Source of the DNA: Gallionella sp.
GTDB taxonomy: Bacteria > Pseudomonadota > Gammaproteobacteria > Burkholderiales > Gallionellaceae
Reading direction: 5' to 3'
Assembly (NCBI GenBank): GCA_030645535.1
Contig: JAUSNM010000015.1
Location: 1 to 64,000 of the forward strand
Length of the DNA stretch: 64,000 nucleotides
The notes under the pieces were generated by a model. It was given only the letters and a program-made list of their open reading frames with translations. It did not search any database and had not been told where the DNA came from. A program made the translations under genes and the position numbers. The first letter of the stretch is position 1. Every line of letters starts with the position of its first letter. Shown in pieces: positions 1-64,000 of the stretch.

Positions 1-1
1 G

Positions 2-244
2 GTGCCCGTGCAAACCGTACTGATAGAAACCAATTCGGCGTATCTGAGCAAAGGCTGGTCACTCTTTCGCAAGCCACCCATGCCGATCCACTATCGTGTG
101 CGTCTGGGGCGGCGCTTTGATCCACCGCGCAATACGCAGAGCTTCATGGTCGAGCTGGAGCACTACTTTGTGCACGAGTTGGTGCCAGGCTCGGCGTTTT
201 GCCCCAGCAATTTCCTGCCCGCTCAGGGCACGCCTCAGTTGTAA
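2..244 (+). CDS. PlsC-like acyltransferase, C-terminal end (5' truncated by window)
   Basis: Only the last 80 or so codons are present; the frame is open to the window edge, so the true start lies outside. The visible sequence (VPVQTVLIETNS, then GWSLFRKPPMP and VRLGRRFDPP) resembles the C-terminal half of 1-acyl-glycerol-3-phosphate acyltransferase-type (LPLAT) proteins, which move an acyl chain onto a lipid acceptor at the inner membrane. It ends 10 bases before a family-2 glycosyltransferase on the same strand. Acyltransferase and glycosyltransferase functions are paired in aryl polyene clusters, so these two genes probably belong to the pigment pathway encoded further right. The catalytic HX4D part is not in the window. 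Confidence 0.6.
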   Translation: MPVQTVLIETNSAYLSKGWSLFRKPPMPIHYRVRLGRRFDPPRNTQSFMVELEHYFVHELVPGSAFCPSNFLPAQGTPQL

Positions 245-254
245 ATCCACCCTC

Positions 255-1019
255 ATGACAACCGCTTCGACCACGCATCTCGTCCTGATTCCCAGCTACA
301 ACCCCGGACCCAAGGTGTACGAAACGGTGCGTGCGGCACGCGCGCAGTGGACACCGGTCTGGGTGGTGGTGGACGGCAGCACCGATACCAGCGCCGAAGG
401 CCTGCAGGCCATGGCGGCGCAGGATGACGGCTTGCGCGTGCTCGTGCTGCCGCGCAACGGCGGCAAGGGCGCGGCCGTGCTGCACGGGCTGGATCTGGCC
501 GCGGCGCAAGGCTTCACGCATGTGCTGACCATGGACTCCGACGGCCAGCATCCGGCGCACCTGATTCCCGACTTCATGGCCGCGTCAGCCCGGCAGCCTG
601 CTGCCATGGTGCTGGGGGTGCCGGTGTTCGCCGCTGATGCGCCACGGCTGCGCGTCAATGGCCGCAAGGTCTCCAACGGCTGGGCCAACCTGGAAACGTT
701 GTGGGCGGGGATAGGTGATTCGCTGTTCGGTTTTCGCGTTTATCCGGTTGAGCCGCTGCGGCAGGTGATGCACGGGCAGCGCTGGATGCGCCGCTTTGAC
801 TTTGACCCCGAAGCGGTGGTGCGCCTGTGCTGGCGTGGCGTCAAGCCGGTCAATCTGCCCGCGACGGTGCGCTACTTTCGCGCCGATGAAGGGGGTATTT
901 CGCACTTCAACTATTTGCGCGACAACCTCTTGTTGACCTGGATGCACACGCGACTGTTTATCGGCTTTGTGTTGCGTTTGCCTGTTTTGCTGTCAAGACG
1001 TGCGCTGGGCCGTTCTTGA
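255..1019 (+). CDS. Family 2 glycosyltransferase
   Basis: 254 residues from the ATG at 255; an open frame reaches further upstream but overlaps the preceding gene and has no family similarity. The N-terminus shows the GT-A fold of GT2 enzymes: LVLIPSYNPG (first strand), VVVDGSTDTS (nucleotide-binding acidic loop), RNGGKGAAVLHGL and the DXD-like TMDSDGQHP at about residues 94-102. The C-terminus ends in a hydrophobic, arginine-rich stretch that may be membrane-associated. Such enzymes are close to dolichyl-phosphate-mannose-synthase-like glycosyltransferases and occur in aryl polyene clusters, where they are thought to decorate the lipid carrying the polyene. The link to the pigment cluster is inferred from the neighbouring acyltransferase and proximity. 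Confidence 0.8.
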   Translation: MTTASTTHLVLIPSYNPGPKVYETVRAARAQWTPVWVVVDGSTDTSAEGLQAMAAQDDGLRVLVLPRNGGKGAAVLHGLDLAAAQGFTHVLTMDSDGQHPAHLIPDFMAASARQPAAMVLGVPVFAADAPRLRVNGRKVSNGWANLETLWAGIGDSLFGFRVYPVEPLRQVMHGQRWMRRFDFDPEAVVRLCWRGVKPVNLPATVRYFRADEGGISHFNYLRDNLLLTWMHTRLFIGFVLRLPVLLSRRALGRS

Positions 1020-1040
1020 TACTGAATCAACCGGCCTGCA

Positions 1041-2252
1041 TCACTTTGACCTGAAAATAATCGATTTCATACGTTCAAGTTTTGGCGACACCACAGGCAC
1101 CGTCAGCATGGTGCTGGCGACAGCCATCAGCAGCAGTGCGGTGAAGGTCTCGCTGGTGATGATGTCTTTATCCAGCAGCACAGTGATGAAGATGATTTCG
1201 ATGAGTCCCTTGGTTTGCAGTAGCCAGCCGATGATGGAGGCTTCGCCCGGTTCCCACTTGAGGATTTTTCCGGCGACGTGAGTGCCGATCAATTTTCCCG
1301 AAACTGAGGCGAACAGCAAGATTGCGGCGACGATGAATACAGCCGAACCGCCCACCGCCCAGTTAGTGCGCAGTCCGGTGCTGAGGAAGAACACCGGCAT
1401 GAGGAGCAGAAAAACGTGGTGTCGCAGTAAATCCATCTGCTTCTGTTCGAACCATTCGCTGTCCATCACCGCGCCGGCGAGGAAAGCGCCGACCATGAAG
1501 TGCAGACCAGACCAGTCGGCTCCGAAGCCGCACACAGCGAGCCAGATCAAGCCGACATACCAGCGATCACGTTCCTGCAGCCACACCATGAGTTTGCGGA
1601 AGAGGTAACTGGCGATGCCGAAGGCCAGCAGGAAACCGACCTGTTTGCCGACGCGCTCCCAGTCCATCAGGATCAGCGCGAGGACACCCCAGATCGCGAT
1701 GTCGTCCAGACTGGCATAACGCAGGATGCGCTGACCGACGGGTTGGCGCAGGATCTCAAGCTTTTCCAAGAGCAGGATGAGGACGGGCAGTGCGGTGACA
1801 GCGCAGGCCATGCCGACGCCCACGACGAATTGCCAAGTCATTCCCTTGGGGCCGATCCATCCGCTGTACATCAGCATTCCGGCTGAGGCGATGCAGCCGA
1901 ACAGCAGCGGTGTGCCGAGTGCCAGGCCGGCGGTGATCACACTTTCGTTGCGGTGTTGCCATGCTTTGCGCAGATCGAGTTCGATGCCGGCGATGCAGAC
2001 GAAGATCATCACGCCCCACCAGGCGATACCGTTCAACGACTGGGTGACTTGCGGTGTAAAGACGAAGCTGTAGTAGTCGGGATAGGCTGCACCCAGAATG
2101 CCGGGGCCGAGCAAGATGCCGGTGATAATCTGCACCACCACCAGAGGGGCGTAGTACTCCGTCCTCCCCACTCTCCAGATCAGATAGGGAAGGGTGAAGA
2201 TCAGCGTCATCGCAATCAGGAATATTTCGGTGGTACTCATTGTCGAGTGCAT
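1041..2252 (-). CDS. CPA2-family cation/H+ antiporter (Kef/NapA-like membrane domain)
   Basis: 403 residues, almost entirely hydrophobic with about 11-13 predicted membrane spans. The pattern (ITGILLGPGILG near the N-terminus, a central span with GVGMACAVTALPVLILLLEKL, and FMVGAFLAGAVMD) is that of Na+/H+ or K+/H+ exchangers of the CPA2 family. There is no C-terminal TrkA-N domain, so it resembles the shorter NapA/GerN-type proteins. A start four codons later (MSTTEIF, 2240) is also possible. It converges on the glycosyltransferase with a 21-base gap. It looks like a stand-alone housekeeping gene separate from the pigment operon. Confidence 0.85.
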   Translation of the reverse strand: MHSTMSTTEIFLIAMTLIFTLPYLIWRVGRTEYYAPLVVVQIITGILLGPGILGAAYPDYYSFVFTPQVTQSLNGIAWWGVMIFVCIAGIELDLRKAWQHRNESVITAGLALGTPLLFGCIASAGMLMYSGWIGPKGMTWQFVVGVGMACAVTALPVLILLLEKLEILRQPVGQRILRYASLDDIAIWGVLALILMDWERVGKQVGFLLAFGIASYLFRKLMVWLQERDRWYVGLIWLAVCGFGADWSGLHFMVGAFLAGAVMDSEWFEQKQMDLLRHHVFLLLMPVFFLSTGLRTNWAVGGSAVFIVAAILLFASVSGKLIGTHVAGKILKWEPGEASIIGWLLQTKGLIEIIFITVLLDKDIITSETFTALLLMAVASTMLTVPVVSPKLERMKSIIFRSK

Positions 2253-2287
2253 GGTTTCCGCTATTTCGTGTTATTCAGAGGGATGAG

Positions 2288-2313
2288 GCGTTTCATATGC
2301 GTTTCATATGCGT
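2288..2313. repeat. 11-bp tandem duplication
   Basis: The unit GCGTTTCATAT occurs twice back to back (2288-2298 and 2299-2309) followed by the first bases of a third copy. It lies 36 bases upstream of the antiporter start codon, so it could affect spacing of a promoter element there. Confidence 0.7.
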
Positions 2314-2375
2314 TAACGGGATACACAGAGCACGGCATTATTATAGTGTTGGTTTATCCTGGAAAAAGCTGTTGT

Positions 2376-2500
2376 CCGCAGATTAAATGGATTAACGCAG
2401 ATTAAACAAATACTTACACGCACACTTGATTTACCATTTGGGTGACGAGTAGTTCTTTCGTAACTTGTTGTTAATCTGTGTGAATCTGCGTAATCTGCGG
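2376..2500. repeat. Imperfect inverted repeat of the CGCAGATTA type
   Basis: The left arm at 2376-2407 begins CCGCAGATTA and contains GCAGATTAA again; the right arm at 2470-2500 reads GTTAATCTGTG...TAATCTGCGG, its approximate reverse complement. Repeats built on 'AATCTGCG-TAATCTGCGG' words are commonly scattered between genes in proteobacterial genomes. The arms frame a 62-base core without features. No transposase is present. Confidence 0.55.
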
Positions 2501-2680
2501 ATTGAACTGAGGTTTTCAGGTTTATGGTAGCTGACATCCGTCTGCTTGCGAGACGTTGGAGACCGTGACGAGTGTCCGCTATCTAGCAATCAATACCGCG
2601 TTACTATCCAGCTTGTTAAACGGATGCAATAACATTAATGAATTCCGTTTACAAAAGCCAAGACATCCCCTTCTAAGAGA

Positions 2681-3031
2681 TTACAGTATTTCGAGAACAC
2701 TCTCAGGCGGTCTTCCGATTGCAGCTCTGTCGCCATTGATCACTATCGGACGCTCCAGCAGTTTTGGATTGCCTGAAATGATTTTCAGCCATTCGGAATC
2801 AGGTCGCTCATCCTTGGGGGAAAGACCGAGTTCCTTTGCGACTTCCTCCTTGAACCTGATTATATCCTTAGGGCCTTTGCCCAGCTTTTTCAGCACTTCT
2901 TCCAGCTCTGCCGCTGAAGGAGCGGTTTCCAGATAGAGAATCAGTTCCGGCTCAATCCCCTTTTCCTGTAGCAGGGTTAAGGTTGCCCTGCATTTGCTGC
3001 ATTTGGGGTTGTGATACATTGAAACGCTCAT
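2681..3031 (-). CDS. ArsC/YfgD-like arsenate reductase (thioredoxin-fold)
   Basis: 116 residues from the ATG at 3031; an upstream extension of 19 codons is possible but the family starts at this methionine (MSVSMYHNPKCSKCRATL). The fold is that of glutaredoxin-dependent ArsC/YfgD proteins. Cys10 lies in PKCSKCRAT; most YfgD relatives carry CSKSR, so a second cysteine makes a CXXC here. C-terminal features of the family are present (LLERPIVINGDRAAIGRPPE, with the conserved RP and GRPPE). It would reduce arsenate or another small oxyanion or disulfide in the cytoplasm. No other arsenic gene is nearby, so an arsenic role is uncertain. Confidence 0.8.
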   Translation of the reverse strand: MSVSMYHNPKCSKCRATLTLLQEKGIEPELILYLETAPSAAELEEVLKKLGKGPKDIIRFKEEVAKELGLSPKDERPDSEWLKIISGNPKLLERPIVINGDRAAIGRPPESVLEIL

Positions 3032-3060
3032 GTGCTTCCTTATATTAAGAAAATTTTGGT

Positions 3061-3123
3061 TCATATATAACATCCTCCCGGATGCCATTTAACTTGCGTC
3101 AATGAGGCCGGCGTGTCATCGAC
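3061..3123 (-). pseudogene. Fragment resembling the C-terminus of the methyltransferase at 5385
   Basis: Read on the minus strand, these 20 codons give VDDTPASLTQVKWHPGG and then two or three residues before TGA. The core LTQVKWH matches LTQVKRH in the UbiE-like methyltransferase at 5385-6164. At DNA level 3077-3101 and 5437-5461 share 23 of 25 bases. The fragment lies between the ArsC-like gene and the histidine kinase with no start or upstream domain, so it looks like a leftover from a duplication or rearrangement. Confidence 0.4.
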
Positions 3124-3134
3124 TGCGAGTATTG

Positions 3135-4937
3135 TCAGGTAACATTTACCGGTTGGTTCGTCTGCAATGCCTTCAGGATGGCAGGATAGTCGAAATTTTC
3201 CGCGAGGTGAGACAGCGTCTTGTGCAATTTCGGATCAAGCGATGCGACTTGCAAAATAACGGCGCTAATGCGTTCACCATCCAGGCTTTCCAGGGCATCG
3301 CGAAGTTCGCATTGCAACTCTGGCGGCAATGCCGCCAGCATCTGTCCTGTCAAGACTACTTCGTTCACATCCTCTGCCTCGGTGTCGGAATAAACATATT
3401 GCAAACCCAACTGTTTGCTTAACGTTTCATATACTTCATTGAACCGGTAGGGTTTGCGCACGAAGTCATCCATGCCGGCTCTTAGCATTTCATCGCGCTG
3501 CTCCATAAAGGCCGAAGCCGTGACCGCAACGATCTTCACGTCAGTTCCACCGGGCAGTTGGCGGATGCGCCGGGCAGCTTCCAGGCCGTCCATCACAGGC
3601 ATGCGCCGATCCATCCAGATCAGGTGCGGCTGCCAGCTCTGAAACAGTTCCAGTGCCAGCTCACCGTTCTCTGCCACCTTGACTGGCAGACCTATGCTCT
3701 CCATCAACCGGGTGAGCAACAATTGATTTTCCAGTTGATCTTCAACGATCAGGATGCGGTATTCGGGCTGACCAGGTGCCATGCCCACCACATCACCTTT
3801 GACCGTGGTTTCAGGCTTGACCACATCCGCTGCCGCAACCATGTTTACTGGCAGTTCCACACGGAAGGTTGAGCCTTTACCCTGCGTGCTTTCGATACTG
3901 ATCGTTCCGCCCATCAGTTGTATGAATTGCCGGGTGATCGTCAAGCCAAGACCGGTGCCCTTCTGCGCGGCGATCTCTTCCACCTGCACAAACGGCTCGA
4001 AAATTTTGTCCTGATCTTCAGGCTTGATGCCGGGGCCGGTATCTTCAACCTCGATCAGCAAGCGTTTCAGAGGAACATTTGGCTTCATCCCGAAACGCAC
4101 GGTAACGCCGCCTTGCTGCGTGAATTTCACCGCATTGCCCACCAGGTTAATTAATATCTGGCGCAGGCGCGCCTCGTCGCCCTTGATATAGCGCGGAAAC
4201 TCGGAAGACTGGTCGACCAGCAGTCGCAACCCCTTTTCCTGGGCGCGCATATGCATCATATCGGTGACATCGCGCACCATACCGCCGAGATCGAAGGGGG
4301 CATTCTCCAGTTGCACCCGGCCGGCTTCGATCTTGGCCATTTCCAGCACATCGTTGATCAGCGTCAGCAGATGTTCGCCGCTGCGGTTGATGATGTCGAG
4401 GTTCTCGCGCTGTTCATGTTGCAGTAGCGGATCTTTACGCATCATGCTGGAAAAGCCGAGAATCGCATTCAGCGGCGTGCGCAATTCATGGCTCATGTTG
4501 GCCAGGAACACGCTCTTGGCTTTATTCGCTGCTTCCGCTTCATCGCGTGCCTTTTCAAGCTGCGCCTGGCTGGGCAGTTTCAAGGCTCGCGGAATTACCC
4601 ACCAAATCGCAAATACGGTTGCTACGGCAACGAAGGCCGCCAGTGCCTTTGCATACGCTTCCTCCCAGTACAGCGGGAACCAGATCGTTACGGCCGAAAA
4701 GGCGTGTGTGCTGGCGCAGGTCAGAATGAATGAAATAAAAAAACCCAGGTACAACCAGCGGTAAGGCAGGTCTTTGCGCTTCCAGGCGAAATAGGAGATC
4801 CCTATAGGGTAGGTGGCGTAGGCGAGCGCCATGATCACGTCAGAACCGGCAGACAGCCAGAGTAGCCCCGGACTCCAGGTCAGGCAGTAGCCATGCGGGA
4901 TTAAATCATTAACCCCGAAAACTGCTGTGTTTAACAT
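3135..4937 (-). CDS. Hybrid histidine kinase with ethylene-receptor-like membrane domain
   Basis: 600 residues. Residues 25-115 form three membrane spans resembling the ETR1/Slr1212 sensor: Asp33, Tyr40 and Pro44 (SDVIMALAYATYP) and Cys74/His78 (ILTCASTH) fall at the spacing of the ETR1 ethylene/copper-site residues Asp25, Tyr32, Pro36, Cys65 and His69. The DLPYRWLYLG loop is also typical. A coiled linker leads to a HisKA domain with His150 in SHELRTPLN, an ATPase domain (N box near 264-272, DTGPGI 299-304, GTGLGL 327-332) and a receiver domain with Asp443 in WMDRRMP. The last 90 residues are a helical tail without a clear HPt histidine. A strong Shine-Dalgarno AAGGAGGT precedes the ATG. The ligand is inferred, not shown. 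Confidence 0.9.
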   Translation of the reverse strand: MLNTAVFGVNDLIPHGYCLTWSPGLLWLSAGSDVIMALAYATYPIGISYFAWKRKDLPYRWLYLGFFISFILTCASTHAFSAVTIWFPLYWEEAYAKALAAFVAVATVFAIWWVIPRALKLPSQAQLEKARDEAEAANKAKSVFLANMSHELRTPLNAILGFSSMMRKDPLLQHEQRENLDIINRSGEHLLTLINDVLEMAKIEAGRVQLENAPFDLGGMVRDVTDMMHMRAQEKGLRLLVDQSSEFPRYIKGDEARLRQILINLVGNAVKFTQQGGVTVRFGMKPNVPLKRLLIEVEDTGPGIKPEDQDKIFEPFVQVEEIAAQKGTGLGLTITRQFIQLMGGTISIESTQGKGSTFRVELPVNMVAAADVVKPETTVKGDVVGMAPGQPEYRILIVEDQLENQLLLTRLMESIGLPVKVAENGELALELFQSWQPHLIWMDRRMPVMDGLEAARRIRQLPGGTDVKIVAVTASAFMEQRDEMLRAGMDDFVRKPYRFNEVYETLSKQLGLQYVYSDTEAEDVNEVVLTGQMLAALPPELQCELRDALESLDGERISAVILQVASLDPKLHKTLSHLAENFDYPAILKALQTNQPVNVT

Positions 4938-5384
4938 AGTGAAACCTCCTTGAGGTTATGTCTTCATTCCACTCACACTATTCACTAACGGGCATGGCAA
5001 AGAAACCACCCCTGATAATGCAATGGTTCTCGCAGGTATTTTGCCCGAGGGCAAAAACTCGCAAATTCACCATGCCCGTTCCCCCTTTTCAACTTTCCCC
5101 CGCAAGCGAGGGAAAGGGCAAACGAACGCTCGCACGAGTTTCACGTTAACGTGGCGCATTGGCGGCAGAATTCTACAATGCCCGTGTAAACAATGTCGTA
5201 AATAAACCCGCCACTGTCCTCTGAAGCGACTTAACTTAACACTTTGCTACGATGGTATCGACTTGCGTGGCCTCGGCGGTACTCTCCAATGACTGGCTTT
5301 TGCACAAAGCGGTCTGAAATATCAACTCGATTTGAGAGGGCTTGCTGCTTAGCCCTCTGCGTGGACAACTTACTTTTCCCGGCG
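4938..5384. other. 447-base intergenic region with palindromes, no supported gene
   Basis: Between the kinase start and the end of the pigment operon. It contains a palindrome TTTTGCCC-GA-GGGCAAAA (5039-5056), a pair CTTTCCC/GGGAAAG around CCGCAAGCGA (5093-5116), words ACGGGCATGG and CCATGCCCGT facing each other (4988-5079), and the hairpin listed next. The GGGCATGGC word recurs at 60,866. No protein-coding signal was recognised. Confidence 0.5.
5335..5358 (-). terminator. Hairpin downstream of the pigment operon
   Basis: Perfect 8-bp stem AGAGGGCT/AGCCCTCT with an 8-base loop, 27 bases after the last stop codon of the minus-strand operon. There is no U-tract after it on the minus strand, so it may protect the mRNA 3' end or mark a factor-dependent stop rather than act alone. 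Confidence 0.4.
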
Positions 5385-6164
5385 TTAGTCAGGCTGACCG
5401 GCCTTGATCGCCTGATATTCCGAAAAAATACCGACTCCCAGATGCCGTTTAACTTGCGTCAGCCCGACTCCGTTCAGCGTGTTGATGACTTGTTCGGGCG
5501 GGACACAGGCTTCAATGCTGTCCCAGAAATAGCGCCAGATCGTCGCGGTATTTTTTTGTTTGGATATAAATCGTGTCAGCAACGGTATCACGCCGCGCAT
5601 ATAGCTTTTGAGTATCCATCGCCCTAACGGGCTTTGCGCCTGAGTGATTTCGAGTATGCAAAGACGGCCACCCGGTTTCAAAACCCGTTCAAACTCCGCA
5701 AAGGCCACGGAGAGATCGCCGATGTGGCGCAGTGCATAGCCCATACTCAAAAAATCAAAATGATTGTCGGGGAAGGGCAATGATTCGGCACGGCCTTCGA
5801 TCAATACCATGGTCTTGGGAAGACGGCTGGCTGCCATCATGCCCAGGCTTGGATCGATGCCGGTAACCAGTGCAGGATCGCCTGTAAGAATACATTCTTG
5901 CGCTGCAACCAGCCCGGTGCCTACGCCGACATCGAGTACCTTCATGCCCTTTTTTAAACCGGCGCGAATCAGCGCATCACGCCGATAGCCGGGGCCGGTG
6001 CCGAATGCCAGCATCGCCTCGATACGGTCGTAATCGGCTGCGGTATTGTCAAAAATCTGGCGTAAATAGGCTTGCCTGTCCTGCTCTGTCTGGTAGTAAT
6101 CGGTCAGCGGGATGTGCGGTGCATGCACCAGGGGAGTTGCGTCAGTGTTCATAGGGTCGCTCAT
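5385..6164 (-). CDS. UbiE-like SAM-dependent methyltransferase of the aryl polyene cluster
   Basis: 259 residues, class I methyltransferase. The SAM-binding motif VLDVGVGTG is at about residues 76-84, followed by GIDPS (acidic end of strand 2), FDFLSMGYALRHI and LKPGGRLCILE. The overall layout follows UbiE/COQ5. It starts 2 bases after the ketoreductase gene and is the last gene of the 14-gene operon. Aryl polyene clusters often carry such an enzyme, proposed to methylate the aromatic head group. A role in ubiquinone synthesis is less likely given the context. Confidence 0.85.
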   Translation of the reverse strand: MSDPMNTDATPLVHAPHIPLTDYYQTEQDRQAYLRQIFDNTAADYDRIEAMLAFGTGPGYRRDALIRAGLKKGMKVLDVGVGTGLVAAQECILTGDPALVTGIDPSLGMMAASRLPKTMVLIEGRAESLPFPDNHFDFLSMGYALRHIGDLSVAFAEFERVLKPGGRLCILEITQAQSPLGRWILKSYMRGVIPLLTRFISKQKNTATIWRYFWDSIEACVPPEQVINTLNGVGLTQVKRHLGVGIFSEYQAIKAGQPD

Positions 6165-6166
6165 TG

Positions 6167-6886
6167 TTAAATTATGCCGCCGTTGATGGAAATTATTTGA
6201 CCTGTGATATAGGCCGCCTGAGTTGACGCGAGAAAACCGATCAGGTCGGCAACTTCGCCTGGCGTGCCGGCGCGTTTCATCGGCACCATGCGTGCGATGT
6301 CCTGGGCTGTGAATGCGGATTCGCTCATCTGGGTGTCGATAATGCCGGGGGCTACTGCATTGACGGTGATGCCGCGACTTGCGACTTCCAGCGCCAGCGA
6401 CTTGGTGGCTGAATTGAGCGCGCCCTTGGCAGCTGCATAATTGACCTGGCCGCGATTGCCGGTCAGCGCGGCGATGGAAGACACGTTGATAATGCGTCCC
6501 CAGCGGCTGCGGATCATCGGCATCATTAGCGGCTGGGTGACGTTGAAAAATCCGTTAACGGATACATCTATCACCCGGTGCCACTGCGAGGCCTGCATGC
6601 CCGGGAAGATGGCATCGTCATGGATGCCGGCATTGTTGACCAGAATCTGGATAGGCTGGTGTTCAACCAGCGGGGTCAGCACATCGGCGACCGCTGCACT
6701 GTCAGTCACATCGAATGTAAGCACTTGTGCACTGCCGCCCTCTGCACAAATTGCGTCAGACAGCAGCTGTGCGGCCTGCAGATTATGATTGGCATGAATG
6801 TAAACATGGCAGCCATCGGCCGCTAAGCGGCGGCAGATGGCAGCCCCTATGCCGCCGCTGCCGCCGGTGACCAGCGCATTCTTCAT
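6167..6886 (-). CDS. 3-oxoacyl-ACP reductase (FabG-like, APE ketoreductase)
   Basis: 239 residues, classical short-chain dehydrogenase. NADP-binding TGGSGGIG is at 8-15, NNAG at 84-87, and the catalytic Ser137, Tyr150 and Lys154 are in VSSIAALTGNRGQVNYAAAK. The end carries the FabG-type ITGQIISINGG. It would reduce the beta-keto group of the growing polyene on ACP, before dehydration. The start ATG overlaps the stop of the dehydratase by 4 bases, a sign of translational coupling. Corresponds to ApeQ of the E. coli CFT073 cluster by position and type. Confidence 0.9.
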   Translation of the reverse strand: MKNALVTGGSGGIGAAICRRLAADGCHVYIHANHNLQAAQLLSDAICAEGGSAQVLTFDVTDSAAVADVLTPLVEHQPIQILVNNAGIHDDAIFPGMQASQWHRVIDVSVNGFFNVTQPLMMPMIRSRWGRIINVSSIAALTGNRGQVNYAAAKGALNSATKSLALEVASRGITVNAVAPGIIDTQMSESAFTAQDIARMVPMKRAGTPGEVADLIGFLASTQAAYITGQIISINGGII

Positions 6887-7338
6887 GGTGCGACACCTTG
6901 TGTGATTAAGTCGGCATTGAGCACGACTGCGGCGCGCCCCTCCAGCAGCCGGCGACCCGCCGCACTGATGCTGAACTGATAGAGGATATTGTTTTCACTG
7001 CGGGAGATACAGGCAGCTTCCACCCGTAGATCGGCTGCGATGTCGTCAAGCCTGGGTACATGCAGCTGTGCGCCGCGCACGCTGACCAGATAACCGACTT
7101 TTGCGCGGGTGCTGTCTGGTGGCGCGAGCAAGGCGCCGTGCACGGCCATGGCCTGGGCTGCGTATTCGATACCGCAGGCGGCACCCAGCCTTTCATTTGA
7201 GCGCAACGGGTTGCAGGCGTCGCGGTGGCTGACAGCGCGACACTGGATGTGTAGTTCGTCCCACGCTTCAACGCAATCGAGCAGACACATGCTGCCCTGA
7301 TGCGGGATATGACGGGCAATCCAGGCGTGATTCAGCAC
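6883..7338 (-). CDS. Hot-dog 3-hydroxyacyl-ACP dehydratase (ApeP-type)
   Basis: 151 residues. The N-terminal IPHQGSMCLLD is the FabZ/ApeP-type active-site region with His13 as likely catalytic residue; GIEYAAQAMAVHGAL follows where the central hot-dog helix would be (about residues 56-70), with Glu58 as candidate acid. Such proteins dehydrate 3-hydroxyacyl-ACP to form the conjugated double bonds. It overlaps the upstream ketosynthase-like gene by 7 bases. The cluster has a second, different dehydratase at 14,724; the E. coli ApeI/ApeP pair offers a precedent for two. Confidence 0.8.
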   Translation of the reverse strand: MLNHAWIARHIPHQGSMCLLDCVEAWDELHIQCRAVSHRDACNPLRSNERLGAACGIEYAAQAMAVHGALLAPPDSTRAKVGYLVSVRGAQLHVPRLDDIAADLRVEAACISRSENNILYQFSISAAGRRLLEGRAAVVLNADLITQGVAP

Positions 7339-8126
7339 AGTGTAATGTCCACGGCAAGATGCGTGCTGTCCAGGTAATCGAGCACTACGCGGCCGTCTTG
7401 TTGCAGCGCGATAGCGCGCAGCAGCGGCAAGCCGCGTGCGGCAGGGATACTGACGCGCAGGCTTTCGAGTGCGGCATCGTCAAGCTGATCAGCGCTGGCA
7501 TCCGTCAGGCTGACGGTGATTTTCGCAAGTGCCCGGGTGCTGCGCTCAGGCGCCAGTACCAGTGCGATGCCAAACGCATCAGGGATGGGGCGGGCGCTGT
7601 ATAGCGGCTCGGGGTACGGTGTGTCACACGCAAGCATTATGGTGCGCGTGTTATCTACCACAACCTGACTGATTGCTTCGAGCAGACCCGCGCCGAAGCT
7701 GGCGTCAAAGGCACACAACACGGATGAGGCGGTCATCGCGCCTGTGGCAATACTCCAGTATCCGCTGGCCGTGTTATGTACCGAGTTGTGAAAGCGGGTA
7801 GGGGAGATTTGCCGGTCACTCGATGCCAACATCTCGCAGATGGCGTGACAGTTTTCCCCGTCGCCGCCAGATGCGGAAAACACACTGGGCAGGCTGGCAG
7901 CATCGAGCCCCGCAGCATTGATGGCTTCCAGTCCGGTCGCCAGCGTGAGTTTGACGATCGCGCCACTGCGACGGCGCTCTGCCGCCGGCAACAATGCGGG
8001 GGAGGGCAGGATGGTTTTATGCGACAGATAGGGCTGCTGTCCGGTCAGGATAGCCTGGCTGCCTGGCCAGTCGCTCAAACCGGGGCCTAGCAAGCCGATG
8101 CCTTCGATGTATGCGGTGAGCGTCAT
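7332..8126 (-). CDS. Ketosynthase-like protein lacking the active cysteine (chain-length-factor-like)
   Basis: 264 residues from the ATG at 8126, chosen because its ATGA overlaps the stop of the ketosynthase; an 11-codon extension is possible. It is only two thirds of normal ketosynthase length. It matches the 'beta-ketoacyl synthase-like N-terminal' type: YIEGIGLLGPG at the start, FHNSVHNTASGYWSIATG, then FDASFGAGLLEA where ketosynthases have their cysteine nucleophile. No cysteine or paired histidines stand at catalytic positions. As in ApeC and type II PKS partners, it probably forms a heterodimer with the adjacent ketosynthase and helps set chain length. Confidence 0.75.
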   Translation of the reverse strand: MTLTAYIEGIGLLGPGLSDWPGSQAILTGQQPYLSHKTILPSPALLPAAERRRSGAIVKLTLATGLEAINAAGLDAASLPSVFSASGGDGENCHAICEMLASSDRQISPTRFHNSVHNTASGYWSIATGAMTASSVLCAFDASFGAGLLEAISQVVVDNTRTIMLACDTPYPEPLYSARPIPDAFGIALVLAPERSTRALAKITVSLTDASADQLDDAALESLRVSIPAARGLPLLRAIALQQDGRVVLDYLDSTHLAVDITLC

Positions 8127-9334
8127 AGGCGATCTTTCCTGCCAAAAATCAGGCTGCAATTGGTGCCGCCGAAGCCAAACGAGTTGCTGAGCACACGCGC
8201 CACAGCCTGATCGCGATTGTCCAGCAGATAGTCAAGATCAATGGACGGGTCAAGTTGCCGCGTGTTAATTCCTGCGGGCAGCAAGCCATGTTGCAGCGCC
8301 AGCGCGCAAATCACCGCCTCCAGGCCGCCTGCCGCACCCAGCGTGTGGCCGGTCGCTCCTTTGGTGGAACTGCACGGTGTGCCATGGCCGAAGATGGCCG
8401 CAACGGCTTTCCCTTCCGCAGCATCGTTGCTCTGGGTCGCGGTGCCGTGCAGGTTGATATAGTCAATTTCGGATGGCTGCAAACCCGCCATTTTCAGCGC
8501 ATCCTGCATCGCCATGCGCGCACCCAGTCCGTCCGGATGCGGCGATGACATGTGATAGGCATCGCTGGATTCGCCGATTCCCAGCAGCAGCACCGCATCG
8601 GGATTCAGGTTGTCCCGGGGATGTTGCGGCACACGTTCGAGCAGCGCGAAGGCCGCAGCTTCACCGATCGACAGGCCGTTGCGTTGTGCATCGTAGGGGC
8701 GGCAGGCCTGCTCGGCGATCAGGCCCAGCGAGTTAAAGCCATACAGCGTCGTCAGGCACAGCGTATCCACGCCTCCCACCACGGCCGCATCGATCAGTCC
8801 CGCTTCTATCATGCGCCGTGCCGAACTGAATACCTTGGCGCTGGACGAACACGCCGATGACACCACGACCGCAGGCCCGGTCAGGCCAAAGTAATGGCGC
8901 GTGAAATCTGCGACGGAAAAGGTATTGTGCGTAGTGCCATATATAAAATCGGCGGGGAGTGCACCGGTATCAGGGTCCCGTCGCCGGTAGGCCAGCTCGG
9001 TTTGCAGAATGCCGGAAGTGCTGGTGCCGAGAAATACACCGATGCGCTGCGCGCCGTATTTTGCAATGGCGGCATGCACCGCCCCGGCAAAACCATCCTG
9101 CATCAAACCCAACTGCGCGAGCCGGTTGTTGCGGCAATCAAAGTCGGCCAGGCGAGCCGGGAGTTGCACCGCATCGACACCGGCCACCTCGCCTGTGTAC
9201 GTCGCCAGATCCACCGTATCAAATGTGCAAGGCGCAAGACCCGTACGACGCTGGCGCAATGCGCTGAGCGTCTGTTCGAGACCTCGACCGATGCTGCTGG
9301 TCGCGGTGAAATGGGATAGCCAGAGTGGGTTCAA
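8123..9334 (-). CDS. Beta-ketoacyl-ACP synthase (APE ketosynthase)
   Basis: 403 residues, full-length KAS II-type thiolase fold. The catalytic triad is complete: Cys162 in SSACSSSAK, His296 in NLHGTAT and His330 in GATGHTLGAAG. The C-terminal NSFGFGGTNCSLIF is typical. It extends the aryl-primed chain with malonyl-ACP units. Its stop overlaps the start of the shorter ketosynthase-like gene, as expected for a heterodimeric pair. Only this one complete ketosynthase is visible, whereas E. coli has two (ApeO and ApeR). A 61-base gap separates it from the PAP2 gene. Confidence 0.92.
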   Translation of the reverse strand: MNPLWLSHFTATSSIGRGLEQTLSALRQRRTGLAPCTFDTVDLATYTGEVAGVDAVQLPARLADFDCRNNRLAQLGLMQDGFAGAVHAAIAKYGAQRIGVFLGTSTSGILQTELAYRRRDPDTGALPADFIYGTTHNTFSVADFTRHYFGLTGPAVVVSSACSSSAKVFSSARRMIEAGLIDAAVVGGVDTLCLTTLYGFNSLGLIAEQACRPYDAQRNGLSIGEAAAFALLERVPQHPRDNLNPDAVLLLGIGESSDAYHMSSPHPDGLGARMAMQDALKMAGLQPSEIDYINLHGTATQSNDAAEGKAVAAIFGHGTPCSSTKGATGHTLGAAGGLEAVICALALQHGLLPAGINTRQLDPSIDLDYLLDNRDQAVARVLSNSFGFGGTNCSLIFGRKDRL

Positions 9335-9395
9335 AGGAAAACAGGCCGATCTTGAGTAAGGTTTGAGTTTAACAAAATATAGCAGCAGGGTTAGA

Positions 9396-10088
9396 TCAAA
9401 TAGGTTGAATGCTGACTTTATTCATCCTGTCCCGTCGCAATGACAGGACGGCTGCCAGCACGCCCAGCGCAAGTCCGGCCAACACATCCAACGCCACATG
9501 CTGGCGGGTGGCTAGCGTGGAATAGACGATGCCGATACACCATGCCCAATTGACGATGAGTATCCGAAGCGGCGCGCCAAAGCGGCGCAGCAGGTGATGT
9601 AACCAGAAGCCTGAAAAAACGGCAGTCGTGACGTGAAGCGAAGGGCATGCATTACCCGATGCATCCATGTTTTTCAGGAAATCCATGTCGGGATACAGGG
9701 CCCAGTCGATATTGGCGGCGGGCACTGCCGTGGGCCAGAAGTAGAAGACGATCAGCCCGGTCATGCATGTTGCTGTCATGGACAGACCATAGCCATACAG
9801 CTCGCGCCGGGTTGCCAGTAAAGCCGGGGGCAGCGAGACATAGACCCACAGTGACAGGTAGACGGGCAAGGCTTGCGGTACAAAGCCGATCAGGCGATCC
9901 AGCCGGGTGACGGGCATCACCATTGCCGGGTAGGCCGGTTCTTTCAGTAAATAGAAGTAGGCCGCGAAAAATACACCGATGAAAAGCATCGTCCCGATAC
10001 CTTTGAGATGCACATGCTTCGGTATTACCGCTGCAACCTGACGATACCAGGGCATCTTGCTCAATGCAGGTTCTTCGTGGCGAGTCAT
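9396..10088 (-). CDS. PAP2-family membrane phosphatase
   Basis: 230 residues with about six membrane spans. The phosphatase signature is split as in type 2 phosphatidic acid phosphatases: ACPSLHVTTA (conserved Ser-His, motif 2) and STLATRQHVALDVLAG (Arg, His and Asp of motif 3). Motif 1 is less clear. It would cleave a phosphate from a lipid or lipid-linked pyrophosphate at the periplasmic face. Its start overlaps the stop of the polysaccharide deacetylase, so both are co-translated within the pigment operon. A role in preparing the lipid anchor of the polyene is an inference. Confidence 0.8.
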   Translation of the reverse strand: MTRHEEPALSKMPWYRQVAAVIPKHVHLKGIGTMLFIGVFFAAYFYLLKEPAYPAMVMPVTRLDRLIGFVPQALPVYLSLWVYVSLPPALLATRRELYGYGLSMTATCMTGLIVFYFWPTAVPAANIDWALYPDMDFLKNMDASGNACPSLHVTTAVFSGFWLHHLLRRFGAPLRILIVNWAWCIGIVYSTLATRQHVALDVLAGLALGVLAAVLSLRRDRMNKVSIQPI

Positions 10089-10882
10089 GACAGGGCTTGA
10101 CGCAACGTGACCAAACGCAGATTGGCAGCAGCAGCTGTTGCCAGCACAGCGGGCAGTACGGCCAGAATAACCGGAGTGCCATCCGGTGTGCGTGCGGCGT
10201 TGCCATCGTGCAACAGCAAAATGGCACCCGCGCGCAGGTCGCGTAACAGCCTGTGTTTGACGCGTTCAACGTCACTGATTCTTGTGTCAAAACCTCGCGC
10301 TGACCAGCTGGCTAGCCGCAGATCCAAACTTGCCAGCACAGGGTCAAGAAAAGGATTGCGCAAGCCGGCCGGCGCGCGAAAGAACAAGGGACGCTTACCG
10401 GTAATATCGGTGAGCGTGTCCTGGGCGGCCTGCAATTCACGTCTGAAGCCTGCACGCCCCGATAGTGCAAAATGATGGCGGTGATGCTGGCTGTGGTTTT
10501 CAACGGCATGGCCGCGCCGCACGATTTCGCGGCACAAGTCCGGGTAGCGCGCGGCTTTTTCACCGATGCAGAAAAAGGTTGCGCGGACAGCATACTTATC
10601 CAGTAAATCAAGTACTTGTGGCGTAATTGTGGGGTCTGGGCCGTCGTCGATAGTCAGGGCGATTTCATGTCGTTCGGTAGCAGCGGCAGGCAGCCGTGTC
10701 CAGTTCGGCCCCAGCCAGTGGCAGCGGGGGCAGAGCCCGGCTATCGTGAGCAGCGCGTGATTGGCAAGCACGGCCGCCAGCGCCCAGCGCCACTGCCCGG
10801 GTGCTGCGATGACGGCAATCAAGGCCGACAGATGCAGCGCAAGGCTTGCGCGGATCAGCAGCGTTGGTTGCCAGTTATGCAT
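10085..10882 (-). CDS. Polysaccharide deacetylase family protein (NodB domain)
   Basis: 265 residues from the ATG at 10882, which overlaps the exporter stop by 8 bases; a 9-codon extension exists. Two hydrophobic N-terminal helices (residues 10-50) anchor it in the membrane. The NodB domain shows the metal site: ALTIDDGPDP (catalytic Asp and metal Asp), then ENHSQHHRHH with the two metal histidines, then RAPAG and LLLHDGN. Such enzymes remove N- or O-acetyl groups from sugars. It is not a standard aryl polyene gene; together with the glycosyltransferase at 255 it suggests that the polyene lipid carries a sugar that is trimmed. That is inference. Confidence 0.85.
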   Translation of the reverse strand: MHNWQPTLLIRASLALHLSALIAVIAAPGQWRWALAAVLANHALLTIAGLCPRCHWLGPNWTRLPAAATERHEIALTIDDGPDPTITPQVLDLLDKYAVRATFFCIGEKAARYPDLCREIVRRGHAVENHSQHHRHHFALSGRAGFRRELQAAQDTLTDITGKRPLFFRAPAGLRNPFLDPVLASLDLRLASWSARGFDTRISDVERVKHRLLRDLRAGAILLLHDGNAARTPDGTPVILAVLPAVLATAAAANLRLVTLRQALS

Positions 10883-13220
10883 GGGTTTTTTTGGCGAAAA
10901 TCGCAGCATAAATCAGTGCAAGGATGACGCCCGGCGCCACGGTGGCGCCCATTGCCTGCAATATCGATACATTGGAAAAGGCAAGCACGCCAAAACCTGC
11001 TACGGTCGTCAGGTTGGCGAACAGCATCGAGGCCAGTGTGCTCGGCGCAACGGGGCTGTCAGTTCTGTCAAAAAACAGCGCGTAATTTGAGCCGATCGCG
11101 ACCACCAGCAGCAATCCCACCAGATGCAGGATAATCAATTGCTGGCCGAATACAGTCAGCCCGGCCGTGACGGTGATGACTGCGGCCGCGAGCGGCGCGA
11201 TGATGCGCAGCACCCGCCGGGTTGAGCGAAAAACCAATAGCAGCAGTCCGATAATGGCAACCAGCCCGCCCAGCGACAACAGTATGACTTCATGCAGGTA
11301 GCCGGAATACAGGCTGTCGGACTCGGCTTTCATATCCACAAACAGCACGTCGGGTAAACCGGTCGAGCTCAACGCCGCGCTGATTCGACCGGCGTTGATG
11401 TCGCCCCCCCCGGGTGCGGTAAGCGGCAACAGGGCGCTCCAGTGGTTTTCTTGCTGAATCAGCAAGGCATCCACCGCCATGGCCATCGAGGTCTTTTCGA
11501 GATCGGCCACTTGAAGCAAGGCTTGGGTGCGTGCGGCGTTGATGTCAGTCAGAAACGGTGTAAACAGTGACGCATGTACCGGTAAACCCCGGACGGCTTT
11601 CGCCAGGCTGTTTTTCAGTTCGGCGGGTGAGGGTAAGCTTGCCTGGCGGGCGCGTTGCGAAGCGACACTCGGCAGATATCGGCTGGGGCTTTCAAAGCCT
11701 GCGAGTTCGCCTTGATCGACCTGCGCTTGCAGTGTCAGAGAGACTTGTTCGGCAGACTGCAATACGGATTCCCGGCTCGCACCGGATACCACCACCAGAT
11801 AACGCACATCAGGCGCTCCCATGTCGGCGCGCAGACTGGCATCCAGCGCCACATCGGATGCCGAGACCGGACTCAATGAGGATATCTTGTCATTCCACAG
11901 GCTGGCGCGGTGCAAGGTGAGGATGGCGAAGGCCGCCAGCAGCAGCATCGCTGCCGCCCAGCGCAGTTTGGCGGCGTGTTTAACCAGACGGGAGAGGACC
12001 TCGCCGATAGCCGATACATCGTGAATGCGAAAGTTCGCAGGGAGCAGATGAGGCAGGACGAAGCGGGTCACCATTGCGGCGGCGATCAGGCCGGCAATCG
12101 AATACAGGCCGAGTTGCGCCAGACCCGGAAAGCCGGACAACAGCAAGGACGCAAAACCGAATATTGAGGTCAGCACGCCGAGACGGACTGTGGGCCAGAA
12201 GCGCTTGATCCAGCTCTGTTTATCGGCACAGGGCGTGTCGGATCCCCTTTGCTCCGATTGCACAAACAGGTAGATCGAATAGTCCACCGCCTCGCCGATC
12301 AGTGCAGTGCCAAAACCCAGCGTGATGCCATGCACCGACCCGAAGCCCAGGCTGACTGCCGCGATGCCAGCCATCGCGCCGCTGATGACGGGCAAAAAAC
12401 CCAGTGCCAGTGCGGTGAAGGAGCGATAAACCAGCAACAGCAGGGCAGCAATCAGCGCGATGCTGATGACGGACAGTCGGCTGACCTGGCTCTGGATGGC
12501 CTCACGGGACGTCACCGAAAACACACCGGGGCCGGTCATCACCAGCTTGGCGGCAGGGGTAGCTGCTGTGTCAAACGCTTGCCGGATGGCGGTCATCGCG
12601 CGTTGCTGGGCGTCGGTATCGGCACCGGATGCGCGCGTTTGTATCAGCATCAGCGCACGCGCGCCATCCTTTGAAGCCCATGCGCCATCTGTCATTCTCG
12701 GGCGGCTGCTGCTGTCCATCTGGCCCATCAATTGCACCATTTCACCGGTCGGGTCGCGTGGCAGCAAGGATTTGACCAGCAGCCCGGCAGGCGAGGCGAG
12801 CAGGTCGATGCTGTCGCCCAAGGCCGCGTGCAGGCCATCCACGCCAAAGCGTGCAGGGGTCACAGCAGGGCTTAGCAGGTAGCGATTGTTGAACAGATAT
12901 TCCCGGTCGCGCTCCGCACTGACGGGCTCGCCGTTATTGACGCTGACAAAAGCAGGATCGGCGCGCAATACTCGTGCGATTTGTTTTGAAAGCGCAGCAC
13001 GGGTAGCGGGGTCAGTGCCTTCAATGCCTGCCAGAATCAGGCGCGAGGCCAGGCCGTCACGTATCTGCTCCAGCAGCAACTGTTGTGCGGGTGTGGGATT
13101 TTTCGGCAGGAAAGCCGATAAATCAGCGGTGAACTGGCTGCGGCTGATGATAATGCTGCAGGCTACGATAAACGCCAGCCACAACGCAATCGCTGTCCGT
13201 CCTCGCTGTGTCGGCCTCAC
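10875..13220 (-). CDS. MMPL/RND-type exporter of the aryl polyene cluster
   Basis: 781 residues. One N-terminal span, a large periplasmic loop, a block of five or six spans (about 245-385), a second periplasmic loop and a second membrane block (about 650-775): the MMPL layout. The repeated-half structure and conserved segments such as GFGTALIGEAVDYSIYL and GSNYALFFDR (ion-relay region of MMPL proteins) support the call. It is ApeM-like and probably moves the finished polyene lipid across the inner membrane toward the outer membrane. Starts with a 4-base overlap with the LolA-like gene. Confidence 0.88.
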   Translation of the reverse strand: MRPTQRGRTAIALWLAFIVACSIIISRSQFTADLSAFLPKNPTPAQQLLLEQIRDGLASRLILAGIEGTDPATRAALSKQIARVLRADPAFVSVNNGEPVSAERDREYLFNNRYLLSPAVTPARFGVDGLHAALGDSIDLLASPAGLLVKSLLPRDPTGEMVQLMGQMDSSSRPRMTDGAWASKDGARALMLIQTRASGADTDAQQRAMTAIRQAFDTAATPAAKLVMTGPGVFSVTSREAIQSQVSRLSVISIALIAALLLLVYRSFTALALGFLPVISGAMAGIAAVSLGFGSVHGITLGFGTALIGEAVDYSIYLFVQSEQRGSDTPCADKQSWIKRFWPTVRLGVLTSIFGFASLLLSGFPGLAQLGLYSIAGLIAAAMVTRFVLPHLLPANFRIHDVSAIGEVLSRLVKHAAKLRWAAAMLLLAAFAILTLHRASLWNDKISSLSPVSASDVALDASLRADMGAPDVRYLVVVSGASRESVLQSAEQVSLTLQAQVDQGELAGFESPSRYLPSVASQRARQASLPSPAELKNSLAKAVRGLPVHASLFTPFLTDINAARTQALLQVADLEKTSMAMAVDALLIQQENHWSALLPLTAPGGGDINAGRISAALSSTGLPDVLFVDMKAESDSLYSGYLHEVILLSLGGLVAIIGLLLLVFRSTRRVLRIIAPLAAAVITVTAGLTVFGQQLIILHLVGLLLVVAIGSNYALFFDRTDSPVAPSTLASMLFANLTTVAGFGVLAFSNVSILQAMGATVAPGVILALIYAAIFAKKTHA

Positions 13221-13807
13221 GGTGTGGTCAACTTTTCGATGAGCATCAGCGAACTGTCACCATCGGCCTGGGTGATTTCGATGCTGCGCACGGCGTCGCG
13301 CACCCCTGCGATGCGGATGCGTTTTACCACGGCCTGCATTTTTTCATTCACCGGCAACAGTTGCAGGGTCCAGTGCTCAGTGGTGCCTTCCAGGCTCAGC
13401 CGGTAATTGCGTTCCAGCGCATGGCGGTCCCCCGCCAGAGTACCGCGTATGCTGTCGATGAAAGCCGCCACTTCAGGGTAATCCTGCAATTGCAATCGAT
13501 GTTTCTGGCGAGATCGCTCAATGATCAGGGTGCCGCCATCCACCGTCATGGATTCTGCTTTGGGTTTGAGCGTGCGCTTTTCCAGATGGTCGGGCGCGGT
13601 GTAGAACAGTTCGCCTGATGACTCCACCGGCTTGTCGAGCATGGCGATGGATTTCTTCTCGATAAAACTGGCGTGATCCGAACGGGTTTGCGCCAGGTTA
13701 CGCATCAGCTGGTCAATATCCCAATCAAGAGCGTGACCGATGGCAGGCATCAGCATAAGCGCTGCGAGCAGCATCAGGCGCAGCAAAGGATAAGAGGGTC
13801 GTGTCAT
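13217..13807 (-). CDS. LolA-like outer-membrane lipoprotein carrier (APE type)
   Basis: 196 residues with a clear signal peptide (RLMLLAALMLMPAIGHA, cleavage near residue 26). The mature part has the LolA-type start LDWDIDQLMRNLAQTRSDHASFIEKK and beta-rich sequence with a hydrophobic cavity pattern. Proteins of this sort (ApeL) sit next to the MMPL exporter and are thought to shuttle the lipid product through the periplasm. Overlaps the acyltransferase stop by 4 bases. It is not the housekeeping LolA, judged from context. Confidence 0.8.
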   Translation of the reverse strand: MTRPSYPLLRLMLLAALMLMPAIGHALDWDIDQLMRNLAQTRSDHASFIEKKSIAMLDKPVESSGELFYTAPDHLEKRTLKPKAESMTVDGGTLIIERSRQKHRLQLQDYPEVAAFIDSIRGTLAGDRHALERNYRLSLEGTTEHWTLQLLPVNEKMQAVVKRIRIAGVRDAVRSIEITQADGDSSLMLIEKLTTP

Positions 13808-14727
13808 GATGATTTTGGAGGCGTGGCACGCCAGAAATCGAAAAAATTAAACCAGTTGTAGGGCGCCTTGCGGCAGTATTTATCGAGCAGCACGGCATAA
13901 CGGGTGATGGCCGCTTGTATGGCGGCATCGCGCTCACCTCGCTCAACGGCAGAAAAATCCGCGAGAAGATCGAAATGGATGGAATAACGGTTGCCGCCCA
14001 GATACAACCCGGTCATGAATACCACCGGGCGGCGCAGCAATGCGACCATGCGGAACGGCCCTGTGGGCAGGTTCGCGTGACTGCCCAGGATTTGCACAGG
14101 GTACAGCGTATCGTCAGCCGGCGTGCGATCGACCAGCATGCCGACCACGCAGCCGTCATCCAGACGCTCACGCACCCGGAGCATGGAATCAATGTGCCCC
14201 AGGCCAATGATATCCTGCACAGCCTCAGGATTAATCGCAGCCAGCATCGTGTTGATTTTTTGTGCGTTATCCTCGTGCATCAGCATGGCGACGCGCAAAT
14301 CTTTGTCCATCCTGCCCATCGCGCGGATCACTTCAAAGCTGCCCAGGTGCGCGCCCATCAGGAATAAGCCATTGCCCTCGGCGAGCAGGCGCTGCAGCGT
14401 GTCCTCGCCGTGTACTTCAAAATCAAACAAATCGAAACGATGGTTGACCAGATAAACACGGTCATGGATGGTGGCGGCAAAGGTGAAAAAATGCTGATAC
14501 AGATCGCGCCAGCGGACTGGACGATCCAGGGCACGCTTAAGATAGCTGCCGGAAGCGCGACGGCTGGCAGGGGCGAACAGCAGAAAGTAACCGGCGATCA
14601 GGTGCAGTACGACACGCGCGGCGCGCCGCCCAAGATGCAGTGAAATCCATGTCATGGCGCGCAGCATCAGCATGTTGCTGCGCTCAGGGGTCTGCGCCCA
14701 GGCGGACAGGATGGCAGGTGTCGTCAT
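13804..14727 (-). CDS. LpxL/HtrB-type acyltransferase
   Basis: 307 residues. An N-terminal hydrophobic helix (RVVLHLIAGYFLLFAPA) precedes the LPLAT domain. The catalytic HX4E motif is His127-Glu132 in MGAHLGSFEV; further family blocks are VGMLVDRTPAD and NLPTGPFRMVALLRRPVVF. Enzymes of this class move an acyl chain from ACP to a glycolipid on the cytoplasmic face. In this operon it most likely loads the polyene chain onto its lipid anchor. Start and stop both overlap the neighbouring genes by 4 bases. Confidence 0.85.
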   Translation of the reverse strand: MTTPAILSAWAQTPERSNMLMLRAMTWISLHLGRRAARVVLHLIAGYFLLFAPASRRASGSYLKRALDRPVRWRDLYQHFFTFAATIHDRVYLVNHRFDLFDFEVHGEDTLQRLLAEGNGLFLMGAHLGSFEVIRAMGRMDKDLRVAMLMHEDNAQKINTMLAAINPEAVQDIIGLGHIDSMLRVRERLDDGCVVGMLVDRTPADDTLYPVQILGSHANLPTGPFRMVALLRRPVVFMTGLYLGGNRYSIHFDLLADFSAVERGERDAAIQAAITRYAVLLDKYCRKAPYNWFNFFDFWRATPPKSS

Positions 14728-15029
14728 TCGGGCAATCTCGCCACGATGCTGCCGCTGGCAATTTTGCGCATACCAGCGTTGACGTCAAAACGTATCGTGC
14801 CGCCGGATGAGACCGTGTGCCGGATCGTAAGTTCGTCGCCTGGAGCTGCCGGGCTTAAGAATTTGACTGAGCTGATTTCGCAGCTATCCGGCGCGAGTCC
14901 GCAGCTTGTGGCAACTGTTTGCAGCGTCACATCCAGCAGCACGACACCGGGAAGGATGGGGTTGCCGGGAAAATGTCCGGCAAAAGCGGGATGATCAACC
15001 GGTACTGTCCAGTGCGTGGTGTGATTCAT
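14724..15029 (-). CDS. FabZ/FabA-like dehydratase (ApeI-type)
   Basis: 101 residues from the ATG at 15029. That start is chosen because its ATGA overlaps the AMP-ligase stop; a start two codons earlier (15035) and a longer frame are possible but less likely. The hot-dog signature HPAFAGHFPGNPILPG is at residues 12-27, with the catalytic histidine of the HFPGNP motif. It would form double bonds in the polyene chain. It lies directly after the ligase, the same order as apeH-apeI in E. coli. Confidence 0.85.
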   Translation of the reverse strand: MNHTTHWTVPVDHPAFAGHFPGNPILPGVVLLDVTLQTVATSCGLAPDSCEISSVKFLSPAAPGDELTIRHTVSSGGTIRFDVNAGMRKIASGSIVARLPE

Positions 15030-16354
15030 GTGCATGTTTGAAACAGCGCTTGCAGTGCTGCGCGCGGCAATTTTCCCGTGCTGTTGCGCGGTAGCGCATC
15101 CACAAGCAGCAGCGGACGCGGCAGGAAAACCGGGTCGATGTGTTCGCGTAACGCCGCCAGCAGATTCGATGCGTCCATGCCTGGCGCCACCACACACGCG
15201 GCAAGTCGGGTGACATGGTCAGCACTGGTTTCATCAGGCATGTAAAAAGCGCCATCCGCCACGCCGGGAATGTTGTTGAGCAGGTGGTCGAGACTCGCCA
15301 GGGAATGTCGTTTGCCCCCGATATTGACCAGATCGGCGATGCGTCCGTGCAGCAAGAAGAGTTTATCGGTAACGGGTTCAATCGTGTCGCTCATGGCGAT
15401 CGGTGTCTCGATGTGGCCGCCGCATGCGCGCACGCAATCCCCCTCAATTGCCAGTTTTATTCCGGGAAATAACTGCCATGCGCAGCTTTGCGTGGGGTGG
15501 CGGGTGGCAATCTGACCTGTTTCGGTGCTGCCATAGATTTCGATAAGCTGTGTATTGCAACGTGTCTCAATTTCCTGCGCCAGTTGGGCAGACAGCGGCG
15601 CAGTGGCGGATACCACCTGTGTGATTTCCGGCAGCAACAGTCCCGCCGCAAGCAATGTGCGCAGATGTAAGGGCGAGGACACCAGCACGCGCGGCGCAGG
15701 CACAGCAGCCAGTGCACGGCAAATGTCAGCCGGGTAAAATGGCTGCGCATGGTTGAGCGCGCAACCGCTATGCCATGCCATCAGCACGGTGGATTCAAAC
15801 CCGTACATGTGTTGAGGCGGCACCGTGCCAATCAGGGTGCAGTTGTGCAGCAGTCCCAGCCCCAGGCGCTGCGCCTCCGCCTGCACGCTGCCAACCAGTG
15901 CGCCCCAGGTTTTTGGATGCGGTTGCGGGGTGCCGGTCGAGCCTGACGTAAATACCACTGCGATGTGCTGCGTGGCTTTGATTTGCGGGATGGCTAATTC
16001 ATCCTGCGGGCCGTCATTCATGACCGGGTATCTTAGCCGTGGCAGATCAACCGTGCACAGATCGCTGTCCGTCAAACAAAACACATCCGGTGCAAAAGTC
16101 TTGATCTGGCGCACAACTTCCGGTGCGTAGGTAGACGGCAGCAGGCTGATTTTGCCGGCCACAATGGCGGCCGCCAGACCCACGCTGAAACGGTAACGAT
16201 CGCTGCACATATTGAGCAGGTGGCGCCCGGCTGGAAACAGCGCGGCAAGCTGGCTGACCTCGCTCAGGAACTGCTGCAGCGTAACCGCGCCGTCCGCGCG
16301 CCAGGCGATGATGCTGTCCGGGGAATTGTGTGATACCAGCGGCAGTGAAGGCAT
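15026..16354 (-). CDS. AMP-dependent acyl/aryl-ACP ligase (ApeH-type adenylation enzyme)
   Basis: 442 residues from the ATG at 16354, just 5 bases after the stop of the upstream membrane-protein gene. The longer open frame overlaps that gene and is rejected. ANL-superfamily motifs are visible: VVFTSGSTGTPQPHPKTW (A3), YGSTETG (A5), then GRIADLVNIGGKR (A8) and LPRNSTGKLPR (A10, catalytic lysine). At 442 residues it is shorter than usual ANL enzymes, as is common in aryl polyene clusters. It probably activates the 4-hydroxycinnamate- or benzoate-type starter and loads it on the ACP. Confidence 0.87.
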   Translation of the reverse strand: MPSLPLVSHNSPDSIIAWRADGAVTLQQFLSEVSQLAALFPAGRHLLNMCSDRYRFSVGLAAAIVAGKISLLPSTYAPEVVRQIKTFAPDVFCLTDSDLCTVDLPRLRYPVMNDGPQDELAIPQIKATQHIAVVFTSGSTGTPQPHPKTWGALVGSVQAEAQRLGLGLLHNCTLIGTVPPQHMYGFESTVLMAWHSGCALNHAQPFYPADICRALAAVPAPRVLVSSPLHLRTLLAAGLLLPEITQVVSATAPLSAQLAQEIETRCNTQLIEIYGSTETGQIATRHPTQSCAWQLFPGIKLAIEGDCVRACGGHIETPIAMSDTIEPVTDKLFLLHGRIADLVNIGGKRHSLASLDHLLNNIPGVADGAFYMPDETSADHVTRLAACVVAPGMDASNLLAALREHIDPVFLPRPLLLVDALPRNSTGKLPRAALQALFQTCT

Positions 16355-16359
16355 GATGG

Positions 16360-16998
16360 CTAGCGTGTGCGCAGCGAGGTGTTCCTGAACGCCCGCACCG
16401 CATCGAGGATATGCATATTCTGCATCTCGGGCAGCGCATACTTGCGTACCCAATATTCGGCAATGAACATTGCGGCTACCAGCGGGAACGTCAGGAAATT
16501 GGCAAAAACTGACCATGTTGTCAGCGGTGCCAGGAAAAACAGCAAGGTGGACGTCAATGCCATCGCGGCAAAAAACAAGGTCCAGGCGACCGTAACATGG
16601 CGGGCATAAATTTCATGCTGCGGCGACAAGGGTGCATGCACCGCCTCAGCGAAGCGAGTGCAGAGCGGTTTTCGTCCATCGATTAAAGTGCGTGCAAACG
16701 TCATGAACAGGATTAGCTGCATGCCCACATGTTGCAGCCAGTAAACCAGCCCGAAATGCAACTGGAGCGCCGACCATTCAGTCCACAGCCCAACACACGA
16801 TAGCATCAGTACACCCAGCAAGATGGGGCGCATGGCTGACTTCCATGAGAGCATCAGTGCAATCAAAACCACGGGTGCTATGGATACCAGCGCGCCCAGG
16901 TTCTCGTTGTGTGCGGATGCATTCGTGTAATGCGCCAGCAGCGGATAGCCGATTGCCAGCGCAGCAATACCCAGCCAGCGCAGGATGCGGCGTGCCAT
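16360..16998 (-). CDS. Integral membrane protein of aryl polyene clusters (COG4648-like)
   Basis: 212 residues with six or so membrane spans and no catalytic motif that can be seen. It starts RILRWLGIAALAIGYPLLAHY and carries the segment MTFARTLIDGRKPLCTRFAEAVH between spans. Such proteins accompany the ACP and ligase genes in many APE clusters (ApeG position) and are sometimes misnamed gyrase-related. Its function is unknown. Its start codon overlaps the ACP stop by one base (TGATG type). Confidence 0.75.
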   Translation of the reverse strand: MARRILRWLGIAALAIGYPLLAHYTNASAHNENLGALVSIAPVVLIALMLSWKSAMRPILLGVLMLSCVGLWTEWSALQLHFGLVYWLQHVGMQLILFMTFARTLIDGRKPLCTRFAEAVHAPLSPQHEIYARHVTVAWTLFFAAMALTSTLLFFLAPLTTWSVFANFLTFPLVAAMFIAEYWVRKYALPEMQNMHILDAVRAFRNTSLRTR

Positions 16999-17288
16999 CA
17001 GAGGGTTTTGTGTGTTGCGATATAGTCGGCGAGGCTGCGCAGCGAGCTGAAAATGTGCTGGTTATCTGCACTGTCGCTACGCAATTGCAGGCCATAACGC
17101 TTGGAGAGTACCAATGCGACTTCCAGCACATCGATCGAGTCCAGTCCCAGTCCATCGCCATACAGCGGGGCGTCAGGGCTGATTTGATCTGCTGTGACCT
17201 CGAGGTTCAGGCACTCGACCATCAATTGGGCGACTTCTTGTCGCAAATCTGCAGTGCTGGAAATATTGGGTTTCTGGTTATCTTGCAT
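16998..17288 (-). CDS. Acyl carrier protein of the aryl polyene operon
   Basis: 96 residues. The phosphopantetheine site is Ser51 in LGLDSIDVLE, flanked by the usual acidic helix II. The N-terminal 15 residues are a longer lead than in AcpP. It carries the starter and growing polyene chain for the ketosynthase, ketoreductase and dehydratases downstream. Its gene is the first of the operon, so the operon promoter should lie in 17289-17590. E. coli has two ACPs (ApeE and ApeF); only one is seen here. Confidence 0.9.
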   Translation of the reverse strand: MQDNQKPNISSTADLRQEVAQLMVECLNLEVTADQISPDAPLYGDGLGLDSIDVLEVALVLSKRYGLQLRSDSADNQHIFSSLRSLADYIATHKTL

Positions 17289-17590
17289 GATGTTTACTGA
17301 GGGTGAGCTTTTTACAAAATTCCCCGCCTGAGTGGAATCAAGCGCCGAATGGGGTGGGGATGGGTATTCATTGTTCGCAGGGTATCAGTTGTTAAAACCG
17401 TCAGGCTTGAGGCAGATACTACGCAATACACAGGAATAAAGCAACGGTGAGCAGGGTTTTGCGGACAGGTTAAAAGTCGGCCAAACGTTCAGATTTTGCG
17501 CACAATTGAGTGATTGTCAGCATGTAATGAATGGCTTGTTTCGTTGCAAAAAATTCCGGATTAGACGGATTTCCGGCGGATATGGTGCTC
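17289..17590. other. 302-base gap between pigment operon and flgA, no supported gene
   Basis: Contains the presumed promoter of the minus-strand pigment operon near its left end and the 3' end of flgA transcription at its right end. Only shadow frames are open. No strong promoter or hairpin was recognised. Confidence 0.5.
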
Positions 17591-18274
17591 TCAGGGATTG
17601 ATCTGAACCACGCCTTCCGCTCCGGCAATGCCGCTGACCACGCGACCCGAGGAGGTGCGAATCTGCACTGTTTCCCCTTCGCTGGCATTGTTGAGCGCAA
17701 CGCCTGAGCTGCTGAGGCTAAAACCACCGCCTTGTATGGAGAGCTTCACGGATTGTCCTTGCTTGACACTGTAAGGCGTGCGCAGCATATCTTCGCGCAA
17801 TGTATAGCCGGCTGCAATGCTATAGCGCAGCACTTTTCCAATCACTTGCCTGGCATCCGTTAGCCCGACATTTTGCGTGGTTTCGGTGGTTTGACGGGCC
17901 AAGTCCTCTTCGTGCACGATTTGCCCCATCGACAGCGGGCGTGCGCTGATTAGCAAATCGCGGGTAATTTTGATTTGCACCGGGATAAAAATACTCCAGC
18001 CGTTTGGATCGCTGCAACGCACACCGATGGAAACACGGCCGATGAGCTGGCTGCCAGTCGGCAGAAAGGCTTCGATTTTACTGCATTGACGCAACGCAAT
18101 TCGGCGATCGATTTCATCCACGTTAAAGGCAACTTTGCCGGGCAGTCCCGCAGTTTGCTGTCGTACAAAGGTATCAACAGTCGCTTTAAGTGCAGCGTGA
18201 TCCAGTTGTGGAGCCGCGACGGCAGTGGCGCAGAATAAACAGGCGATCAACAAAAGATTTTTCATGGGTGACAT
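17591..18274 (-). CDS. flgA: FlgA, P-ring assembly chaperone
   Basis: 227 residues with a signal peptide (LLLIACLFCATAVAA). The C-terminal half is the SAF/FlgA domain: DLLISARPLSMGQIVHEEDL, VIGKVLRYSIAAGYTLREDML, then VKQGQSVKLSIQGGGFSLSSSGVALNNASEGE, a typical end for this family. It acts in the periplasm to help FlgI polymerise into the P ring. It diverges from flgB with a 142-base gap; no flgM or flgN lies next to it, unlike in enterics. Start at the first or fourth codon (18265) cannot be decided. Confidence 0.92.
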   Translation of the reverse strand: MSPMKNLLLIACLFCATAVAAPQLDHAALKATVDTFVRQQTAGLPGKVAFNVDEIDRRIALRQCSKIEAFLPTGSQLIGRVSIGVRCSDPNGWSIFIPVQIKITRDLLISARPLSMGQIVHEEDLARQTTETTQNVGLTDARQVIGKVLRYSIAAGYTLREDMLRTPYSVKQGQSVKLSIQGGGFSLSSSGVALNNASEGETVQIRTSSGRVVSGIAGAEGVVQINP

Positions 18275-18334
18275 TGTGCGTGTCGCGCGCTTATAAGGGA
18301 AGCGTTGAATAGCCCGGAATTGAGGGGGAAAGTT

Positions 18335-18347
18335 GCCGTTAATCGGC
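18335..18347. promoter_or_regulatory. Palindromic GCCG(W)TAA-like element between flgA and flgB
   Basis: GCCGTTAATCGGC places a sigma-28-like -10 word on both strands (GCCGTTAA to the right, GCCGATTA to the left). No matching TAAA -35 box stands at the right distance on either side, so a FliA promoter here is only a possibility; the site could equally be an operator-like palindrome. Confidence 0.25.
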
Positions 18348-18416
18348 GGATAACAATTTCAATGTGCGACGTAGTATGCCTGTCATGCAAATTGTAACTG
18401 GCAAACAGGAGGCGTG

Positions 18417-18821
18417 ATGATCAACAAATTGGATGAGGCGCTGCGTTTTAACCAGACTGCATTGAGTTTGCGTGGTGCGCGTCAGGAATTGCTGGCTTCC
18501 AATATTGCCAATGCCGATACGCCGGGCTATAAGGCGCGAGACATAAATTTTGCCGCTGCGCTGCAAAATGCCGTTGCAGGCTCCTCTGTCAAGCTGCCTC
18601 TGGCAGCAAGTTCTTCCGTGCATTTGGAAGGTAATTCCGGCAGCACAGTCATGGGCGCCCCCGTGCTGTATCGCAGGCCGGTTCAGCCGAGTGCCGATGG
18701 TAATACGGTGGATATGGACGTAGAGCGTGCGCAGTTTGCCGACAATGCCTTGCGCTACGAAGCCTCGGTAAAATTTACCAGCGAAAAGTTGAAAGACATG
18801 TTGACGGCGTTGCAAGGCTAA
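18417..18821 (+). CDS. flgB: FlgB, flagellar basal-body rod protein
   Basis: 134 residues from the ATG at 18417; a GTG one codon earlier is open but too close to the AGGAGG at 18407-18412. The rod/hook signature ELLASNIANADTPGYKARDI is at residues 26-45, and the C-terminal DNALRYEASVKFTSEKLKDM forms the second coiled half. FlgB is the innermost rod protein. First gene of the flgBCDEFGHIJ run; flgC follows after 18 bases. Confidence 0.95.
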   Translation: MINKLDEALRFNQTALSLRGARQELLASNIANADTPGYKARDINFAAALQNAVAGSSVKLPLAASSSVHLEGNSGSTVMGAPVLYRRPVQPSADGNTVDMDVERAQFADNALRYEASVKFTSEKLKDMLTALQG

Positions 18822-18839
18822 CGAAAAAAGGAGAGTGTT

Positions 18840-19244
18840 GTGTCTCTGTTTAATATTTTTAATGTGGCAGGTTCCGGTATGGCGGCGCAGTCACAACGAC
18901 TGAACGCGGTTGCCAGTAATCTGGCGAATGCCGATAGTGCGACCAGTGCGGACGGCAATCCCTATCGTGCCAAACAAGTAATTTTTTCAGCAACGCCTAT
19001 GGGCAGTGCTGATGTGCAGGGTGTGAAGGTGCTTCGCGTGGCAGAAGACACTTCGCCGATGAAGATGGTTTACGACCCCAAACATCCGATGGCGGATGCG
19101 AAGGGTTATGTGGCGATGCCTAATGTGAACGTGGTGGATGAGATGGTGAACATGATCTCGGCTTCCCGCGCCTATCAGAATAACGTGGATGTGTTGAACA
19201 CGTCTAAAACCCTGTTGTTAAAGACGCTGACTATCGGTCAATAA
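18840..19244 (+). CDS. flgC: FlgC, flagellar basal-body rod protein
   Basis: 134 residues starting at a GTG, with GGAG 8 bases upstream. N-terminal motif [16 protein letters not shown] and C-terminal [23 protein letters not shown] are the two helical ends of the rod family. Proximal rod component assembled with FlgB and FlgF. The last stop is followed by a pair of inverted heptamer arrays before flgD. Confidence 0.95.
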
Positions 19245-19248
19245 AACT

Positions 19249-19328
19249 AGTAAGTGGTCAGTAGGGAGTGGTGAGTAGGAAAGCCGCTCTTCAACTCACA
19301 ACTTACCACTTACCACTTACGACTTACA
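19249..19328. repeat. Inverted pair of 7-bp repeat arrays before flgD
   Basis: Left array 19249-19276: AGTAAGT, GGTCAGT, AGGGAGT, GGTGAGT. Right array 19294-19328: ACTCACA, ACTTACC, ACTTACC, ACTTACG, ACTTACA, the reverse-complement type. The two face each other around a 17-base centre and could fold into a long imperfect hairpin. The right array ends two bases before the Shine-Dalgarno AAGGA of flgD. Confidence 0.85.
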
Positions 19329-19338
19329 AGGATAAATC

Positions 19339-20022
19339 ATGGTTACCGCGACTACCAATACAACGAATTCCAGTGCAGTGTTTGCCGCTTTAAATGGAAG
19401 CGGCGCTTCAACGGCTACTACGGCATCGGCAGCAACGGCTTCGCAGGATCGCTTCATGAAGTTGCTGGTAACTCAATTGAAGAATCAGGATCCGCTCAAT
19501 CCGATGGATAACGCGCAGATGACGTCGCAAATGGCGCAAATCAGCACGGTGAGCGGTATTGATAAATTAAACGCCACGCTGCAAGCGTTGAGCGCCAGCA
19601 TGACGCCGAATCAGACTGTGCAGGCGGCCAGCATGATAGGGCATGGTGTGCTGGTGCCGGGCAGTGGCGTTGACCTGGCGGCAGGTGTGGGTCTGGGTGG
19701 TTTTGATCTGACGCAGCCTGTTGATAGCGCGAAGGTGTCGGTTTACGATCAGACGGGTGCGCTGGTGAGCAGTATAGATCTGGGGGCTCAACCGGCCGGC
19801 ATCACCAAGTGGCAATGGGATGGCAAGGACAATGCGGGAACCGTCCTGGCGAATGGTGCTTATACTTTTAAGGTTGACGCGTCCCAGGCTGGTAATACAG
19901 TGGCTGCGACCAGTTTGCAATATGGCGTGGTAAACAGTGTTACTCAGGGTGCGACAGGTTTGTCCTTGAGTGTAGGGTCTTTGCAAAACATCGCGCTTGC
20001 CCAGGTTCAACAAATTCTTTAA
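19339..20022 (+). CDS. flgD: FlgD, hook-capping scaffold protein
   Basis: 227 residues. The N-terminal region has the FlgD export/assembly segment DRFMKLLVTQLKNQDPLNPMDNAQ (about residues 36-59), followed by the FLG_D tudor-like and Ig-like parts with ITKWQWDGKDNAGTVLANGAYTF, typical for the family. It forms the removable cap on which FlgE subunits polymerise. A serine/threonine/alanine-rich first 30 residues is usual. Followed after 15 bases by flgE. Confidence 0.95.
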   Translation: MVTATTNTTNSSAVFAALNGSGASTATTASAATASQDRFMKLLVTQLKNQDPLNPMDNAQMTSQMAQISTVSGIDKLNATLQALSASMTPNQTVQAASMIGHGVLVPGSGVDLAAGVGLGGFDLTQPVDSAKVSVYDQTGALVSSIDLGAQPAGITKWQWDGKDNAGTVLANGAYTFKVDASQAGNTVAATSLQYGVVNSVTQGATGLSLSVGSLQNIALAQVQQIL

Positions 20023-20037
20023 AGTCAGGAGACGATC

Positions 20038-21513
20038 ATGGGTTTTCAACAGGGTTTGAGCGGTTTAAATGCGTCGGCGAAACATCTGGATACCATAGGC
20101 AACAACGTCGCGAATGCCAGTACCGTTGGTTTCAAGCAGTCGCAGGCGCAATTTGCCGACATGTTCGCAGCCTCCCTGTCGGGTAGTGGCGGGTTGCAAA
20201 TAGGCACCGGGACTAAGCTTGCGGCTGTGGCGCAACAGTTCACGCAAGGGAATATAACCAATACCAGCAATCCGCTGGATACGGCCATCAGCGGGCAGGG
20301 TTTCTTTCGCCTGACCGATGCTTCCGGCGCTGCGTTGTATAGCAGGAATGGCCAGTTTCAAGTGGATAAAAATGGTTTTTTGGTCAATAATCAGGGGCAT
20401 ACGGTATCTGGTTATTTGCCGAATGCAACCGGTCTTATCGCCGCCACAGCCCCTGTGCCGCTGCAACTCAATTCGGCAGATTTGAGTCCTAATATGACGA
20501 CGACTGCGATTGTCGGGGCTAATCTGGATTCGCGTTCCGCTATACCGCTAAATCCGGTTTTCAGTTCAATCGACCCGACTTCTTATACCAGTTCAACCTC
20601 GCTATCGGTTTATGACAGCCTGGGTGCAAGTCACGTAGGGACGCTGTATTTTCAGCGACTTCCGATTACGCCTCCGACGCTTGTTGGACCGAACACCACG
20701 ACCTCAGCGACCCTCAGTACTGCCGCAGGTTTGGCAATTGGCAATACGATTACTTTCTCTCTTCCAGTGCCGGCGCAGACTGCGACTATTACCGGTATTG
20801 CGGGTAATGTGGTGAGTTTTGCCGCTTTAGGATTTGCACCGGGTGCGGGTGCGCTCATTACTACCAATGCGCCATCTTCCAACTGGAATACCTATTTGAC
20901 GGTAGATGGCGCCGCTGTGGCGGGTGCCACTACGCCGCAACTTGCAACCCTTACTTTTGATTTGCTGGGTAAGCTTTCTTCTACCACGCCAGTCAGTGCG
21001 CCGGTCGGGAGGGTCTCTACCGCCGCCTTGTTTCCGACGTCAACTACCGTCTCCACCACCCAGACGCTTGCGTTTGACTTTGGTTCGCCGACTGCCGCCA
21101 CGACGCAATTCGGTGGAACTTTCGGCGTCAATACATTGACTCAGAATGGTTACACTTCGGGGCGTCTGAATTCGACCAGTACCAGTGCGGACGGCACAAT
21201 TTTAGGCCGTTATTCCAACGGACAATCGCGTGCGATGGGGCAAATCGTGCTGGCAAATTTTACCAATTCGCAAGGCTTGCAGCCCGTGGGAAACAACGAA
21301 TGGGTGGAGACGTCCTCATCGGGTGGTCCGTTGGTGGGTGCGCCGGGATCCAGCAGCCTGGGTGTGTTGCAGTCCTCCGCGACTGAAGACTCCAACGTGG
21401 ATCTGACCGCTGAGCTGGTCAACATGATCACTGCACAGCGCGTTTATCAGGCCAATGCGCAGACCATCAAGACGCAGGATCAGTTGCTGCAAACCATCGT
21501 GAGTCTGAGATAA
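20038..21513 (+). CDS. flgE: FlgE, flagellar hook protein
   Basis: 491 residues, longer than the E. coli protein (402) because of a threonine-rich central insertion (about residues 215-335) in the outer hook domains. The D0 helix shows GFQQGLSGLNASAKHLDTIGNNVAN and STVGFKQSQAQFADM; the C-terminal end NVDLTAELVNMITAQRVYQANAQTIKT is the matching partner. It builds the hook joining rod to filament; length is set by FliK. Followed by a heptamer array and flgF. Confidence 0.96.
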   Translation: MGFQQGLSGLNASAKHLDTIGNNVANASTVGFKQSQAQFADMFAASLSGSGGLQIGTGTKLAAVAQQFTQGNITNTSNPLDTAISGQGFFRLTDASGAALYSRNGQFQVDKNGFLVNNQGHTVSGYLPNATGLIAATAPVPLQLNSADLSPNMTTTAIVGANLDSRSAIPLNPVFSSIDPTSYTSSTSLSVYDSLGASHVGTLYFQRLPITPPTLVGPNTTTSATLSTAAGLAIGNTITFSLPVPAQTATITGIAGNVVSFAALGFAPGAGALITTNAPSSNWNTYLTVDGAAVAGATTPQLATLTFDLLGKLSSTTPVSAPVGRVSTAALFPTSTTVSTTQTLAFDFGSPTAATTQFGGTFGVNTLTQNGYTSGRLNSTSTSADGTILGRYSNGQSRAMGQIVLANFTNSQGLQPVGNNEWVETSSSGGPLVGAPGSSSLGVLQSSATEDSNVDLTAELVNMITAQRVYQANAQTIKTQDQLLQTIVSLR

Positions 21514-21522
21514 CGTGAAACA

Positions 21523-21550
21523 GCTGGTTGCTGGTAGCTAGTGGTCGGGA
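21523..21550. repeat. 7-bp repeat array between flgE and flgF
   Basis: Units GCTGGTT, GCTGGTA, GCTAGTG and a degenerate GTCGGGA run in 7-base register from 21523. The last unit supplies the GGGA of the probable flgF Shine-Dalgarno. Confidence 0.65.
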
Positions 21551-21557
21551 GAATGTA

Positions 21558-22301
21558 ATGGATAAGTTGATTTATACTGCGATGACAGGTGCCTCTCATG
21601 TGCTGCAGCAGCAGGCATCGGTGTCAGAGAACCTGGCCAATACCAATACCCCCGGGTTTCGCGCGACATTAAACACCTTTCGCGCCGTGCCATTGGTAGG
21701 CGAAGGCTTGCCTACCCGTGCATTCGTGGTGGATTCCACGGCGGGGTTCGATTTTACCCCCGCTGCTTTTCAGCCTACCGGGCGCGCGCTGGATGTGGCG
21801 ATTAACGGCCCCGGCTGGATAGCCGTGCAAGCTGCGGACGGCCGTGAGGCATACACCCGCAATGGCAGCTTTCAAATCAGCTCGAATGGCGTGTTGCAAA
21901 CACGCAGCGGACTGAATGTGATGGGTGAGTCTGGCCCGATTACGATTCCGCAGGGTACTCAGCTCACGTTTGCAAAAGATGGTACGATTTCAACTGTCCC
22001 GGAAGGCAACCAGGCAACCTCAGTCGTTGTCGTGGGGCGTTTGAAGCTGGTTAATCCGCCCTCAGCGCAATTGGAGCGCGGCGGGGATGGCATGTTTCGT
22101 CTGAAGGATGGTTCGGTCGCGCCTGCGGATGCTAAAACTGAAGTCGTCCCCGGCACGCTGGAAGGCAGTAATGTGAATACGGTAGAAATGATGGTGAACA
22201 TGATTTCACTGGCACGTAAATTCGATATGCAGATGAAAATGCTGACAACTGCGGATAACGATGCAAAACAAGCCAGTTCGATAATGAGTATAGCTGGCTA
22301 A
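21558..22301 (+). CDS. flgF: FlgF, proximal rod protein
   Basis: 247 residues from the ATG at 21558; a longer frame from 21528 runs through the heptamer array and is rejected. Start MDKLIYTAMTGASHVLQQQ and SENLANTNTPGFRATLNTF are FlgF features; DVAINGPGWIAVQAADGREAYTR is the central conserved block and NTVEMMVNMISLARKFDMQMKM the C-terminal helix. Part of the rod between FlgC and FlgG. Confidence 0.95.
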   Translation: MDKLIYTAMTGASHVLQQQASVSENLANTNTPGFRATLNTFRAVPLVGEGLPTRAFVVDSTAGFDFTPAAFQPTGRALDVAINGPGWIAVQAADGREAYTRNGSFQISSNGVLQTRSGLNVMGESGPITIPQGTQLTFAKDGTISTVPEGNQATSVVVVGRLKLVNPPSAQLERGGDGMFRLKDGSVAPADAKTEVVPGTLEGSNVNTVEMMVNMISLARKFDMQMKMLTTADNDAKQASSIMSIAG

Positions 22302-22305
22302 AAAC

Positions 22306-22403
22306 CAGTTGGTAGTTGATAGACACTAGTTGTTAGTTGGTGTTGTTCGCTACGCGGGTTTTGATTTAACTAATAACTAACGACTAACGACTAGGAGCTA
22401 ACG
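22306..22403. repeat. Inverted pair of 7-bp repeat arrays before flgG
   Basis: Left array 22306-22340: CAGTTGG, TAGTTGA, TAGACAC, TAGTTGT, TAGTTGG. Right array 22369-22403: ACTAATA, ACTAACG, ACTAACG, ACTAGGA, GCTAACG, in reverse-complement sense. The AGGAG used as flgG Shine-Dalgarno is formed by two repeat units (22393-22397). Confidence 0.85.
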
Positions 22404-22405
22404 TT

Positions 22406-23188
22406 ATGATACGTTCTTTGTGGATTGCCAAAACCGGTCTGGATGCGCAGCAAACCCAGATGGATACGATTGCCAATAATCTGGCTAACGTGAGTACCAA
22501 TGGCTTCAAGCGCTCGCGTGCGGTATTTGAGGATTTGCTGTATCAGACGATCCGTCAGCCCGGCGCGCAGTCATCGCAGCAAACACAGATCCCGTCAGGC
22601 TTGCAGGTTGGCACCGGCGTGCGACCTGTTGCCGCCGAGCGGATTCATACCCAGGGTAATCTGCAGCAAACCGGCAACCAGCTGGATGTGGCGATACAGG
22701 GGAGCGGATTCTTTCAGGTGCTGATGCCGGATGGTTCGACCGGATACACACGCGACGGATCGTTTCAGCGTGATAGCCAGGGGCAGATGGTGACGTCGAG
22801 CGGTTTCCCTGTTCAGCCTGCGATTACGCTGCCGGCCAATGCCCTCACGGTGACCATCGGTCGGGATGGTGTCGTATCGGTGACTCAACCCGGCGTAGCC
22901 GCCCCCGTTCAGGTGGGTAGCATGCAAGTGACGACTTTCATCAATCCGGCCGGCTTGATGAGTCAGGGCGAGAACCTTTATCAGGAAACCGCTTCATCGG
23001 GCACGCCCAGCGTCAATGTACCGGGCACCAACGGCAGCGGTTTGTTGAGTCAGAATTATGTGGAAACTTCGAATGTGAACGTGGTGGAAGAGATGGTGAA
23101 CATGATACAGACGCAACGCGCCTATGAGATCAATTCCAAAGCAATCACGACTTCGGATCAGATGTTGCAGAAATTGACGCAAATGTAG
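22406..23188 (+). CDS. flgG: FlgG, distal rod protein
   Basis: 260 residues, the usual length. [41 protein letters not shown] and the C-terminal [21 protein letters not shown] are diagnostic for FlgG. The segment [24 protein letters not shown] is the rod-specific stretch. It forms the distal rod passing through the P and L rings. Confidence 0.97.
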
Positions 23189-23287
23189 TGAAACTCTTGC
23201 GGCGATTGCGTGTCTACGTATCCGTTGTGAGAGCTTTACCAATGGTTACATTACGGGCGGCGCTTTGCCATATCCGGTTAAAGGGGC

Positions 23288-23315
23288 GAGAATTGAGAAT
23301 CGAGAAACGAGGAGC
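23288..23315. repeat. 7-bp repeat array at the flgH start region
   Basis: GAGAATT, GAGAATC, GAGAAAC and GAGGAGC follow each other in 7-base register. The array lies inside the open frame of flgH just before its signal-peptide core and contains the TTG at 23293 that could serve as start. Confidence 0.7.
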
Positions 23316-24018
23316 ACGGGGTTTATATTATCTGACTGTGTGTCTTCTGCTGGCGGCCTGTTCTGCCAGTGTGCCGCCGACCCGTATTCATCAGCCGATG
23401 ACGGCCACACCTGCAAGCCGGAACGTTGTGGCACCGGCAGACGGGTCTATTTACCACGCCGGAATAAATGAACGTCCGCTTTTCGAGGACAGACGTGCAC
23501 GGAATGTGGGCGATATTCTGACCATCAACGTAGTCGAGAGTACCTCAGGTAGCCGCAAGGCCAGCGACGGCTCAACCAGCGCAAACGCCATCAATGCCGC
23601 CACGCCAAATGTGACCGTAGGGGCGGCGGGTGCCGCCGCCGGTGCGTTGTCCAAGCTGCTGCTGAAACCCTTTAACATGACCAGCAGCAACAGCAACAAA
23701 TCCTCCACCACAGGAACGGGCGCGGCGAGTGAGACTTTGACGGGAACGATAGCCGTGACGGTGATTGAAGTATTGCCCAACGGTAATTTGCTGGTGAGCG
23801 GTGAAAAACAAGTGGCACTGAATTCCAGCGACGAGTACATTCGTTTTTCCGGTGTGGTCAATCCGGTCAGTATTTCCAATCTGAATGTCGTTCAGTCCAC
23901 ACAGGTCGCCGATGCGCATCTTGAATACAAGAATGCGGGCGCGATGAATCAGTTTATGAACGATTCACAGTCTTTGGGATTCCTCGGCCGGTTCTTCATG
24001 TCAGTGCTGCCATTCTAA
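23293..24018 (+). CDS. flgH: FlgH, L-ring lipoprotein
   Basis: About 241 residues if it starts at the TTG of 23293; the frame is open from a GTG at 23188 that overlaps the flgG stop, and an ATG exists at 23242, so the start is uncertain. The lipoprotein signal is LTVCLLLAACS, with the cysteine as lipidated residue 1 of the mature protein. The mature part has SIYHAGINERPLFEDRRARNVGDILTINV and ends NAGAMNQFMNDSQSLGFLGRFFMSVLPF, the usual FlgH ends. It forms the outer-membrane bushing of the motor. The heptamer array in its first codons is unusual. Confidence 0.93.
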   Translation: MRIEKRGARGLYYLTVCLLLAACSASVPPTRIHQPMTATPASRNVVAPADGSIYHAGINERPLFEDRRARNVGDILTINVVESTSGSRKASDGSTSANAINAATPNVTVGAAGAAAGALSKLLLKPFNMTSSNSNKSSTTGTGAASETLTGTIAVTVIEVLPNGNLLVSGEKQVALNSSDEYIRFSGVVNPVSISNLNVVQSTQVADAHLEYKNAGAMNQFMNDSQSLGFLGRFFMSVLPF

Positions 24019-24086
24019 AGGCAGGAGTCAGGAACGAGAAAAACCAGTGTGCCGTTTCTGGCTGTATCCTGAATCCTGAATCCTAT
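24019..24086. repeat. 7-bp repeat arrays before flgI
   Basis: Left units AGGCAGG, AGTCAGG, AACGAGA (24019-24039) and right units ATCCTGA, ATCCTGA, ATCCTAT (24066-24086). The right copies are of reverse-complement type to the left (TCAGGAT against GTCAGGA), so again an inverted arrangement. Confidence 0.6.
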
Positions 24087-24100
24087 TTAAAGGGTTAACA

Positions 24101-25192
24101 ATGAAACGAATTTTTGCAGTGCTGTGTTTGATGTTGTTGCCATTTTCAGCCTTCGCCGATCGTATCAAGGATGTCGCAAGCATCCAGGGTGTGCGAGACA
24201 ACCAATTGTCCGGATACGGACTGGTGTTCGGCCTGGATGGTACAGGTGATCAGACCACGCAAACGCCATTTACCGTGCAGAGTATCATCAGCATGTTGTC
24301 GCAAATGGGCGTCAATATCCCTCAAGGCACCAGTTTGCAGCTCAAGAATGTCGCCGCCGTGATGGTCACTGCCACCTTGCCGCCATTTTCCAAGCCGGGT
24401 CAGACGATCGACGTCACCGCGTCTTCAATAGGCAATGCCAAGAGTCTGCGGGGCGGGACATTGTTGATGACGCCTCTGAAAGGTGCGGATGGTCAGGTGT
24501 ACGCGATGGCGCAGGGCAATGTGCTGGTCAGTGGTATGGGGGCCTCCGCCGGAGGTGCTTCGGTGCAGGTCAACCATTTGAATGTCGGGCGTGTGCCTGC
24601 AGGGGCTACTGTTGAGCGTGCGGTGCCGACCGTGCTGGGGCAGGGTGAATATATTCATCTGGAACTGCACAGCAATGATTTCACCACCGCCTCGCGCGTT
24701 GTCGACGTCATCAATACTCAAATCGGCTCCGGAACTGCAGAGGCTCAGGACGGACGGATGATAGAAGTGCGCGCCCCCCGGGGAAATGGACTGGTCGCCT
24801 TTATTTCAAGGATTGAAAATCTGGAAATAAATCAGGCGCAAGGCGTAGCCAAGGTAATTATCAATGCGCGTACCGGTTCGATTGTGATGAATCAGGCGGT
24901 GACACTGGATGCCTGTGCCGTGGCGCATGGCAATTTGACCGTAGTCATCAATACCGAGAGCGCGGTGAGTCAGCCCAATGCTCGTTCCGAAGGAAATACT
25001 GTTGTAACCGACAAGACCACGATCGATGTCAAGAGCGACAAAGGCGGACTGGTGGAGTTGCCCAAAGGCGTGTCATTGAGCGAAGTGGTCAAGGCGTTGA
25101 ATGCGATCGGCGCTACCCCGCAGGACTTGCTGGCAATCTTGCAGGCGATGAAGTCGGCAGGGGCGTTACATGCCGAGCTGGAGGTGATTTAA
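24101..25192 (+). CDS. flgI: FlgI, P-ring protein
   Basis: 363 residues with signal peptide (FAVLCLMLLPFSAFA). Conserved FlgI blocks: DRIKDVASIQGVRDNQLSGYGLV, then LDGTGDQT, then TVTASSIGNAKSLRGGTLLMTPLKGADGQVYA in part, and VVINTESAVSQPN. It polymerises around the rod in the peptidoglycan layer. flgJ starts immediately after its stop. Confidence 0.97.
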   Translation: MKRIFAVLCLMLLPFSAFADRIKDVASIQGVRDNQLSGYGLVFGLDGTGDQTTQTPFTVQSIISMLSQMGVNIPQGTSLQLKNVAAVMVTATLPPFSKPGQTIDVTASSIGNAKSLRGGTLLMTPLKGADGQVYAMAQGNVLVSGMGASAGGASVQVNHLNVGRVPAGATVERAVPTVLGQGEYIHLELHSNDFTTASRVVDVINTQIGSGTAEAQDGRMIEVRAPRGNGLVAFISRIENLEINQAQGVAKVIINARTGSIVMNQAVTLDACAVAHGNLTVVINTESAVSQPNARSEGNTVVTDKTTIDVKSDKGGLVELPKGVSLSEVVKALNAIGATPQDLLAILQAMKSAGALHAELEVI

Positions 25193-26056
25193 GTGGTAGC
25201 TCAACTGAATACGACGGCTAATCTGGCGATTGACAGCCAGTCGCTGGCCCAGTTGCGCACACAGGCCAAAAGCTCGCCGGATCAGGCGCTTAAAGTCGCG
25301 GCCCAGCAATTCGAGTCGGTGTTCATGAACATGATGCTCAAAAGCATGCGCGAAGCCACGCCGCAGGACGGCATGATGGACAGCGATCAGAGCCGCATGT
25401 TCACCGGTATGCTGGATCAGCAATTAGCGCAGAGTATGTCCAGCAAAGGTATCGGTCTTGCCGATATGCTGGTCAAGCAACTGAGTCGTACCGGTCTGAC
25501 TGCGCCAATGCCTCAGGTTCCCGGTTCCCAGTCTCCGGTTTCCGGTTCTCAGTACTCAGCACCCAGCACTCAAACTGTGCCTTCCGCATACAACGCAACA
25601 ACCCAGCAGGATTTTGTGAACAAGATGTTGCCGTCAGCCTTGCAGGCAAGTGCGGCCAGCGGCGTGCCGCCCCAGCTGATTTTGGGGCAGGCAGCCCTGG
25701 AGAGCGGATGGGGTAAGCGAGAAATTGCAATGCCGGATGGCAGCAACAGTTATAACCTGTTTGGCATCAAGGCGAATGCAGGCTGGCACGGCAAAGTGGC
25801 TGAGGTAATGACCACCGAATACAAGGATGGCGTGGCAAGCAAGCAAGTCGAAAAATTCCGCGCTTACTCATCCTATGCGGAAGCCTTCAAGGATTATGCC
25901 GGCATGCTGAGCAATAATCCGCGCTATGCAAACGTGATGCAGCAAACCGACAGCCCGGCCGGCATGGCACAAGCCTTGCAAAAATCCGGGTATGCGACTG
26001 ACCCGAAATATGCCGAAAAATTGGTTAGCGTGATGAAACAAATGAACATCGGTTAA
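25193..26056 (+). CDS. flgJ: FlgJ, rod scaffold and peptidoglycan hydrolase
   Basis: 287 residues from a GTG directly after the flgI stop; no ATG is available upstream of the family start. The N-terminal rod-binding domain has AAQQFESVFMNMMLKSMREAT. Residues near 108-128 are a proline/serine linker encoded by nine 7-bp repeats. The C-terminal glucosaminidase (GH73-type) domain shows ASGVPPQLILGQAALESGWGK with the catalytic glutamate, then SYNLFGIKA and FRAYSSYAEAFKDYAGML. It opens the cell wall for rod passage. Confidence 0.96.
   Translation: MVAQLNTTANLAIDSQSLAQLRTQAKSSPDQALKVAAQQFESVFMNMMLKSMREATPQDGMMDSDQSRMFTGMLDQQLAQSMSSKGIGLADMLVKQLSRTGLTAPMPQVPGSQSPVSGSQYSAPSTQTVPSAYNATTQQDFVNKMLPSALQASAASGVPPQLILGQAALESGWGKREIAMPDGSNSYNLFGIKANAGWHGKVAEVMTTEYKDGVASKQVEKFRAYSSYAEAFKDYAGMLSNNPRYANVMQQTDSPAGMAQALQKSGYATDPKYAEKLVSVMKQMNIG
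25515..25577. repeat. In-frame array of nine 7-bp repeats inside flgJ
   Basis: Units read AGGTTCC, CGGTTCC, CAGTCTC, CGGTTTC, CGGTTCT, CAGTACT, CAGCACC, CAGCACT, CAAACTG. Sixty-three bases is nine heptamers and 21 codons, so the frame is kept. It encodes a PGSQSPVSGSQYSAPST-type linker between the two FlgJ domains. Confidence 0.85.
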
Positions 26057-26062
26057 TCATAC

Positions 26063-26089
26063 TAAAGAATTATCAAGGCATGCCGATAA
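26063..26089 (+). promoter_or_regulatory. Sigma-28 (FliA) promoter for flgKL
   Basis: TAAAGAAT at 26063-26070, an 11-base spacer and GCCGATAA at 26082-26089 match the FliA consensus TAAAGTTT-N11-GCCGATAA with a perfect -10 and TAAAG in the -35. It stands 39 bases upstream of the flgK start codon. It separates late filament-junction genes from the earlier flgB-J run. Confidence 0.85.
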
Positions 26090-26128
26090 ACAATATGTAA
26101 GCGTCGGTGGGTTGATAAGGGGAAGATC

Positions 26129-28045
26129 ATGGCAAGCAATATATTTGGTGCGTCACTGAGTGGCATGAATGCAGCGCAGTATGGGTTGAGCACAACCCAG
26201 CATAATATTGCCAATGCCAATACCCCCGGGTACACCCGGCAGTCGACGATACTGAGCGCGCAACTGGCTCAGTCTACGGGTTTCGGATTCGTCGGGCAGG
26301 GTGTCGCCGTTACCGGCGTTGTCAGAGCCTATGATCAGTTCCTGACCTCACAGGTGCGCCAGGAGCAAAGTCAGGCCAGTTACCTGTCTACCTATCTGGC
26401 ATCCATAAAGCAGATTGACAATATGATTGCCGATCCTGACGCCGGGGTTTCTCCCGCGATTCAGGGTTTTTTCACTGCAACAAGTGCGATGGCCAGTGCG
26501 CCTGAGTCTATCCCCGCCCGAGACGTTGTCCTGAGCGCGGCGCAAATTGCCGTCGGTCGTTTTCAGGGTATGGATCAGCGCTTGACGGATATCTCCAATA
26601 GCCTGACCGGGCAAATTACCGGCAGCATACAAAATGTGAATACCTATGCTGCGCAGATATCCACGCTGAATACCAGCATTAAAAATGCAGTTGCCTCAGC
26701 TCAGCCGGGGCAGCAACCTAATGATTTGCTGGATCAGCGCGATCAAATAATTAATTTATTGAATAAAGAGATAAAAGTAACGGTTCAGCCACAGACTGAC
26801 GGTTCGCTGAATGTGTTTATCGGCAACGGGCAGGCACTGGTGGTTGGTGATCAGGTGATGGGATTGCAGGGGGTGCAAAATCCCAGTGATCCGAGCAAAG
26901 TGGACGTTGCCTATTTGTATAACGGCAAGACCATTACGCTGCAGCAAAGCAGTCTGCAAGGCGGTAATTTAGGCGCGTACCTGACTTTCAGGGATCAGAC
27001 TCTGGAACCTGCGCGTAACGCGTTAGGACGTGTTGCAATTGGTCTGGCTACCAACATCAATCAGCAAAATCAAATGGGACAGGATCTGAATGGCGCACTG
27101 GGCGGCAATATATTTAATGCTGCAGCGCCGCGCGTGAGTGTTGGCGCGAATAATACCGGCGGCGCCACTGTGAGTGCGGCGATTTCCAGTGTGTCGGCAC
27201 TGACGACCAGCGACTATCAGCTCAAGTTTGATGGCACAAACTACTCGATGACGCGCCTGACGGATAATGTGGTTACCAATCTTGGTGCAACGTTGCCCGG
27301 GCTGAGTGTGGACGGGTTTACTGCCAGCATTGCTACAGGTGCGATGAACGCCGGGGACAGCTTTCTGATCCGTCCTACGGCTAATGCGGCGCGCGACATC
27401 GCCGTGATGACAACGGATCCGAATAAATTGGCGACCGCTGCGCCGATGCTTGCCAGCAAGGCTCTGACTAATACGGGTACCGGAGCTATCGCTGCGGGTA
27501 CGGTAAATACGCCACTGCCGCTCAATGCGAATTTACAGGCGACGGTGAGTATTACGTTTACCAGTCCGACCACCTTCGATGTGTCGGGTACAGGAACGGG
27601 TAATCCCGTTGGCTTGGTTTACCCGACGGCTTCTGGCAATATTACTTATAACGGCTGGACGACACAAATCACCGGGGCGCCGGCTGCGGGTGATGTATTT
27701 AACATGGCCTCCAACACGACCGCAACGGGCGACAACCGTAATGCCTTGTTGATGGCCGCGATGCAAACCCAGAATTTATTGGCCAACGGGACGACCAGTT
27801 TTCAGGGGGCATATAGCCAGCTGGTCGGATCAATTGGTGCCAAAACCAGTGAGTTGACGATAACGAGCACGGCACAGGATGCCATGGTGACTCAGACTGT
27901 CGCTAACCAGCAATCTGTATCCGGGGTTAATCTGGATGAGGAAGCTGCGAATTTAATCCGTTATCAAAGAGCCTATCAAGCTGCGGCAAAGGCGATGCAA
28001 ATTGCCAATACCATGTTTGATTCGCTGTTGACATTAGGAAGGTAG
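26129..28045 (+). CDS. flgK: FlgK, hook-filament junction protein (HAP1)
   Basis: 638 residues. ASNIFGASLSGMNAAQYGLS and NIANANTPGYTRQST form the D0/D1 start; GVNLDEEAANLIRYQRAYQAAAKAM is the conserved C-terminal helix. A central domain (about 447-530) with FTSPTTFDVSG, a Gly/Thr-rich stretch and ITGAPAAGDVFNM also occurs in FlgL. It forms the first junction ring between hook and filament. Driven by the FliA promoter at 26063 and co-transcribed with flgL 7 bases later. Confidence 0.96.
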   Translation: MASNIFGASLSGMNAAQYGLSTTQHNIANANTPGYTRQSTILSAQLAQSTGFGFVGQGVAVTGVVRAYDQFLTSQVRQEQSQASYLSTYLASIKQIDNMIADPDAGVSPAIQGFFTATSAMASAPESIPARDVVLSAAQIAVGRFQGMDQRLTDISNSLTGQITGSIQNVNTYAAQISTLNTSIKNAVASAQPGQQPNDLLDQRDQIINLLNKEIKVTVQPQTDGSLNVFIGNGQALVVGDQVMGLQGVQNPSDPSKVDVAYLYNGKTITLQQSSLQGGNLGAYLTFRDQTLEPARNALGRVAIGLATNINQQNQMGQDLNGALGGNIFNAAAPRVSVGANNTGGATVSAAISSVSALTTSDYQLKFDGTNYSMTRLTDNVVTNLGATLPGLSVDGFTASIATGAMNAGDSFLIRPTANAARDIAVMTTDPNKLATAAPMLASKALTNTGTGAIAAGTVNTPLPLNANLQATVSITFTSPTTFDVSGTGTGNPVGLVYPTASGNITYNGWTTQITGAPAAGDVFNMASNTTATGDNRNALLMAAMQTQNLLANGTTSFQGAYSQLVGSIGAKTSELTITSTAQDAMVTQTVANQQSVSGVNLDEEAANLIRYQRAYQAAAKAMQIANTMFDSLLTLGR

Positions 28046-28052
28046 GTGTGAC

Positions 28053-29276
28053 ATGCGTGTAAGCTCAAATACTATTTTCGACAGCAATGTGGCGGCCCTG
28101 GGGCAGCAGCAAGCCAGATTGCTACAGACTCAGCAGCAGATCGCCACCGGCAGGCGGCTTCTGACTGCGGCATCTGATCCGGTAGCGGCGACTCGCGCGC
28201 TGGATATCACGCAGGCGGATGGCATCCTTACCCAGCAGACCTTAAATCGCGGCGCTGCCCGTGATCCTATTTCGATTGCAGAGAGTACCTTGCAAAGTGT
28301 GACCACGCTAATCCAGGATGCCAAGACTGCCGCCGTGTATGGCGGTAATGGTACGCTCACTGCGGCCGATCGCGCTTCGCTGGCGACAGAGATTGGTGGA
28401 CGTCTGCAGGAGTTGATGGGTTTGGCGAATAACACGGACGGCAGCGGGAACTATTTATTTTCCGGCTTTCAATCCAAGACGCCTCCGTTTGTTGATTCAC
28501 CCGCCGGTGTGATCTATAACGGCGACGACGGAAAGCGCATGATACAAGTCAGCGCGGGCCGGCAAATTGCAGCGAATGACAGCGGCGCAGATGTGTTTAT
28601 GCGTATCAAAAACGGCAATGGCGCTTTCGCTACCCAAGCCACTGCTGCCAATACCGGAACCGGGGTGATCAGTGTGGGGTCGGTAACCAATCCGGCGGCG
28701 CTGGTGCCGGGAAATAATTACAGTATCAATTTCACCAGTCCGACTACTTATGATGTGACCTATTCTAATCCGACTGCCACGCCTGCGGTTCCCCCATTAA
28801 CACCCATGGCGCCACCCTTGACGGCACAGCCCTATGTGAGCGGGCAAGCCATTGCTTTCGGCGGCATGCAGTTTGATATTCAGGGTGCTCCGGCGACCGG
28901 GGATAGTTTTTCGGTCAAGCCCAGTTCGAACGTGAGCCTGTTCAAGACGCTTTCCGATTTGATCACCACGCTGAACTCACCGGCATCGGGCGCCAGTATA
29001 ACTAACGGTCTGAATACCGGCATCCAGAATCTGGATAACGCGCTGAGTAGTGTTCTGAATACGCGCGCCACATTGGGTTTGCGTCTGAATGAAATTGATG
29101 CGCTGCAGGTGACGGGAGATAACATGAGCCTGCAGTTAAAGCAAACTCTGACCACGTTGCAGGATACGGATTACAACAAGGCCATCAGCGATCTGAATCA
29201 ACAGCAGATTACGTTGCAGGCAGCACAAAAATCCTTTACCCAGGTATCAAATCTGTCGATGTTCACCTACATGTAA
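28053..29276 (+). CDS. flgL: FlgL, hook-filament junction protein (HAP3)
   Basis: 407 residues. Flagellin-like N-terminus MRVSSNTIFDSNVAALGQQQ with QQIATGRRLLTAASDPVAATR and C-terminus LNQQQITLQAAQKSFTQVS. Residues about 199-290 hold a beta-rich domain (INFTSPTTYDV...IQGAPATGDSFSV) matching one in FlgK. It connects FlgK to the flagellin filament. Followed by a hairpin that probably ends the flg transcript. Confidence 0.95.
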   Translation: MRVSSNTIFDSNVAALGQQQARLLQTQQQIATGRRLLTAASDPVAATRALDITQADGILTQQTLNRGAARDPISIAESTLQSVTTLIQDAKTAAVYGGNGTLTAADRASLATEIGGRLQELMGLANNTDGSGNYLFSGFQSKTPPFVDSPAGVIYNGDDGKRMIQVSAGRQIAANDSGADVFMRIKNGNGAFATQATAANTGTGVISVGSVTNPAALVPGNNYSINFTSPTTYDVTYSNPTATPAVPPLTPMAPPLTAQPYVSGQAIAFGGMQFDIQGAPATGDSFSVKPSSNVSLFKTLSDLITTLNSPASGASITNGLNTGIQNLDNALSSVLNTRATLGLRLNEIDALQVTGDNMSLQLKQTLTTLQDTDYNKAISDLNQQQITLQAAQKSFTQVSNLSMFTYM

Positions 29277-29286
29277 CGTTCAGGAA

Positions 29287-29313
29287 GTCGCTGCGTGAGC
29301 ATCGCGTAGCGAC
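29287..29313 (+). terminator. Hairpin after flgL
   Basis: GTCGCTGCG at 29287-29295 pairs with CGTAGCGAC at 29305-29313 (one G-T pair); AGGA/TCCT flanks extend the stem with a bulge. No long U-tract follows. It sits 10 bases after the flgL stop and separates the flg genes from minCDE. Confidence 0.5.
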
Positions 29314-29423
29314 TCCTTAAACCTGCACCCTCTGCACTCGTTTTCAGGTTACACTCCGCGACTTTAACCGTACGGGTTGGTATTAGGCCTGTCCGGTCCA
29401 GACCTTCTGAAAAATTAACAAAT

Positions 29424-30215
29424 ATGACGCGCGAAGAACCTGCATTTAAAATAAAAACCGGCAACCTGTCCGTGTTGCAGCTCCACATTCTGACCACTGA
29501 TCTGGCTCAGATCAAACAACAGTTGGCGCTACGCTTAGCTCAAACACCGGATTTTTTTGCCAGCACACCCATTGTGCTGGAGCTGTCCGCGATTGCACAG
29601 TCAGGTACAGGGCTTGATTTCACCGAACTGGTGTCGTTTATGCTGAATCATGGTATGTGTGCAGCGGGTGTGGTTGGTGGTTCCGCAGAGCAGCGTGAAG
29701 ACGCCATACAGGCAGGGCTGGGACTGTTTCCGGACGTGCTCGCAAGAAGCCCGATGCGGAGCGCGACGGATGATGCGCTTGCAGTCACCGGAATTTACGC
29801 TGCGCTAGCACCTGTTCAGCCAGATCTGCCTGGATTGGAAGCCGCCAGTGCTGATAAGGAACCGGCCGCGCCTTTGCTCCGGCCTACCATGGTGATCGAC
29901 AAGCCAGTCCGCACGGGTCAGCGCATCTACGCCGAAGGGGCCAATCTGGTGGTGTTAGCCATCGTCAATGCGGGGGCGGAGTTGATCGCAGACGGTGATA
30001 TCCATGTCTATGCACCGATGCGGGGTAAAGCCATCGCTGGCGCACAAGGCAATGAAGCGGCGTGTATTTTTGTGCATGGCATGGAGGCGGAACTGCTGTC
30101 GATCGCCGGGTGTTTCAAGGTGTTTGAAGACGGTATTCCGGAAAGTGTGCGCGCTAAACCGGCCAGAGTTCATCTGGATGGCTCTCGTTTGGTGATTCAA
30201 CCCCTCAATTACTAG
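29424..30215 (+). CDS. minC: MinC, septum-site inhibitor
   Basis: 263 residues. N-terminal MinC_N domain (FKIKTGNLSVLQLHILTTDL) and C-terminal beta-helix domain with RTGQRIYAEGANLVVLAIVNAGAELIADGDIHVYAPMRGKAIAG (partly shown), the hallmark of MinC. Between them is an alanine/proline-rich linker. It blocks FtsZ polymerisation near the poles when bound to MinD. First gene of minCDE, with minD 71 bases downstream. Confidence 0.97.
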   Translation: MTREEPAFKIKTGNLSVLQLHILTTDLAQIKQQLALRLAQTPDFFASTPIVLELSAIAQSGTGLDFTELVSFMLNHGMCAAGVVGGSAEQREDAIQAGLGLFPDVLARSPMRSATDDALAVTGIYAALAPVQPDLPGLEAASADKEPAAPLLRPTMVIDKPVRTGQRIYAEGANLVVLAIVNAGAELIADGDIHVYAPMRGKAIAGAQGNEAACIFVHGMEAELLSIAGCFKVFEDGIPESVRAKPARVHLDGSRLVIQPLNY

Positions 30216-30286
30216 CGGTAAGTTTTAGATATTGTCGCTTTGCGGTTAAAATGAGCGACTATCATCAATTGTTCAGGAAATGAAAC

Positions 30287-31096
30287 GTGGCTAAAGTTAT
30301 TGTGGTTACTTCAGGGAAAGGCGGCGTGGGTAAAACAACTACCAGCGCCAGCTTCTCCAGTGGTCTGGCTATGCGCGGCAACAAGACCGTGGTTATCGAC
30401 TTCGATGTAGGCTTGCGTAACCTGGATCTGATCATGGGCTGCGAGCGGCGCGTGGTGTACGACATCATCAATGTCATCAATGGTGAGGTCTCGCTCAAAC
30501 AGGCGCTGATCAAGGACAAGAACTGCGATAACTTATTTATCCTGCCCGCCTCACAGACACGTGACAAAGATGCGCTCAACCTCGAAGGTGTCGAGCGTAT
30601 TCTGGATGAACTCAAGGAAAGCTTTGATTACATCGTCTGTGATTCCCCGGCAGGTATCGAATCGGGTGCCTTCACCGCGATGTATTTCGCCGATGAAGCG
30701 CTGGTGGTGACCAATCCGGAAGTCTCGTCTGTGCGCGACTCTGATCGCATCCTGGGTATCCTCGCTGCCAAATCGAAACGCGCGGTAGAGGGGTTGGAGC
30801 CTGTCAAAGAACACTTGCTGGTTACCCGTTATGATCCAAAGCGCGTAAATTCGGGTGCGATGTTGTCGGTCGTCGACATTCAGGAAATTTTGCGTATTCC
30901 GCTGCTGGGCGTGATTCCTGAATCCGAGTCCGTGCTGCAGGCATCAAACTCCGGAACCCCTGCCATCCATCTTGAAAAGAGCGATGTGGCAGAGGCCTAT
31001 CGGGACGTGGTGGGTCGCTTCATGGGTGAAGACTTGCCGATGCGTTTCATTAACGAAAAGGCAGGGTTCTTCAAACGACTGCTGGGAGGAAACTGA
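30287..31096 (+). CDS. minD: MinD, septum-site ATPase
   Basis: 269 residues, the standard length. Deviant Walker [10 protein letters not shown] near residues 10-18, [14 protein letters not shown], and [11 protein letters not shown] as in all MinD. The C-terminal amphipathic membrane helix is [11 protein letters not shown]. It recruits MinC to the membrane and oscillates with MinE. minE starts one base after its stop. Confidence 0.98.
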
Positions 31097-31097
31097 G

Positions 31098-31379
31098 ATG
31101 TCCATGATTGATGGTCTGATTGACTACCTGCGTGGCAACGAAAAGAAAACTGCTGTCGTTGCCAAGGAGCGTTTGCAAATCATCCTGGCCCATGAGCGTG
31201 CGGGACGAGGGACGGCGACGCCCGATTACCTGCCTGCTCTGCAAGAGGAGTTGATGGCGGTGATTGCGAAGTATATCCATGTGGACCGCGATTCATTCAA
31301 GGTTCAACTGGAGAAACACGATCAATATGATGTTCTGGAGTTGAACATTACGCTGCCGGACAAGATGAACGCACGATAG
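31098..31379 (+). CDS. minE: MinE, cell division topological factor
   Basis: 93 residues from the ATG at 31098, preceded by the GGAGG at 31086-31090; a much longer frame overlaps minD and is rejected. [13 protein letters not shown] is the membrane-targeting start, [14 protein letters not shown] the MinD-contacting helix and the rest the dimerisation domain. It stimulates MinD ATPase and drives pole-to-pole oscillation. Confidence 0.97.
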
Positions 31380-31399
31380 CAATTAATAATTATTAATTG
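31380..31399. terminator. Perfect AT-rich 20-bp palindrome between minE and fliR
   Basis: The sequence from CAATTAATAA to TTATTAATTG is exactly self-complementary and fills almost the whole 23-base gap between the convergent genes. It could act as a weak bidirectional transcript end; a DNA-binding site is the alternative. Confidence 0.45.
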
Positions 31400-31402
31400 G
31401 TG

Positions 31403-32179
31403 TTACGGCAGCTTCACCAGTTTGAGTGCGGTCGCCAATGCCTCTCCGATAATCCTGTCCAGGATGGGGCTGAAGTAGGGCATGGAAAAGCTCAGTATGA
31501 AAAAACCTACTGCCAGTGTGATTGGAAAACCGATCGCAAACAGGTTGAGTTGCTGGGCAGCACGCGTCAGTATGCCCAGCGCCAGATTGGTGATGAGCAA
31601 TGCAGCCAGCAAGGGTAAAGATATTTGCAGCCCATAGGCAAAGATACTCGCCCCCCATTGGGCAGCTGTATAAAAACTCTTGGCGGGCATCATTTCGCCG
31701 ACAGGTAGCGTATGGAAGCTTTCTGCGACCAGGGACAGCATCATCAAGTGTCCATTCATAGCCAGAAATGCCAGTGAAGCTATGATGCCCAGCCATTGCG
31801 CGATGACGGGTGAGAAAGAGGCACTTTGCGGGTTATAAAAACTGGCAAACCCCAATCCCATTTGCAGCCCGGCAAATTCGCCGGCCATCTCCACAGCGGT
31901 AAAAATCAGGCGCATCGTGAAACCCATCGCGGTGCCGATAATAATTTGCTGAACTATGATGAGTAAGCCTTGGGGAGAACCGAGGGGCACGGCTGGCATG
32001 GGGTCTAGCGTCGGTGCGATGACAATCGCAAGCAATACAGCGAGTCCGATTTTTACGCGCATGGGCGCTTGTTTGTTGCCAAAGATAGGCGCGCTGGAAA
32101 TTAAGGCTAACAGGCGCACCATCGGAAACATCAGCGTGGCGAGCCACATATCCAGTTGCGCACTGGTGATGTTGATCAC
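31403..32179 (-). CDS. fliR: FliR, flagellar export gate component
   Basis: 258 residues, five or six membrane spans, typical length. FliR features: the N-terminal VRLLALISSAPIFGNKQAP with the conserved P-x-F-x-x-x-x-x-P pattern, GFTMRLIFTAVEMAGEFAGLQMGLGFA and a hydrophobic C-terminus. It forms the FliPQR pore for export of rod, hook and filament proteins. Last gene of the fliF-R operon. Confidence 0.94.
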   Translation of the reverse strand: MINITSAQLDMWLATLMFPMVRLLALISSAPIFGNKQAPMRVKIGLAVLLAIVIAPTLDPMPAVPLGSPQGLLIIVQQIIIGTAMGFTMRLIFTAVEMAGEFAGLQMGLGFASFYNPQSASFSPVIAQWLGIIASLAFLAMNGHLMMLSLVAESFHTLPVGEMMPAKSFYTAAQWGASIFAYGLQISLPLLAALLITNLALGILTRAAQQLNLFAIGFPITLAVGFFILSFSMPYFSPILDRIIGEALATALKLVKLP

Positions 32180-32245
32180 GAATTAACCCGTGTGCCTTTA
32201 AGGCAGGTGTGGGGCCGTAGATTCTTCAGAGAAGTTGTTTTCTCC

Positions 32246-32273
32246 TTATTCCTTGTCCCTTGTCCCTTGTCCA
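32246..32273. repeat. 7-bp repeat array between fliQ and fliR
   Basis: Units TTATTCC, TTGTCCC, TTGTCCC, TTGTCCA in 7-base register, five bases before the fliQ stop codon on the plus strand. The 98-base gap is the longest inside the otherwise compact fliL-R run and consists mostly of this array. Confidence 0.75.
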
Positions 32274-32277
32274 CTTT

Positions 32278-32547
32278 TTATCCTACCATCCAGGGGATGT
32301 TGCCATACAGGCGTCGGATGAAATCCACCATCATAGTAACCATCCACGGCCCCGCGATAATCAATACCAGAAAAATTCCCACTAATTTCGGAATGAACGA
32401 TAAGGTCTGTTCGTTGATTTGAGTGGCCGCCTGAAATATGCTCACTACCAGACCAATGGCCAGCGCACTGAGCAATAGCGGAGCAGCAAGCAGCAGGGTC
32501 AATTCTATGGCCTGCTGCCCCAGGGTCATGACTGATTCGGGTGTCAT
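32278..32547 (-). CDS. fliQ: FliQ, flagellar export gate component
   Basis: 89 residues with two membrane spans. TPESVMTLGQQAIELTLLLAAP and AATQINEQTLSFIPKLVG are FliQ signatures. It packs around the FliP-FliR core of the export gate. Starts 18 bases after fliP. Confidence 0.95.
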   Translation of the reverse strand: MTPESVMTLGQQAIELTLLLAAPLLLSALAIGLVVSIFQAATQINEQTLSFIPKLVGIFLVLIIAGPWMVTMMVDFIRRLYGNIPWMVG

Positions 32548-32565
32548 TATTGTTTTATCTTATGG

Positions 32566-33312
32566 CTAAGTGTAAAAACTCTGTGCGAGAGAACCGATCA
32601 GCAGGTTCCAGCCATCAGCCAGAACGAACAGCATGATTTTGAAAGGCAGTGAGATGATGGATGGCGATACCATCATCATACCCATCGACATCAGCACGCT
32701 GGCGACCACCATGTCGATGATCAGAAACGGAATGAACACCACGAAACCGATCTGGAAGGCCGTCTTCAGTTCGCTGGTCACGTAAGCGGGAACCAGCAGG
32801 CGTAGCGGCACGTCATCAGCGCTTTGCAGCTCATCGCTATTCGAGATTTTTACAAACAGAGCGAGATCGGCCTGGCGGGTCTGGCGCAACATAAAGGCTT
32901 TGAGCGGCACTACGCCTTTTTCGACGGCCTGCTGCAAGTCAAGACGGCTCTCGCTATAGGGCAAATAAGCCTCGGTGTATATTTTGTCGAATACCGGTGA
33001 CATGACGAAGAAGGTCAGGAACAGCGATAAACCGATCAGCACCTGGTTCGGCGGGGACGCCGGGGTGCCGAGCGCTGAGCGCAGCATGCTCAGCACGATG
33101 ACGATGCGGGTGAAGGCGGTCATCATCAGTAAAATCGCGGGCAGAAAGCTCAAGGACGTGAGTATCAGCAGCGTTTGCAGACTCAGACTGTAACTCTGAC
33201 CGCCACCCGCTGCAGCCTTGCTGGTGATGGCAGGCACGGCAATTTCAGCCCACGCGCCGTGACTGAAGAAGAACAGCGCTAAGAACAGCAACAAACTACG
33301 GCGCATTGTCAT
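32566..33312 (-). CDS. fliP: FliP, flagellar export gate component
   Basis: 248 residues from the ATG at 33312 (MTMRRS); an ATG two codons later is equally possible, and a 16-codon extension into fliO is unlikely. Cleavable signal peptide [16 protein letters not shown]. Conserved FliP blocks: [36 protein letters not shown] and [15 protein letters not shown]. Overlaps the end of fliO by about 17 bases. Confidence 0.95.
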
Positions 33313-33772
33313 GCCCGTTGGAGCTGCGCGGTTTAAGCATGGAGGACAGCAGCCTGGCAAATTTGTTGTCAGGGGTTGACGCGGGAGAAAAATCGGATTG
33401 CAAGTCTTTTGCCATCGTGTGTAAAGTGCGTATCTGGCTGGGACCTACGCCGACTAACAGCCAGGTGTCGCCAACTTCAACCAGAACCACGCGCTCGCGC
33501 TGTCCGATCGCAACGCTGCCGATGACCTTGAGGAAGTTTCCTGTCCCTTGTTGCGCAAGATTCATGCGTTTGAGCAGCCATGCGACCGCCACAATCGCGG
33601 CCAGAACCAGCAGCAGGCTCAGGGTGACTTGTATCAGACCACCCGCGCTGACAGCAGCTGGAGGCGGTGTGTAAGCCGGCCGCGCGACGTCCAGTGCCAT
33701 TGCGGTGGTAGAACTAAACAGCAGCATGGTAGCCGTGAGACAGCGGGAGGCAGATATGGCGGGTTTGTTCAT
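33296..33772 (-). CDS. fliO: FliO, export gate assembly protein
   Basis: 158 residues. A signal-like N-terminus ends at about residue 26, then one membrane span ([25 protein letters not shown]) and the FliO core [28 protein letters not shown]. FliO stabilises FliP during gate assembly. Identification rests on the core motif and its place between fliN and fliP. Confidence 0.9.
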
Positions 33773-33778
33773 TTTTTA

Positions 33779-34231
33779 TTAGCGGTTAATGCGACGCAGA
33801 CGTTCGGACGGCGTAGTAATGTCGGTCAGGCGTATGCCGAGTTTATCGTTTACTACCACAACTTCACCTTGCGCTATCAGGAATCCGTTAATCATTACAT
33901 CCAGCGGTTCACCTGCCATACCGGCCAATTCGACCACTGAACCTTGCGCCAATTGCAGCAGATTCTTGATTGGCATTTTGGTGCGTCCCAGCTCAACGGT
34001 CAGTTGCACAGGAATATCCAGAATCATGTCGAGATCATTGGATGTCGTAGCACCTCCTGCCGCCCCGAATTTTTCAAACACATGGGGTTTGTCAGCTGGC
34101 GGACTGGCCGGGACTTCTTGTTCGGCCATCGCGGCTGCCCAGTCATCGGTAGCCGCAGATTCTTCCTGGGCAGATTGTTCTGACATGGCAGCACCCCAAT
34201 CATCGGCGGTGATGGCAGTTTCTTCAGACAT
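33779..34231 (-). CDS. fliN: FliN, flagellar switch protein
   Basis: 150 residues. The C-terminal SpoA domain carries DLDMILDIPVQLTVELGRTK and the end block LGIRLTDITTPSERL. The N-terminal 70 residues are acidic and contain the motif DDWxAAMxEQ twice (residues 10-19 and 29-38). FliN forms the bottom of the C ring and helps bring export substrates. Its start overlaps the fliM stop by 8 bases. Confidence 0.96.
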   Translation of the reverse strand: MSEETAITADDWGAAMSEQSAQEESAATDDWAAAMAEQEVPASPPADKPHVFEKFGAAGGATTSNDLDMILDIPVQLTVELGRTKMPIKNLLQLAQGSVVELAGMAGEPLDVMINGFLIAQGEVVVVNDKLGIRLTDITTPSERLRRINR

Positions 34232-35210
34232 GGATTTCCCCTTCGTTAGTCGTAAGCATTTTTACTATTTTGAGTGCGTATTGGTTATTGAACACGCCAT
34301 ATTTGCATTCCATTATCGGAACCCCATCTATGGAAGCCGTAATGTTCTCGTTCACATCCAGCGGTATTACATCGCCGCTGCGCATTTTTAACACTTTCTC
34401 CAGCGTGATATTGGCTTTCCCCAGCGTGGCAGCCAGTTCAATCTCGGCGCTTTGCACCTGTTTCGATAGTAGTTGTAACCAGCGTTTGTCCACCGCCAGA
34501 TGCTCACCCTGTATGTTGCTGTAGAGCAAGTCTTTGACCGGTTCCAGCGTCGAATATGGCATGCAAATGTGAAATGCCCCCCCATTGCCGCCCAGTTCGA
34601 TGTCAAACGTGGTGACGATAACGACCTCGTTCGGGGTGGCGATGTTGGCGAACTGAGGATTCATCTCGGAGCGCACAAACTCGAATTCGATAGGATAAAC
34701 GGTTTCCCATGCTTTGGCGTAGGTTTCAAATACCACGGCCAGCATTTGTTGAATAATGCGTTGCTCGGTCTGGGTAAACTCCCGCCCTTCCACACGTGTG
34801 TGAAAACGACCATCGCCGCCAAACATGTTGTCCACTACCAGAAATACCAGATTCGGGTCGAAAATGAACAGACCATTGCCGCGCAACGGCTTGGCCTGAA
34901 TGATATTCAGATTGGTAGGGACGGCAAGATTGCGGACGAATTCACCGAATTTCAATACGCGCACCGGGCCTACCGAGATTTCCGGGGTGCGACGAATGAA
35001 GTTGAACAGTCCGATGCGGAACAAGCGAGCGAAACGCTCGTTGATGATTTCCATGGTGGGCATACGCCCACGCACGATGCGTTCCTGTGATGCAAGATTA
35101 TATGCGCGAACCTCTCCAGTATCGGTTTCCGCCTCTTTGGCATCATCCGCTTCGCCATTCACCCCCTTGAGCAGGGAGTCAACTTCGTCTTGTGAGAGAA
35201 ATTCGCTCAT
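34224..35210 (-). CDS. fliM: FliM, flagellar switch protein
   Basis: 328 residues. The N-terminal CheY-P docking motif FLSQDEVDSLL is intact at 4-14. The middle domain has ASQERIVRGRMPTMEIINERF; the C-terminal SpoA domain has ALGKANITLEKVLKMRSGDVIPLD-type sequence (written here as two adjacent family blocks). Core C-ring protein that turns the CheY signal into motor reversal. Four bases separate it from fliL. Confidence 0.96.
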   Translation of the reverse strand: MSEFLSQDEVDSLLKGVNGEADDAKEAETDTGEVRAYNLASQERIVRGRMPTMEIINERFARLFRIGLFNFIRRTPEISVGPVRVLKFGEFVRNLAVPTNLNIIQAKPLRGNGLFIFDPNLVFLVVDNMFGGDGRFHTRVEGREFTQTEQRIIQQMLAVVFETYAKAWETVYPIEFEFVRSEMNPQFANIATPNEVVIVTTFDIELGGNGGAFHICMPYSTLEPVKDLLYSNIQGEHLAVDKRWLQLLSKQVQSAEIELAATLGKANITLEKVLKMRSGDVIPLDVNENITASIDGVPIMECKYGVFNNQYALKIVKMLTTNEGEIHV

Positions 35211-35214
35211 TTTT

Positions 35215-35823
35215 CTATTGAATAATGAATGAGGTAAACAGCACTTCTGCTACGCCCTTCTGGCTGGGCGATTCTGCGGGTTTAGTCTGGGCGACAGCTG
35301 AGGCTGGCGCGTCCCCTTCCGTTGCTGGTTTGGCCGTATGAATTGCAGGGGCAGACTTGCGCAGACCCAATATAAATTCGACTTGTGTCTTGATTTCGTC
35401 CGCCAGTTTTTCCTTGCCTTCCACGGTGGCAAGTTCGGATGGGCGCTTACTTTGAAGCAACATATTGACTTTGTGTTGAATTTCAGGGCTGCTTCCTTTT
35501 ACCTTTTCCTCAAGCTCCGGTTTGCTGAGCTTGAGCGAGATGGCGACTTGCATAACGCGATCGCTATCTTCATGCACCAGATTGGCGGTAAATGTGCCTA
35601 TGTCCACAAACTTGGCCGGCACTTCTTCGCTTGCGGCCGCATGACCATCCTTCGGCTCATTGCCCTTTTTAAAAACCAGGAAATAACCGGCTGCTGCCAC
35701 CACCACCGTCAACAGGACGACCACGGCGATAATAATGATGATGAGCTTTTTTTTGCTCTTGGGTGGTTGATCATCAGCGGGGGCGATGACTGCTGCCGCT
35801 GCTGGTTTTGCTGGTTTCGACAT
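35215..35823 (-). CDS. fliL: FliL, basal-body-associated protein
   Basis: 202 residues. A basic, lysine-rich cytoplasmic start leads to a single span (IIIIIAVVVLLTVVVAAAGYF), then a stomatin-like periplasmic domain with FTANLVHEDSDRVMQVAISL. It surrounds stator units. It carries a C-terminal Ala/Pro-rich stretch before the final conserved VAEVLFTSFIIQ. First gene after a 98-base gap behind fliK. Confidence 0.92.
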   Translation of the reverse strand: MSKPAKPAAAAVIAPADDQPPKSKKKLIIIIIAVVVLLTVVVAAAGYFLVFKKGNEPKDGHAAASEEVPAKFVDIGTFTANLVHEDSDRVMQVAISLKLSKPELEEKVKGSSPEIQHKVNMLLQSKRPSELATVEGKEKLADEIKTQVEFILGLRKSAPAIHTAKPATEGDAPASAVAQTKPAESPSQKGVAEVLFTSFIIQ

Positions 35824-35883
35824 ATTTCGATTTCCTATTTAGGATGGTGAAAAATAAACGCGGCGGATAATGACATAAATAAT

Positions 35884-35896
35884 GGTGGTTTCCACC
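35884..35896 (-). terminator. Small hairpin between fliK and fliL
   Basis: GGTGG-TTT-CCACC, extended by GCGG/CCGC-like flanks, in an A+T-rich gap. On the minus strand it is followed by ATTATTTATG, not a clean U-run. It may reduce read-through from fliK into fliL. Confidence 0.35.
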
Positions 35897-35921
35897 GCAT
35901 AACTGACCTTTATTTTATTTT

Positions 35922-37064
35922 TCAGGCGAATGTGTCAACCATGCCATTATGACGGCTTGCAGGCATTGCCGGCAAGTTTGCCGGTAATGTTGAGGTCGAA
36001 CTGTCATCTGTTCCGGTATCAGTCCGTGTATTAGAGCGCTGATTCATGAAATTACCCGCGCCACTATCACGTGGCGTCTGATCACTGACCGTAGCATTGC
36101 CCAGCATGATACCGTTTTCGGCCAAACTCTCACGAAGTTTGGGCAGTGCGTTTTCAATGGCTTCACGCACCGCAAGGTGTGGTGAGGTGAACAGGGCGGT
36201 TGCCTGATTATCTGAAATAGTAAGAACAACGCTCATCGGCCCTAAATCGGGTGGATTCAAATGCAGTTCTGCAACCTGATTTTGCTGCGTGCTCACCCAA
36301 CTGATTTTTTGCGAGAATTCATCTGGCCATGCGCGGCTGCCCAATGGTGCGGCGATAGTGGTGTTGGGATTGCTCGCGGTATTGGGCTGTTGGCTGGATG
36401 CGACCAATGCGCCGGCCGATTGAGCCTGTACTTGTGCGGATGGAACTGCACCTGGCAGGCTGGCGGCCAATTCCGCTACTTTGACAGTCTCTGTGCCGGT
36501 TTTTGAGCCCGGCTGCGCTGTAATGACTGGCTCCGCTTTTGTTGAAGGGGCTGTAGCCGGATCAAGTTTTTCGCGTGCCGAGACGATTCCCGTCTGATGA
36601 GCTTGCGCACTGCTCTTTGACTGAATAGTTGTGCCGGCAGCGACACCGGACGCCGCAGCCGCCGCCTGACCCAACACCGCCATGGAAGCTGCATCGGGTG
36701 CCGGGATTTGATCCGGAATCGGTTGACCGCTGGTATTTACATCAACGCTTGTCCCCGTGGCGGCTGTCTTAAATCCCTGATTGACAAGCAGCAGCAGCGG
36801 GTTGGTGCTGGCATCGGGAGCTGTCGCTTGAGGTGCCTGATCCTGACTGGTCTGCTTGGTCGCAGTCGTTGATTTTTCGGTTTTAGTAGTTTTAGTGGTT
36901 TTGTTGTCCGGGGTTTTGTCCGGGGAGGCTGTTTTAGCTGCCGTTTTATTGTCAATTTGTCGCGCCAATACTGCACCGAATCCGTCACTATTTTTCGCCT
37001 CACCAGGCTTCTGGCTGGCGTTCTGTGCAGGTGGCGGGGCTATGTTAAGGACCGGATTAATCAT
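35922..37064 (-). CDS. fliK: FliK, hook-length control protein
   Basis: 380 residues. Low-complexity Thr/Lys/Ala-rich N-terminal ruler (about 20-250) and a C-terminal FliK domain with QNQVAELHLNPPDLGPMSVVL and LREAIENALPKLRESLAENG. It is exported and measures the hook, then switches export specificity through FlhB. A second FliK-like protein is encoded at 56433. Confidence 0.93.
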   Translation of the reverse strand: MINPVLNIAPPPAQNASQKPGEAKNSDGFGAVLARQIDNKTAAKTASPDKTPDNKTTKTTKTEKSTTATKQTSQDQAPQATAPDASTNPLLLLVNQGFKTAATGTSVDVNTSGQPIPDQIPAPDAASMAVLGQAAAAASGVAAGTTIQSKSSAQAHQTGIVSAREKLDPATAPSTKAEPVITAQPGSKTGTETVKVAELAASLPGAVPSAQVQAQSAGALVASSQQPNTASNPNTTIAAPLGSRAWPDEFSQKISWVSTQQNQVAELHLNPPDLGPMSVVLTISDNQATALFTSPHLAVREAIENALPKLRESLAENGIMLGNATVSDQTPRDSGAGNFMNQRSNTRTDTGTDDSSTSTLPANLPAMPASRHNGMVDTFA

Positions 37065-37118
37065 GTTATATCTCCTTTGTATTTTAGGATGGCCAGGATG
37101 CTGCGCTGTACCAGGGTT

Positions 37119-37574
37119 CTATTTTTCGGTATCGAGCATCTTGTAAGCGGTTACACGACCAGTGTGTTCGTCCATCGCCTTTTGCTCCTGTTTTGCTTCT
37201 GCTTTCATTTCAGTCAAAACATGGCGCTGTTGCAAGGTGTCAAATGACTTCAGTTTGCGTTGTGTGCCGGCAAACTCACCGCGCCCTATTTGCGTTGATA
37301 ATTTGCTTTGTTCGACGGCCTTGAGTTGTTGCTCGATAGCGGCATCCAGCTTGTAAATAAATTCCTGAAAATTGCGCAATAAGGCAGGATCCATACCCTC
37401 CTGGCTGGCAGCTTGCATGCGTGCCTGGTAGTCGCGGCGGTACTGCAGCAGGGTCTCCAGCTGTGTTTGTTTATCGAACTGCTGCTTGTTGAGTTCACCA
37501 AGTCGGCGCGTGGCCGATTCATTATTAATCTGCGCCAGATTCAACAAGGGTTGCAAGCGAAATGGTTTAGTCAT
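37119..37574 (-). CDS. fliJ: FliJ, export chaperone-escort protein
   Basis: 151 residues, nearly all predicted coiled coil. The start FRLQPLLNLAQINNESATRRLGEL and the Gln-rich middle match FliJ. It rotates inside the FliI hexamer and links it to FlhA. Lies between fliI and fliK in the standard order. Confidence 0.9.
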   Translation of the reverse strand: MTKPFRLQPLLNLAQINNESATRRLGELNKQQFDKQTQLETLLQYRRDYQARMQAASQEGMDPALLRNFQEFIYKLDAAIEQQLKAVEQSKLSTQIGRGEFAGTQRKLKSFDTLQQRHVLTEMKAEAKQEQKAMDEHTGRVTAYKMLDTEK

Positions 37575-37595
37575 GATACTAGCTTAGTCATGATT

Positions 37596-39251
37596 TTAGT
37601 GTACAGGTTCAAACAAGGCTGCCAGCTGAGCGATGCTGTCTGTGTACGTCTCGCACTGGTGCATGCCTTGTTTCAGGAATTGTTCCATCCTCGGGTAGAG
37701 TTTGATCGCCTCATCCAACAGCGGGTCACTGCCGTTGATATAGGCGCCGACACTGATTAAGTCGCGGTTGCGCTGGTAATGCGCGTACATCTGCTTGAAG
37801 CGTTGTACCAGTTGCGCGTGTTCGGGTGTTGCCAGGCGCGACATTACCCGGCTGATCGAGGCTTCGATATCAATGGCGGGGTAGTGGCCTTGTTCTACCA
37901 GACGACGTGAAAGTACGATGTGCCCATCCAGGATGGCGCGCGCACTGTCGGCAATCGGATCCTGTGGATCGTCGCCTTCAGTCAGTACCGTGTAAAAAGC
38001 GGTGATTGAGCCGCTGCCCTCCAATCCATTGCCGGCGCGTTCCACCAGTTGCGGCAGCTTGGCAAACACGGACGGCGGGTAACCCTTGGTCGCGGGGGGT
38101 TCGCCCACGGCGAGGGCAATTTCGCGCTGTGCCATCGCGTAGCGGGTCAGTGAATCCATGATCAGTAGCACATTTTTGCCCTGATCGCGGAAATATTCGG
38201 CGATGGTGGTGGCGTAGGCTGTGCCCTGCAGGCGCATCAACGGCGAGGTGTCGGCGGGGGTGGCAACCACAACTGAGCGTGCCAGTCCCTCGGGGCCGAG
38301 TATGTCATTGATGAATTCCTTGACTTCGCGACCGCGTTCACCGATCAGCCCGACTACCGTGACATCCGCGCTGGTATAGCGCGCCATCATGCCGAGCAAC
38401 ACGCTCTTGCCCACGCCACTGCCGGCGAACAGTCCCATGCGCTGGCCACGTCCTACACTCAGCAGTGCATTGATGGCGCGCACGCCGACATCCAGCGGAG
38501 TATCAATCGAGGCGCGTTCCAGCGGGTTAAAAGGGCGGCTTTGCAGCGGCGCAGATGAGGTTTCCATCAAGGGGCCAAGTTGATCGAGCGGCTTGCCGGC
38601 GCCATCCAGTACACGGCCGAGCAACATATTGCCTACCGGCAGATGCTTGGCGTGATCAGACATGCGGCGGCGCGGCGACTGGCGTTTTCCCGACAGGGTC
38701 AGCACATGCGCGGGTTCAATCGGCATGACGCGTGCGCCGGGAACCAGGCCAAAGACATCACTTTCCGGCATCAGGAACAGTTTTTCACCGGAAAATCCCA
38801 CGACTTCCGCTTCGACGGTGGTGTTCATCAAGCGAATTTCGCAGGTGCTGCCCACCGGCATTTGCAATCCGACGGCCTCCATGATCAGGCCGGTCACTTT
38901 GGTCAGGTGGCCGCTTGGTGGCATGGGGTTGCAATTGGCAACGTGTTCACGGCCTTCGGCCAGAAAATCAAGCCAGCGCAGGCTATGTGCATTATGTCCA
39001 TGATTGATGAGCGCAGTATCAAGGAACGGGGCGAGCGCCGGCTGAGGGTCCAGGATTAACGTGTCAGAATCGAGAATGGCGGATCGATAATCTGCGATTT
39101 GGCTGGCGTTCGTTGCCAGCTTATAACCTGCCACTCGGTCACCGTTGTCTGGTGACTTGGTGGATGGGCTAGCGGCTTCATCAGCCGATTGGCTGGTCGT
39201 CTCATCAGGATCGAAGAGCGGAGGCAGTGTCAGTTCTGGGTCGTCAGCCAT
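37596..39251 (-). CDS. fliI: FliI, flagellum-specific ATPase with long N-terminal extension
   Basis: 551 residues against about 440-480 for the family. The catalytic part is complete: [17 protein letters not shown] (Walker A), [35 protein letters not shown] (Walker B) and [18 protein letters not shown]. The family's usual start corresponds to about residue 92 ([13 protein letters not shown]); the first 90 residues are acidic, Ser/Thr-rich and look unstructured. The start overlaps fliH by 22 bases and no other ATG lies before residue 109, so the extension is probably real. Confidence 0.95.
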
Positions 39252-39925
39252 GATTTGTGCTGCCCGATAGATTCCACGATGCGCTGCCAGCGCGCCTGGT
39301 TGGTCGCATCAACATTGCTGTGTGCCGTTTCTACACGGCAACCGCCCGGTTCTATTTTCAAATCGGTAATAATCTTCCATCCGGTGTGTGTCAGATCTTC
39401 GCCCATTTGTTTGCGTACCAGTTCCGCATCCATCGGGTGCAGGATCAAATGCGCGTTCTGGTTGAAGTGCGGCAAACCGCTGATAGCCGTGCTGACGACT
39501 TTCAAAATGATCTCAGGTCTGATATGCAGGGCTTCGATGACCATCTTGTGCGCAATTTCCAGCGACAAATCGAGCAATGACTGCGCCAGTTGCTCGTCAA
39601 TTTGAGTGAGAGCAGTTTGCAAATTTTGCATCAAGGTTTGCAGTCTGGCCGTTTCAGTCTGTGCTTGTTGAATTCCGGCCGCATAGCCCGCCTGATATCC
39701 CGTGGCATGGCCATCGTCATAAGCCTTCGATTGAATGCTTTGCAATTGGGCAGCGGCTGATTCGGCCGTTACAACGGGTGCTGCGGGTGGCAACGCAACT
39801 GGCGCCACTTTTGGTGCCGGATCAAAAGAAGCTAACTCCCAGCGCGCGAACGCGGTGAGTTGCTCTTTAGGTATGTCGGATCTCGTTACAGCGTTTTCCT
39901 TTGATGATGGGCTAGACATAGGCAT
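39230..39925 (-). CDS. fliH: FliH, negative regulator of FliI
   Basis: 231 residues. N-terminal [13 protein letters not shown] is the conserved FliH element for contact with the C ring; the middle has the GxxxG-like helix [21 protein letters not shown]; the C-terminal half is V-ATPase-E-like. Binds FliI and FliN. Overlaps fliG by 14 bases. Confidence 0.92.
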
Positions 39926-40913
39926 CCTCTTCTCCCTTGCTGCCTAAGGAAATCTGACCGTCATCGGCCAAACGCTTGACGACCTTGAGAATTTCTTTCT
40001 GATTGGCTTCAACCTCGCTGAGCTTGACAGGGCCCTTGGATTCGAGATCTTCGCGCATCATTTCGGCAGCACGTGACGACATGTTCTTGAAAATCTTTTC
40101 GCGCAGTTCTTCGCTGGCACCCTTCAGCGCCACGATCAGCGCTTCGGATTGAACTTCGCGCAGAATCAACTGTATGCCTCTGTCATCCACTTCCATAATA
40201 TTTTCAAAGACAAACATCTTGTCTTCGATTTTTTGTGCCAGGTCAGGGTCAAAACTGCGCACTTTCTCCATCATCTCGGCTTCCAGTGTGCCACCCATGA
40301 AATTAAGGATTTCTGCCGCCGTGGTGACGCCCCCTCTGAGGGTTTTCTTGCCCGTCCCGCCCCCGCTCATGAGCTTGCTCAGCACGTCGTTAAGCTCGCG
40401 CAAGGCAACTGGTTGCACACCGTCCAGCGTGGATATGCGCAGCAGTACATCGTTGCGGGTGCGCTCGGTGAACATTTTCATGATGGAAGCTGCCTGATCC
40501 GGTTCCAGATGTACCAGTATCGTCGCGATGATTTGCGGGTGCTCGTTGCCGATCATTTCCGCGACGGCTCCCGGATCCATCCATTTCAAACTTTCGATAC
40601 CGCTGGTATCGCTGCTGTGCATGATGCGATCAAGCAAACCAGCCGCCTTGTCATCGCCCAGTGCCTTGGTCAGCATGCTGCGTATGTAATCGTTCGAATC
40701 CATGCCTATGGTGGTCTTTTCGGAGGCGGCCAACACGAATTCGTGAAATACCTGAGAGATTTGATCTCGGGTCAGGTTGCTCAGCGCAACCATCGCCGCG
40801 CTGATTTTTTGTACTTCCTTGGGGCCCAGATACTTGAGTACCTCTGCGGCTTCATCCTCGCCCAGTGTCATCAGGAAAATTGCACTGTTTTGCACGCCAT
40901 CACTCATTGCCAT
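39912..40913 (-). CDS. fliG: FliG, flagellar switch and torque protein
   Basis: 333 residues. AIFLMTLGEDEAAEVLKYLGPKEVQ (N domain), EHPQIIATILVHLEPDQAA (middle, EHPQ motif) and the C-terminal torque helix region SFDPDLAQKIEDKMFVFENI with DDRGIQLILREV are all present. It joins the MS ring to the C ring and meets the stator. Overlaps fliF by 14 bases. Confidence 0.97.
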   Translation of the reverse strand: MAMSDGVQNSAIFLMTLGEDEAAEVLKYLGPKEVQKISAAMVALSNLTRDQISQVFHEFVLAASEKTTIGMDSNDYIRSMLTKALGDDKAAGLLDRIMHSSDTSGIESLKWMDPGAVAEMIGNEHPQIIATILVHLEPDQAASIMKMFTERTRNDVLLRISTLDGVQPVALRELNDVLSKLMSGGGTGKKTLRGGVTTAAEILNFMGGTLEAEMMEKVRSFDPDLAQKIEDKMFVFENIMEVDDRGIQLILREVQSEALIVALKGASEELREKIFKNMSSRAAEMMREDLESKGPVKLSEVEANQKEILKVVKRLADDGQISLGSKGEEDAYV

Positions 40914-42561
40914 TCACCCAGTCCCGGATTACGCTTGCTACAATTTTTGGATCTTGTTGAGTGATCTGTCTGGCAATATTGAGATTTTTTTCATAAGGCT
41001 CGATAGGGGGGGTGTATTGTCCCGGTTCGTTATCGGCACCCGCACCTTCAGCGCCCGCTGCGAGTTCACCAGTTGCCACGGCTTCATGGTCTGTTTCTTC
41101 GGTCCTGAACGATTGCAGCGGTCGGAAGGCCGGCTTGATGATTTTGAATACAACAACCAGCATCACCACGGCGATCATCAAATATTTGGCGAGTTGTTTT
41201 GCCAGTTCAATCATGTCGGGTTGCTGCCATAGCGGTACTTCTGCCACCACTTCCTTGTCGTCGTTGAACGCAGCGTTTTGCACGTTCAGGCTGTCGCCCC
41301 GATTCTGGTCGAAGCCTACGGCATCCTTAACCAGGTTGTCGATCTGAGCTTTTTCTGCGTCTGTCAGCGGTTTGAAGCTTACCTTTCCTTTTGGATCGGT
41401 TACTTTGCGGTTGTTGACCACAACGGCTACTGATAAGCGCTTGATCATGCCAACGGGCAACACGGTGTGACTGATGGTGCGATCCACTTCGTAATTGACG
41501 GTGGATTCTTTATGAAGGTTTTCCAGTTTGGCTGGCGTATCAGTTGCGCCGGGTGCAGCGGGGGCCGCAACAATCGGAGCGGTCGCGGGAACTGGAGGTT
41601 GATTGGACAATGCGCCGGGCACGCCGCTTGCATTCAGCCCGGATCCGTTCAAGGTCTCTGAATTTTGCTGACTACGAACGCTGCTGTCAGCCGGATTTTG
41701 GTTCGGCTTGTAAATTTCCGCTGTTTGTTCGGTACGCGCAAAATCAATGCTTGCCGTTACCTGCGCACGTACATTGTCAGCACCCAGCAGCGGTGTGAGG
41801 ATGGCTTCAATGCGCTTGATGTAGTTTTGTTCGATTTGCTGCACATATTTGACCTGCTTGGTGTCCAGTCCGATACCGATTTCATCCTGGATCGCACTCA
41901 GCAGCGTGCCATCCTGATCCACTATCGTGACATTCTTGGCCGACATGTCAGGTACGCTGCTCGAAATTAAATGCACAATCGCGTTGACCTGGGCTGAATC
42001 GAGCAGGCGGCCTCCGTGCAGGGTCAGCACCACCGAAGCACTGGGTTTTAGTTGTTCCTTGATGAAAACGCTTGGTTTGGGAATGGCCAGGTGGACGCGT
42101 GCGCTGGCTACCGCACCGATGCTTTGTACCGAACGCGCCAATTCGCCTTCCAGGGCGCGCTGGTAGTTGACCTGCTCGGCAAATTGGGTGATGCCGAATT
42201 TCTGGTTTTCCATCAGTTCGAAGCCCACTGTGCCGCCTTTAGGCAGCCCTTGTGTGGCGAGTTTCAGCCGTGCCTCATGGACTTGATTGGCGGGAATCAT
42301 CAGCGCGCCACCACCCTCGGCGAACTTGTAGGGAATATTCAGTTGTTGCAAGGATTCAATGATCGCGCCGCCATCGCGATCGGACAAGTTGCTATAAAGT
42401 ACGCGGTAGTCGGGGGCTTGTCCCCACATCCATGCGCCCGCAATGAGTGCAATCAATGCCGCAATACCGACACCCAGACCCATTTTCTGTTGGGTACTGA
42501 GTTGCTCGAAGCGGCTAACTGCGCCTCCTGCGATTGTTGCGCTGTTTACTTGTTCGGCCAT
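40900..42561 (-). CDS. fliF: FliF, MS-ring protein
   Basis: 553 residues, two spans (LGVGIAALIALIAGAWMWG near 30-50 and LMIAVVMLVVVFKIIKP near 450). YRVLYSNLSDRDGGAIIESL and SARVHLAIPKPSVFI are diagnostic ring-building motifs. The C-terminal tail (NIARQITQQDPKIVASVIRDWV) binds FliG. First gene of the minus-strand fliFGHIJKLMNOPQR operon, divergent from fliE. Confidence 0.97.
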   Translation of the reverse strand: MAEQVNSATIAGGAVSRFEQLSTQQKMGLGVGIAALIALIAGAWMWGQAPDYRVLYSNLSDRDGGAIIESLQQLNIPYKFAEGGGALMIPANQVHEARLKLATQGLPKGGTVGFELMENQKFGITQFAEQVNYQRALEGELARSVQSIGAVASARVHLAIPKPSVFIKEQLKPSASVVLTLHGGRLLDSAQVNAIVHLISSSVPDMSAKNVTIVDQDGTLLSAIQDEIGIGLDTKQVKYVQQIEQNYIKRIEAILTPLLGADNVRAQVTASIDFARTEQTAEIYKPNQNPADSSVRSQQNSETLNGSGLNASGVPGALSNQPPVPATAPIVAAPAAPGATDTPAKLENLHKESTVNYEVDRTISHTVLPVGMIKRLSVAVVVNNRKVTDPKGKVSFKPLTDAEKAQIDNLVKDAVGFDQNRGDSLNVQNAAFNDDKEVVAEVPLWQQPDMIELAKQLAKYLMIAVVMLVVVFKIIKPAFRPLQSFRTEETDHEAVATGELAAGAEGAGADNEPGQYTPPIEPYEKNLNIARQITQQDPKIVASVIRDWVNGNE

Positions 42562-42600
42562 TATGATTACAGACTACACCTGAATGCCACTGGGACAGTG

Positions 42601-42630
42601 AACGCATTATCCACATCGGATGCGTTTTTT
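42601..42630 (+). terminator. Terminator-shaped hairpin with T-tract in the fliF-fliE gap
   Basis: AACGCAT (42601-42607) pairs with ATGCGTT (42620-42626), followed directly by a run of six T. The orientation is for plus-strand transcripts, though the gene to its left, fliF, is on the minus strand. It would stop any antisense transcript leaving fliF or act as an upstream attenuator for fliE. Confidence 0.4.
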
Positions 42631-42717
42631 GAAGGGGGGAATAAAGGGAAAATTATATCCCTGTTCTTCTGATATTGCGTGTGTTTGTTTGGGTATTGTG
42701 TGATTACTGTAAAACCA

Positions 42718-42787
42718 GCTTGTAGCAGGTCGCGCGTAGCAGTCGGTTTAGCTGCTAGCCACCGGCTACTGGCTACTGGCTAGTTTA
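42718..42787. repeat. Inverted 7-bp repeat arrays upstream of fliE
   Basis: Left: GCTTGTA, GCAGGTC, GCGCGTA, GCAGTCG. Right: TGCTAGC, CACCGGC, TACTGGC, TACTGGC, TAGTTTA. The right set is the reverse complement type of the left (GCCAGTA). The array ends 11 bases before the fliE start, close to its AAGGGGG ribosome site. Confidence 0.75.
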
Positions 42788-42798
42788 AGGGGGTAAAA

Positions 42799-43122
42799 AT
42801 GAGCAATATATCAGCAATCGATGGTTTAATGGCGCAAATGCGCGTGGCAGCGGCAGCAGCCGGTTTGCGGGAACCCGCGCCTTTGGCACAGCCGGGCAAG
42901 GTGGACTTCGCCAACGTGCTGAAGAATACGCTCGATGGCGTGGCGCAAGCACAACAAAAATCCGAAACATTGCAAACGGCGTTTGTAATGGGCGACGATA
43001 AGGTAAGTTTGAGCGACACCATGATCGCCATGCAAAAAGCCGGCATCAATTTCCAGGCCACCGTTCAGGTGCGCAACAAGGTCGTGCAGGCGTACAACGA
43101 CATCATGAATATGCAAGTTTAA
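42799..43122 (+). CDS. fliE: FliE, hook-basal body complex protein
   Basis: 107 residues. VDFANVLKNTLDGVAQAQQKSE and the end block VSLSDTMIAMQKAGINFQATVQVRNKVVQAYNDIMNM are conserved FliE. It joins the MS ring to the rod. Single gene on the plus strand, divergent from fliF. Confidence 0.96.
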   Translation: MSNISAIDGLMAQMRVAAAAAGLREPAPLAQPGKVDFANVLKNTLDGVAQAQQKSETLQTAFVMGDDKVSLSDTMIAMQKAGINFQATVQVRNKVVQAYNDIMNMQV

Positions 43123-43443
43123 TAGGCAGTTGAAAAAAACATTATATTTACTCGTTTTGGTAAAATAGCATCATTGTGAAAGGGATTAATGGCAATGCTA
43201 GACGTTTACCCGCAAGAGCGGGTAAGGGGAATAAATTAGCCTTTTCAGTAGCCTGATAGAATAGGCGTCATCAAAGCACCTCCTCCCACACCGGTCAAAC
43301 TAACCAAAAATCCTGTCATTGCTCCGGCAAGGGCATATGACGGTGCGATCATAAGCGTAGACTCCAGTTAAATTAGGTGTTATTCCATAGACGAACCACG
43401 AAGGGCAAACGGCACACAATTGATTGGCCAGCGCTATAGTGCC
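43123..43443. other. 321-base gap between fliE and cysNC
   Basis: Contains a perfect 8-bp hairpin TTACCCGC-AAGA-GCGGGTAA at 43206-43225, which could end either the fliE or the cys transcript, and a truncated exporter gene (next entry). Nothing else with coding signal. Confidence 0.6.
43245..43352 (-). pseudogene. Truncated start of a TauE/SafE (TSUP) sulfur-compound exporter
   Basis: 35 codons with intact start: MIAPSYALAGAMTGFLVSLT followed by GVGGGALMTPIL, then SGY and a stop. GFLVxLTGVGGGxLMTP is the first-repeat signature of TSUP (TauE/SafE) transporters, which are normally about 250-270 residues. A GGAG stands 8 bases before the ATG. It is the next gene after cysNC on the same strand, 91 bases on, so a sulfite/sulfonate exporter once probably ended this operon. 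No later part of the family was found in the other frames to 43123. Confidence 0.7.
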
Positions 43444-45351
43444 TCAAGCCAGCGTCGCGATTTGTGCGATCATTTTGTTTACAGCCTCTTCAATACACTC
43501 AACCCCGTTATTAACTGTCACATCAGGTGCCAGCGGTACTTCATAAGCACTGCCAACTCCCGTAAGATTCGGCAACTGACCGGCTCTGGCTTTTTTATAC
43601 AAACCCTTCACATCGCGCTGTTCGCATATCTCCAGTGAGGTACTCACGTATACTTCAACGAAATTCTCTGTACCTATGAGATCGCGCGCCATCTCACGTT
43701 CACGACGGAACGGCGAGATAAAGGCGGTCATAACAATCAGACCTGCATCCATCATTAACTTGGAAACTTCCGCAATGCGACGGATGTTTTCAACTCGATC
43801 GGCATCTGTAAATCCCAGATCCTTGTTCAATCCACCTCGCACATTGTCACCATCGAGTATATAAGTACGATAACCTGTGGCGTGCAACGCCACCTCCAGC
43901 GCATTGGCAATAGTCGACTTTCCTGAGCCCGACAGCCCAGTGAACCATATCACCTGGCCTTTATGCCCATTCAGTTTTTCGCGCTCTGCGCGGCCAACAT
44001 TGAGTGCCTGCTTGTGCACATTTTGTGCTCGCCGCAGACTGTGAGTGATCATACCGACCGCCACGGTAGCATGACTGAATCTGTCCACCAGAATGAAGCC
44101 CCCCAGAATCTTTGACAGCGCATAGGTGTCGCACACGATGGGTTTACTCAGTGAAATATTGCACACACAGATGTCATTCATTGCCAGCTGCCGGGCCGCC
44201 TCATGCGCCAAGGTATTAACTTCTATTTTATGCTTGATCGAACTGATGGATGCCGATACCCATTGCGTCGCGAGTTTCAAATCATAGCTACGCCCAATCA
44301 GCCCGTCCTCTTCATCCATCCAAACCAGGGTGGCTTCAAACTGATCGGTCATCTGTAACGGTTTTTGCGCGAGCGAAATAACATCACCACGCGAAGCATC
44401 GATTTCCCTGTCCAAAGTCAGGGTCACGGCTTGCCCTTGGAGTGCTGCGGTTAAGGAACCATCCATCGTCACGATATCCGCAATTTTGGCGGTTTGCCCC
44501 GATGCCGTAATCCGGATTTCATCACCGATGCCAACGCTGCCTTCAACCATGCTTCCAGAAAATCCACGAAAAGCAGAATCGGGGCGATTAACCCATTGCA
44601 CAGGAAAAACCAGTCTGTCAGACACAGGCTGGATAAAATCTACAGTTTCCAGATACCCCATCAGGGTCGGGCCAGTATACCAATGCGTCTTGGGCGAACG
44701 CTCGATAATATTGTCCCCCTTAAGTGCGGATACAGGAATGGAGGTGATCGACTGAAAATTCAGAGTCAGCGCAAACACCTTAAAATCTTCGCAAATATGC
44801 TCGAAAATGGTAACGTTATAATCCACTCTGTCCATCTTGTTAACAGCCAGCACCACATGACGTATACCCATGAGAGACACCAGATAAGCATGGCGACGGG
44901 TCTGAGTCAGCACGCCTTGTTTGGCATCGACCAGGATCACCGCAACATCCGCAGTGGATGCACCTGTAATCATGTTGCGAGTATATTGCTCATGACCTGG
45001 TGTGTCAGCCACAATGAATTTCCGCTTATCGGTAGCAAAAAAACGGTAGGCGACGTCAATGGTAATGCCCTGTTCGCGCTCTGCCGCGAGTCCGTCAACC
45101 AGCAAGGCGTAATCGATTTCATCGCCCTGAGTGCCATATTTTTTTGAATCCTGTTTGAGTGACGCCAGTTGATCCTCAAATAACTGTTTGGATTCCCATA
45201 ACATGCGTCCGATCAGCGTGCTCTTGCCGTCATCCACACTACCGCAGGTAATAAAGCGCAGCAATTCCAGCTTTTGCTGGCGTGCAAGGAAGGATTCCAA
45301 GGTGTCGGGTTGTTTGGCTGTTTGTCGCTTCGCAGATGATTTTTTGCGCAT
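43444..45351 (-). CDS. cysNC: CysN-CysC fusion: sulfate adenylyltransferase GTPase subunit / APS kinase
   Basis: 635 residues. The GTPase domain has [16 protein letters not shown] (P loop, about 36-51), [12 protein letters not shown] and NKMD; the APS-kinase domain begins near 470 with [19 protein letters not shown] and contains [18 protein letters not shown]. With CysD it makes APS, and the fused kinase makes PAPS. The fusion resembles NodQ of rhizobia, which serves a sulfotransferase. Its ATG overlaps the cysD stop by one base. A sulfotransferase gene lies directly upstream of cysD, so dedicated PAPS supply is likely. Confidence 0.95.
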
Positions 45352-46787
45352 CAGAAATATCCCGCCTGTTTTTTCTTTTCCATGGATGCTGCCGAATCTG
45401 CATCTATTGCACGCCCCTGGCGTTCGGAACTGTTCGTACCGAGCAGTTCGAGTATGATTTCGGGCAGCGTTTGGGCTTGCGACTCAACGGCACCTGTCAG
45501 CGGGTAACAGCCGAGCGTACGGAATCTCACCCGGCGCCGCTGTATCACTTCACCCGGCAACAGGCGCATACGCGCATCATCCACCATCAGCATGGTGCCG
45601 TCGCGCACTACAACCGCTCGCTCCTTCGCAAAGTACAGAGGTACGACGGGAATATTTTCCTGATAAATATACTGCCAGATATCTAGCTCGGTCCAATTCG
45701 ACAAGGGAAACACACGTATGCTTTCTCCCTGGTTTTTCCGGGTGTTGTAGAGATTCCACACTTCCGGCCGTTGACGCTTGGCATCCCATTGATGGGTCGC
45801 TGTGCGAAACGAAAAAATTCGCTCCTTGGCTCGTGACTTTTCTTCATCGCGACGCGCTCCACCGAATGCGACATCAAATCGATAGTGATCAAGCGCCTGC
45901 TTCAGCCCCTCTGTTTTGGTGATATCCGTATGCAACGAAGAGCCGTGATCAAACGGGTTAATATCTTTGGCAATCGCTACCGGATTAATATGCACCAATA
46001 AATCCATGCCGCTAACTTGAGCCATGTAATCGCGGAACAAATACATCTCCTGGAATTTCCAGCGCGTATCCACATGAAGTAAGGGGAAAGGAGGTTTTGA
46101 GGGATAAAATGCCTTACGCGCAAGATGCAGCATAACCGCACTATCTTTACCCACTGAGTACAGCATGACCGGATTTTCCGCTTCGGCAACGGCTTCGCGC
46201 AGAATCTGTATGCTTTCAGCTTCCAACCTTGCCAGATGTATGGCTGCAATGTGATGTTTGCTAGTCAAAGAGGACTGGCTGCTCAAGTCCAGGACCGGCG
46301 GATATCCAAGCATACAAAATGTGATGTCAGGTAAACCACCGCTGCGTCTGCACCAGGCCGTCAGCTCACCATGAGGGACAATGGCAATAGGCCTGTTCAA
46401 GTGAGTTTGCAAGGAGCTCAACGCATCTTCAATTGCCTCCTGAGCGATAACAGCGAGCGGAATCCAGTAGCGCCCGCTCCGTGCATCATTAGCGTGTATG
46501 CACGCACCACCGCCCGGCAATTGATGCAACTGAACAAACAGCACTAAACTACGCCCAACCCTTGCTTCAGCGAGTTCACTTTCCAGCACGGAGGGTATCG
46601 GGGCACGCCCTGTCTCATCACGTACATCATCCGCCTTTAGTTCGCCTGGCAGAATTTTCAGGTCATGCAAACGTCGCTCAGCAGTGCGTTTTGTTTCAGC
46701 CTGCCCAAGTTTATTCAAATGTTGAAACGCAAGTTCTGTATCCCACACCTGAAAGCTGTCGAGCCCGAAGAGTTCGTTTATAGCCAT
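45351..46787 (-). CDS. cysD: CysD-like sulfate adenylyltransferase subunit with novel 180-residue N-terminal domain
   Basis: 478 residues; CysD/NodP proteins are about 300. The CysD part starts near residue 181 ([16 protein letters not shown]), with the PP-loop SVGKDS at 211-216, then [16 protein letters not shown] and the family's end block [16 protein letters not shown]. Residues 1-175 match nothing I recognise: a charged helical start, then [18 protein letters not shown], then [21 protein letters not shown]. The frame is uninterrupted across the junction and no good start with a ribosome site lies at the CysD boundary. It may tether ATP sulfurylase to the modification machinery; this is speculation. 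Confidence 0.88.
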
Positions 46788-46842
46788 GTCGCACCTATTG
46801 CCGAAATATTACTAGGCTTTGTTATCGGATTACCTCAATGTA

Positions 46843-48048
46843 TTAATCTTTTGAGGTATTTAAATGCGGCATTTTCTGTCCTGTGTATGGGTAACCCAGA
46901 AACTTAACTAACCGCTCCATCGCATCAGGTTCCTCAACGTTTAATATCAGCAAATCATCTGGTCTTTCTTTGAAATATTCTTTTACCTGGTTGTTATGAT
47001 CCTCATAGTATTGGCTGTACACATCTCGGTTATAGAGCGTTGATTTGTCTGCACCATAACTCAGCCTCAATACATCCAACATAAAACCGGGATAGCGATA
47101 ATTAAACTGACGGAGGTCGTCTGCTGTTGGGATGCGGCCTTTGCCCACAATTGCTGTGTGAAAACGTACCAGCGATCCAAACCACTGATCTACATTATTG
47201 CGTACCGTTAAAATAAACTTGGATCCTGGAAATGCATCATCCATTACCTGAAAAGTGCCATGCAAACTGAACGGAACGTCTTGGAAAGCTTGCGCCGACT
47301 GGCAATATTTGATAATTCTGCGATAATCCCGCTCTGCCCAATCAAATACAAGCATCTCGGCCTGTTCCTGATTTCCGACTGTCAATCCCAGACTTCTAAG
47401 CACATGCTCCACAGAGGTTGTACCTGTCTTGTTGGCACCGATGCAAAATACTTTTTGTTGGCTGCTATGGGCATCAGTATTGTCCGGCTTGAATTGCACT
47501 GCACGTTCCAGCGCACTGCCACTATCCTTGCCCTGAATTTGCAGCGTTGTACATAGCATGTCCCAGCCCGCTCCCCAGCTTGGGTGTTGGTCTAATAAAG
47601 GCGTTAATTTTTCTTCCAGCGCCGCATGATGTCCCGCACTGAACAAGGTTGACAGCTTAAGTTCAACCGAGAGAGCCGGGCGCTCACCCTCCACGATACT
47701 GGTTGCAAGTTGCAGCAGGTGGCGGGCTTGAGCACTATTAAAGCTTTTTTGTTCCACAGCATTTTTGATGATCTGCAGCGCATCACCCGGACGCTCCATT
47801 GTTAACAGGCATTCTGTCAGCGTCAGGCAAAATTGCTCCTTATGAGGATTGATTTTCCAGGCATTTTGTAAATAGGGCAAACCTGATGCAGGCATGCCCA
47901 CATGAATGGCTATTAAGCCAAGATTATGGTTCGCGTCAGGTTGATTTGGCTGTATTTGTAAAATGCTACGGTAGAGTTCTTCTGCCGCCTGAAGCTGCCC
48001 GGCCTGATGGCAATGCACGGCTTTTTGTAATGCGTCATTAATATTCAT
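46843..48048 (-). CDS. TPR-containing PAPS-dependent sulfotransferase
   Basis: 401 residues. Residues 6-96 are TPR repeats (AGQLQAAEELYRSILQ, ANHNLGLIAI). The sulfotransferase domain starts at 199: FCIGANKTGTTSVEHVL is the 5'-phosphosulfate loop (204-212), KFILTVRNNVDQWFGSLVRF the 3'-phosphate-binding strand-helix with Arg and Ser. The C-terminal LLILNVEEPDAMERLVKFLG is usual for bacterial carbohydrate sulfotransferases. It would move sulfate from PAPS onto a sugar or protein hydroxyl. It sits immediately before cysD-cysNC on the same strand, with a 55-base gap. The acceptor is unknown. Confidence 0.88.
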   Translation of the reverse strand: MNINDALQKAVHCHQAGQLQAAEELYRSILQIQPNQPDANHNLGLIAIHVGMPASGLPYLQNAWKINPHKEQFCLTLTECLLTMERPGDALQIIKNAVEQKSFNSAQARHLLQLATSIVEGERPALSVELKLSTLFSAGHHAALEEKLTPLLDQHPSWGAGWDMLCTTLQIQGKDSGSALERAVQFKPDNTDAHSSQQKVFCIGANKTGTTSVEHVLRSLGLTVGNQEQAEMLVFDWAERDYRRIIKYCQSAQAFQDVPFSLHGTFQVMDDAFPGSKFILTVRNNVDQWFGSLVRFHTAIVGKGRIPTADDLRQFNYRYPGFMLDVLRLSYGADKSTLYNRDVYSQYYEDHNNQVKEYFKERPDDLLILNVEEPDAMERLVKFLGYPYTGQKMPHLNTSKD

Positions 48049-48083
48049 GGTTAATGGTGTCTGGCTAAATGGTGAATCACATG

Positions 48084-48788
48084 TTATTTTGTAAGTAACA
48101 AATCGAACCGGTAATGGCTATTGATCAGGTCCGGGTGCTGACTGAGAATTGCTGCGTCGCTAAATCCGACATACTTCGCCATTTTTACCAGTATCTCTTT
48201 TTTAAACCAAGTGCCAACAGCTGGAGTATCATTTTTTACTGAATCAAAATAGGCGGTTACCCACTCCGGTTTGTTATGATAAATAAATAGGCGGTCAATA
48301 TCCAGAATGTCACCGATAAGGAACGTTCCACCCCGCATCAGTGATTGGTAAATCGTTTCGAATATGCCAATGGTTTCACGTTCACTGAAAAATTGTAGTG
48401 CAAAATACATTACTCCCTTCGAGAAAGTTTCAACTGGAAGATTAATTTTCCTGGCATCTCCTGTAACTACGGTTATATTGGAATACAAGCAGGTATCTAT
48501 TCGATTGAGCAATGTATTAGAAATATCAACAGCGGTTACCGATCGGCATTTCAACGAAAGTGGAATCGTAATCAAACCGTTACCGGCGCACAGATCAAGC
48601 AGGGTGTCATCAGGGCAAAGTTGTAATGTTTTCTCTATTTCGCTCAGGTGAAATTGCCATTTTTGTGGATCAATTGGGATTTTATTAACGGTTCGCCCTA
48701 TCTGGCATTGCGGGTCTGTATTCTCAATTATGTAATTGGTTGTCCAAAAATTTATCCAATAATCATTTTTATGTTCGGCTGAATTCAT
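48084..48788 (-). CDS. SAM-dependent methyltransferase
   Basis: 234 residues. Motif I is LLDLCAGNGLITIPLSL, followed by TAVDISNTLL and a Thr-Gly-Asp-Ala motif (VVTGDARKINLP). The N-terminal 45 residues are specific. The coding sequence is visibly richer in A and T than the flagellar genes around. It could methylate a sugar of the surface glycan made by this island; substrate unknown. Separated by 35 and 94 bases from its neighbours. Confidence 0.8.
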   Translation of the reverse strand: MNSAEHKNDYWINFWTTNYIIENTDPQCQIGRTVNKIPIDPQKWQFHLSEIEKTLQLCPDDTLLDLCAGNGLITIPLSLKCRSVTAVDISNTLLNRIDTCLYSNITVVTGDARKINLPVETFSKGVMYFALQFFSERETIGIFETIYQSLMRGGTFLIGDILDIDRLFIYHNKPEWVTAYFDSVKNDTPAVGTWFKKEILVKMAKYVGFSDAAILSQHPDLINSHYRFDLLLTK

Positions 48789-48882
48789 GCTTTTAGGTCA
48801 CTCCACTTATCAACTTACTATCTTCTCATGGGGTTCAAGGAACACTTCAATTAATGCCAATCATCCAAAAGAGACACAAATT

Positions 48883-49644
48883 TCATTCTTTTTTCCTGCA
48901 CACGGAGAATAAAGACCCACACAAATCAGGGTACTCCAAACCCAGCTTGTACAAGCCATCAATTTGATCCTGGCCAAGAATTCCTTCTTCGATAAGTTTA
49001 TCCATTTGAAAATCGGCAAGAATTTTAAGCATTAAACCGCCCTGTGCAATATTTTCAAATCCAGCCTGTTCTATATCTTTATTCAAACTTGTTCTGTCAT
49101 ACACGCGACGATGTCCATGCTTTAAATCATTAGCAGTTAATACTTTAAGATGCTCATACATTCCCATATGCATAGCAAGCTGTCTTGAAAGTGCATTGGC
49201 GTTTGGAACAACCACAAATAAAAGGCCATCATCCTTCAGGGCATCATAAGCCATACGTAAAACGTCTACCGGATGGAGAACGTGTTCCATAATGTAACTT
49301 GCTATAACGTAATCGTATTTTTTACGGGGTGAAAACTCTTCAAATAGAGAGTTAATAAAACTAATGTTGTCTATCTGTTCGGTTATTGTTCTTTCCCGAG
49401 CTTCTTTCAGAAACAGCTCGGAGCCGTCGACAACATCCAGAAAACTGACATGCCTTGACAGCATGGATGTCATGTAACCATCAGAGCATCCTAACTCCAA
49501 GCCGCGCCCGTTTTTAAGAAATGGTGAAAACGTCCGGACAATTAATTTGCGCATTTCCTTTGTTTGCAGAGAATCGTTTACCGTGTAGGCTGCGTTAACC
49601 TTGTCAAGGAATAGTTTTTCCGTCGCAAGTTCTGTATCTTTCAT
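48883..49644 (-). CDS. SAM-dependent methyltransferase (class I)
   Basis: 253 residues. GLELGCSDGYMTSMLSRH (motif I), VVDGSELFLKEAR, and YDYVIASYIMEHVLHPVDVLRMAYDAL with LLFVVVPNANALSRQL make a clear class I methyltransferase of the type found in O-antigen and flagellin-glycan loci. The C-terminal 80 residues end in a cysteine-containing DLCGSLFSVCRKKE. Likely acts on a nucleotide sugar or glycan. A+T-rich like its neighbours. Confidence 0.82.
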   Translation of the reverse strand: MKDTELATEKLFLDKVNAAYTVNDSLQTKEMRKLIVRTFSPFLKNGRGLELGCSDGYMTSMLSRHVSFLDVVDGSELFLKEARERTITEQIDNISFINSLFEEFSPRKKYDYVIASYIMEHVLHPVDVLRMAYDALKDDGLLFVVVPNANALSRQLAMHMGMYEHLKVLTANDLKHGHRRVYDRTSLNKDIEQAGFENIAQGGLMLKILADFQMDKLIEEGILGQDQIDGLYKLGLEYPDLCGSLFSVCRKKE

Positions 49645-49756
49645 AATTTCTCCAGAAAGTTAAGGGGCGGATTTAGAGTGCGCAAAACTTGGGCTTGTTG
49701 TTCTGCATTCTGCCCTTCCTTTGCATGAGAATGACAAAACGACTTCCAATAGTCCG

Positions 49757-50698
49757 TCATAATCCATTACCCTGTTTCCATTCATCCACGCAATGGCAGA
49801 TGTACTCCATGTCGTTTATGCCATACTCATGCGATACGGGAAACGAAATGACATGCTTCTCAATCCAGAGTGTTTCTTCGATGTCAAGACCGCACTCATG
49901 AACGAGATCATGGGTTGGCCAATGGATTGAAGTGAATACACCTTTTGAAGCGAGATAGGTGCGCAGGGAATCTCTCTCTTCTGGAGAAGATATAAATCTA
50001 TTGTGGAGTAACGGACACTCCTTCTGCCGATAGGTGATCTGTGGTGTGCCCACCGAAAGGTTTTGCACAAGAAACCGTTCGTTTTTTTGCCGTTTCTGAC
50101 GGATTAGAGACTCGTTTGCAGTCAGGATAATTGCCAATGACTGGCTGCCGATGTCCGCGATGCTCCAATCTCTGTCGAGCATATTCTCCGCTTCGCGCAT
50201 ATCTCGCCAATCCTTTGCTTCAAATCGTAGCCATGAATCCAATTTTCTGCTCGGTTCATACACCGGGTTGAAGAAACCCCCGAGAAACCCGCCTTCAGCT
50301 ACTGCCATTATCTTGCGGTAGCTTCCAAATACATAGTGACCCCGAGGAGCTATTTGAGACATATACGAGTGCGAAAAGTCTTCAATTAGTGTTCCTTCGC
50401 AAGGAGGCAATGCACCGACATTTTCATGTCCAAAGAAGTGAAAAAATACTAAGGCCTCTCCTTCCCGAACAAGGTCAGGATAAACACACGTCAGATCCCT
50501 CCGAACCGGATAGAACTCTAGTTCTACTTGAGGAAAGCGCCGGGACATCGCGGATACAAGCGACCAGCAAGTGAAGGTTGGCAGATATACTTTCTTTGGA
50601 CGGATGATCTGCCCGATCAGGAAGGAAAACGCCGCACGACCGGTATTGAAATATGTCTGTTCGACTCTCTGGGGAAGTAACTTGCTTCCGATTAACAT
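49757..50698 (-). CDS. DegT/DnrJ-like aminotransferase-fold protein (atypical, short)
   Basis: 313 residues. The N-terminal part lacks about 30-50 residues compared with DegT enzymes. FNTGRAAFSFLI and KKVYLPTFTCWSLVSAM correspond to the cofactor-binding start; LIEDFSHSY has the PLP-pyridine aspartate, and FGSYRKIMAVAEGGFLGG has the candidate Schiff-base lysine. The C-terminal half (GVFTSIHWPTH, VISFPVSHEYG) also fits the fold. It may transaminate a keto sugar or act in a related reaction. Start overlaps the preceding small gene by 7 bases. Confidence 0.7.
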   Translation of the reverse strand: MLIGSKLLPQRVEQTYFNTGRAAFSFLIGQIIRPKKVYLPTFTCWSLVSAMSRRFPQVELEFYPVRRDLTCVYPDLVREGEALVFFHFFGHENVGALPPCEGTLIEDFSHSYMSQIAPRGHYVFGSYRKIMAVAEGGFLGGFFNPVYEPSRKLDSWLRFEAKDWRDMREAENMLDRDWSIADIGSQSLAIILTANESLIRQKRQKNERFLVQNLSVGTPQITYRQKECPLLHNRFISSPEERDSLRTYLASKGVFTSIHWPTHDLVHECGLDIEETLWIEKHVISFPVSHEYGINDMEYICHCVDEWKQGNGL

Positions 50699-50949
50699 CG
50701 CTTATTTCCTATCTCAAAGTCACTCAATGCCTTTATGGCTTCGTGAACCAGTGTTCCTTTTTTCAGCGTCCGATAATCACCCTCAAACGTCTGCAGTAGT
50801 ATATCTCCATCGTACAGCTTGTAATTGAATATCCATTCTGAGTAATAGGATGTTGATGGTTCAGCTTCGATACGAAATCGCGTAGGCAGGCTGGATTTTA
50901 GGAACACGTAAAATTCATCGTCCCGCTCAATTGGAAACATTGCGTGCAT
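50692..50949 (-). CDS. Small protein of unknown function
   Basis: 85 residues, not recognised. It is rich in aromatic and acidic residues (FYVFLKSSLPTRFRIEAE, YYSEWIFNYKLYDGDILLQT) and may be a small beta-rich protein; there is no signal peptide, span or metal motif. A ribosome site GGAAGG lies 7 bases before the ATG and it overlaps the aminotransferase-like start by 7 bases, which supports real translation. Its place inside the modification operon suggests a partner or acceptor-recognition role, but there is no direct evidence. Confidence 0.6.
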   Translation of the reverse strand: MHAMFPIERDDEFYVFLKSSLPTRFRIEAEPSTSYYSEWIFNYKLYDGDILLQTFEGDYRTLKKGTLVHEAIKALSDFEIGNKRC

Positions 50950-50971
50950 TTTGTGCCTTCCCTGTGCTTAT

Positions 50972-51694
50972 TTATTTATCGCTAGACTCAATGGAATAAT
51001 TCTTCAAAAGATCTTTTGTGCCCTCGACGCCGTTGAACATTAATACATCAATGATCGACAAAGAAGGCTCGAAAACACACCTTTGAGAATAAACAATCTC
51101 CTGGGGTTTCAAAAAGGTGAGCTTGATGTTACTGGATGAAAACTTCTCCCGATTAAACAGCGCTGCTCCAGCAGCAGGATTGATATATTCAGTCGCCTCC
51201 ATTTGTTCGGCAATCCGAAGCGCCCACTCTCCTGCATCGCTGACATCTGCATAATCGAAGTTTTGCTCGGATGAAACAACGATCTCCTTCTTTATATCCA
51301 AATACGCGCACAACTTTTTTATTATGGCAAAGTTAATAGCAGCAATACTTTGTTCATTATTACTGAAGAGAATCTCTCTTACCAGCTCATTGGTTTCATC
51401 AAAATGACGTGCCTTTTTTTTGTAATGCGCAAGCTGTCCAATAATCAACTCTTTCCATTTTTTATCTGGATGCGCGTGCACATTTTTGATTGACTCTGTC
51501 ACAGCATGCTTTTTAAGCGGCACCAATATATATTGCCAACCTCCACCAGGTTTAAGTATTCGATTCCTGTTAACCCAGCCATGCCTCATATATTGGGCGT
51601 CATCAAATAACACAAAGTAATCTGCGGCATAGATTAACTGCCAGTAGCCAATATAGGGGAAGAAATACGGTTGCATGATGGCGATAGTCTTCAT
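50972..51694 (-). CDS. WbqC-family protein
   Basis: 240 residues. AIMQPYFFPYIGYWQLIYAA, FVLFDDAQYMRHGWVNRNRI and WQYILVPLKKHA are the start of WbqC-like proteins, found in O-antigen and flagellar glycan loci. Members are thought to act on amino sugars, perhaps as N-acyl or glycyl transferases, though the reaction is not settled. Here it follows a DegT aminotransferase by 8 bases, consistent with acting on the amino group that enzyme introduces. Confidence 0.87.
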   Translation of the reverse strand: MKTIAIMQPYFFPYIGYWQLIYAADYFVLFDDAQYMRHGWVNRNRILKPGGGWQYILVPLKKHAVTESIKNVHAHPDKKWKELIIGQLAHYKKKARHFDETNELVREILFSNNEQSIAAINFAIIKKLCAYLDIKKEIVVSSEQNFDYADVSDAGEWALRIAEQMEATEYINPAAGAALFNREKFSSSNIKLTFLKPQEIVYSQRCVFEPSLSIIDVLMFNGVEGTKDLLKNYSIESSDK

Positions 51695-51702
51695 TCGCCA
51701 GC

Positions 51703-52821
51703 CTAATCTGCAATTAACTTGAGAATGAAATCAACTGGCTCATTTGATAAGTCCGGATAAATCGGCAGGCAAATCACTTCACTTGCGGCTTTACGCGCGA
51801 CAGGTAAATTTTCATGTGCGGACGACGCCATCCTGCGGTACATCGGGAAATCGCTTATCAGCGGGTAGAAGTAACGCCGCGCAAAGATGCCGTTATCCTG
51901 CAGTTTTTGATACAGCGCATCGCGACTGAGCGGATAGTCCTGCTGCACCAGAATCGGGAAGTAGGCATAGTTGGCTATACGCTCGCCTGCATCGACCAGG
52001 CAGTGTATGCCATTGACTCCAGTCAGACCTGCACGATAGCGCATATCAATGGCTTTGCGTTTTTGCAGTGCTTCATCAATGCCTTTGAGTTGCAGCAGGC
52101 CAAAGGCGGCGTTAATTTCACTCATCTTGCCGTTGATGCCGGCAGCCACCACTGTCACTTCGTCCGCAAAACCGAAGTTTTTCAGGTGATCGATGTGTCG
52201 CTTGGTTTTTTCATTCGGGCAGACGATAGCGCCACCCTCAAAGGTGTTGAACACCTTGGTAGCGTGAAAGCTCAGCACCGACAGGTCGCCGTGATTGAGC
52301 ACGCTGCCGTTCGCATCATCTACTCCGAAGGCATGCGCTGCGTCGTAAATGACCTTCAGCCCATAGTTGTCGGCAATCTGCTGGATGCGCTCCACTTCGC
52401 AGGGGTGTCCGTAGCAATGCACCGGCATGATGGCGGTGGTTTGCGGTGTGATGGCAGCCTCGATCTTGTCAGGATCAAGGTTGAGTGTGATCGGATCAAT
52501 GTCCACAAATACCGGTTTGATTCCGTTCCACAGCAGCGAATGTGCGGTAGCCACGAAGGAGTAGGGCGTGGTGATGACCTCTCCGGTGATGCGCAAGGCC
52601 TGGAGCGCGGTAACCAGTGCGAGCGTACCATTGGTGAACAGGCACAGATGCTTTACGCCAAGGTAGTCACACAGCGCCTGTTCAAGTTGCTGGTGAAACG
52701 GACCGCCGTTAGTCAGCCACTTGTTTTTCCAGATTTGCTGTAAATAGGGAATGAATTCTTCCAAAGGTGGCAACAAGGGCTGCGTCACATAAATTGGCGC
52801 AATTTTTTTAGATGCTGTCAT
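51703..52821 (-). CDS. DegT/DnrJ/EryC1/StrS-family sugar aminotransferase
   Basis: 372 residues, standard length. LFTNGTLALVTALQAL (cofactor phosphate site), IYDAAHAFGV (PLP-pyridine Asp) and LSFHATKVFNTFEGG with the Schiff-base lysine are present. It makes amino sugars from nucleotide-linked keto sugars. Its start overlaps the stop of the large glycosyltransferase by 4 bases. The partner dehydratase that would make the keto sugar is not in the window. Confidence 0.92.
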   Translation of the reverse strand: MTASKKIAPIYVTQPLLPPLEEFIPYLQQIWKNKWLTNGGPFHQQLEQALCDYLGVKHLCLFTNGTLALVTALQALRITGEVITTPYSFVATAHSLLWNGIKPVFVDIDPITLNLDPDKIEAAITPQTTAIMPVHCYGHPCEVERIQQIADNYGLKVIYDAAHAFGVDDANGSVLNHGDLSVLSFHATKVFNTFEGGAIVCPNEKTKRHIDHLKNFGFADEVTVVAAGINGKMSEINAAFGLLQLKGIDEALQKRKAIDMRYRAGLTGVNGIHCLVDAGERIANYAYFPILVQQDYPLSRDALYQKLQDNGIFARRYFYPLISDFPMYRRMASSAHENLPVARKAASEVICLPIYPDLSNEPVDFILKLIAD

Positions 52822-55238
52822 TCTCCGGCTTCCAGAGTGGTATCGGCTGATTCCTGCCGGGGTACTTCGTGCGTGATCACAGACGGAATCAGCAGGAACT
52901 CTTTGGATGTGTGGTGATCTTTTGCGGTGACCTGCGTGCCCGCTTCCAGGCGCAGCACCAGTGCCTCGACCCCAGCCCCCTGTAGCCCTTGTTGCCGGGC
53001 AAGTTCAAGTATCTGCCGTGCATCTTCTAACTGATCCGCCTGAAGCAGTGCATCGACGTAACTTAGCCAGTATTGCCCTCGTGCCGGGTCGGCATCCAGC
53101 GCTGCGATGAAATAGGGTAGGCCTGCGACAGGTTGTTGCGTCTGTACCGCTAAAAGTCCCAAGTTGTGGTTCGCTTCTGGATGGCTCGGATTGAGTTGGA
53201 GGATGCCCCGGTAGAGCGCTTCAGCTACTTGTAGCTGGCCTGACTGTTGTTGGGCTACGGCCTGGTGCAAGGCTTGCTCTATCGCCAGCTGTGCTGAAAG
53301 ATCACTTTGCAGATCACTGGTCAGGTTTACTTCGAATGATTCTGCAGGTAGTTTATCGCACCAGCGTTGCCACATGATACGCAGACCGCGTTCCACACCT
53401 GCGGCAACCACCGCTGGCTGACCCATCGCTGAATTCGCAAAACGTTCCCGCAATCCTGCCCGGATATCGGACAGTGCAGCAAGATTTTCTGCCCATGACA
53501 AACCTTTTTGCACAAAATCTGCCGCATCATGGGCAATAAAATCATCCCGGCCAACATGACCGAGAATACAGGCGCCAGGCCGACCCGCTACTGTGCAGCC
53601 CGTCAGCGTCAGTGTCGGCACGCCCATCCACTGCGCATGCAGTGTGGTAGTGCCGCCGTTATACGGGAAAGTATCCAGGCAGATATCCACCTGGTGATGC
53701 AGTGCCATGTAGCGATCCATGCCGATACGTGTATGAAAAACCAGACGTTCCCGTGCGATGCCCTCCTGCGCAAACCATTTAATCAGTGTGTCATATTTTC
53801 CTTCCTCAGGCATGCCTCCCAGTACCATTCTGGAATCAGGCAGGGCGCGCAGCAGTTGCGACCACAGAGCAATGACCGGTTGGTTTATTTTGCTCAAACG
53901 GTTGAAACTGCCAAAGGTCACATAGCTGTTGCTCAGGGCGGGAAGTGTATTGACCGCTGGTGCATGCTCGCTCGGCAAGAACGGTGCGATGGCGGGCAGA
54001 TGGACAATCTTTTCGGTGAATTGGCTGTCAAATTCACCAGGAGGCAGGAAAAATCTGTCTGCCAGATAATAGTCAATGGCGGAGAGACCCGTGGTGCCGG
54101 GATAACCCATCCAGCTGGCTTGCACCGGCGCTGGTTTTCGTGCAAAGGTCAATAAGCGATTTCTGGCGGTGTGCCCGGACAGGTCGATCAGTATGTCGAT
54201 TCCGTCGAACTGGATTTTTTCGGCCAGTGCGATGTCCGACAAACCGGCAATCGGATGCCAGTGCGCAAAACACCGCTGCAAGCGTTGGGTGACTGCGTCT
54301 TCAATGGTGTGGTTGTAGTACGCGTGGAGTGACAACTGCTCAACTCCTGCCAGATGTGACAGCACCGGTTCAATAAAAGAGGCTACTGCATGGGTATACA
54401 AATCACCTGAAACGATGCCAACCTGCAAGCAACGTTCTGGATTTCGTGAATTGGTGTGCATAGGCCAGTTTGCGCGCAGCGGGGTTTCAAACTGTTCTCC
54501 GAACTGTATGTGCTCGGCAAACAAGGTTGCCGCATCATATTTGGCGTTGTTACTGCAAACGTAGAGGAAATCGCTCTGGTAAACAGCGTTGTCAGGTTCG
54601 ATCTGCAGCGCATGACGGTAGCTGAGCTCGCTCTCCTCCAGCTTGCCCAGGGAAAAAAGGGCTGTACTCAGGTTGATATGCGCTTTGATGTAGTCAGGTT
54701 TTATCTCCAGTGCTTTGCGGCAGCTTGACACAGCATCATCAAATTGTTCACTGCGTAACATGGCAGTCCCCAGGTTGTGATGAGCCTCAGCGGAATCGGG
54801 TTTGATCTCCAGCGCCCGGCGGCAGCTCTCCGCAGATTCTGTAAATCGCCCAATGTCTCCCAGGGCGGAAGCGAGGTTGTTGTGTGCCTCGGCATCATCG
54901 GGTAAGCATTCAACTGCCTTTCGCAACGCAGCTATTGCCTCTTTCCCTTGCCTGTGAAGGAAAACCCCCAGCACCTTCCATGCGTTCCCGGATGCCGGAT
55001 GCCGGGTTAACAGTAAGCGCGTCTGACGTTCCGCTTCGGCATGCTGGCCGGCATTGAACAGGGTGACAAGCTGATTGATTTCAGCTGTTGTCGGTTGTTT
55101 TTCCGCCCTGTTGGCCTTCTTGATTTTTTGTTCAGGAGGCGCGGCAGATGCTTCAAGTTTGTCCTGGCAACATTTCTTGAATTTCTTTCCGCTGCCGCAA
55201 GGACATGGGTCGTTTCTTCCCGGTTTCACATTCACCAT
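52818..55238 (-). CDS. SPINDLY-type (GT41) glycosyltransferase with SEC-C and TPR modules
   Basis: 806 residues. Residues 6-24 are a SEC-C zinc motif (PGRNDPCPCGSGKKFKKCC). TPR repeats follow (about 50-235; AEAHNNLASALGDIGRF, AEAHHNLGTAMLRSEQF). The GT41 domain (about 250-630) has GIVSGDLYTHAVASFIEPVL, LIDLSGHTARNRLL, QASWMGYPGTTGLSAIDYYL and GRPGACILGHVGRDDFIA. A second TPR tail (about 654-740) resembles the head of the sulfotransferase at 46843. Such enzymes O-glycosylate Ser/Thr of proteins, including flagellins in some bacteria. First gene of the island operon. Confidence 0.93.
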   Translation of the reverse strand: MVNVKPGRNDPCPCGSGKKFKKCCQDKLEASAAPPEQKIKKANRAEKQPTTAEINQLVTLFNAGQHAEAERQTRLLLTRHPASGNAWKVLGVFLHRQGKEAIAALRKAVECLPDDAEAHNNLASALGDIGRFTESAESCRRALEIKPDSAEAHHNLGTAMLRSEQFDDAVSSCRKALEIKPDYIKAHINLSTALFSLGKLEESELSYRHALQIEPDNAVYQSDFLYVCSNNAKYDAATLFAEHIQFGEQFETPLRANWPMHTNSRNPERCLQVGIVSGDLYTHAVASFIEPVLSHLAGVEQLSLHAYYNHTIEDAVTQRLQRCFAHWHPIAGLSDIALAEKIQFDGIDILIDLSGHTARNRLLTFARKPAPVQASWMGYPGTTGLSAIDYYLADRFFLPPGEFDSQFTEKIVHLPAIAPFLPSEHAPAVNTLPALSNSYVTFGSFNRLSKINQPVIALWSQLLRALPDSRMVLGGMPEEGKYDTLIKWFAQEGIARERLVFHTRIGMDRYMALHHQVDICLDTFPYNGGTTTLHAQWMGVPTLTLTGCTVAGRPGACILGHVGRDDFIAHDAADFVQKGLSWAENLAALSDIRAGLRERFANSAMGQPAVVAAGVERGLRIMWQRWCDKLPAESFEVNLTSDLQSDLSAQLAIEQALHQAVAQQQSGQLQVAEALYRGILQLNPSHPEANHNLGLLAVQTQQPVAGLPYFIAALDADPARGQYWLSYVDALLQADQLEDARQILELARQQGLQGAGVEALVLRLEAGTQVTAKDHHTSKEFLLIPSVITHEVPRQESADTTLEAGE

Positions 55239-55261
55239 CCTTGATTGCTGGGCTAAAGATC

Positions 55262-55348
55262 GCTTGTGGCTTGTAGCTTGTAGCCGGTAGCCACAAGCTA
55301 ATCCCGACTAACGACTAACGACTAAAGACTAACGACTAATCTTTAGTC
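55262..55348. repeat. Two joined 7-bp repeat arrays upstream of the glycosyltransferase
   Basis: First family: GCTTGTG, GCTTGTA, GCTTGTA, GCCGGTA, GCCACAA, GCTAATC. Second family from 55307: ACTAACG, ACTAACG, ACTAAAG, ACTAACG, ACTAATC, TTTAGTC. The last unit overlaps the stop codon of ycgR and supplies its final Asp codon. The ACTAACG family is the same as upstream of flgG. Confidence 0.85.
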
Positions 55349-56095
55349 TTTTATTTTGGCGCGCTGCATGGAGGTGACGTATCGTTGCAGCAGGATGGTA
55401 GACGCACCGTCAAGATTCTTGAATTCACATCCTGCACGTCGCACCGTTTTGCCGGAGGGTGTGGTTAGTAAAATCAGGTTTTTGACTTCTATTGTGCCGA
55501 AAAACTCGCCGACTTCGGGCAAATCTATTTTGCAATTTTCATAGGTATTGCCGGGAACCAGCACCGCGTCCAGCTCTGTGCAAGTAAGACCCACACCACC
55601 ACCACTGATGTCCATGATGGTGACTTCATGCGCGTGCCGCTCCACTGCTTTCTCGACCGGAATGACGCAAAGCAGGTGGTCTGAAACCGGTGTTGTCAGG
55701 CGATAGTACTCGCGGCGTTGCAGACGGTGAATGCTCTTGGGGAGTTTCAGGAAAAATGCGGGTTGGCCTTGACAGGTTGTACTCGTTGCATGGTCGGATG
55801 TGAACTGCACCTTGACCTGAGCATGCGAACTGACAAAAATGAGTTTATTGCTTTTCAGTAAACGATTGTTTTCCTGAAGTTGTTGGCTTTGATCCAGCCA
55901 CAGGCCGGAAGCATCCACAGCCAATAACGTCGTCAGAATAAATTCGTTCGCTTCAGAATAATACAGCGCGATGCGAGATCTGCTTTTGAAGATGTTCTGC
56001 AAAACAATCTCTATTTCACGGGGCGTAGTGATGCGATACTGGTCATCATCGCCGCTGGACAGGATTTCAATTTTCAGAGGGATATCTTTTTTCAT
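55343..56095 (-). CDS. ycgR: YcgR-like PilZ flagellar brake protein
   Basis: 250 residues from the ATG at 56095; a longer frame overlaps the next gene and is rejected. N-terminal YcgR domain (ITTPREIEIVLQNIFKSRSRIALYY, abbreviated) and C-terminal PilZ domain with c-di-GMP motifs RREYYRLTTP and DISGGGVGL. When loaded with c-di-GMP it slows or biases the motor. Its stop codon falls in a heptamer array. Confidence 0.92.
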   Translation of the reverse strand: MKKDIPLKIEILSSGDDDQYRITTPREIEIVLQNIFKSRSRIALYYSEANEFILTTLLAVDASGLWLDQSQQLQENNRLLKSNKLIFVSSHAQVKVQFTSDHATSTTCQGQPAFFLKLPKSIHRLQRREYYRLTTPVSDHLLCVIPVEKAVERHAHEVTIMDISGGGVGLTCTELDAVLVPGNTYENCKIDLPEVGEFFGTIEVKNLILLTTPSGKTVRRAGCEFKNLDGASTILLQRYVTSMQRAKIKD

Positions 56096-56139
56096 GTTGT
56101 TACGACTACTTTCCAAGATTGTTGCACATAATAACAAAA

Positions 56140-56436
56140 TTACAGCTGTACTATCGGGGGAAAAGCAGGGGATTCCTCGTGTTCCAGGCGATATAGCCAG
56201 GCCAGTAGTTCGGCCACGGCTAAATAAAGCTGTGGCGGAATTTGCTGATCCAGTTCCACTTGCATCAACAGCCCCACCAAATCTGCCGATTCGTGTACAT
56301 AAACCCCGTTTTGTTTGGCGCGTTCGATGATCGCCTGAGCAATCAGTCCACGTCCCTTGGCCACGACTCTTGGCGCGCCGGTACTTTGGCCATAGGCCAG
56401 TGCTACGGCGACTTGTTGCGGGGTAGGGTAGGTCAT
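56140..56436 (-). CDS. FlhB C-terminal-like small protein (FlhX type)
   Basis: 98 residues resembling the cytoplasmic C-terminal part of FlhB/YscU after the cleavage site: VAVALAYGQSTGAPRVVAKGRGLIAQAI and ERAKQNGVYVHESADLVGLLM. There is no membrane part and no NPTH cleavage motif. Such stand-alone proteins can replace the FlhB C-terminal fragment in export switching. Its ATG overlaps the stop of the FliK-like gene, suggesting they work together. Confidence 0.85.
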   Translation of the reverse strand: MTYPTPQQVAVALAYGQSTGAPRVVAKGRGLIAQAIIERAKQNGVYVHESADLVGLLMQVELDQQIPPQLYLAVAELLAWLYRLEHEESPAFPPIVQL

Positions 56437-57413
56437 GTCTTTTCAATCACCGCGCTCGTCAGCGGTACGCCCGCCTCTCTCAGTGTCATGGCAAGAGCCG
56501 GCAGTTGGCGATTAAACAGCGCGACAGAACTGGCGTCTGCACCCCGCAAGGTGAGTCTTATTCCGCCCTGGCTAAATACCAGTTTGGCATGCACATCGCC
56601 TAGCCTGGGCAGGGCGAGTTCCATTTCTGTGCTCCACTGGCGTTCATCAGGCTGTATATTGTGGTGTTCAGGCTGACCTTCAATTTCCCACTGCATCTGC
56701 TGACCGGGCCATATCGATCCTGTCCAGGTTAGTTGATGCGTTTCCAGCGTGTGCAGTTGTTGCTGCACCAGTGGCACTAATTCTTTAGCGATCGGCAAGC
56801 TTAATTCAGTCGCGGCTTTATCCGGTTGCATCGCGGGCGTTGCAGGTTGATTGTCAGTTTGTTTGTCCAGCAGGTTCTGCGGTTCGACCAGAAGTTGCGC
56901 AGTGCTACGTTCGCCACGCACCCATTGCGCCTGATGCGACTCGTAAAACAGGCCGCTGTTAGCCAGTGCATCCTTCAGGGCTACCGCCAGCTGTTTGCTG
57001 TCCGGGGCGGATCCTGTTGTCGGCCATACGGCGTGGCCTGAACTGGATTGGATGAGTGCTCTTTCCAGCGGTAGTTGGGTCAGGTTGGCCAGAAAGCGTG
57101 AAGTCGAACTGATTTGTTCCTGTGTGGCAATCGGTGTGCTGGAAGCTAAGAAGCTGAATGTCACGCGCGGGCTGGTGGCCATGACTTTCAATTCGAGAAT
57201 ATTGCCGGCTTTGAGTTGCTCCGGCAATTGCATTTGCATGGATTGGCCGGCGACTTGCACTTTGAACAGTCCGGGGCTGACTTGTTCCTGTATGGTTGCC
57301 TGTACCCGCTGACCGGGTTCGAGCTTGGTGAGGGGAGCGTTTTCGGCCAGGATCAGCGGTTTGGCTGACAGGGCGCGTGCTTGCAGTGCATTGATCAGGT
57401 TGGAGGATTGCAT
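56433..57413 (-). CDS. Second FliK-like protein
   Basis: 326 residues. The N-terminal region has LEPGQRVQATIQEQVSPGLFKVQVAGQSMQMQLPE-type sequence (cited in part) and a Gln-rich middle. The end, WSTEMELALPRLGDVHAKLVF, GGIRLTLRGADASSVALFN and LPALAMTLREAGVPL, is a FliK C-terminal-like domain. It differs from the FliK at 35922. Encoded with the FlhB-like gene by a 4-base overlap, so the pair may form an extra substrate-switch device. Confidence 0.75.
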   Translation of the reverse strand: MQSSNLINALQARALSAKPLILAENAPLTKLEPGQRVQATIQEQVSPGLFKVQVAGQSMQMQLPEQLKAGNILELKVMATSPRVTFSFLASSTPIATQEQISSTSRFLANLTQLPLERALIQSSSGHAVWPTTGSAPDSKQLAVALKDALANSGLFYESHQAQWVRGERSTAQLLVEPQNLLDKQTDNQPATPAMQPDKAATELSLPIAKELVPLVQQQLHTLETHQLTWTGSIWPGQQMQWEIEGQPEHHNIQPDERQWSTEMELALPRLGDVHAKLVFSQGGIRLTLRGADASSVALFNRQLPALAMTLREAGVPLTSAVIEKT

Positions 57414-57505
57414 AAGGTCTTAAATCTGATGTCACCTGCTATACTTACTCATCACTGAGCTTAGCGGTCGCAGCTGCCGCACGGCCCGTATCTTCATTCA
57501 GGAAC

Positions 57506-57521
57506 TGGCACTTTAGTGCCA
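57506..57521. other. Perfect TGGCACT-TT-AGTGCCA palindrome
   Basis: A 7-bp self-complementary pair with a 2-base centre in the 151-base gap between fliT and the FliK-like gene. The GG/GC spacing does not fit a sigma-54 promoter. It may be an mRNA hairpin or a protein-binding site. Confidence 0.35.
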
Positions 57522-57564
57522 CTTGCTCCATGGGAAGATCACTGCGGTGTTGCGGGTGCAGCAT

Positions 57565-57885
57565 TTACACAGCCCCGTAGGATTGATTCAGGCGTTGTTC
57601 CTGGCGTTGGCTCTGCATGACGACTTTCATCTTAGCCATCCAGCTTTCGGTGCTGTTGCGGATATAGGCATCGTCTTCGAGAATTTTCCGGATCAGTTGA
57701 ATCTCGCTTTGCCGGGAGACATCGTCAAGCGCGGCTGTCTCATCAGCCAACTTGATGTTGGCGACATGACGGCTGCACTGCTGTTCAAGATCGACCAACT
57801 TATCCCATTCGCCCTGATCCACCGCTTCGCGCATTTGGCAGGTTAAGCTGGCGAGCGATTCATAATGGTCGATGACATTGTTCAT
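57565..57885 (-). CDS. fliT: FliT-like chaperone
   Basis: 106 residues, all helical. MNNVIDHYESLASLTCQMREAV and WDKLVDLEQQCSRHV fit FliT; low sequence conservation makes position the stronger evidence: directly after fliS in fliD-fliS-fliT order. It binds FliD and can tune flagellar regulators. Confidence 0.8.
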   Translation of the reverse strand: MNNVIDHYESLASLTCQMREAVDQGEWDKLVDLEQQCSRHVANIKLADETAALDDVSRQSEIQLIRKILEDDAYIRNSTESWMAKMKVVMQSQRQEQRLNQSYGAV

Positions 57886-57894
57886 GGCATTAAC

Positions 57895-58353
57895 TTAACC
57901 TCTGGCGTAAAGCCGTCTTTCACTTTGACCTTCGGGCAAGATTGTGGGTGCAGGCACAGGTGCGATGGCCTGTGACCGTATGCTCTCCCACGCTTCTTTC
58001 AACTCACCCAGCAAGCGTGAAACTTCTTCCAGCGCAGCCATGTCGTTGTTGATGTTGGCGAACAGCAGACGTTGGCTCATATAGTCATATAACGCCGACA
58101 GGTTGAGGGCCAGTTCGCCGCCGACTTCCTTGTTCAGACTGGCATTCAGGCCAGTGTCGATGATCAGTATCGCATGAGAAATAGCTTTGCCTTTGGCGGG
58201 AATATCCTGGCGCAACATGCCGTTTTTAGCGTTGGCAATCGCCAGCAGAGCGCCCTGATACAGCATGGAAATGAGTTTGTGCGGATCGGCCGACGTTACG
58301 CCTGATTCGACCCCGACTTTGTTATATGCGCTGATAGCGGCTGATGTGCTCAT
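57895..58353 (-). CDS. fliS: FliS, flagellin export chaperone
   Basis: 152 residues. AISAYNKVGVESGVTSADPHKLISMLYQGAL is the FliS start (shown in part), and LALNLSALYDYMSQRLLFANINND the conserved core. It binds the C-terminal helix of flagellin. A proline-rich C-terminal tail (APVPAPTILPEG) is added. Nine bases separate it from fliT. Confidence 0.95.
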   Translation of the reverse strand: MSTSAAISAYNKVGVESGVTSADPHKLISMLYQGALLAIANAKNGMLRQDIPAKGKAISHAILIIDTGLNASLNKEVGGELALNLSALYDYMSQRLLFANINNDMAALEEVSRLLGELKEAWESIRSQAIAPVPAPTILPEGQSERRLYARG

Positions 58354-58367
58354 GATATTTTTCCGGG

Positions 58368-60347
58368 TTAAGCCATGCTCGAGAGTTGCTGACTCAGATA
58401 CGTGCTGGTGGTGTTCATGCTGCTCAGCATTTTGTCCAATGCCGTGTACATTTGCCGGTAACGCGCCTCAATCGCAATCATGCGCGTTTCCAATGTGGCG
58501 CGGCGATTGCTGGAGTCGGTCATCGTCTTGTTAATGCTGCTGGTGGCGCTGGGTAGTGCGCCGCCGGTTGCCAGCAGGGGTGTTATCCACTGGCTCATCT
58601 TGTAGGCATAGCCTTGCGAAAAATTTAACGTGCCGCGTGCACCCAGTGCACCGCCGTTGATATCGAAGCTCAGGCCGTTCGCGTCAGTCAGTTTCTTTCC
58701 GGTGCCTGTCGCTGCGACCCCGCCTATCGTGCCGGCCACATCGACACCTGCAGTTTGCACCGGTGCTGCGCCGAGTAAACCAGGCGCACCATTTCCGCCT
58801 GCCACCGTGACGCTGGAACTTGACCCGTAGTTCGCCGACGTGATCGACAGCGTGCCGGCCGTCTGGGACACAGCAACCGAAACACCTGCAGTTGTAAGGG
58901 CGCTGGCTCCATTTAATTTTGATTGCACTTCAGTTGCGAGAGATTGTGCAGTGTATACCCCCGCAGCCAATACAACCGATGCATAAACGCCGTTCACGTT
59001 GAGATTCAAAGTGTCATTCGTGCCAGCAGTGATGGTGGTGTTGGCGACGGCGTTCCCCGTCACTGAACCCTGAGAGGACATCTGTGTAATGCTCAGCGCG
59101 TAGTTGCCGGGCTTTGCGCTGGCTGTTGCGGCATTAAAACTGACCAGGCTGTCCGTAGCGCTGCCTGTGGCGGCAAACAGACCTGCAATGTCCTTGAAGT
59201 TGGTGGTCATCGCGGTGTTCAGCTTGGCGCTGTCCAGCGCAATCGAGCCATCCTTTTGTGAGGTAATGCCTATCTGTGCAAGCGAGGTCAGTCCGCCCGA
59301 CGTTCCTGTGATGGGTTGGTTTAACATGCTGCGCAATTGAGTCTGCAACATGCGCACGGTGCTGTTGCCTTGCAAAGGCGCCCCTTTTTTGGTGACGGGA
59401 TCATAAGCCGAGATCGTTTTTAACGCCGAAGCAAGGTTGTTGTAGGTTGACACGAAACTGGTCACAGCGGTGCTCAATGCGGCGGTATCCTGAGCCATCG
59501 TGACCACGACAGGCGCAGTGGTGATCTTGCTCAGGGTAAGTGTGGTACCTTGAATCACATCGGATACGGTGTTGGTGGCTTTGCTGATCGCCAGGCCGTT
59601 CACCTTGAAATTGGCGTTTTGTGCGGTGGCGGTTTCACTCATATTTTGCACGGCCGCCGGGTCGTTTCCCAGCAAGGTATTGATTGCGGCGTCTCCTGTG
59701 ACGGAAATCTTCATGCTGTTGCTGATTCCGGAATTGTTCGATGACAACGTCAGCCGGTAGGGTGTTCCACTGCCATCGTTCACAATGGCTGCCGTCACGC
59801 CCATGTTCGCGGCATTGATCGCAGCGCTGATGCCTTGCAACGAATTGTTGGTGCTGTCGATGACGATGCTTTTAATACCACTGCCGTTTGAGGCGAATGC
59901 AGCCCCTGTGTACTGGCCGGTCACGGTACTGAATGTACCTCCCGTGATCGATCCGAAGTCAAACGTCACGGTGGTCGCAGCGCCTGCGCCTATGGCAGCG
60001 GTACTGCTGGCTTGTCCGGTGGCAACCAGTTTTTGTGTCTGAGCCAGGCTGAGCACATCCAGCGAGTAGACACCTGCTGCGGCCGTACTGGTGGAGGTGG
60101 CCGTAACCGTTGTAGTGTCTGAAGAGGTGGCTTTAACAGACTGGAAACTGCTGGCATTGCTCAAACCTTGTACGGCGGTCTGAAAGGTTGACATGGCGCT
60201 CATGACAGTGCCAAAAGCAGAAAGCTTCGATTGGGAAACGGCTTCCTGGGTCAGCAGCTTGTTGATAGGCTGCCGCTCCACCGTCATCAACTGGCTGACA
60301 ATGCCGTTGACATCAAGCCCGTTCCCTGAAACTGCCGAAGTTGCCAT
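58368..60347 (-). CDS. fliD: FliD, filament cap protein (HAP2)
   Basis: 659 residues, longer than the 450-480 common in the family, mainly through Thr/Ala-rich outer domains (about 410-560). The N-terminus has GLDVNGIVSQLMTVERQPIN and the C-terminus RATLETRMIAIEARYRQMYTALDKMLSSM. It caps the filament and guides flagellin folding. Starts 14 bases after the flaG stop. Confidence 0.95.
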   Translation of the reverse strand: MATSAVSGNGLDVNGIVSQLMTVERQPINKLLTQEAVSQSKLSAFGTVMSAMSTFQTAVQGLSNASSFQSVKATSSDTTTVTATSTSTAAAGVYSLDVLSLAQTQKLVATGQASSTAAIGAGAATTVTFDFGSITGGTFSTVTGQYTGAAFASNGSGIKSIVIDSTNNSLQGISAAINAANMGVTAAIVNDGSGTPYRLTLSSNNSGISNSMKISVTGDAAINTLLGNDPAAVQNMSETATAQNANFKVNGLAISKATNTVSDVIQGTTLTLSKITTAPVVVTMAQDTAALSTAVTSFVSTYNNLASALKTISAYDPVTKKGAPLQGNSTVRMLQTQLRSMLNQPITGTSGGLTSLAQIGITSQKDGSIALDSAKLNTAMTTNFKDIAGLFAATGSATDSLVSFNAATASAKPGNYALSITQMSSQGSVTGNAVANTTITAGTNDTLNLNVNGVYASVVLAAGVYTAQSLATEVQSKLNGASALTTAGVSVAVSQTAGTLSITSANYGSSSSVTVAGGNGAPGLLGAAPVQTAGVDVAGTIGGVAATGTGKKLTDANGLSFDINGGALGARGTLNFSQGYAYKMSQWITPLLATGGALPSATSSINKTMTDSSNRRATLETRMIAIEARYRQMYTALDKMLSSMNTTSTYLSQQLSSMA

Positions 60348-60361
60348 GATGACTCCTTAAG

Positions 60362-60790
60362 TTACGCCTGCTGTCTGATCAGCAAGCCTTGTGTGCTTTG
60401 CACGGGTGCTTTTGATAACGATGCCTGTTGTATTTGTTCCTGCATCAGTCCGACGGCTTTTGAGATTGCCAGCATCTGCTCGGTGGGGAACTGTCCAATC
60501 ACATCACCGGTTACCGAATCAGTCAGCTTGACCACGGCTTGTTTGGTATCCGTGTCCACACTGAACGACAGATTCTTGTTGGACGCCTGCATTGCTTTAT
60601 TGGTGTTTTCCACCGCGCTTTGCAATTGGAACTCCGACGTTTTTTGATCTGTTGTCGGTTTGATATCCGTTACAGTTTGAGATGCTGCTGTGTGAATCGT
60701 TGAGTTGGCAGCAATTGCGGGTGAGCCATCGCCAGCAGACCGGGTCGGTTCGTAAATGTGAGATGTATTACTGATGTTCTGGATAAGCAT
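60362..60790 (-). CDS. flaG: FlaG-family protein
   Basis: 142 residues. The C-terminal FlaG core is LSFSVDTDTKQAVVKLTDSVTGDVIGQFPTEQML, cited in part (NLSFSVDTDTKQAVVKL, DVIGQFPTEQ). The N-terminal half is variable. FlaG influences filament length. Located between flagellin and fliD, the usual place. Confidence 0.92.
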   Translation of the reverse strand: MLIQNISNTSHIYEPTRSAGDGSPAIAANSTIHTAASQTVTDIKPTTDQKTSEFQLQSAVENTNKAMQASNKNLSFSVDTDTKQAVVKLTDSVTGDVIGQFPTEQMLAISKAVGLMQEQIQQASLSKAPVQSTQGLLIRQQA

Positions 60791-60865
60791 TTTGCTTCAC
60801 CCTCGGTTGAAGTTGAAATCGCATGGCGGTTCCTTGTCTCCCTCGCCCGCTCAGGGGTTGGGAAA

Positions 60866-60913
60866 CGGGCATGGCGGGTATTATCAACAAGGTGCTAATA
60901 CTTGCCATGCCCG
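60866..60913 (-). terminator. Long hairpin between fliC and flaG
   Basis: 18-base arms at 60866-60883 and 60896-60913 (CGGGCATGGC...GTATTA and its complement with two mismatches) around a 12-base loop. It lies 53 bases beyond the stop of the downstream flagellin gene. There is no strong U-tract, but the stem is long enough to stabilise or end the fliC mRNA. Confidence 0.55.
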
Positions 60914-60966
60914 CTGGAAAATCCCACCTGAATTTTACACAAAATCCAAGTGGGAATTTTTAAAAC

Positions 60967-62169
60967 TTAACGCAACAGGGTCATCACCTGGCTAGGCAAC
61001 TGATTTGCTTGCGCCAGCATCGCGGTACCGGCTTGTTGCAGGATTTGCGAACGAGACAGCGATGCGGTTTCTGCGGCAAAGTCGGTATCCTGAATCCGGC
61101 TGCGTGAAGCAGTCAGGTTCTCAGTTGTGGTCTGCAGGTTGTTAACCACTGATGCGAAGCGGTTTTGCAATGCACCCATGTCCGAACGTGCCGAGTTAAT
61201 CGCGGTCATCGCATTGTCCATGTGTGCAATGGCAGCATCAGCGCCGGCTACCGAAGTGAGATCCAGACCTGAGAACCCGGCACCCGCTGTCACGCTGGCG
61301 GCGGTGGCAGTTTGTGCAGTTATACCGGTGTTGGCAACTGTACCTGTACCAGCCAGAGCAAGGGTAATGCCCGTGTTAATGACAGCTGGCAGAGCTGGGT
61401 TAGTCGGGACGGATCCGTAGTTATTGAACGTTACGACACCCGTGCTGGCCACAGTAGCCAGGACGCCGGTCTGGCCGGAAACCGCATTGGCTGCTGCCGC
61501 TATCTGTGCGCCACGTTCAGCAGCGCTGCCTGCAGCAGCAATTGCGCCAATATCGACGCCGTTTATTTTTACATCCCCGGCGGCCAATGCACCAGCGAAA
61601 CCGTTTGTAGCTGTGGTTGCCGCAATGGTCGACGCGGCTGCAGTTACGGATGTCACGCCCAAAGCGGTAGATGTGGAATTCACAATCTTGTTGATCGAGA
61701 TAGACTCGCCCGAATTCGCGCCGACCTGGAAAGCCTGGCCTGTAAAGGTGCCGTCCATCAATTTTACGCCGTTGAACGAGGTGGTGTTTGATACGCGGTC
61801 AATTTCAGAGATGAGTGACTGCGCCTCTGCATTCAGCGCTGTACGGTCACTTACACTGTTGCTGGCATTGCGTGATTGTACTGCCAGGTCGCGAATACGT
61901 TGCAGATTGCTGGTGACTTCATTCATCGAGCCTTCAGCGGTTTGCGCCAGCGAGATACCGTCGTTGGCGTTACGTGCGGCTTGTGTGGTGCCATGAATCT
62001 GGGCAGTCATACGGGCAGAAATCGCCATACCCGCAGCGTCGTCCTTGGCGCTGTTGATGCGCAGGCCGGAAGACAAGCGTTGCAATGCGGTACTTTGTGC
62101 AGTTTGCGAACTATTCAGGTTACGTTGCGCATTCAGCGAGGCTAAGTTGGTATTGATAAATGAGGGCAT
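60967..62169 (-). CDS. fliC: Flagellin FliC, copy 1
   Basis: 400 residues. The N-terminal 180 and C-terminal 90 residues (start PSFINTNLASLNAQRNLNSS, end ILQQAGTAMLAQANQLPSQV) are nearly identical to those of the neighbouring flagellin; the surface-exposed centre (about 185-305) is Ala/Thr/Gly-rich and differs. Ser/Thr residues in this centre are possible sites for the modification enzymes of the adjacent island. RBS AAAGGAG stands 9 bases before the start. Confidence 0.97.
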   Translation of the reverse strand: MPSFINTNLASLNAQRNLNSSQTAQSTALQRLSSGLRINSAKDDAAGMAISARMTAQIHGTTQAARNANDGISLAQTAEGSMNEVTSNLQRIRDLAVQSRNASNSVSDRTALNAEAQSLISEIDRVSNTTSFNGVKLMDGTFTGQAFQVGANSGESISINKIVNSTSTALGVTSVTAAASTIAATTATNGFAGALAAGDVKINGVDIGAIAAAGSAAERGAQIAAAANAVSGQTGVLATVASTGVVTFNNYGSVPTNPALPAVINTGITLALAGTGTVANTGITAQTATAASVTAGAGFSGLDLTSVAGADAAIAHMDNAMTAINSARSDMGALQNRFASVVNNLQTTTENLTASRSRIQDTDFAAETASLSRSQILQQAGTAMLAQANQLPSQVMTLLR

Positions 62170-62248
62170 TTTAAAACTCCTTTAACAGAATATGATTTCG
62201 GCCTTATTGCCGTTTATGTTGGTTAGCTACTAGTTGCTTGTTAATTTA

Positions 62249-62273
62249 CCACCGTTATTCCAGTTAACGGTGG
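62249..62273. other. Perfect 9-bp hairpin in the fliC copy 1 leader region
   Basis: CCACCGTTA (62249-62257) and TAACGGTGG (62265-62273) around TTCCAGT. It overlaps the putative -10 box ACCGTTAA of the downstream flagellin and could also form at the 3' end of the upstream flagellin mRNA. The matching place before fliC copy 2 is only partly palindromic. Confidence 0.5.
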
Positions 62274-62289
62274 CAGAGTTGGACCTTTA
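62264..62289 (-). promoter_or_regulatory. Degenerate sigma-28 promoter for fliC copy 1
   Basis: Read on the minus strand: TAAA (62289-62286), 14 bases, ACCGTTAA (62271-62264). Compared with the promoter of copy 2 the -35 is shortened and the spacing is one base less. The region downstream to the ATG is well conserved between both copies. Confidence 0.45.
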
Positions 62290-62292
62290 AAC

Positions 62293-63477
62293 TTAACGCA
62301 ACAGGGTCATCACCTGGCTAGGCAGCTGATTTGCTTGCGCCAGCATTGCGGTACCGGCTTGTTGCAGAATTTGCGAACGAGACAGCGATGCGGTTTCTGC
62401 GGCAAAGTCGGTATCCTGAATCCGGCTGCGTGAAGCAGTCAGGTTCTCAGTGGTGGTCTGCAGGTTGTTAACCACTGATGCGAAGCGGTTTTGCAATGCA
62501 CCCATGTCAGAACGTGCCGAGTTAATCGCGGTCATCGCATTGTCCATGTGTGCAATGGCAGCGTCAGCACCGGCTACCGAAGTGAGATTCAGACCTGAGA
62601 ACCCAGCGCCAACTACTGCTGTGGAGGCAGCTTGTGCAGTTAAACCGGTGAAAGCGGCTGTAGAGGTACCAGCGATGGCAATGCCCGTGTTAACTCCACC
62701 AGCTGCGGTGGTTGGGACAGAACCATAGTTGTTCAGTGTGACGAGACCCGCGTTGTCCACTGTCGCCAGAACGCCGGTTTGGCCGGAAACCGCATTGGCT
62801 GCTGCCGCGACTTGTGCGCCGCGTTCAGCTGCGCTGCCGGCAGCAGCAATTGCGCCAAGATCGACACCGTTTATTGTCAAACCACCGGCGACTATTGCAC
62901 CACCGAAACCGCCTGTGCCTGATGCTGTAGCAGCTCCCGTCACGGCCGGTGCGGTTGATGTCACGCCCAAAGCGGTAGATGTGGAATTCACAATCTTGTT
63001 GATCGAGATAGACTCACCGGAATTCGCGCCGACCTGGAAAGCTTGGCCTGTAAAGGTGCCGTCCATTAATTTTACGCCGTTGAATGAGGTGGTGTTTGAT
63101 ACGCGGTCAATTTCAGAGATGAGTGATTGCGCTTCTGCATTCAGCGCTGTACGGTCACTTGCGCTGTTGCTGGCATTGCGTGATTGTACAGCCAGGTCGC
63201 GAATACGTTGCAGATTGCTGGTGACTTCATTCATCGAGCCTTCAGCGGTTTGCGCCAGCGAGATACCGTCGTTTGCGTTACGTTCGGCTTGTGTGGTGCC
63301 ATGAATCTGGGCAGTCATACGGGCAGAAATCGCCATACCCGCAGCGTCGTCCTTGGCGCTGTTGATGCGCAGGCCGGAAGACAAGCGTTGCAACGCGGTG
63401 CTTTGTGCAGTTTGCGAACTGTTCAGGTTACGTTGCGCATTCAGCGAAGCTAAGTTGGTATTGATAAATGAGGGCAT
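62293..63477 (-). CDS. fliC: Flagellin FliC, copy 2
   Basis: 394 residues. Same conserved ends as copy 1; among the first 150 residues I see only two differences (TTQAE for TTQAA, NSAS for NSVS). The centre (about 183-300) differs and has two short deletions. It has the better FliA promoter and is first in order, so may be the major flagellin. The C-terminal residues bind FliS and end in SQVMTLLR. Confidence 0.97.
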   Translation of the reverse strand: MPSFINTNLASLNAQRNLNSSQTAQSTALQRLSSGLRINSAKDDAAGMAISARMTAQIHGTTQAERNANDGISLAQTAEGSMNEVTSNLQRIRDLAVQSRNASNSASDRTALNAEAQSLISEIDRVSNTTSFNGVKLMDGTFTGQAFQVGANSGESISINKIVNSTSTALGVTSTAPAVTGAATASGTGGFGGAIVAGGLTINGVDLGAIAAAGSAAERGAQVAAAANAVSGQTGVLATVDNAGLVTLNNYGSVPTTAAGGVNTGIAIAGTSTAAFTGLTAQAASTAVVGAGFSGLNLTSVAGADAAIAHMDNAMTAINSARSDMGALQNRFASVVNNLQTTTENLTASRSRIQDTDFAAETASLSRSQILQQAGTAMLAQANQLPSQVMTLLR

Positions 63478-63506
63478 TTTAAAGCTCCTTTAACAGAATA
63501 TGATTT

Positions 63507-63520
63507 CGGCTTGATTGCCG
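63507..63520 (-). promoter_or_regulatory. Conserved small hairpin in the flagellin mRNA leader
   Basis: CGGC-N6-GCCG at 63507-63520 and again at 62199-62212 before copy 1. The loop differs in sequence but keeps its length. It stands about 30 bases upstream of each start codon in an otherwise conserved leader and may affect translation or mRNA life. Confidence 0.4.
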
Positions 63521-63572
63521 TTTACGTTGGTTTGCCACTAGTTGCTGGCTTAATTAACCGCCGCTATTCCAG

Positions 63573-63599
63573 TTATCGGTGCGGGGTAAAAAAACTTTA
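63573..63599 (-). promoter_or_regulatory. Sigma-28 (FliA) promoter for fliC copy 2
   Basis: On the minus strand TAAAGTTT (63599-63592), an 11-base spacer and ACCGATAA (63580-63573) match the FliA consensus TAAAGTTT-N11-GCCGATAA in all but one position. The predicted leader is about 90 bases long. Confidence 0.9.
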
Positions 63600-63647
63600 G
63601 GACTATTTTTAAAATTTATTGCAGATAGGGATGAATTCCGTTAGCCC

Positions 63648-63668
63648 GTCATTCCCGCGCAGGCAGGA
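63648..63668. repeat. Short inverted-repeat element (ATTCCCGCGCAGGCAGGAA type)
   Basis: CGTCATTCCCGCGCAGGCAGG resembles the small ATTCCC...GGGAA intergenic palindromes common in betaproteobacteria such as Neisseria (dRS3-like). It stands directly before the tandem repeats. Confidence 0.4.
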
Positions 63669-63809
63669 AAACAAGGCCGAAGGCCGAAGTTTCGAGGAAC
63701 GGCCAAACGAGCGTAGCGAGTTTCGAGCTTGCGGCCAAACAAGGCCGAAGGCCGAAGTTTCGAGCTTGCGGCCAAACAAGGTCCAAGGCCGATGTTTCGA
63801 GGAACGGCC
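63669..63809. repeat. Four tandem units of 32-37 bp
   Basis: Units at 63669-63704, 63705-63736, 63737-63773 and 63774-63809. Each begins AAAC and ends CGGCC; units 1, 3 and 4 share AAGGCCGAAGGCCGA-type cores, and TTTCGAG is in all four. There are no unique spacers, so this is not a CRISPR array. Frames open through it on both strands are artefacts of the repeat. Confidence 0.85.
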
Positions 63810-64000
63810 ATCCAGCAAAATTAGCTTCAGCTCAGCGGACGATGCTTCTGCTTCGTTGCGCGTGGGATATTTAATAGCCTGCGCGGTTTCAAGCACCAAG
63901 CCTTATTTCGCAATCACCACGAGATTTTTGCCGGACACAGATGGACGAGTGCCTGATCTCCCGCCTGACGCCCCTTGGCGTTGTCCAGGCATTTGAATGT
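63810..64000. other. Unassigned right edge
   Basis: No supported gene. A minus-strand frame enters from outside the window and stops at 63903-63905 (last residues SGKNLVVIAK); it may be the end of a gene that begins beyond 64000, but the family is not recognisable from about 30 codons. Confidence 0.3.

Follow-up and report, generated by a model that had tools for sequence, protein, structure and literature searches.

The interval between fliE and ycgR in a contig of Gallionella, a bacterium of an iron-oxidiser family, is best explained as a flagellin glycosylation island that has captured a sulfation cassette. It lies in the window, the whole stretch of 64,000 nucleotides that was analysed, and PAPS-dependent sulfation of flagellin, or of a glycan on flagellin, is the best and a somewhat probable reading of its gene content. 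As far as sequence comparison indicates, the apparent novelties are a dedicated PAPS supply, a cassette with an extended CysD, a TPR kinship between the sulfotransferase and the GT41 glycosyltransferase, and a sulfotransferase in the same interval of another Gallionellaceae genome (G090).

An island within the flagellar region

The island consists of ten co-directional genes, all on the - strand (43444-55238), namely, from the GT41 side to the fliE side, GT41, DegT1, WbqC, an 85-aa ORF, DegT2, MT2, MT1, TPR-sulfotransferase, cysD and cysNC. None of the ten reading frames is interrupted, and neighbouring genes are separated by -7 to 112 bases, which makes a single transcription unit possible. 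The far side is occupied by ycgR, fliK, fliT, fliS, fliD, flaG and two flagellins (55343-63477, - strand; assigned by Pfam and translations, flagellin 2 via NCBIfam). These flagellins are the likely acceptor side; the Ser/Thr content of their middle part (0.21-0.23) is not raised. On the near side, the boundary is formed by fliE (42799-43122, + strand), an ORF 63-78% identical to fliE of the relatives L116, L123 and L124, accompanied by fliF on the - strand. Both flanks bear out the placement given in an earlier note, and every gene that it named was recovered by Pfam, NCBIfam and ORF analysis; its gene list omitted fliK and the 85-aa ORF. Since matches to fliE and ycgR are just 40 bases apart in the relative G019 (L124), the island is fairly called 'inserted' relative to that genome. 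GC amounts to 0.39-0.44 in MT1, MT2, the 85-aa ORF, WbqC and the sulfotransferase domain, to 0.52-0.54 in DegT1 and GT41, and to 0.49-0.56 in the flagellar genes; this contrast follows the pattern of a mosaic island. Genes for glycan biosynthesis and transfer are embedded among flagellar structural genes, as in flagellin glycosylation islands. Among the ten proteins, Pfam reveals neither ABC exporter, polymerase or flippase families nor the Wzm/Wzt pair of ABC-transporter polysaccharide loci.

The glycosylation core and its relatives

The GT41 (SPINDLY/OGT-like) glycosyltransferase (52818-55238; 806 aa; Pfam Glyco_transf_41, 2e-42) contains N-terminal TPRs, a SEC-C motif and an additional C-terminal TPR module (aa about 650-764), and unites, near flagellins, the TPR and glycosyltransferase domains of FlmG-type enzymes. 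DegT1 (51703-52821; Pfam DegT, 1.5e-104), 75-82% identical in four relatives, is probably a sugar-nucleotide aminotransferase; the closest solved chain is 2po3, followed by QdtB and others, including perosamine synthetases. As its substrate, dTDP-4-keto-6-deoxyglucose was considered but not adopted, since no RmlB passes its cut-off in the genome, which is 86.6% complete. Several sugar-nucleotide dehydratase-like genes occur on contigs C83 and C12. The WbqC-family protein (50972-51694; Pfam WbqC, 1.1e-64) has counterparts of 82% identity in G007 and 66% in G090.

Two DegT-fold proteins had been announced; DegT1 stands, and the second, DegT2 (49757-50698), is a divergent DegT-like protein assigned by weak similarity. 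It has no Pfam match at 0.001 (Pfam DegT, E 0.13) and aligns with solved sugar aminotransferases at E 0.0056-0.08, with 7n63 as the best (E 0.0056). The 85-aa protein (50692-50949) has no Pfam or NCBIfam match. The two SAM methyltransferases are MT2 (48883-49644; Pfam Methyltransf_23, 1.5e-24), with homologues in flagellar loci such as L136 (52%) and L270 (55%), and MT1 (48084-48788; Pfam Methyltransf_25, 1.4e-10), which is 61% identical to a gene of L163 sharing its locus with a PAPS cassette.

The pair GT41-DegT1, mostly with WbqC, adjoins flagellar genes in G058, G076, G019, G117 and G021. Within the loci of the best 80 of 576 confirmed DegT1 relatives, from a scan of GTDB genome contigs, flagellar genes are present in 28. 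This recurrent setting, expected of a flagellin glycosylation island, upholds the earlier assignment of the core to the flagellin-glycan type. For the cys genes, by contrast, one of these 28 flagellar loci (L187) has a match, a degenerate APS-kinase-like fragment. This gene contains a run of N and is only 38% identical, and the cysC match in L159 is a 29-residue fragment; neither counts as strong support.

The TPR-sulfotransferase

The TPR-sulfotransferase (46843-48048) joins TPRs (aa 1-about 195) to a sulfotransferase domain (aa 199-400). The domain belongs to Sulfotransfer_4 (PF17784; 5.7e-24, 85.6 bits for a cut-off of 22.8), covering profile positions 1-213 of 215, and retains, in alignment with two relatives, the motifs GANKTGTTS, DVPF and KFILTVRN, presumably for PAPS binding and catalysis. 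A single-sequence structure model was poor (pLDDT 45) and left unused. A scan of GTDB genome contigs with the whole protein yielded no relatives, whereas in a whole-protein search among related genomes the TPRs dominated the matches, so that the Pfam sulfotransferase domain was searched alone. Its relatives lie in 18 other genomes; the surrounding stretch was fetched for 16 of them and contains no flagellar genes in any.

The TPR part shares 45% identity with the extra TPR module of GT41. In the 80 loci chosen by DegT1 (best 80 of 576 relatives), flagellar genes accompany this module in 19 of 26 cases and are found in 9 of the 54 loci without it (Fisher p 1.9e-6); in 7 of the 26, the module lies away from flagellar genes.

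The extended CysD and the PAPS cassette

PAPS synthesis is represented by cysNC (43444-45351), a fusion of sulfate adenylyltransferase large subunit and APS kinase (NF004035, 937.9 bits, cut-off 715), and by cysD (45351-46787), the small subunit, whose match to NCBIfam NF009214 (527 bits, cut-off 413) starts at aa 169. Ahead of this match, CysD carries an extra N-terminal domain of 165 aa (46293-46787). Its structure model is good (pLDDT 82, pTM 0.79), but no solved fold is found at E <0.001, and TM-scores are at most 0.40 among the best 50 of 843 matches; the domain is therefore left without a fold name. The extension occurs in 15 of 399 genomes of the order, its own included, and is 56% identical in L163. 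Viral contigs scanned with it yielded no relative. On plasmids, the matches listed (30 of 357 with CysD) begin at least as far in as residue 121, without most of the extension, and a single further record among the 357, beyond those 30, spans 80% or more of the query. The cassette edge is marked by a TauE/SafE gene cut down to its 5' end (43257-43352, - strand), a stub of 32 residues matching TauE of L232 (78%, E 4e-9) and of L238; the L232 protein is a Pfam TauE (5.9e-43).

Judged by gene neighbourhoods, the extended CysD appears to mark a cassette that recurs across genomes and in which CysQ, TauE/SafE and genes for polysaccharides are frequent companions. Twelve other neighbourhoods contain a CysQ homologue (9/12), a TauE homologue (6/12), a polysaccharide-type gene (at least 8) or a Pfam-confirmed sulfotransferase (2/12). 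CysQ is not among the ten island proteins; one is found on contig C90, paired with CysC. None of 18 other extended-CysD loci (17 genomes and L163; stretches of 4-21 kb) has flagellar genes nearby, so that the flagellar setting is seen once.

Had the island held the only assimilatory cys genes, the case for sulfation would have weakened; a second set, cysH-cysD-cysN, is found apart from it on contig C65. The C65 CysH reaches 261.5 bits with the APS-reductase model TIGR02055, above its cut-off of 235.3, but stays at 162.8 bits with the PAPS-reductase model TIGR02057, whose cut-off is 254.2. Two broader models, NF002537 'phosphoadenylyl-sulfate reductase' and TIGR00434 cysH, match it as well. By score it is an APS reductase rather than the PAPS-reductase type that would call for an assimilatory cysDNC. 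PAPS-synthase genes stand apart from the assimilatory copies and are linked to a sulfotransferase, as in dedicated PAPS systems. Given this separate set and its CysH, the island genes cysD and cysNC appear to be dedicated to supplying PAPS.

A proposed sulfated filament and its alternatives

In the proposed pathway, DegT1 with DegT2, WbqC, MT1 and MT2 would produce an amino-deoxy sugar, further acylated and/or methylated, which the TPR-guided GT41 would transfer onto flagellin in the cytoplasm, prior to export. CysD-CysNC would convert sulfate and ATP into PAPS. The TPR-sulfotransferase, docking on the same flagellin via its GT41-related TPR module, would then place sulfate on the glycan or directly on a flagellin side chain, and the resulting filament would bear sulfate esters and hence extra negative charge. 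A broader and more tentative proposal is that GT41, methyltransferase and sulfotransferase of Gallionellaceae are brought to flagellin by a TPR docking module that they have in common, that the fliE-ycgR interval is a slot for swapped-in sulfation modules of polysaccharide loci, in one case with its own PAPS supply, and that bacterial flagella can be sulfated.

The sulfation and amino-sugar genes may instead act on a polysaccharide of the cell surface (O-antigen, capsule or exopolymer), the flagellar site being a tolerated insertion; this is the main rival, though a less likely one. In its favour, a single locus of L163, a genome without a flagellin match, combines GT41-like genes, DegT1, WbqC, MT1, a sulfotransferase, Wzm/Wzt and the extended-CysD/CysNC cassette. 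DegT and a WbqC-linked sulfotransferase accompany Wzm/Wzt in G007, with WbqC and MT1, and in G488, G491, G496, G502 and G503, with a WbqC match in 4/5 and MT1 in 3/5 (Wzm/Wzt by Pfam in L163 and L115, by homology in L167 and L293-L297). The G090 sulfotransferase, of a different family from that of the island, favours the flagellin reading by its position between fliE and ycgR, but its family elsewhere stands with Wzm/Wzt in 6/7. The polysaccharide-type neighbours of other cassettes, among them the Wzc-like and TauE genes of G041 (L232) in the same genus, and the lack of flagellar genes beside all 18 of them point the same way, as do a sulfotransferase reported among predicted exopolymer genes in Gallionella ES-2 (PMC3770913, in excerpt) and the CysC-CysQ pair and dehydratase-like genes elsewhere in the present genome. 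This is countered by the missing export and polymerization families among the island proteins, by the TPR module that GT41 and the sulfotransferase share and that is concentrated in flagellar loci, and by the flagellar neighbours of GT41-DegT1 in relatives.

It is improbable that the TPR-sulfotransferase acts on a small molecule or on a protein other than flagellin, or that the captured cassette is decaying without a product. TPR domains bind many kinds of partner, the Sulfotransfer_4 relatives lack flagellar neighbours in the stretches fetched and TauE is already cut to a stub; yet ten frames are open, the catalytic motifs are kept and TauE, present in half of the neighbourhoods, is no constant member of the cassette. 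Very improbable is ordinary sulfate assimilation by genes that adjoin the glycan genes by chance. CysD and CysN are assimilatory in many bacteria, but here assimilation should not need PAPS, since the separate C65 set has a CysH of APS-reductase type, and the extended CysD belongs to a distinct cassette, often with CysQ and sometimes with a sulfotransferase. Sulfation of flagellin or its glycan stays the best reading.

Comparison with known systems

In rhizobia, NodP-NodQ constitute a second, dedicated CysD/CysNC-type PAPS synthase tied to the sulfotransferase NodH, with Nod factor as acceptor. The likeness to the island is functional only, a dedicated PAPS synthase linked to a sulfotransferase; we know of no counterpart there of the CysD N-terminal domain or of the TPRs. 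ABC-transporter polysaccharide loci (L114/L115 and L293-L297) likewise place DegT, mostly with WbqC and MT1, beside a sulfotransferase, but of type PF00685/PF13469 without TPRs, and contain Wzm/Wzt.

Known flagellin islands, such as the viosamine island of Pseudomonas syringae (PMC3927599, in excerpt) and those with GT41 and DegT genes surveyed in Enterobacteriaceae (PMC4875605, in excerpt), resemble the present one in a GT41/SPINDLY-type transferase, a DegT aminotransferase and methyltransferases. To the Enterobacteriaceae islands, the Gallionella island adds PAPS synthesis and a sulfotransferase; neither 'sulfotransferase' nor 'sulfat' appears in the text of that survey. Caulobacter crescentus FlmG, whose TPR domain binds flagellins and gives specificity (PMC7591256, in excerpt), modifies flagellin in the cytoplasm and, like the Gallionella GT41, combines TPR and glycosyltransferase domains, a likeness of domain type. 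FlmG attaches pseudaminic acid, whereas the Gallionella island has a GT41-related TPR module on its sulfotransferase too. A swimming-filament protein with sulfated sugars, as proposed here, exists in the archaellin of Halobacterium salinarum, which bears sulfated N-glycans (PMC11980604, in excerpt, citing Wieland 1985); that filament differs in being archaeal, N-linked and unrelated to the bacterial flagellum.

Implications

Among the best-ranked matches in open-access literature, no report of a sulfated bacterial flagellin was found, and the island, if read correctly, would within that scope be the first case of a bacterial flagellin that carries sulfate. Sulfation genes would then be seen to travel between polysaccharide and flagellin-glycan loci, and the shared TPR module would be a concrete rule for how protein-modifying enzymes find flagellin. 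The uncharacterised N-terminal domain of CysD may serve as a marker for locating sulfation-type gene clusters in genomes. For the cell, a sulfated filament would alter surface charge and might also affect how cells attach and how phages adsorb.

Organization of the island and its surroundings

The ten island genes (43444–55238) all lie on the minus strand and agree with the gene identities proposed in the earlier note. From the flagellar side, the order is ycgR, GT41, DegT1 (a probable sugar-nucleotide aminotransferase), WbqC, an 85-aa open reading frame, DegT2 (a divergent DegT-fold protein), the methyltransferases MT2 and MT1, the TPR-sulfotransferase, cysD and cysNC. With intergenic gaps of −7 to 112 bases, a single transcription unit is possible. 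Past the cysNC end lies fliE (42799–43122, plus strand), with fliF beyond it; on the other flank, ycgR, fliK, fliT, fliS, fliD, flaG and two flagellins are co-directional. The tandem flagellins (60967–63477, minus strand) have nearly identical ends and divergent middles. The source contig measures 73 kb, of which the window covers bases 1–64000, in an assembly of 2.68 Mb that is 86.6% complete. Elsewhere in the window, a run of ketoacyl synthase, MMPL-family exporter and AMP-binding enzyme genes (about 8123–16516, minus strand) is suggestive of an aryl-polyene-type pigment cluster, and a hybrid histidine kinase (3135–4937, minus strand) has an ethylene-receptor-like N-terminal domain (ETR1_N).

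A known core in a variable slot

The core of the island, GT41–DegT1 and mostly WbqC, is a known kind of island. In tblastn searches of relatives' stretches with the window's proteins, it adjoins flagellar genes in G058, G076, G019, G117 and G021, where DegT1 is 75–86% identical. Among the nearest 80 named DegT1 loci, surveyed in stretches of 3–21 kb each, WbqC is found in 37 and GT41 in 41, while a cys-gene match occurs in five. Flagellar genes occur in 28/80, and they accompany a cys-gene match at one locus, L187. This locus additionally has fliE, DegT1 and WbqC, and a partial APS-kinase gene with an N run (13537–14004, minus strand; Pfam APS_kinase, 1.2e-20) near a GT41-like fragment.

Matches to fliE and ycgR are 40 bases apart in G019, which belongs to the same genus as the window's genome, whereas 8.8 kb with GT41, DegT1, WbqC and MT2 separate them in locus L136; judged from gene order, this makes the interval a slot of variable content. 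In G090, from another genus of the same family, the fliE–ycgR stretch contains a TPR-methyltransferase, DegT, WbqC (65%), MT1 (32%), a GT2 glycosyltransferase and a sulfotransferase of another family than that of the window (PF00685, 5e-16; PF13469, 2e-15). This family has seven strong matches among 158 family genomes (32/158 at E up to 0.001, those beyond the seven being weak or partial). Outside G090, the six remaining strong matches are accompanied by Wzm/Wzt genes, so the flagellar slot appears to take up modules from polysaccharide loci.

The PAPS cassette

The sulfate part of the island looks like a dedicated PAPS cassette. PAPS_reduct-family matches in the own genome number three: the island CysD and, on contig C65, adjoining CysH and CysD, beside a CysN without an APS-kinase part. 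The island cys genes are thus not the sole assimilatory copies, as the earlier note had allowed they might be. The C65 CysH (matched too by the broader models NF002537 and TIGR00434) scores over the cut-off of the NCBI APS-reductase model TIGR02055 and below that of the PAPS-reductase model TIGR02057, which suggests that assimilation can use APS and should not need PAPS. Contig C90 (L066, 1–2544), with an APS kinase and CysQ, is a possible second sulfation locus of this genome; a contig-edge open reading frame adjoining these two genes has a sub-threshold sulfotransferase match.

The island CysD carries a 165-aa N-terminal extension (46293–46787, minus strand) without a Pfam match, and no confident solved fold was found for it. 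It is conserved in PAPS cassettes across several of the order's families, shares 56% identity with its counterpart in locus L163 and occurs in 15/399 order genomes and 6/158 family genomes (own genome counted in both). All 14 other order loci with the extension were fetched and neighbours examined in 12; the two omitted have contigs 7.0 and 4.2 kb long. These neighbourhoods contain homologues of CysQ (9/12) and TauE/SafE (6/12). By Pfam, three neighbours with PAPS-loop-like motifs comprise two sulfotransferases and one protein without match; nine neighbours chosen by eye at nine loci comprise eight of polysaccharide type and a ribonucleotide reductase. No flagellar genes were found in the 14 order stretches and three further family stretches around extended CysDs. 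Downstream of cysNC, a TauE gene survives in its initial 32 codons (43257–43352; 78% identical to L238 and to L232, a cassette locus of the same genus; E 4e-9), a remnant that probably marks where the cassette was cut at its border with fliE.

The two parts of the TPR-sulfotransferase

The catalytic part of the TPR-sulfotransferase is a Sulfotransfer_4 domain covering nearly the whole profile. It carries the motifs GANKTGTTS, DVPF and KFILTVRN, which align with two relatives. Among the matches listed, solved sulfotransferases (schistosome SULT-OR chains, 9kf1, 3rnl) are weak (E 0.006–0.3). PF17784 is matched in 19/150 relatives, over the cut-off in 13 (own genome in both counts). Of the 18 further genomes, stretches were fetched for 16 and show no flagellar gene, so by its neighbourhoods the catalytic domain has no tie of its own to flagella.

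The TPR part, unlike the catalytic domain, is tied to flagella on the same kind of evidence. Residues 3–106 share 45% identity with an additional C-terminal TPR in GT41 (G000:C99:52974–53282). A profile of three copies (sulfotransferase, GT41 and the TPR-methyltransferase adjoining fliE in G090) was matched by 60 reading frames across the 216 stretches fetched; 37 of these frames come from the 47 stretches that contain flagellar genes. The window's own protein is one of the 60, L124 and L134 are one contig, and 45 frames match the GT41 catalytic part too. As these stretches were partly picked by TPR similarity, the 80 loci picked by DegT1 provide a fairer test: flagellar genes occur in 19/26 with the module versus 9/54 without (Fisher p 1.9e-6), and, when the 56 loci spanning 15 kb or more are taken by themselves, in 16/22 versus 7/34 (p 2.1e-4), p values that are optimistic since the loci share descent. 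In Caulobacter, efficient glycosylation depends on the TPR domain of FlmG, to which flagellins bind (PMC7591256); we infer that the TPR module serves as a flagellin-docking adaptor. Fusions of TPR and sulfotransferase may be common in Gallionella. At L298, L302 and L303, frames of 623–675 aa combine a match to the second TPR part with a weak one to sulfotransferase profile A4.

The sulfate acceptor

The sulfation and amino-sugar genes might instead act on a surface polysaccharide, the flagellar site being a tolerated insertion, a reading we consider less likely. Its best evidence is L163, from a 4.9-Mb beta-proteobacterium in which no flagellin match was found. There, GT41-like genes, DegT1, WbqC, MT1 (61%), a sulfotransferase, Wzm/Wzt and an extended-CysD/CysNC cassette stand together, the closest gene set found to that of the window, in a non-flagellar setting. 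In Gallionella ES-2, a sulfotransferase is reported from a gene cluster predicted to make an exopolymer (PMC3770913).

Full-text searches of the open-access literature, a scope in which a case could be missed, found no sulfated bacterial flagellin. Within that scope, flagellin, its glycosylation and sulfotransferase came together in giant-virus work only; the titles listed by broader searches included archaeal sulfated-glycan work (PMC11980604) and no bacterial flagellin case. 'Sulfat' and 'sulfotransferase' are absent from the main text of a review (PMC3958885) and a survey (PMC4875605), and passages of PMC11044966 gave nothing further on flagellin.

Collectively, the sequence gives good support to a flagellin-glycan island with a captured cassette of PAPS and sulfotransferase genes, and we lean slightly towards flagellin as the acceptor of the sulfate.
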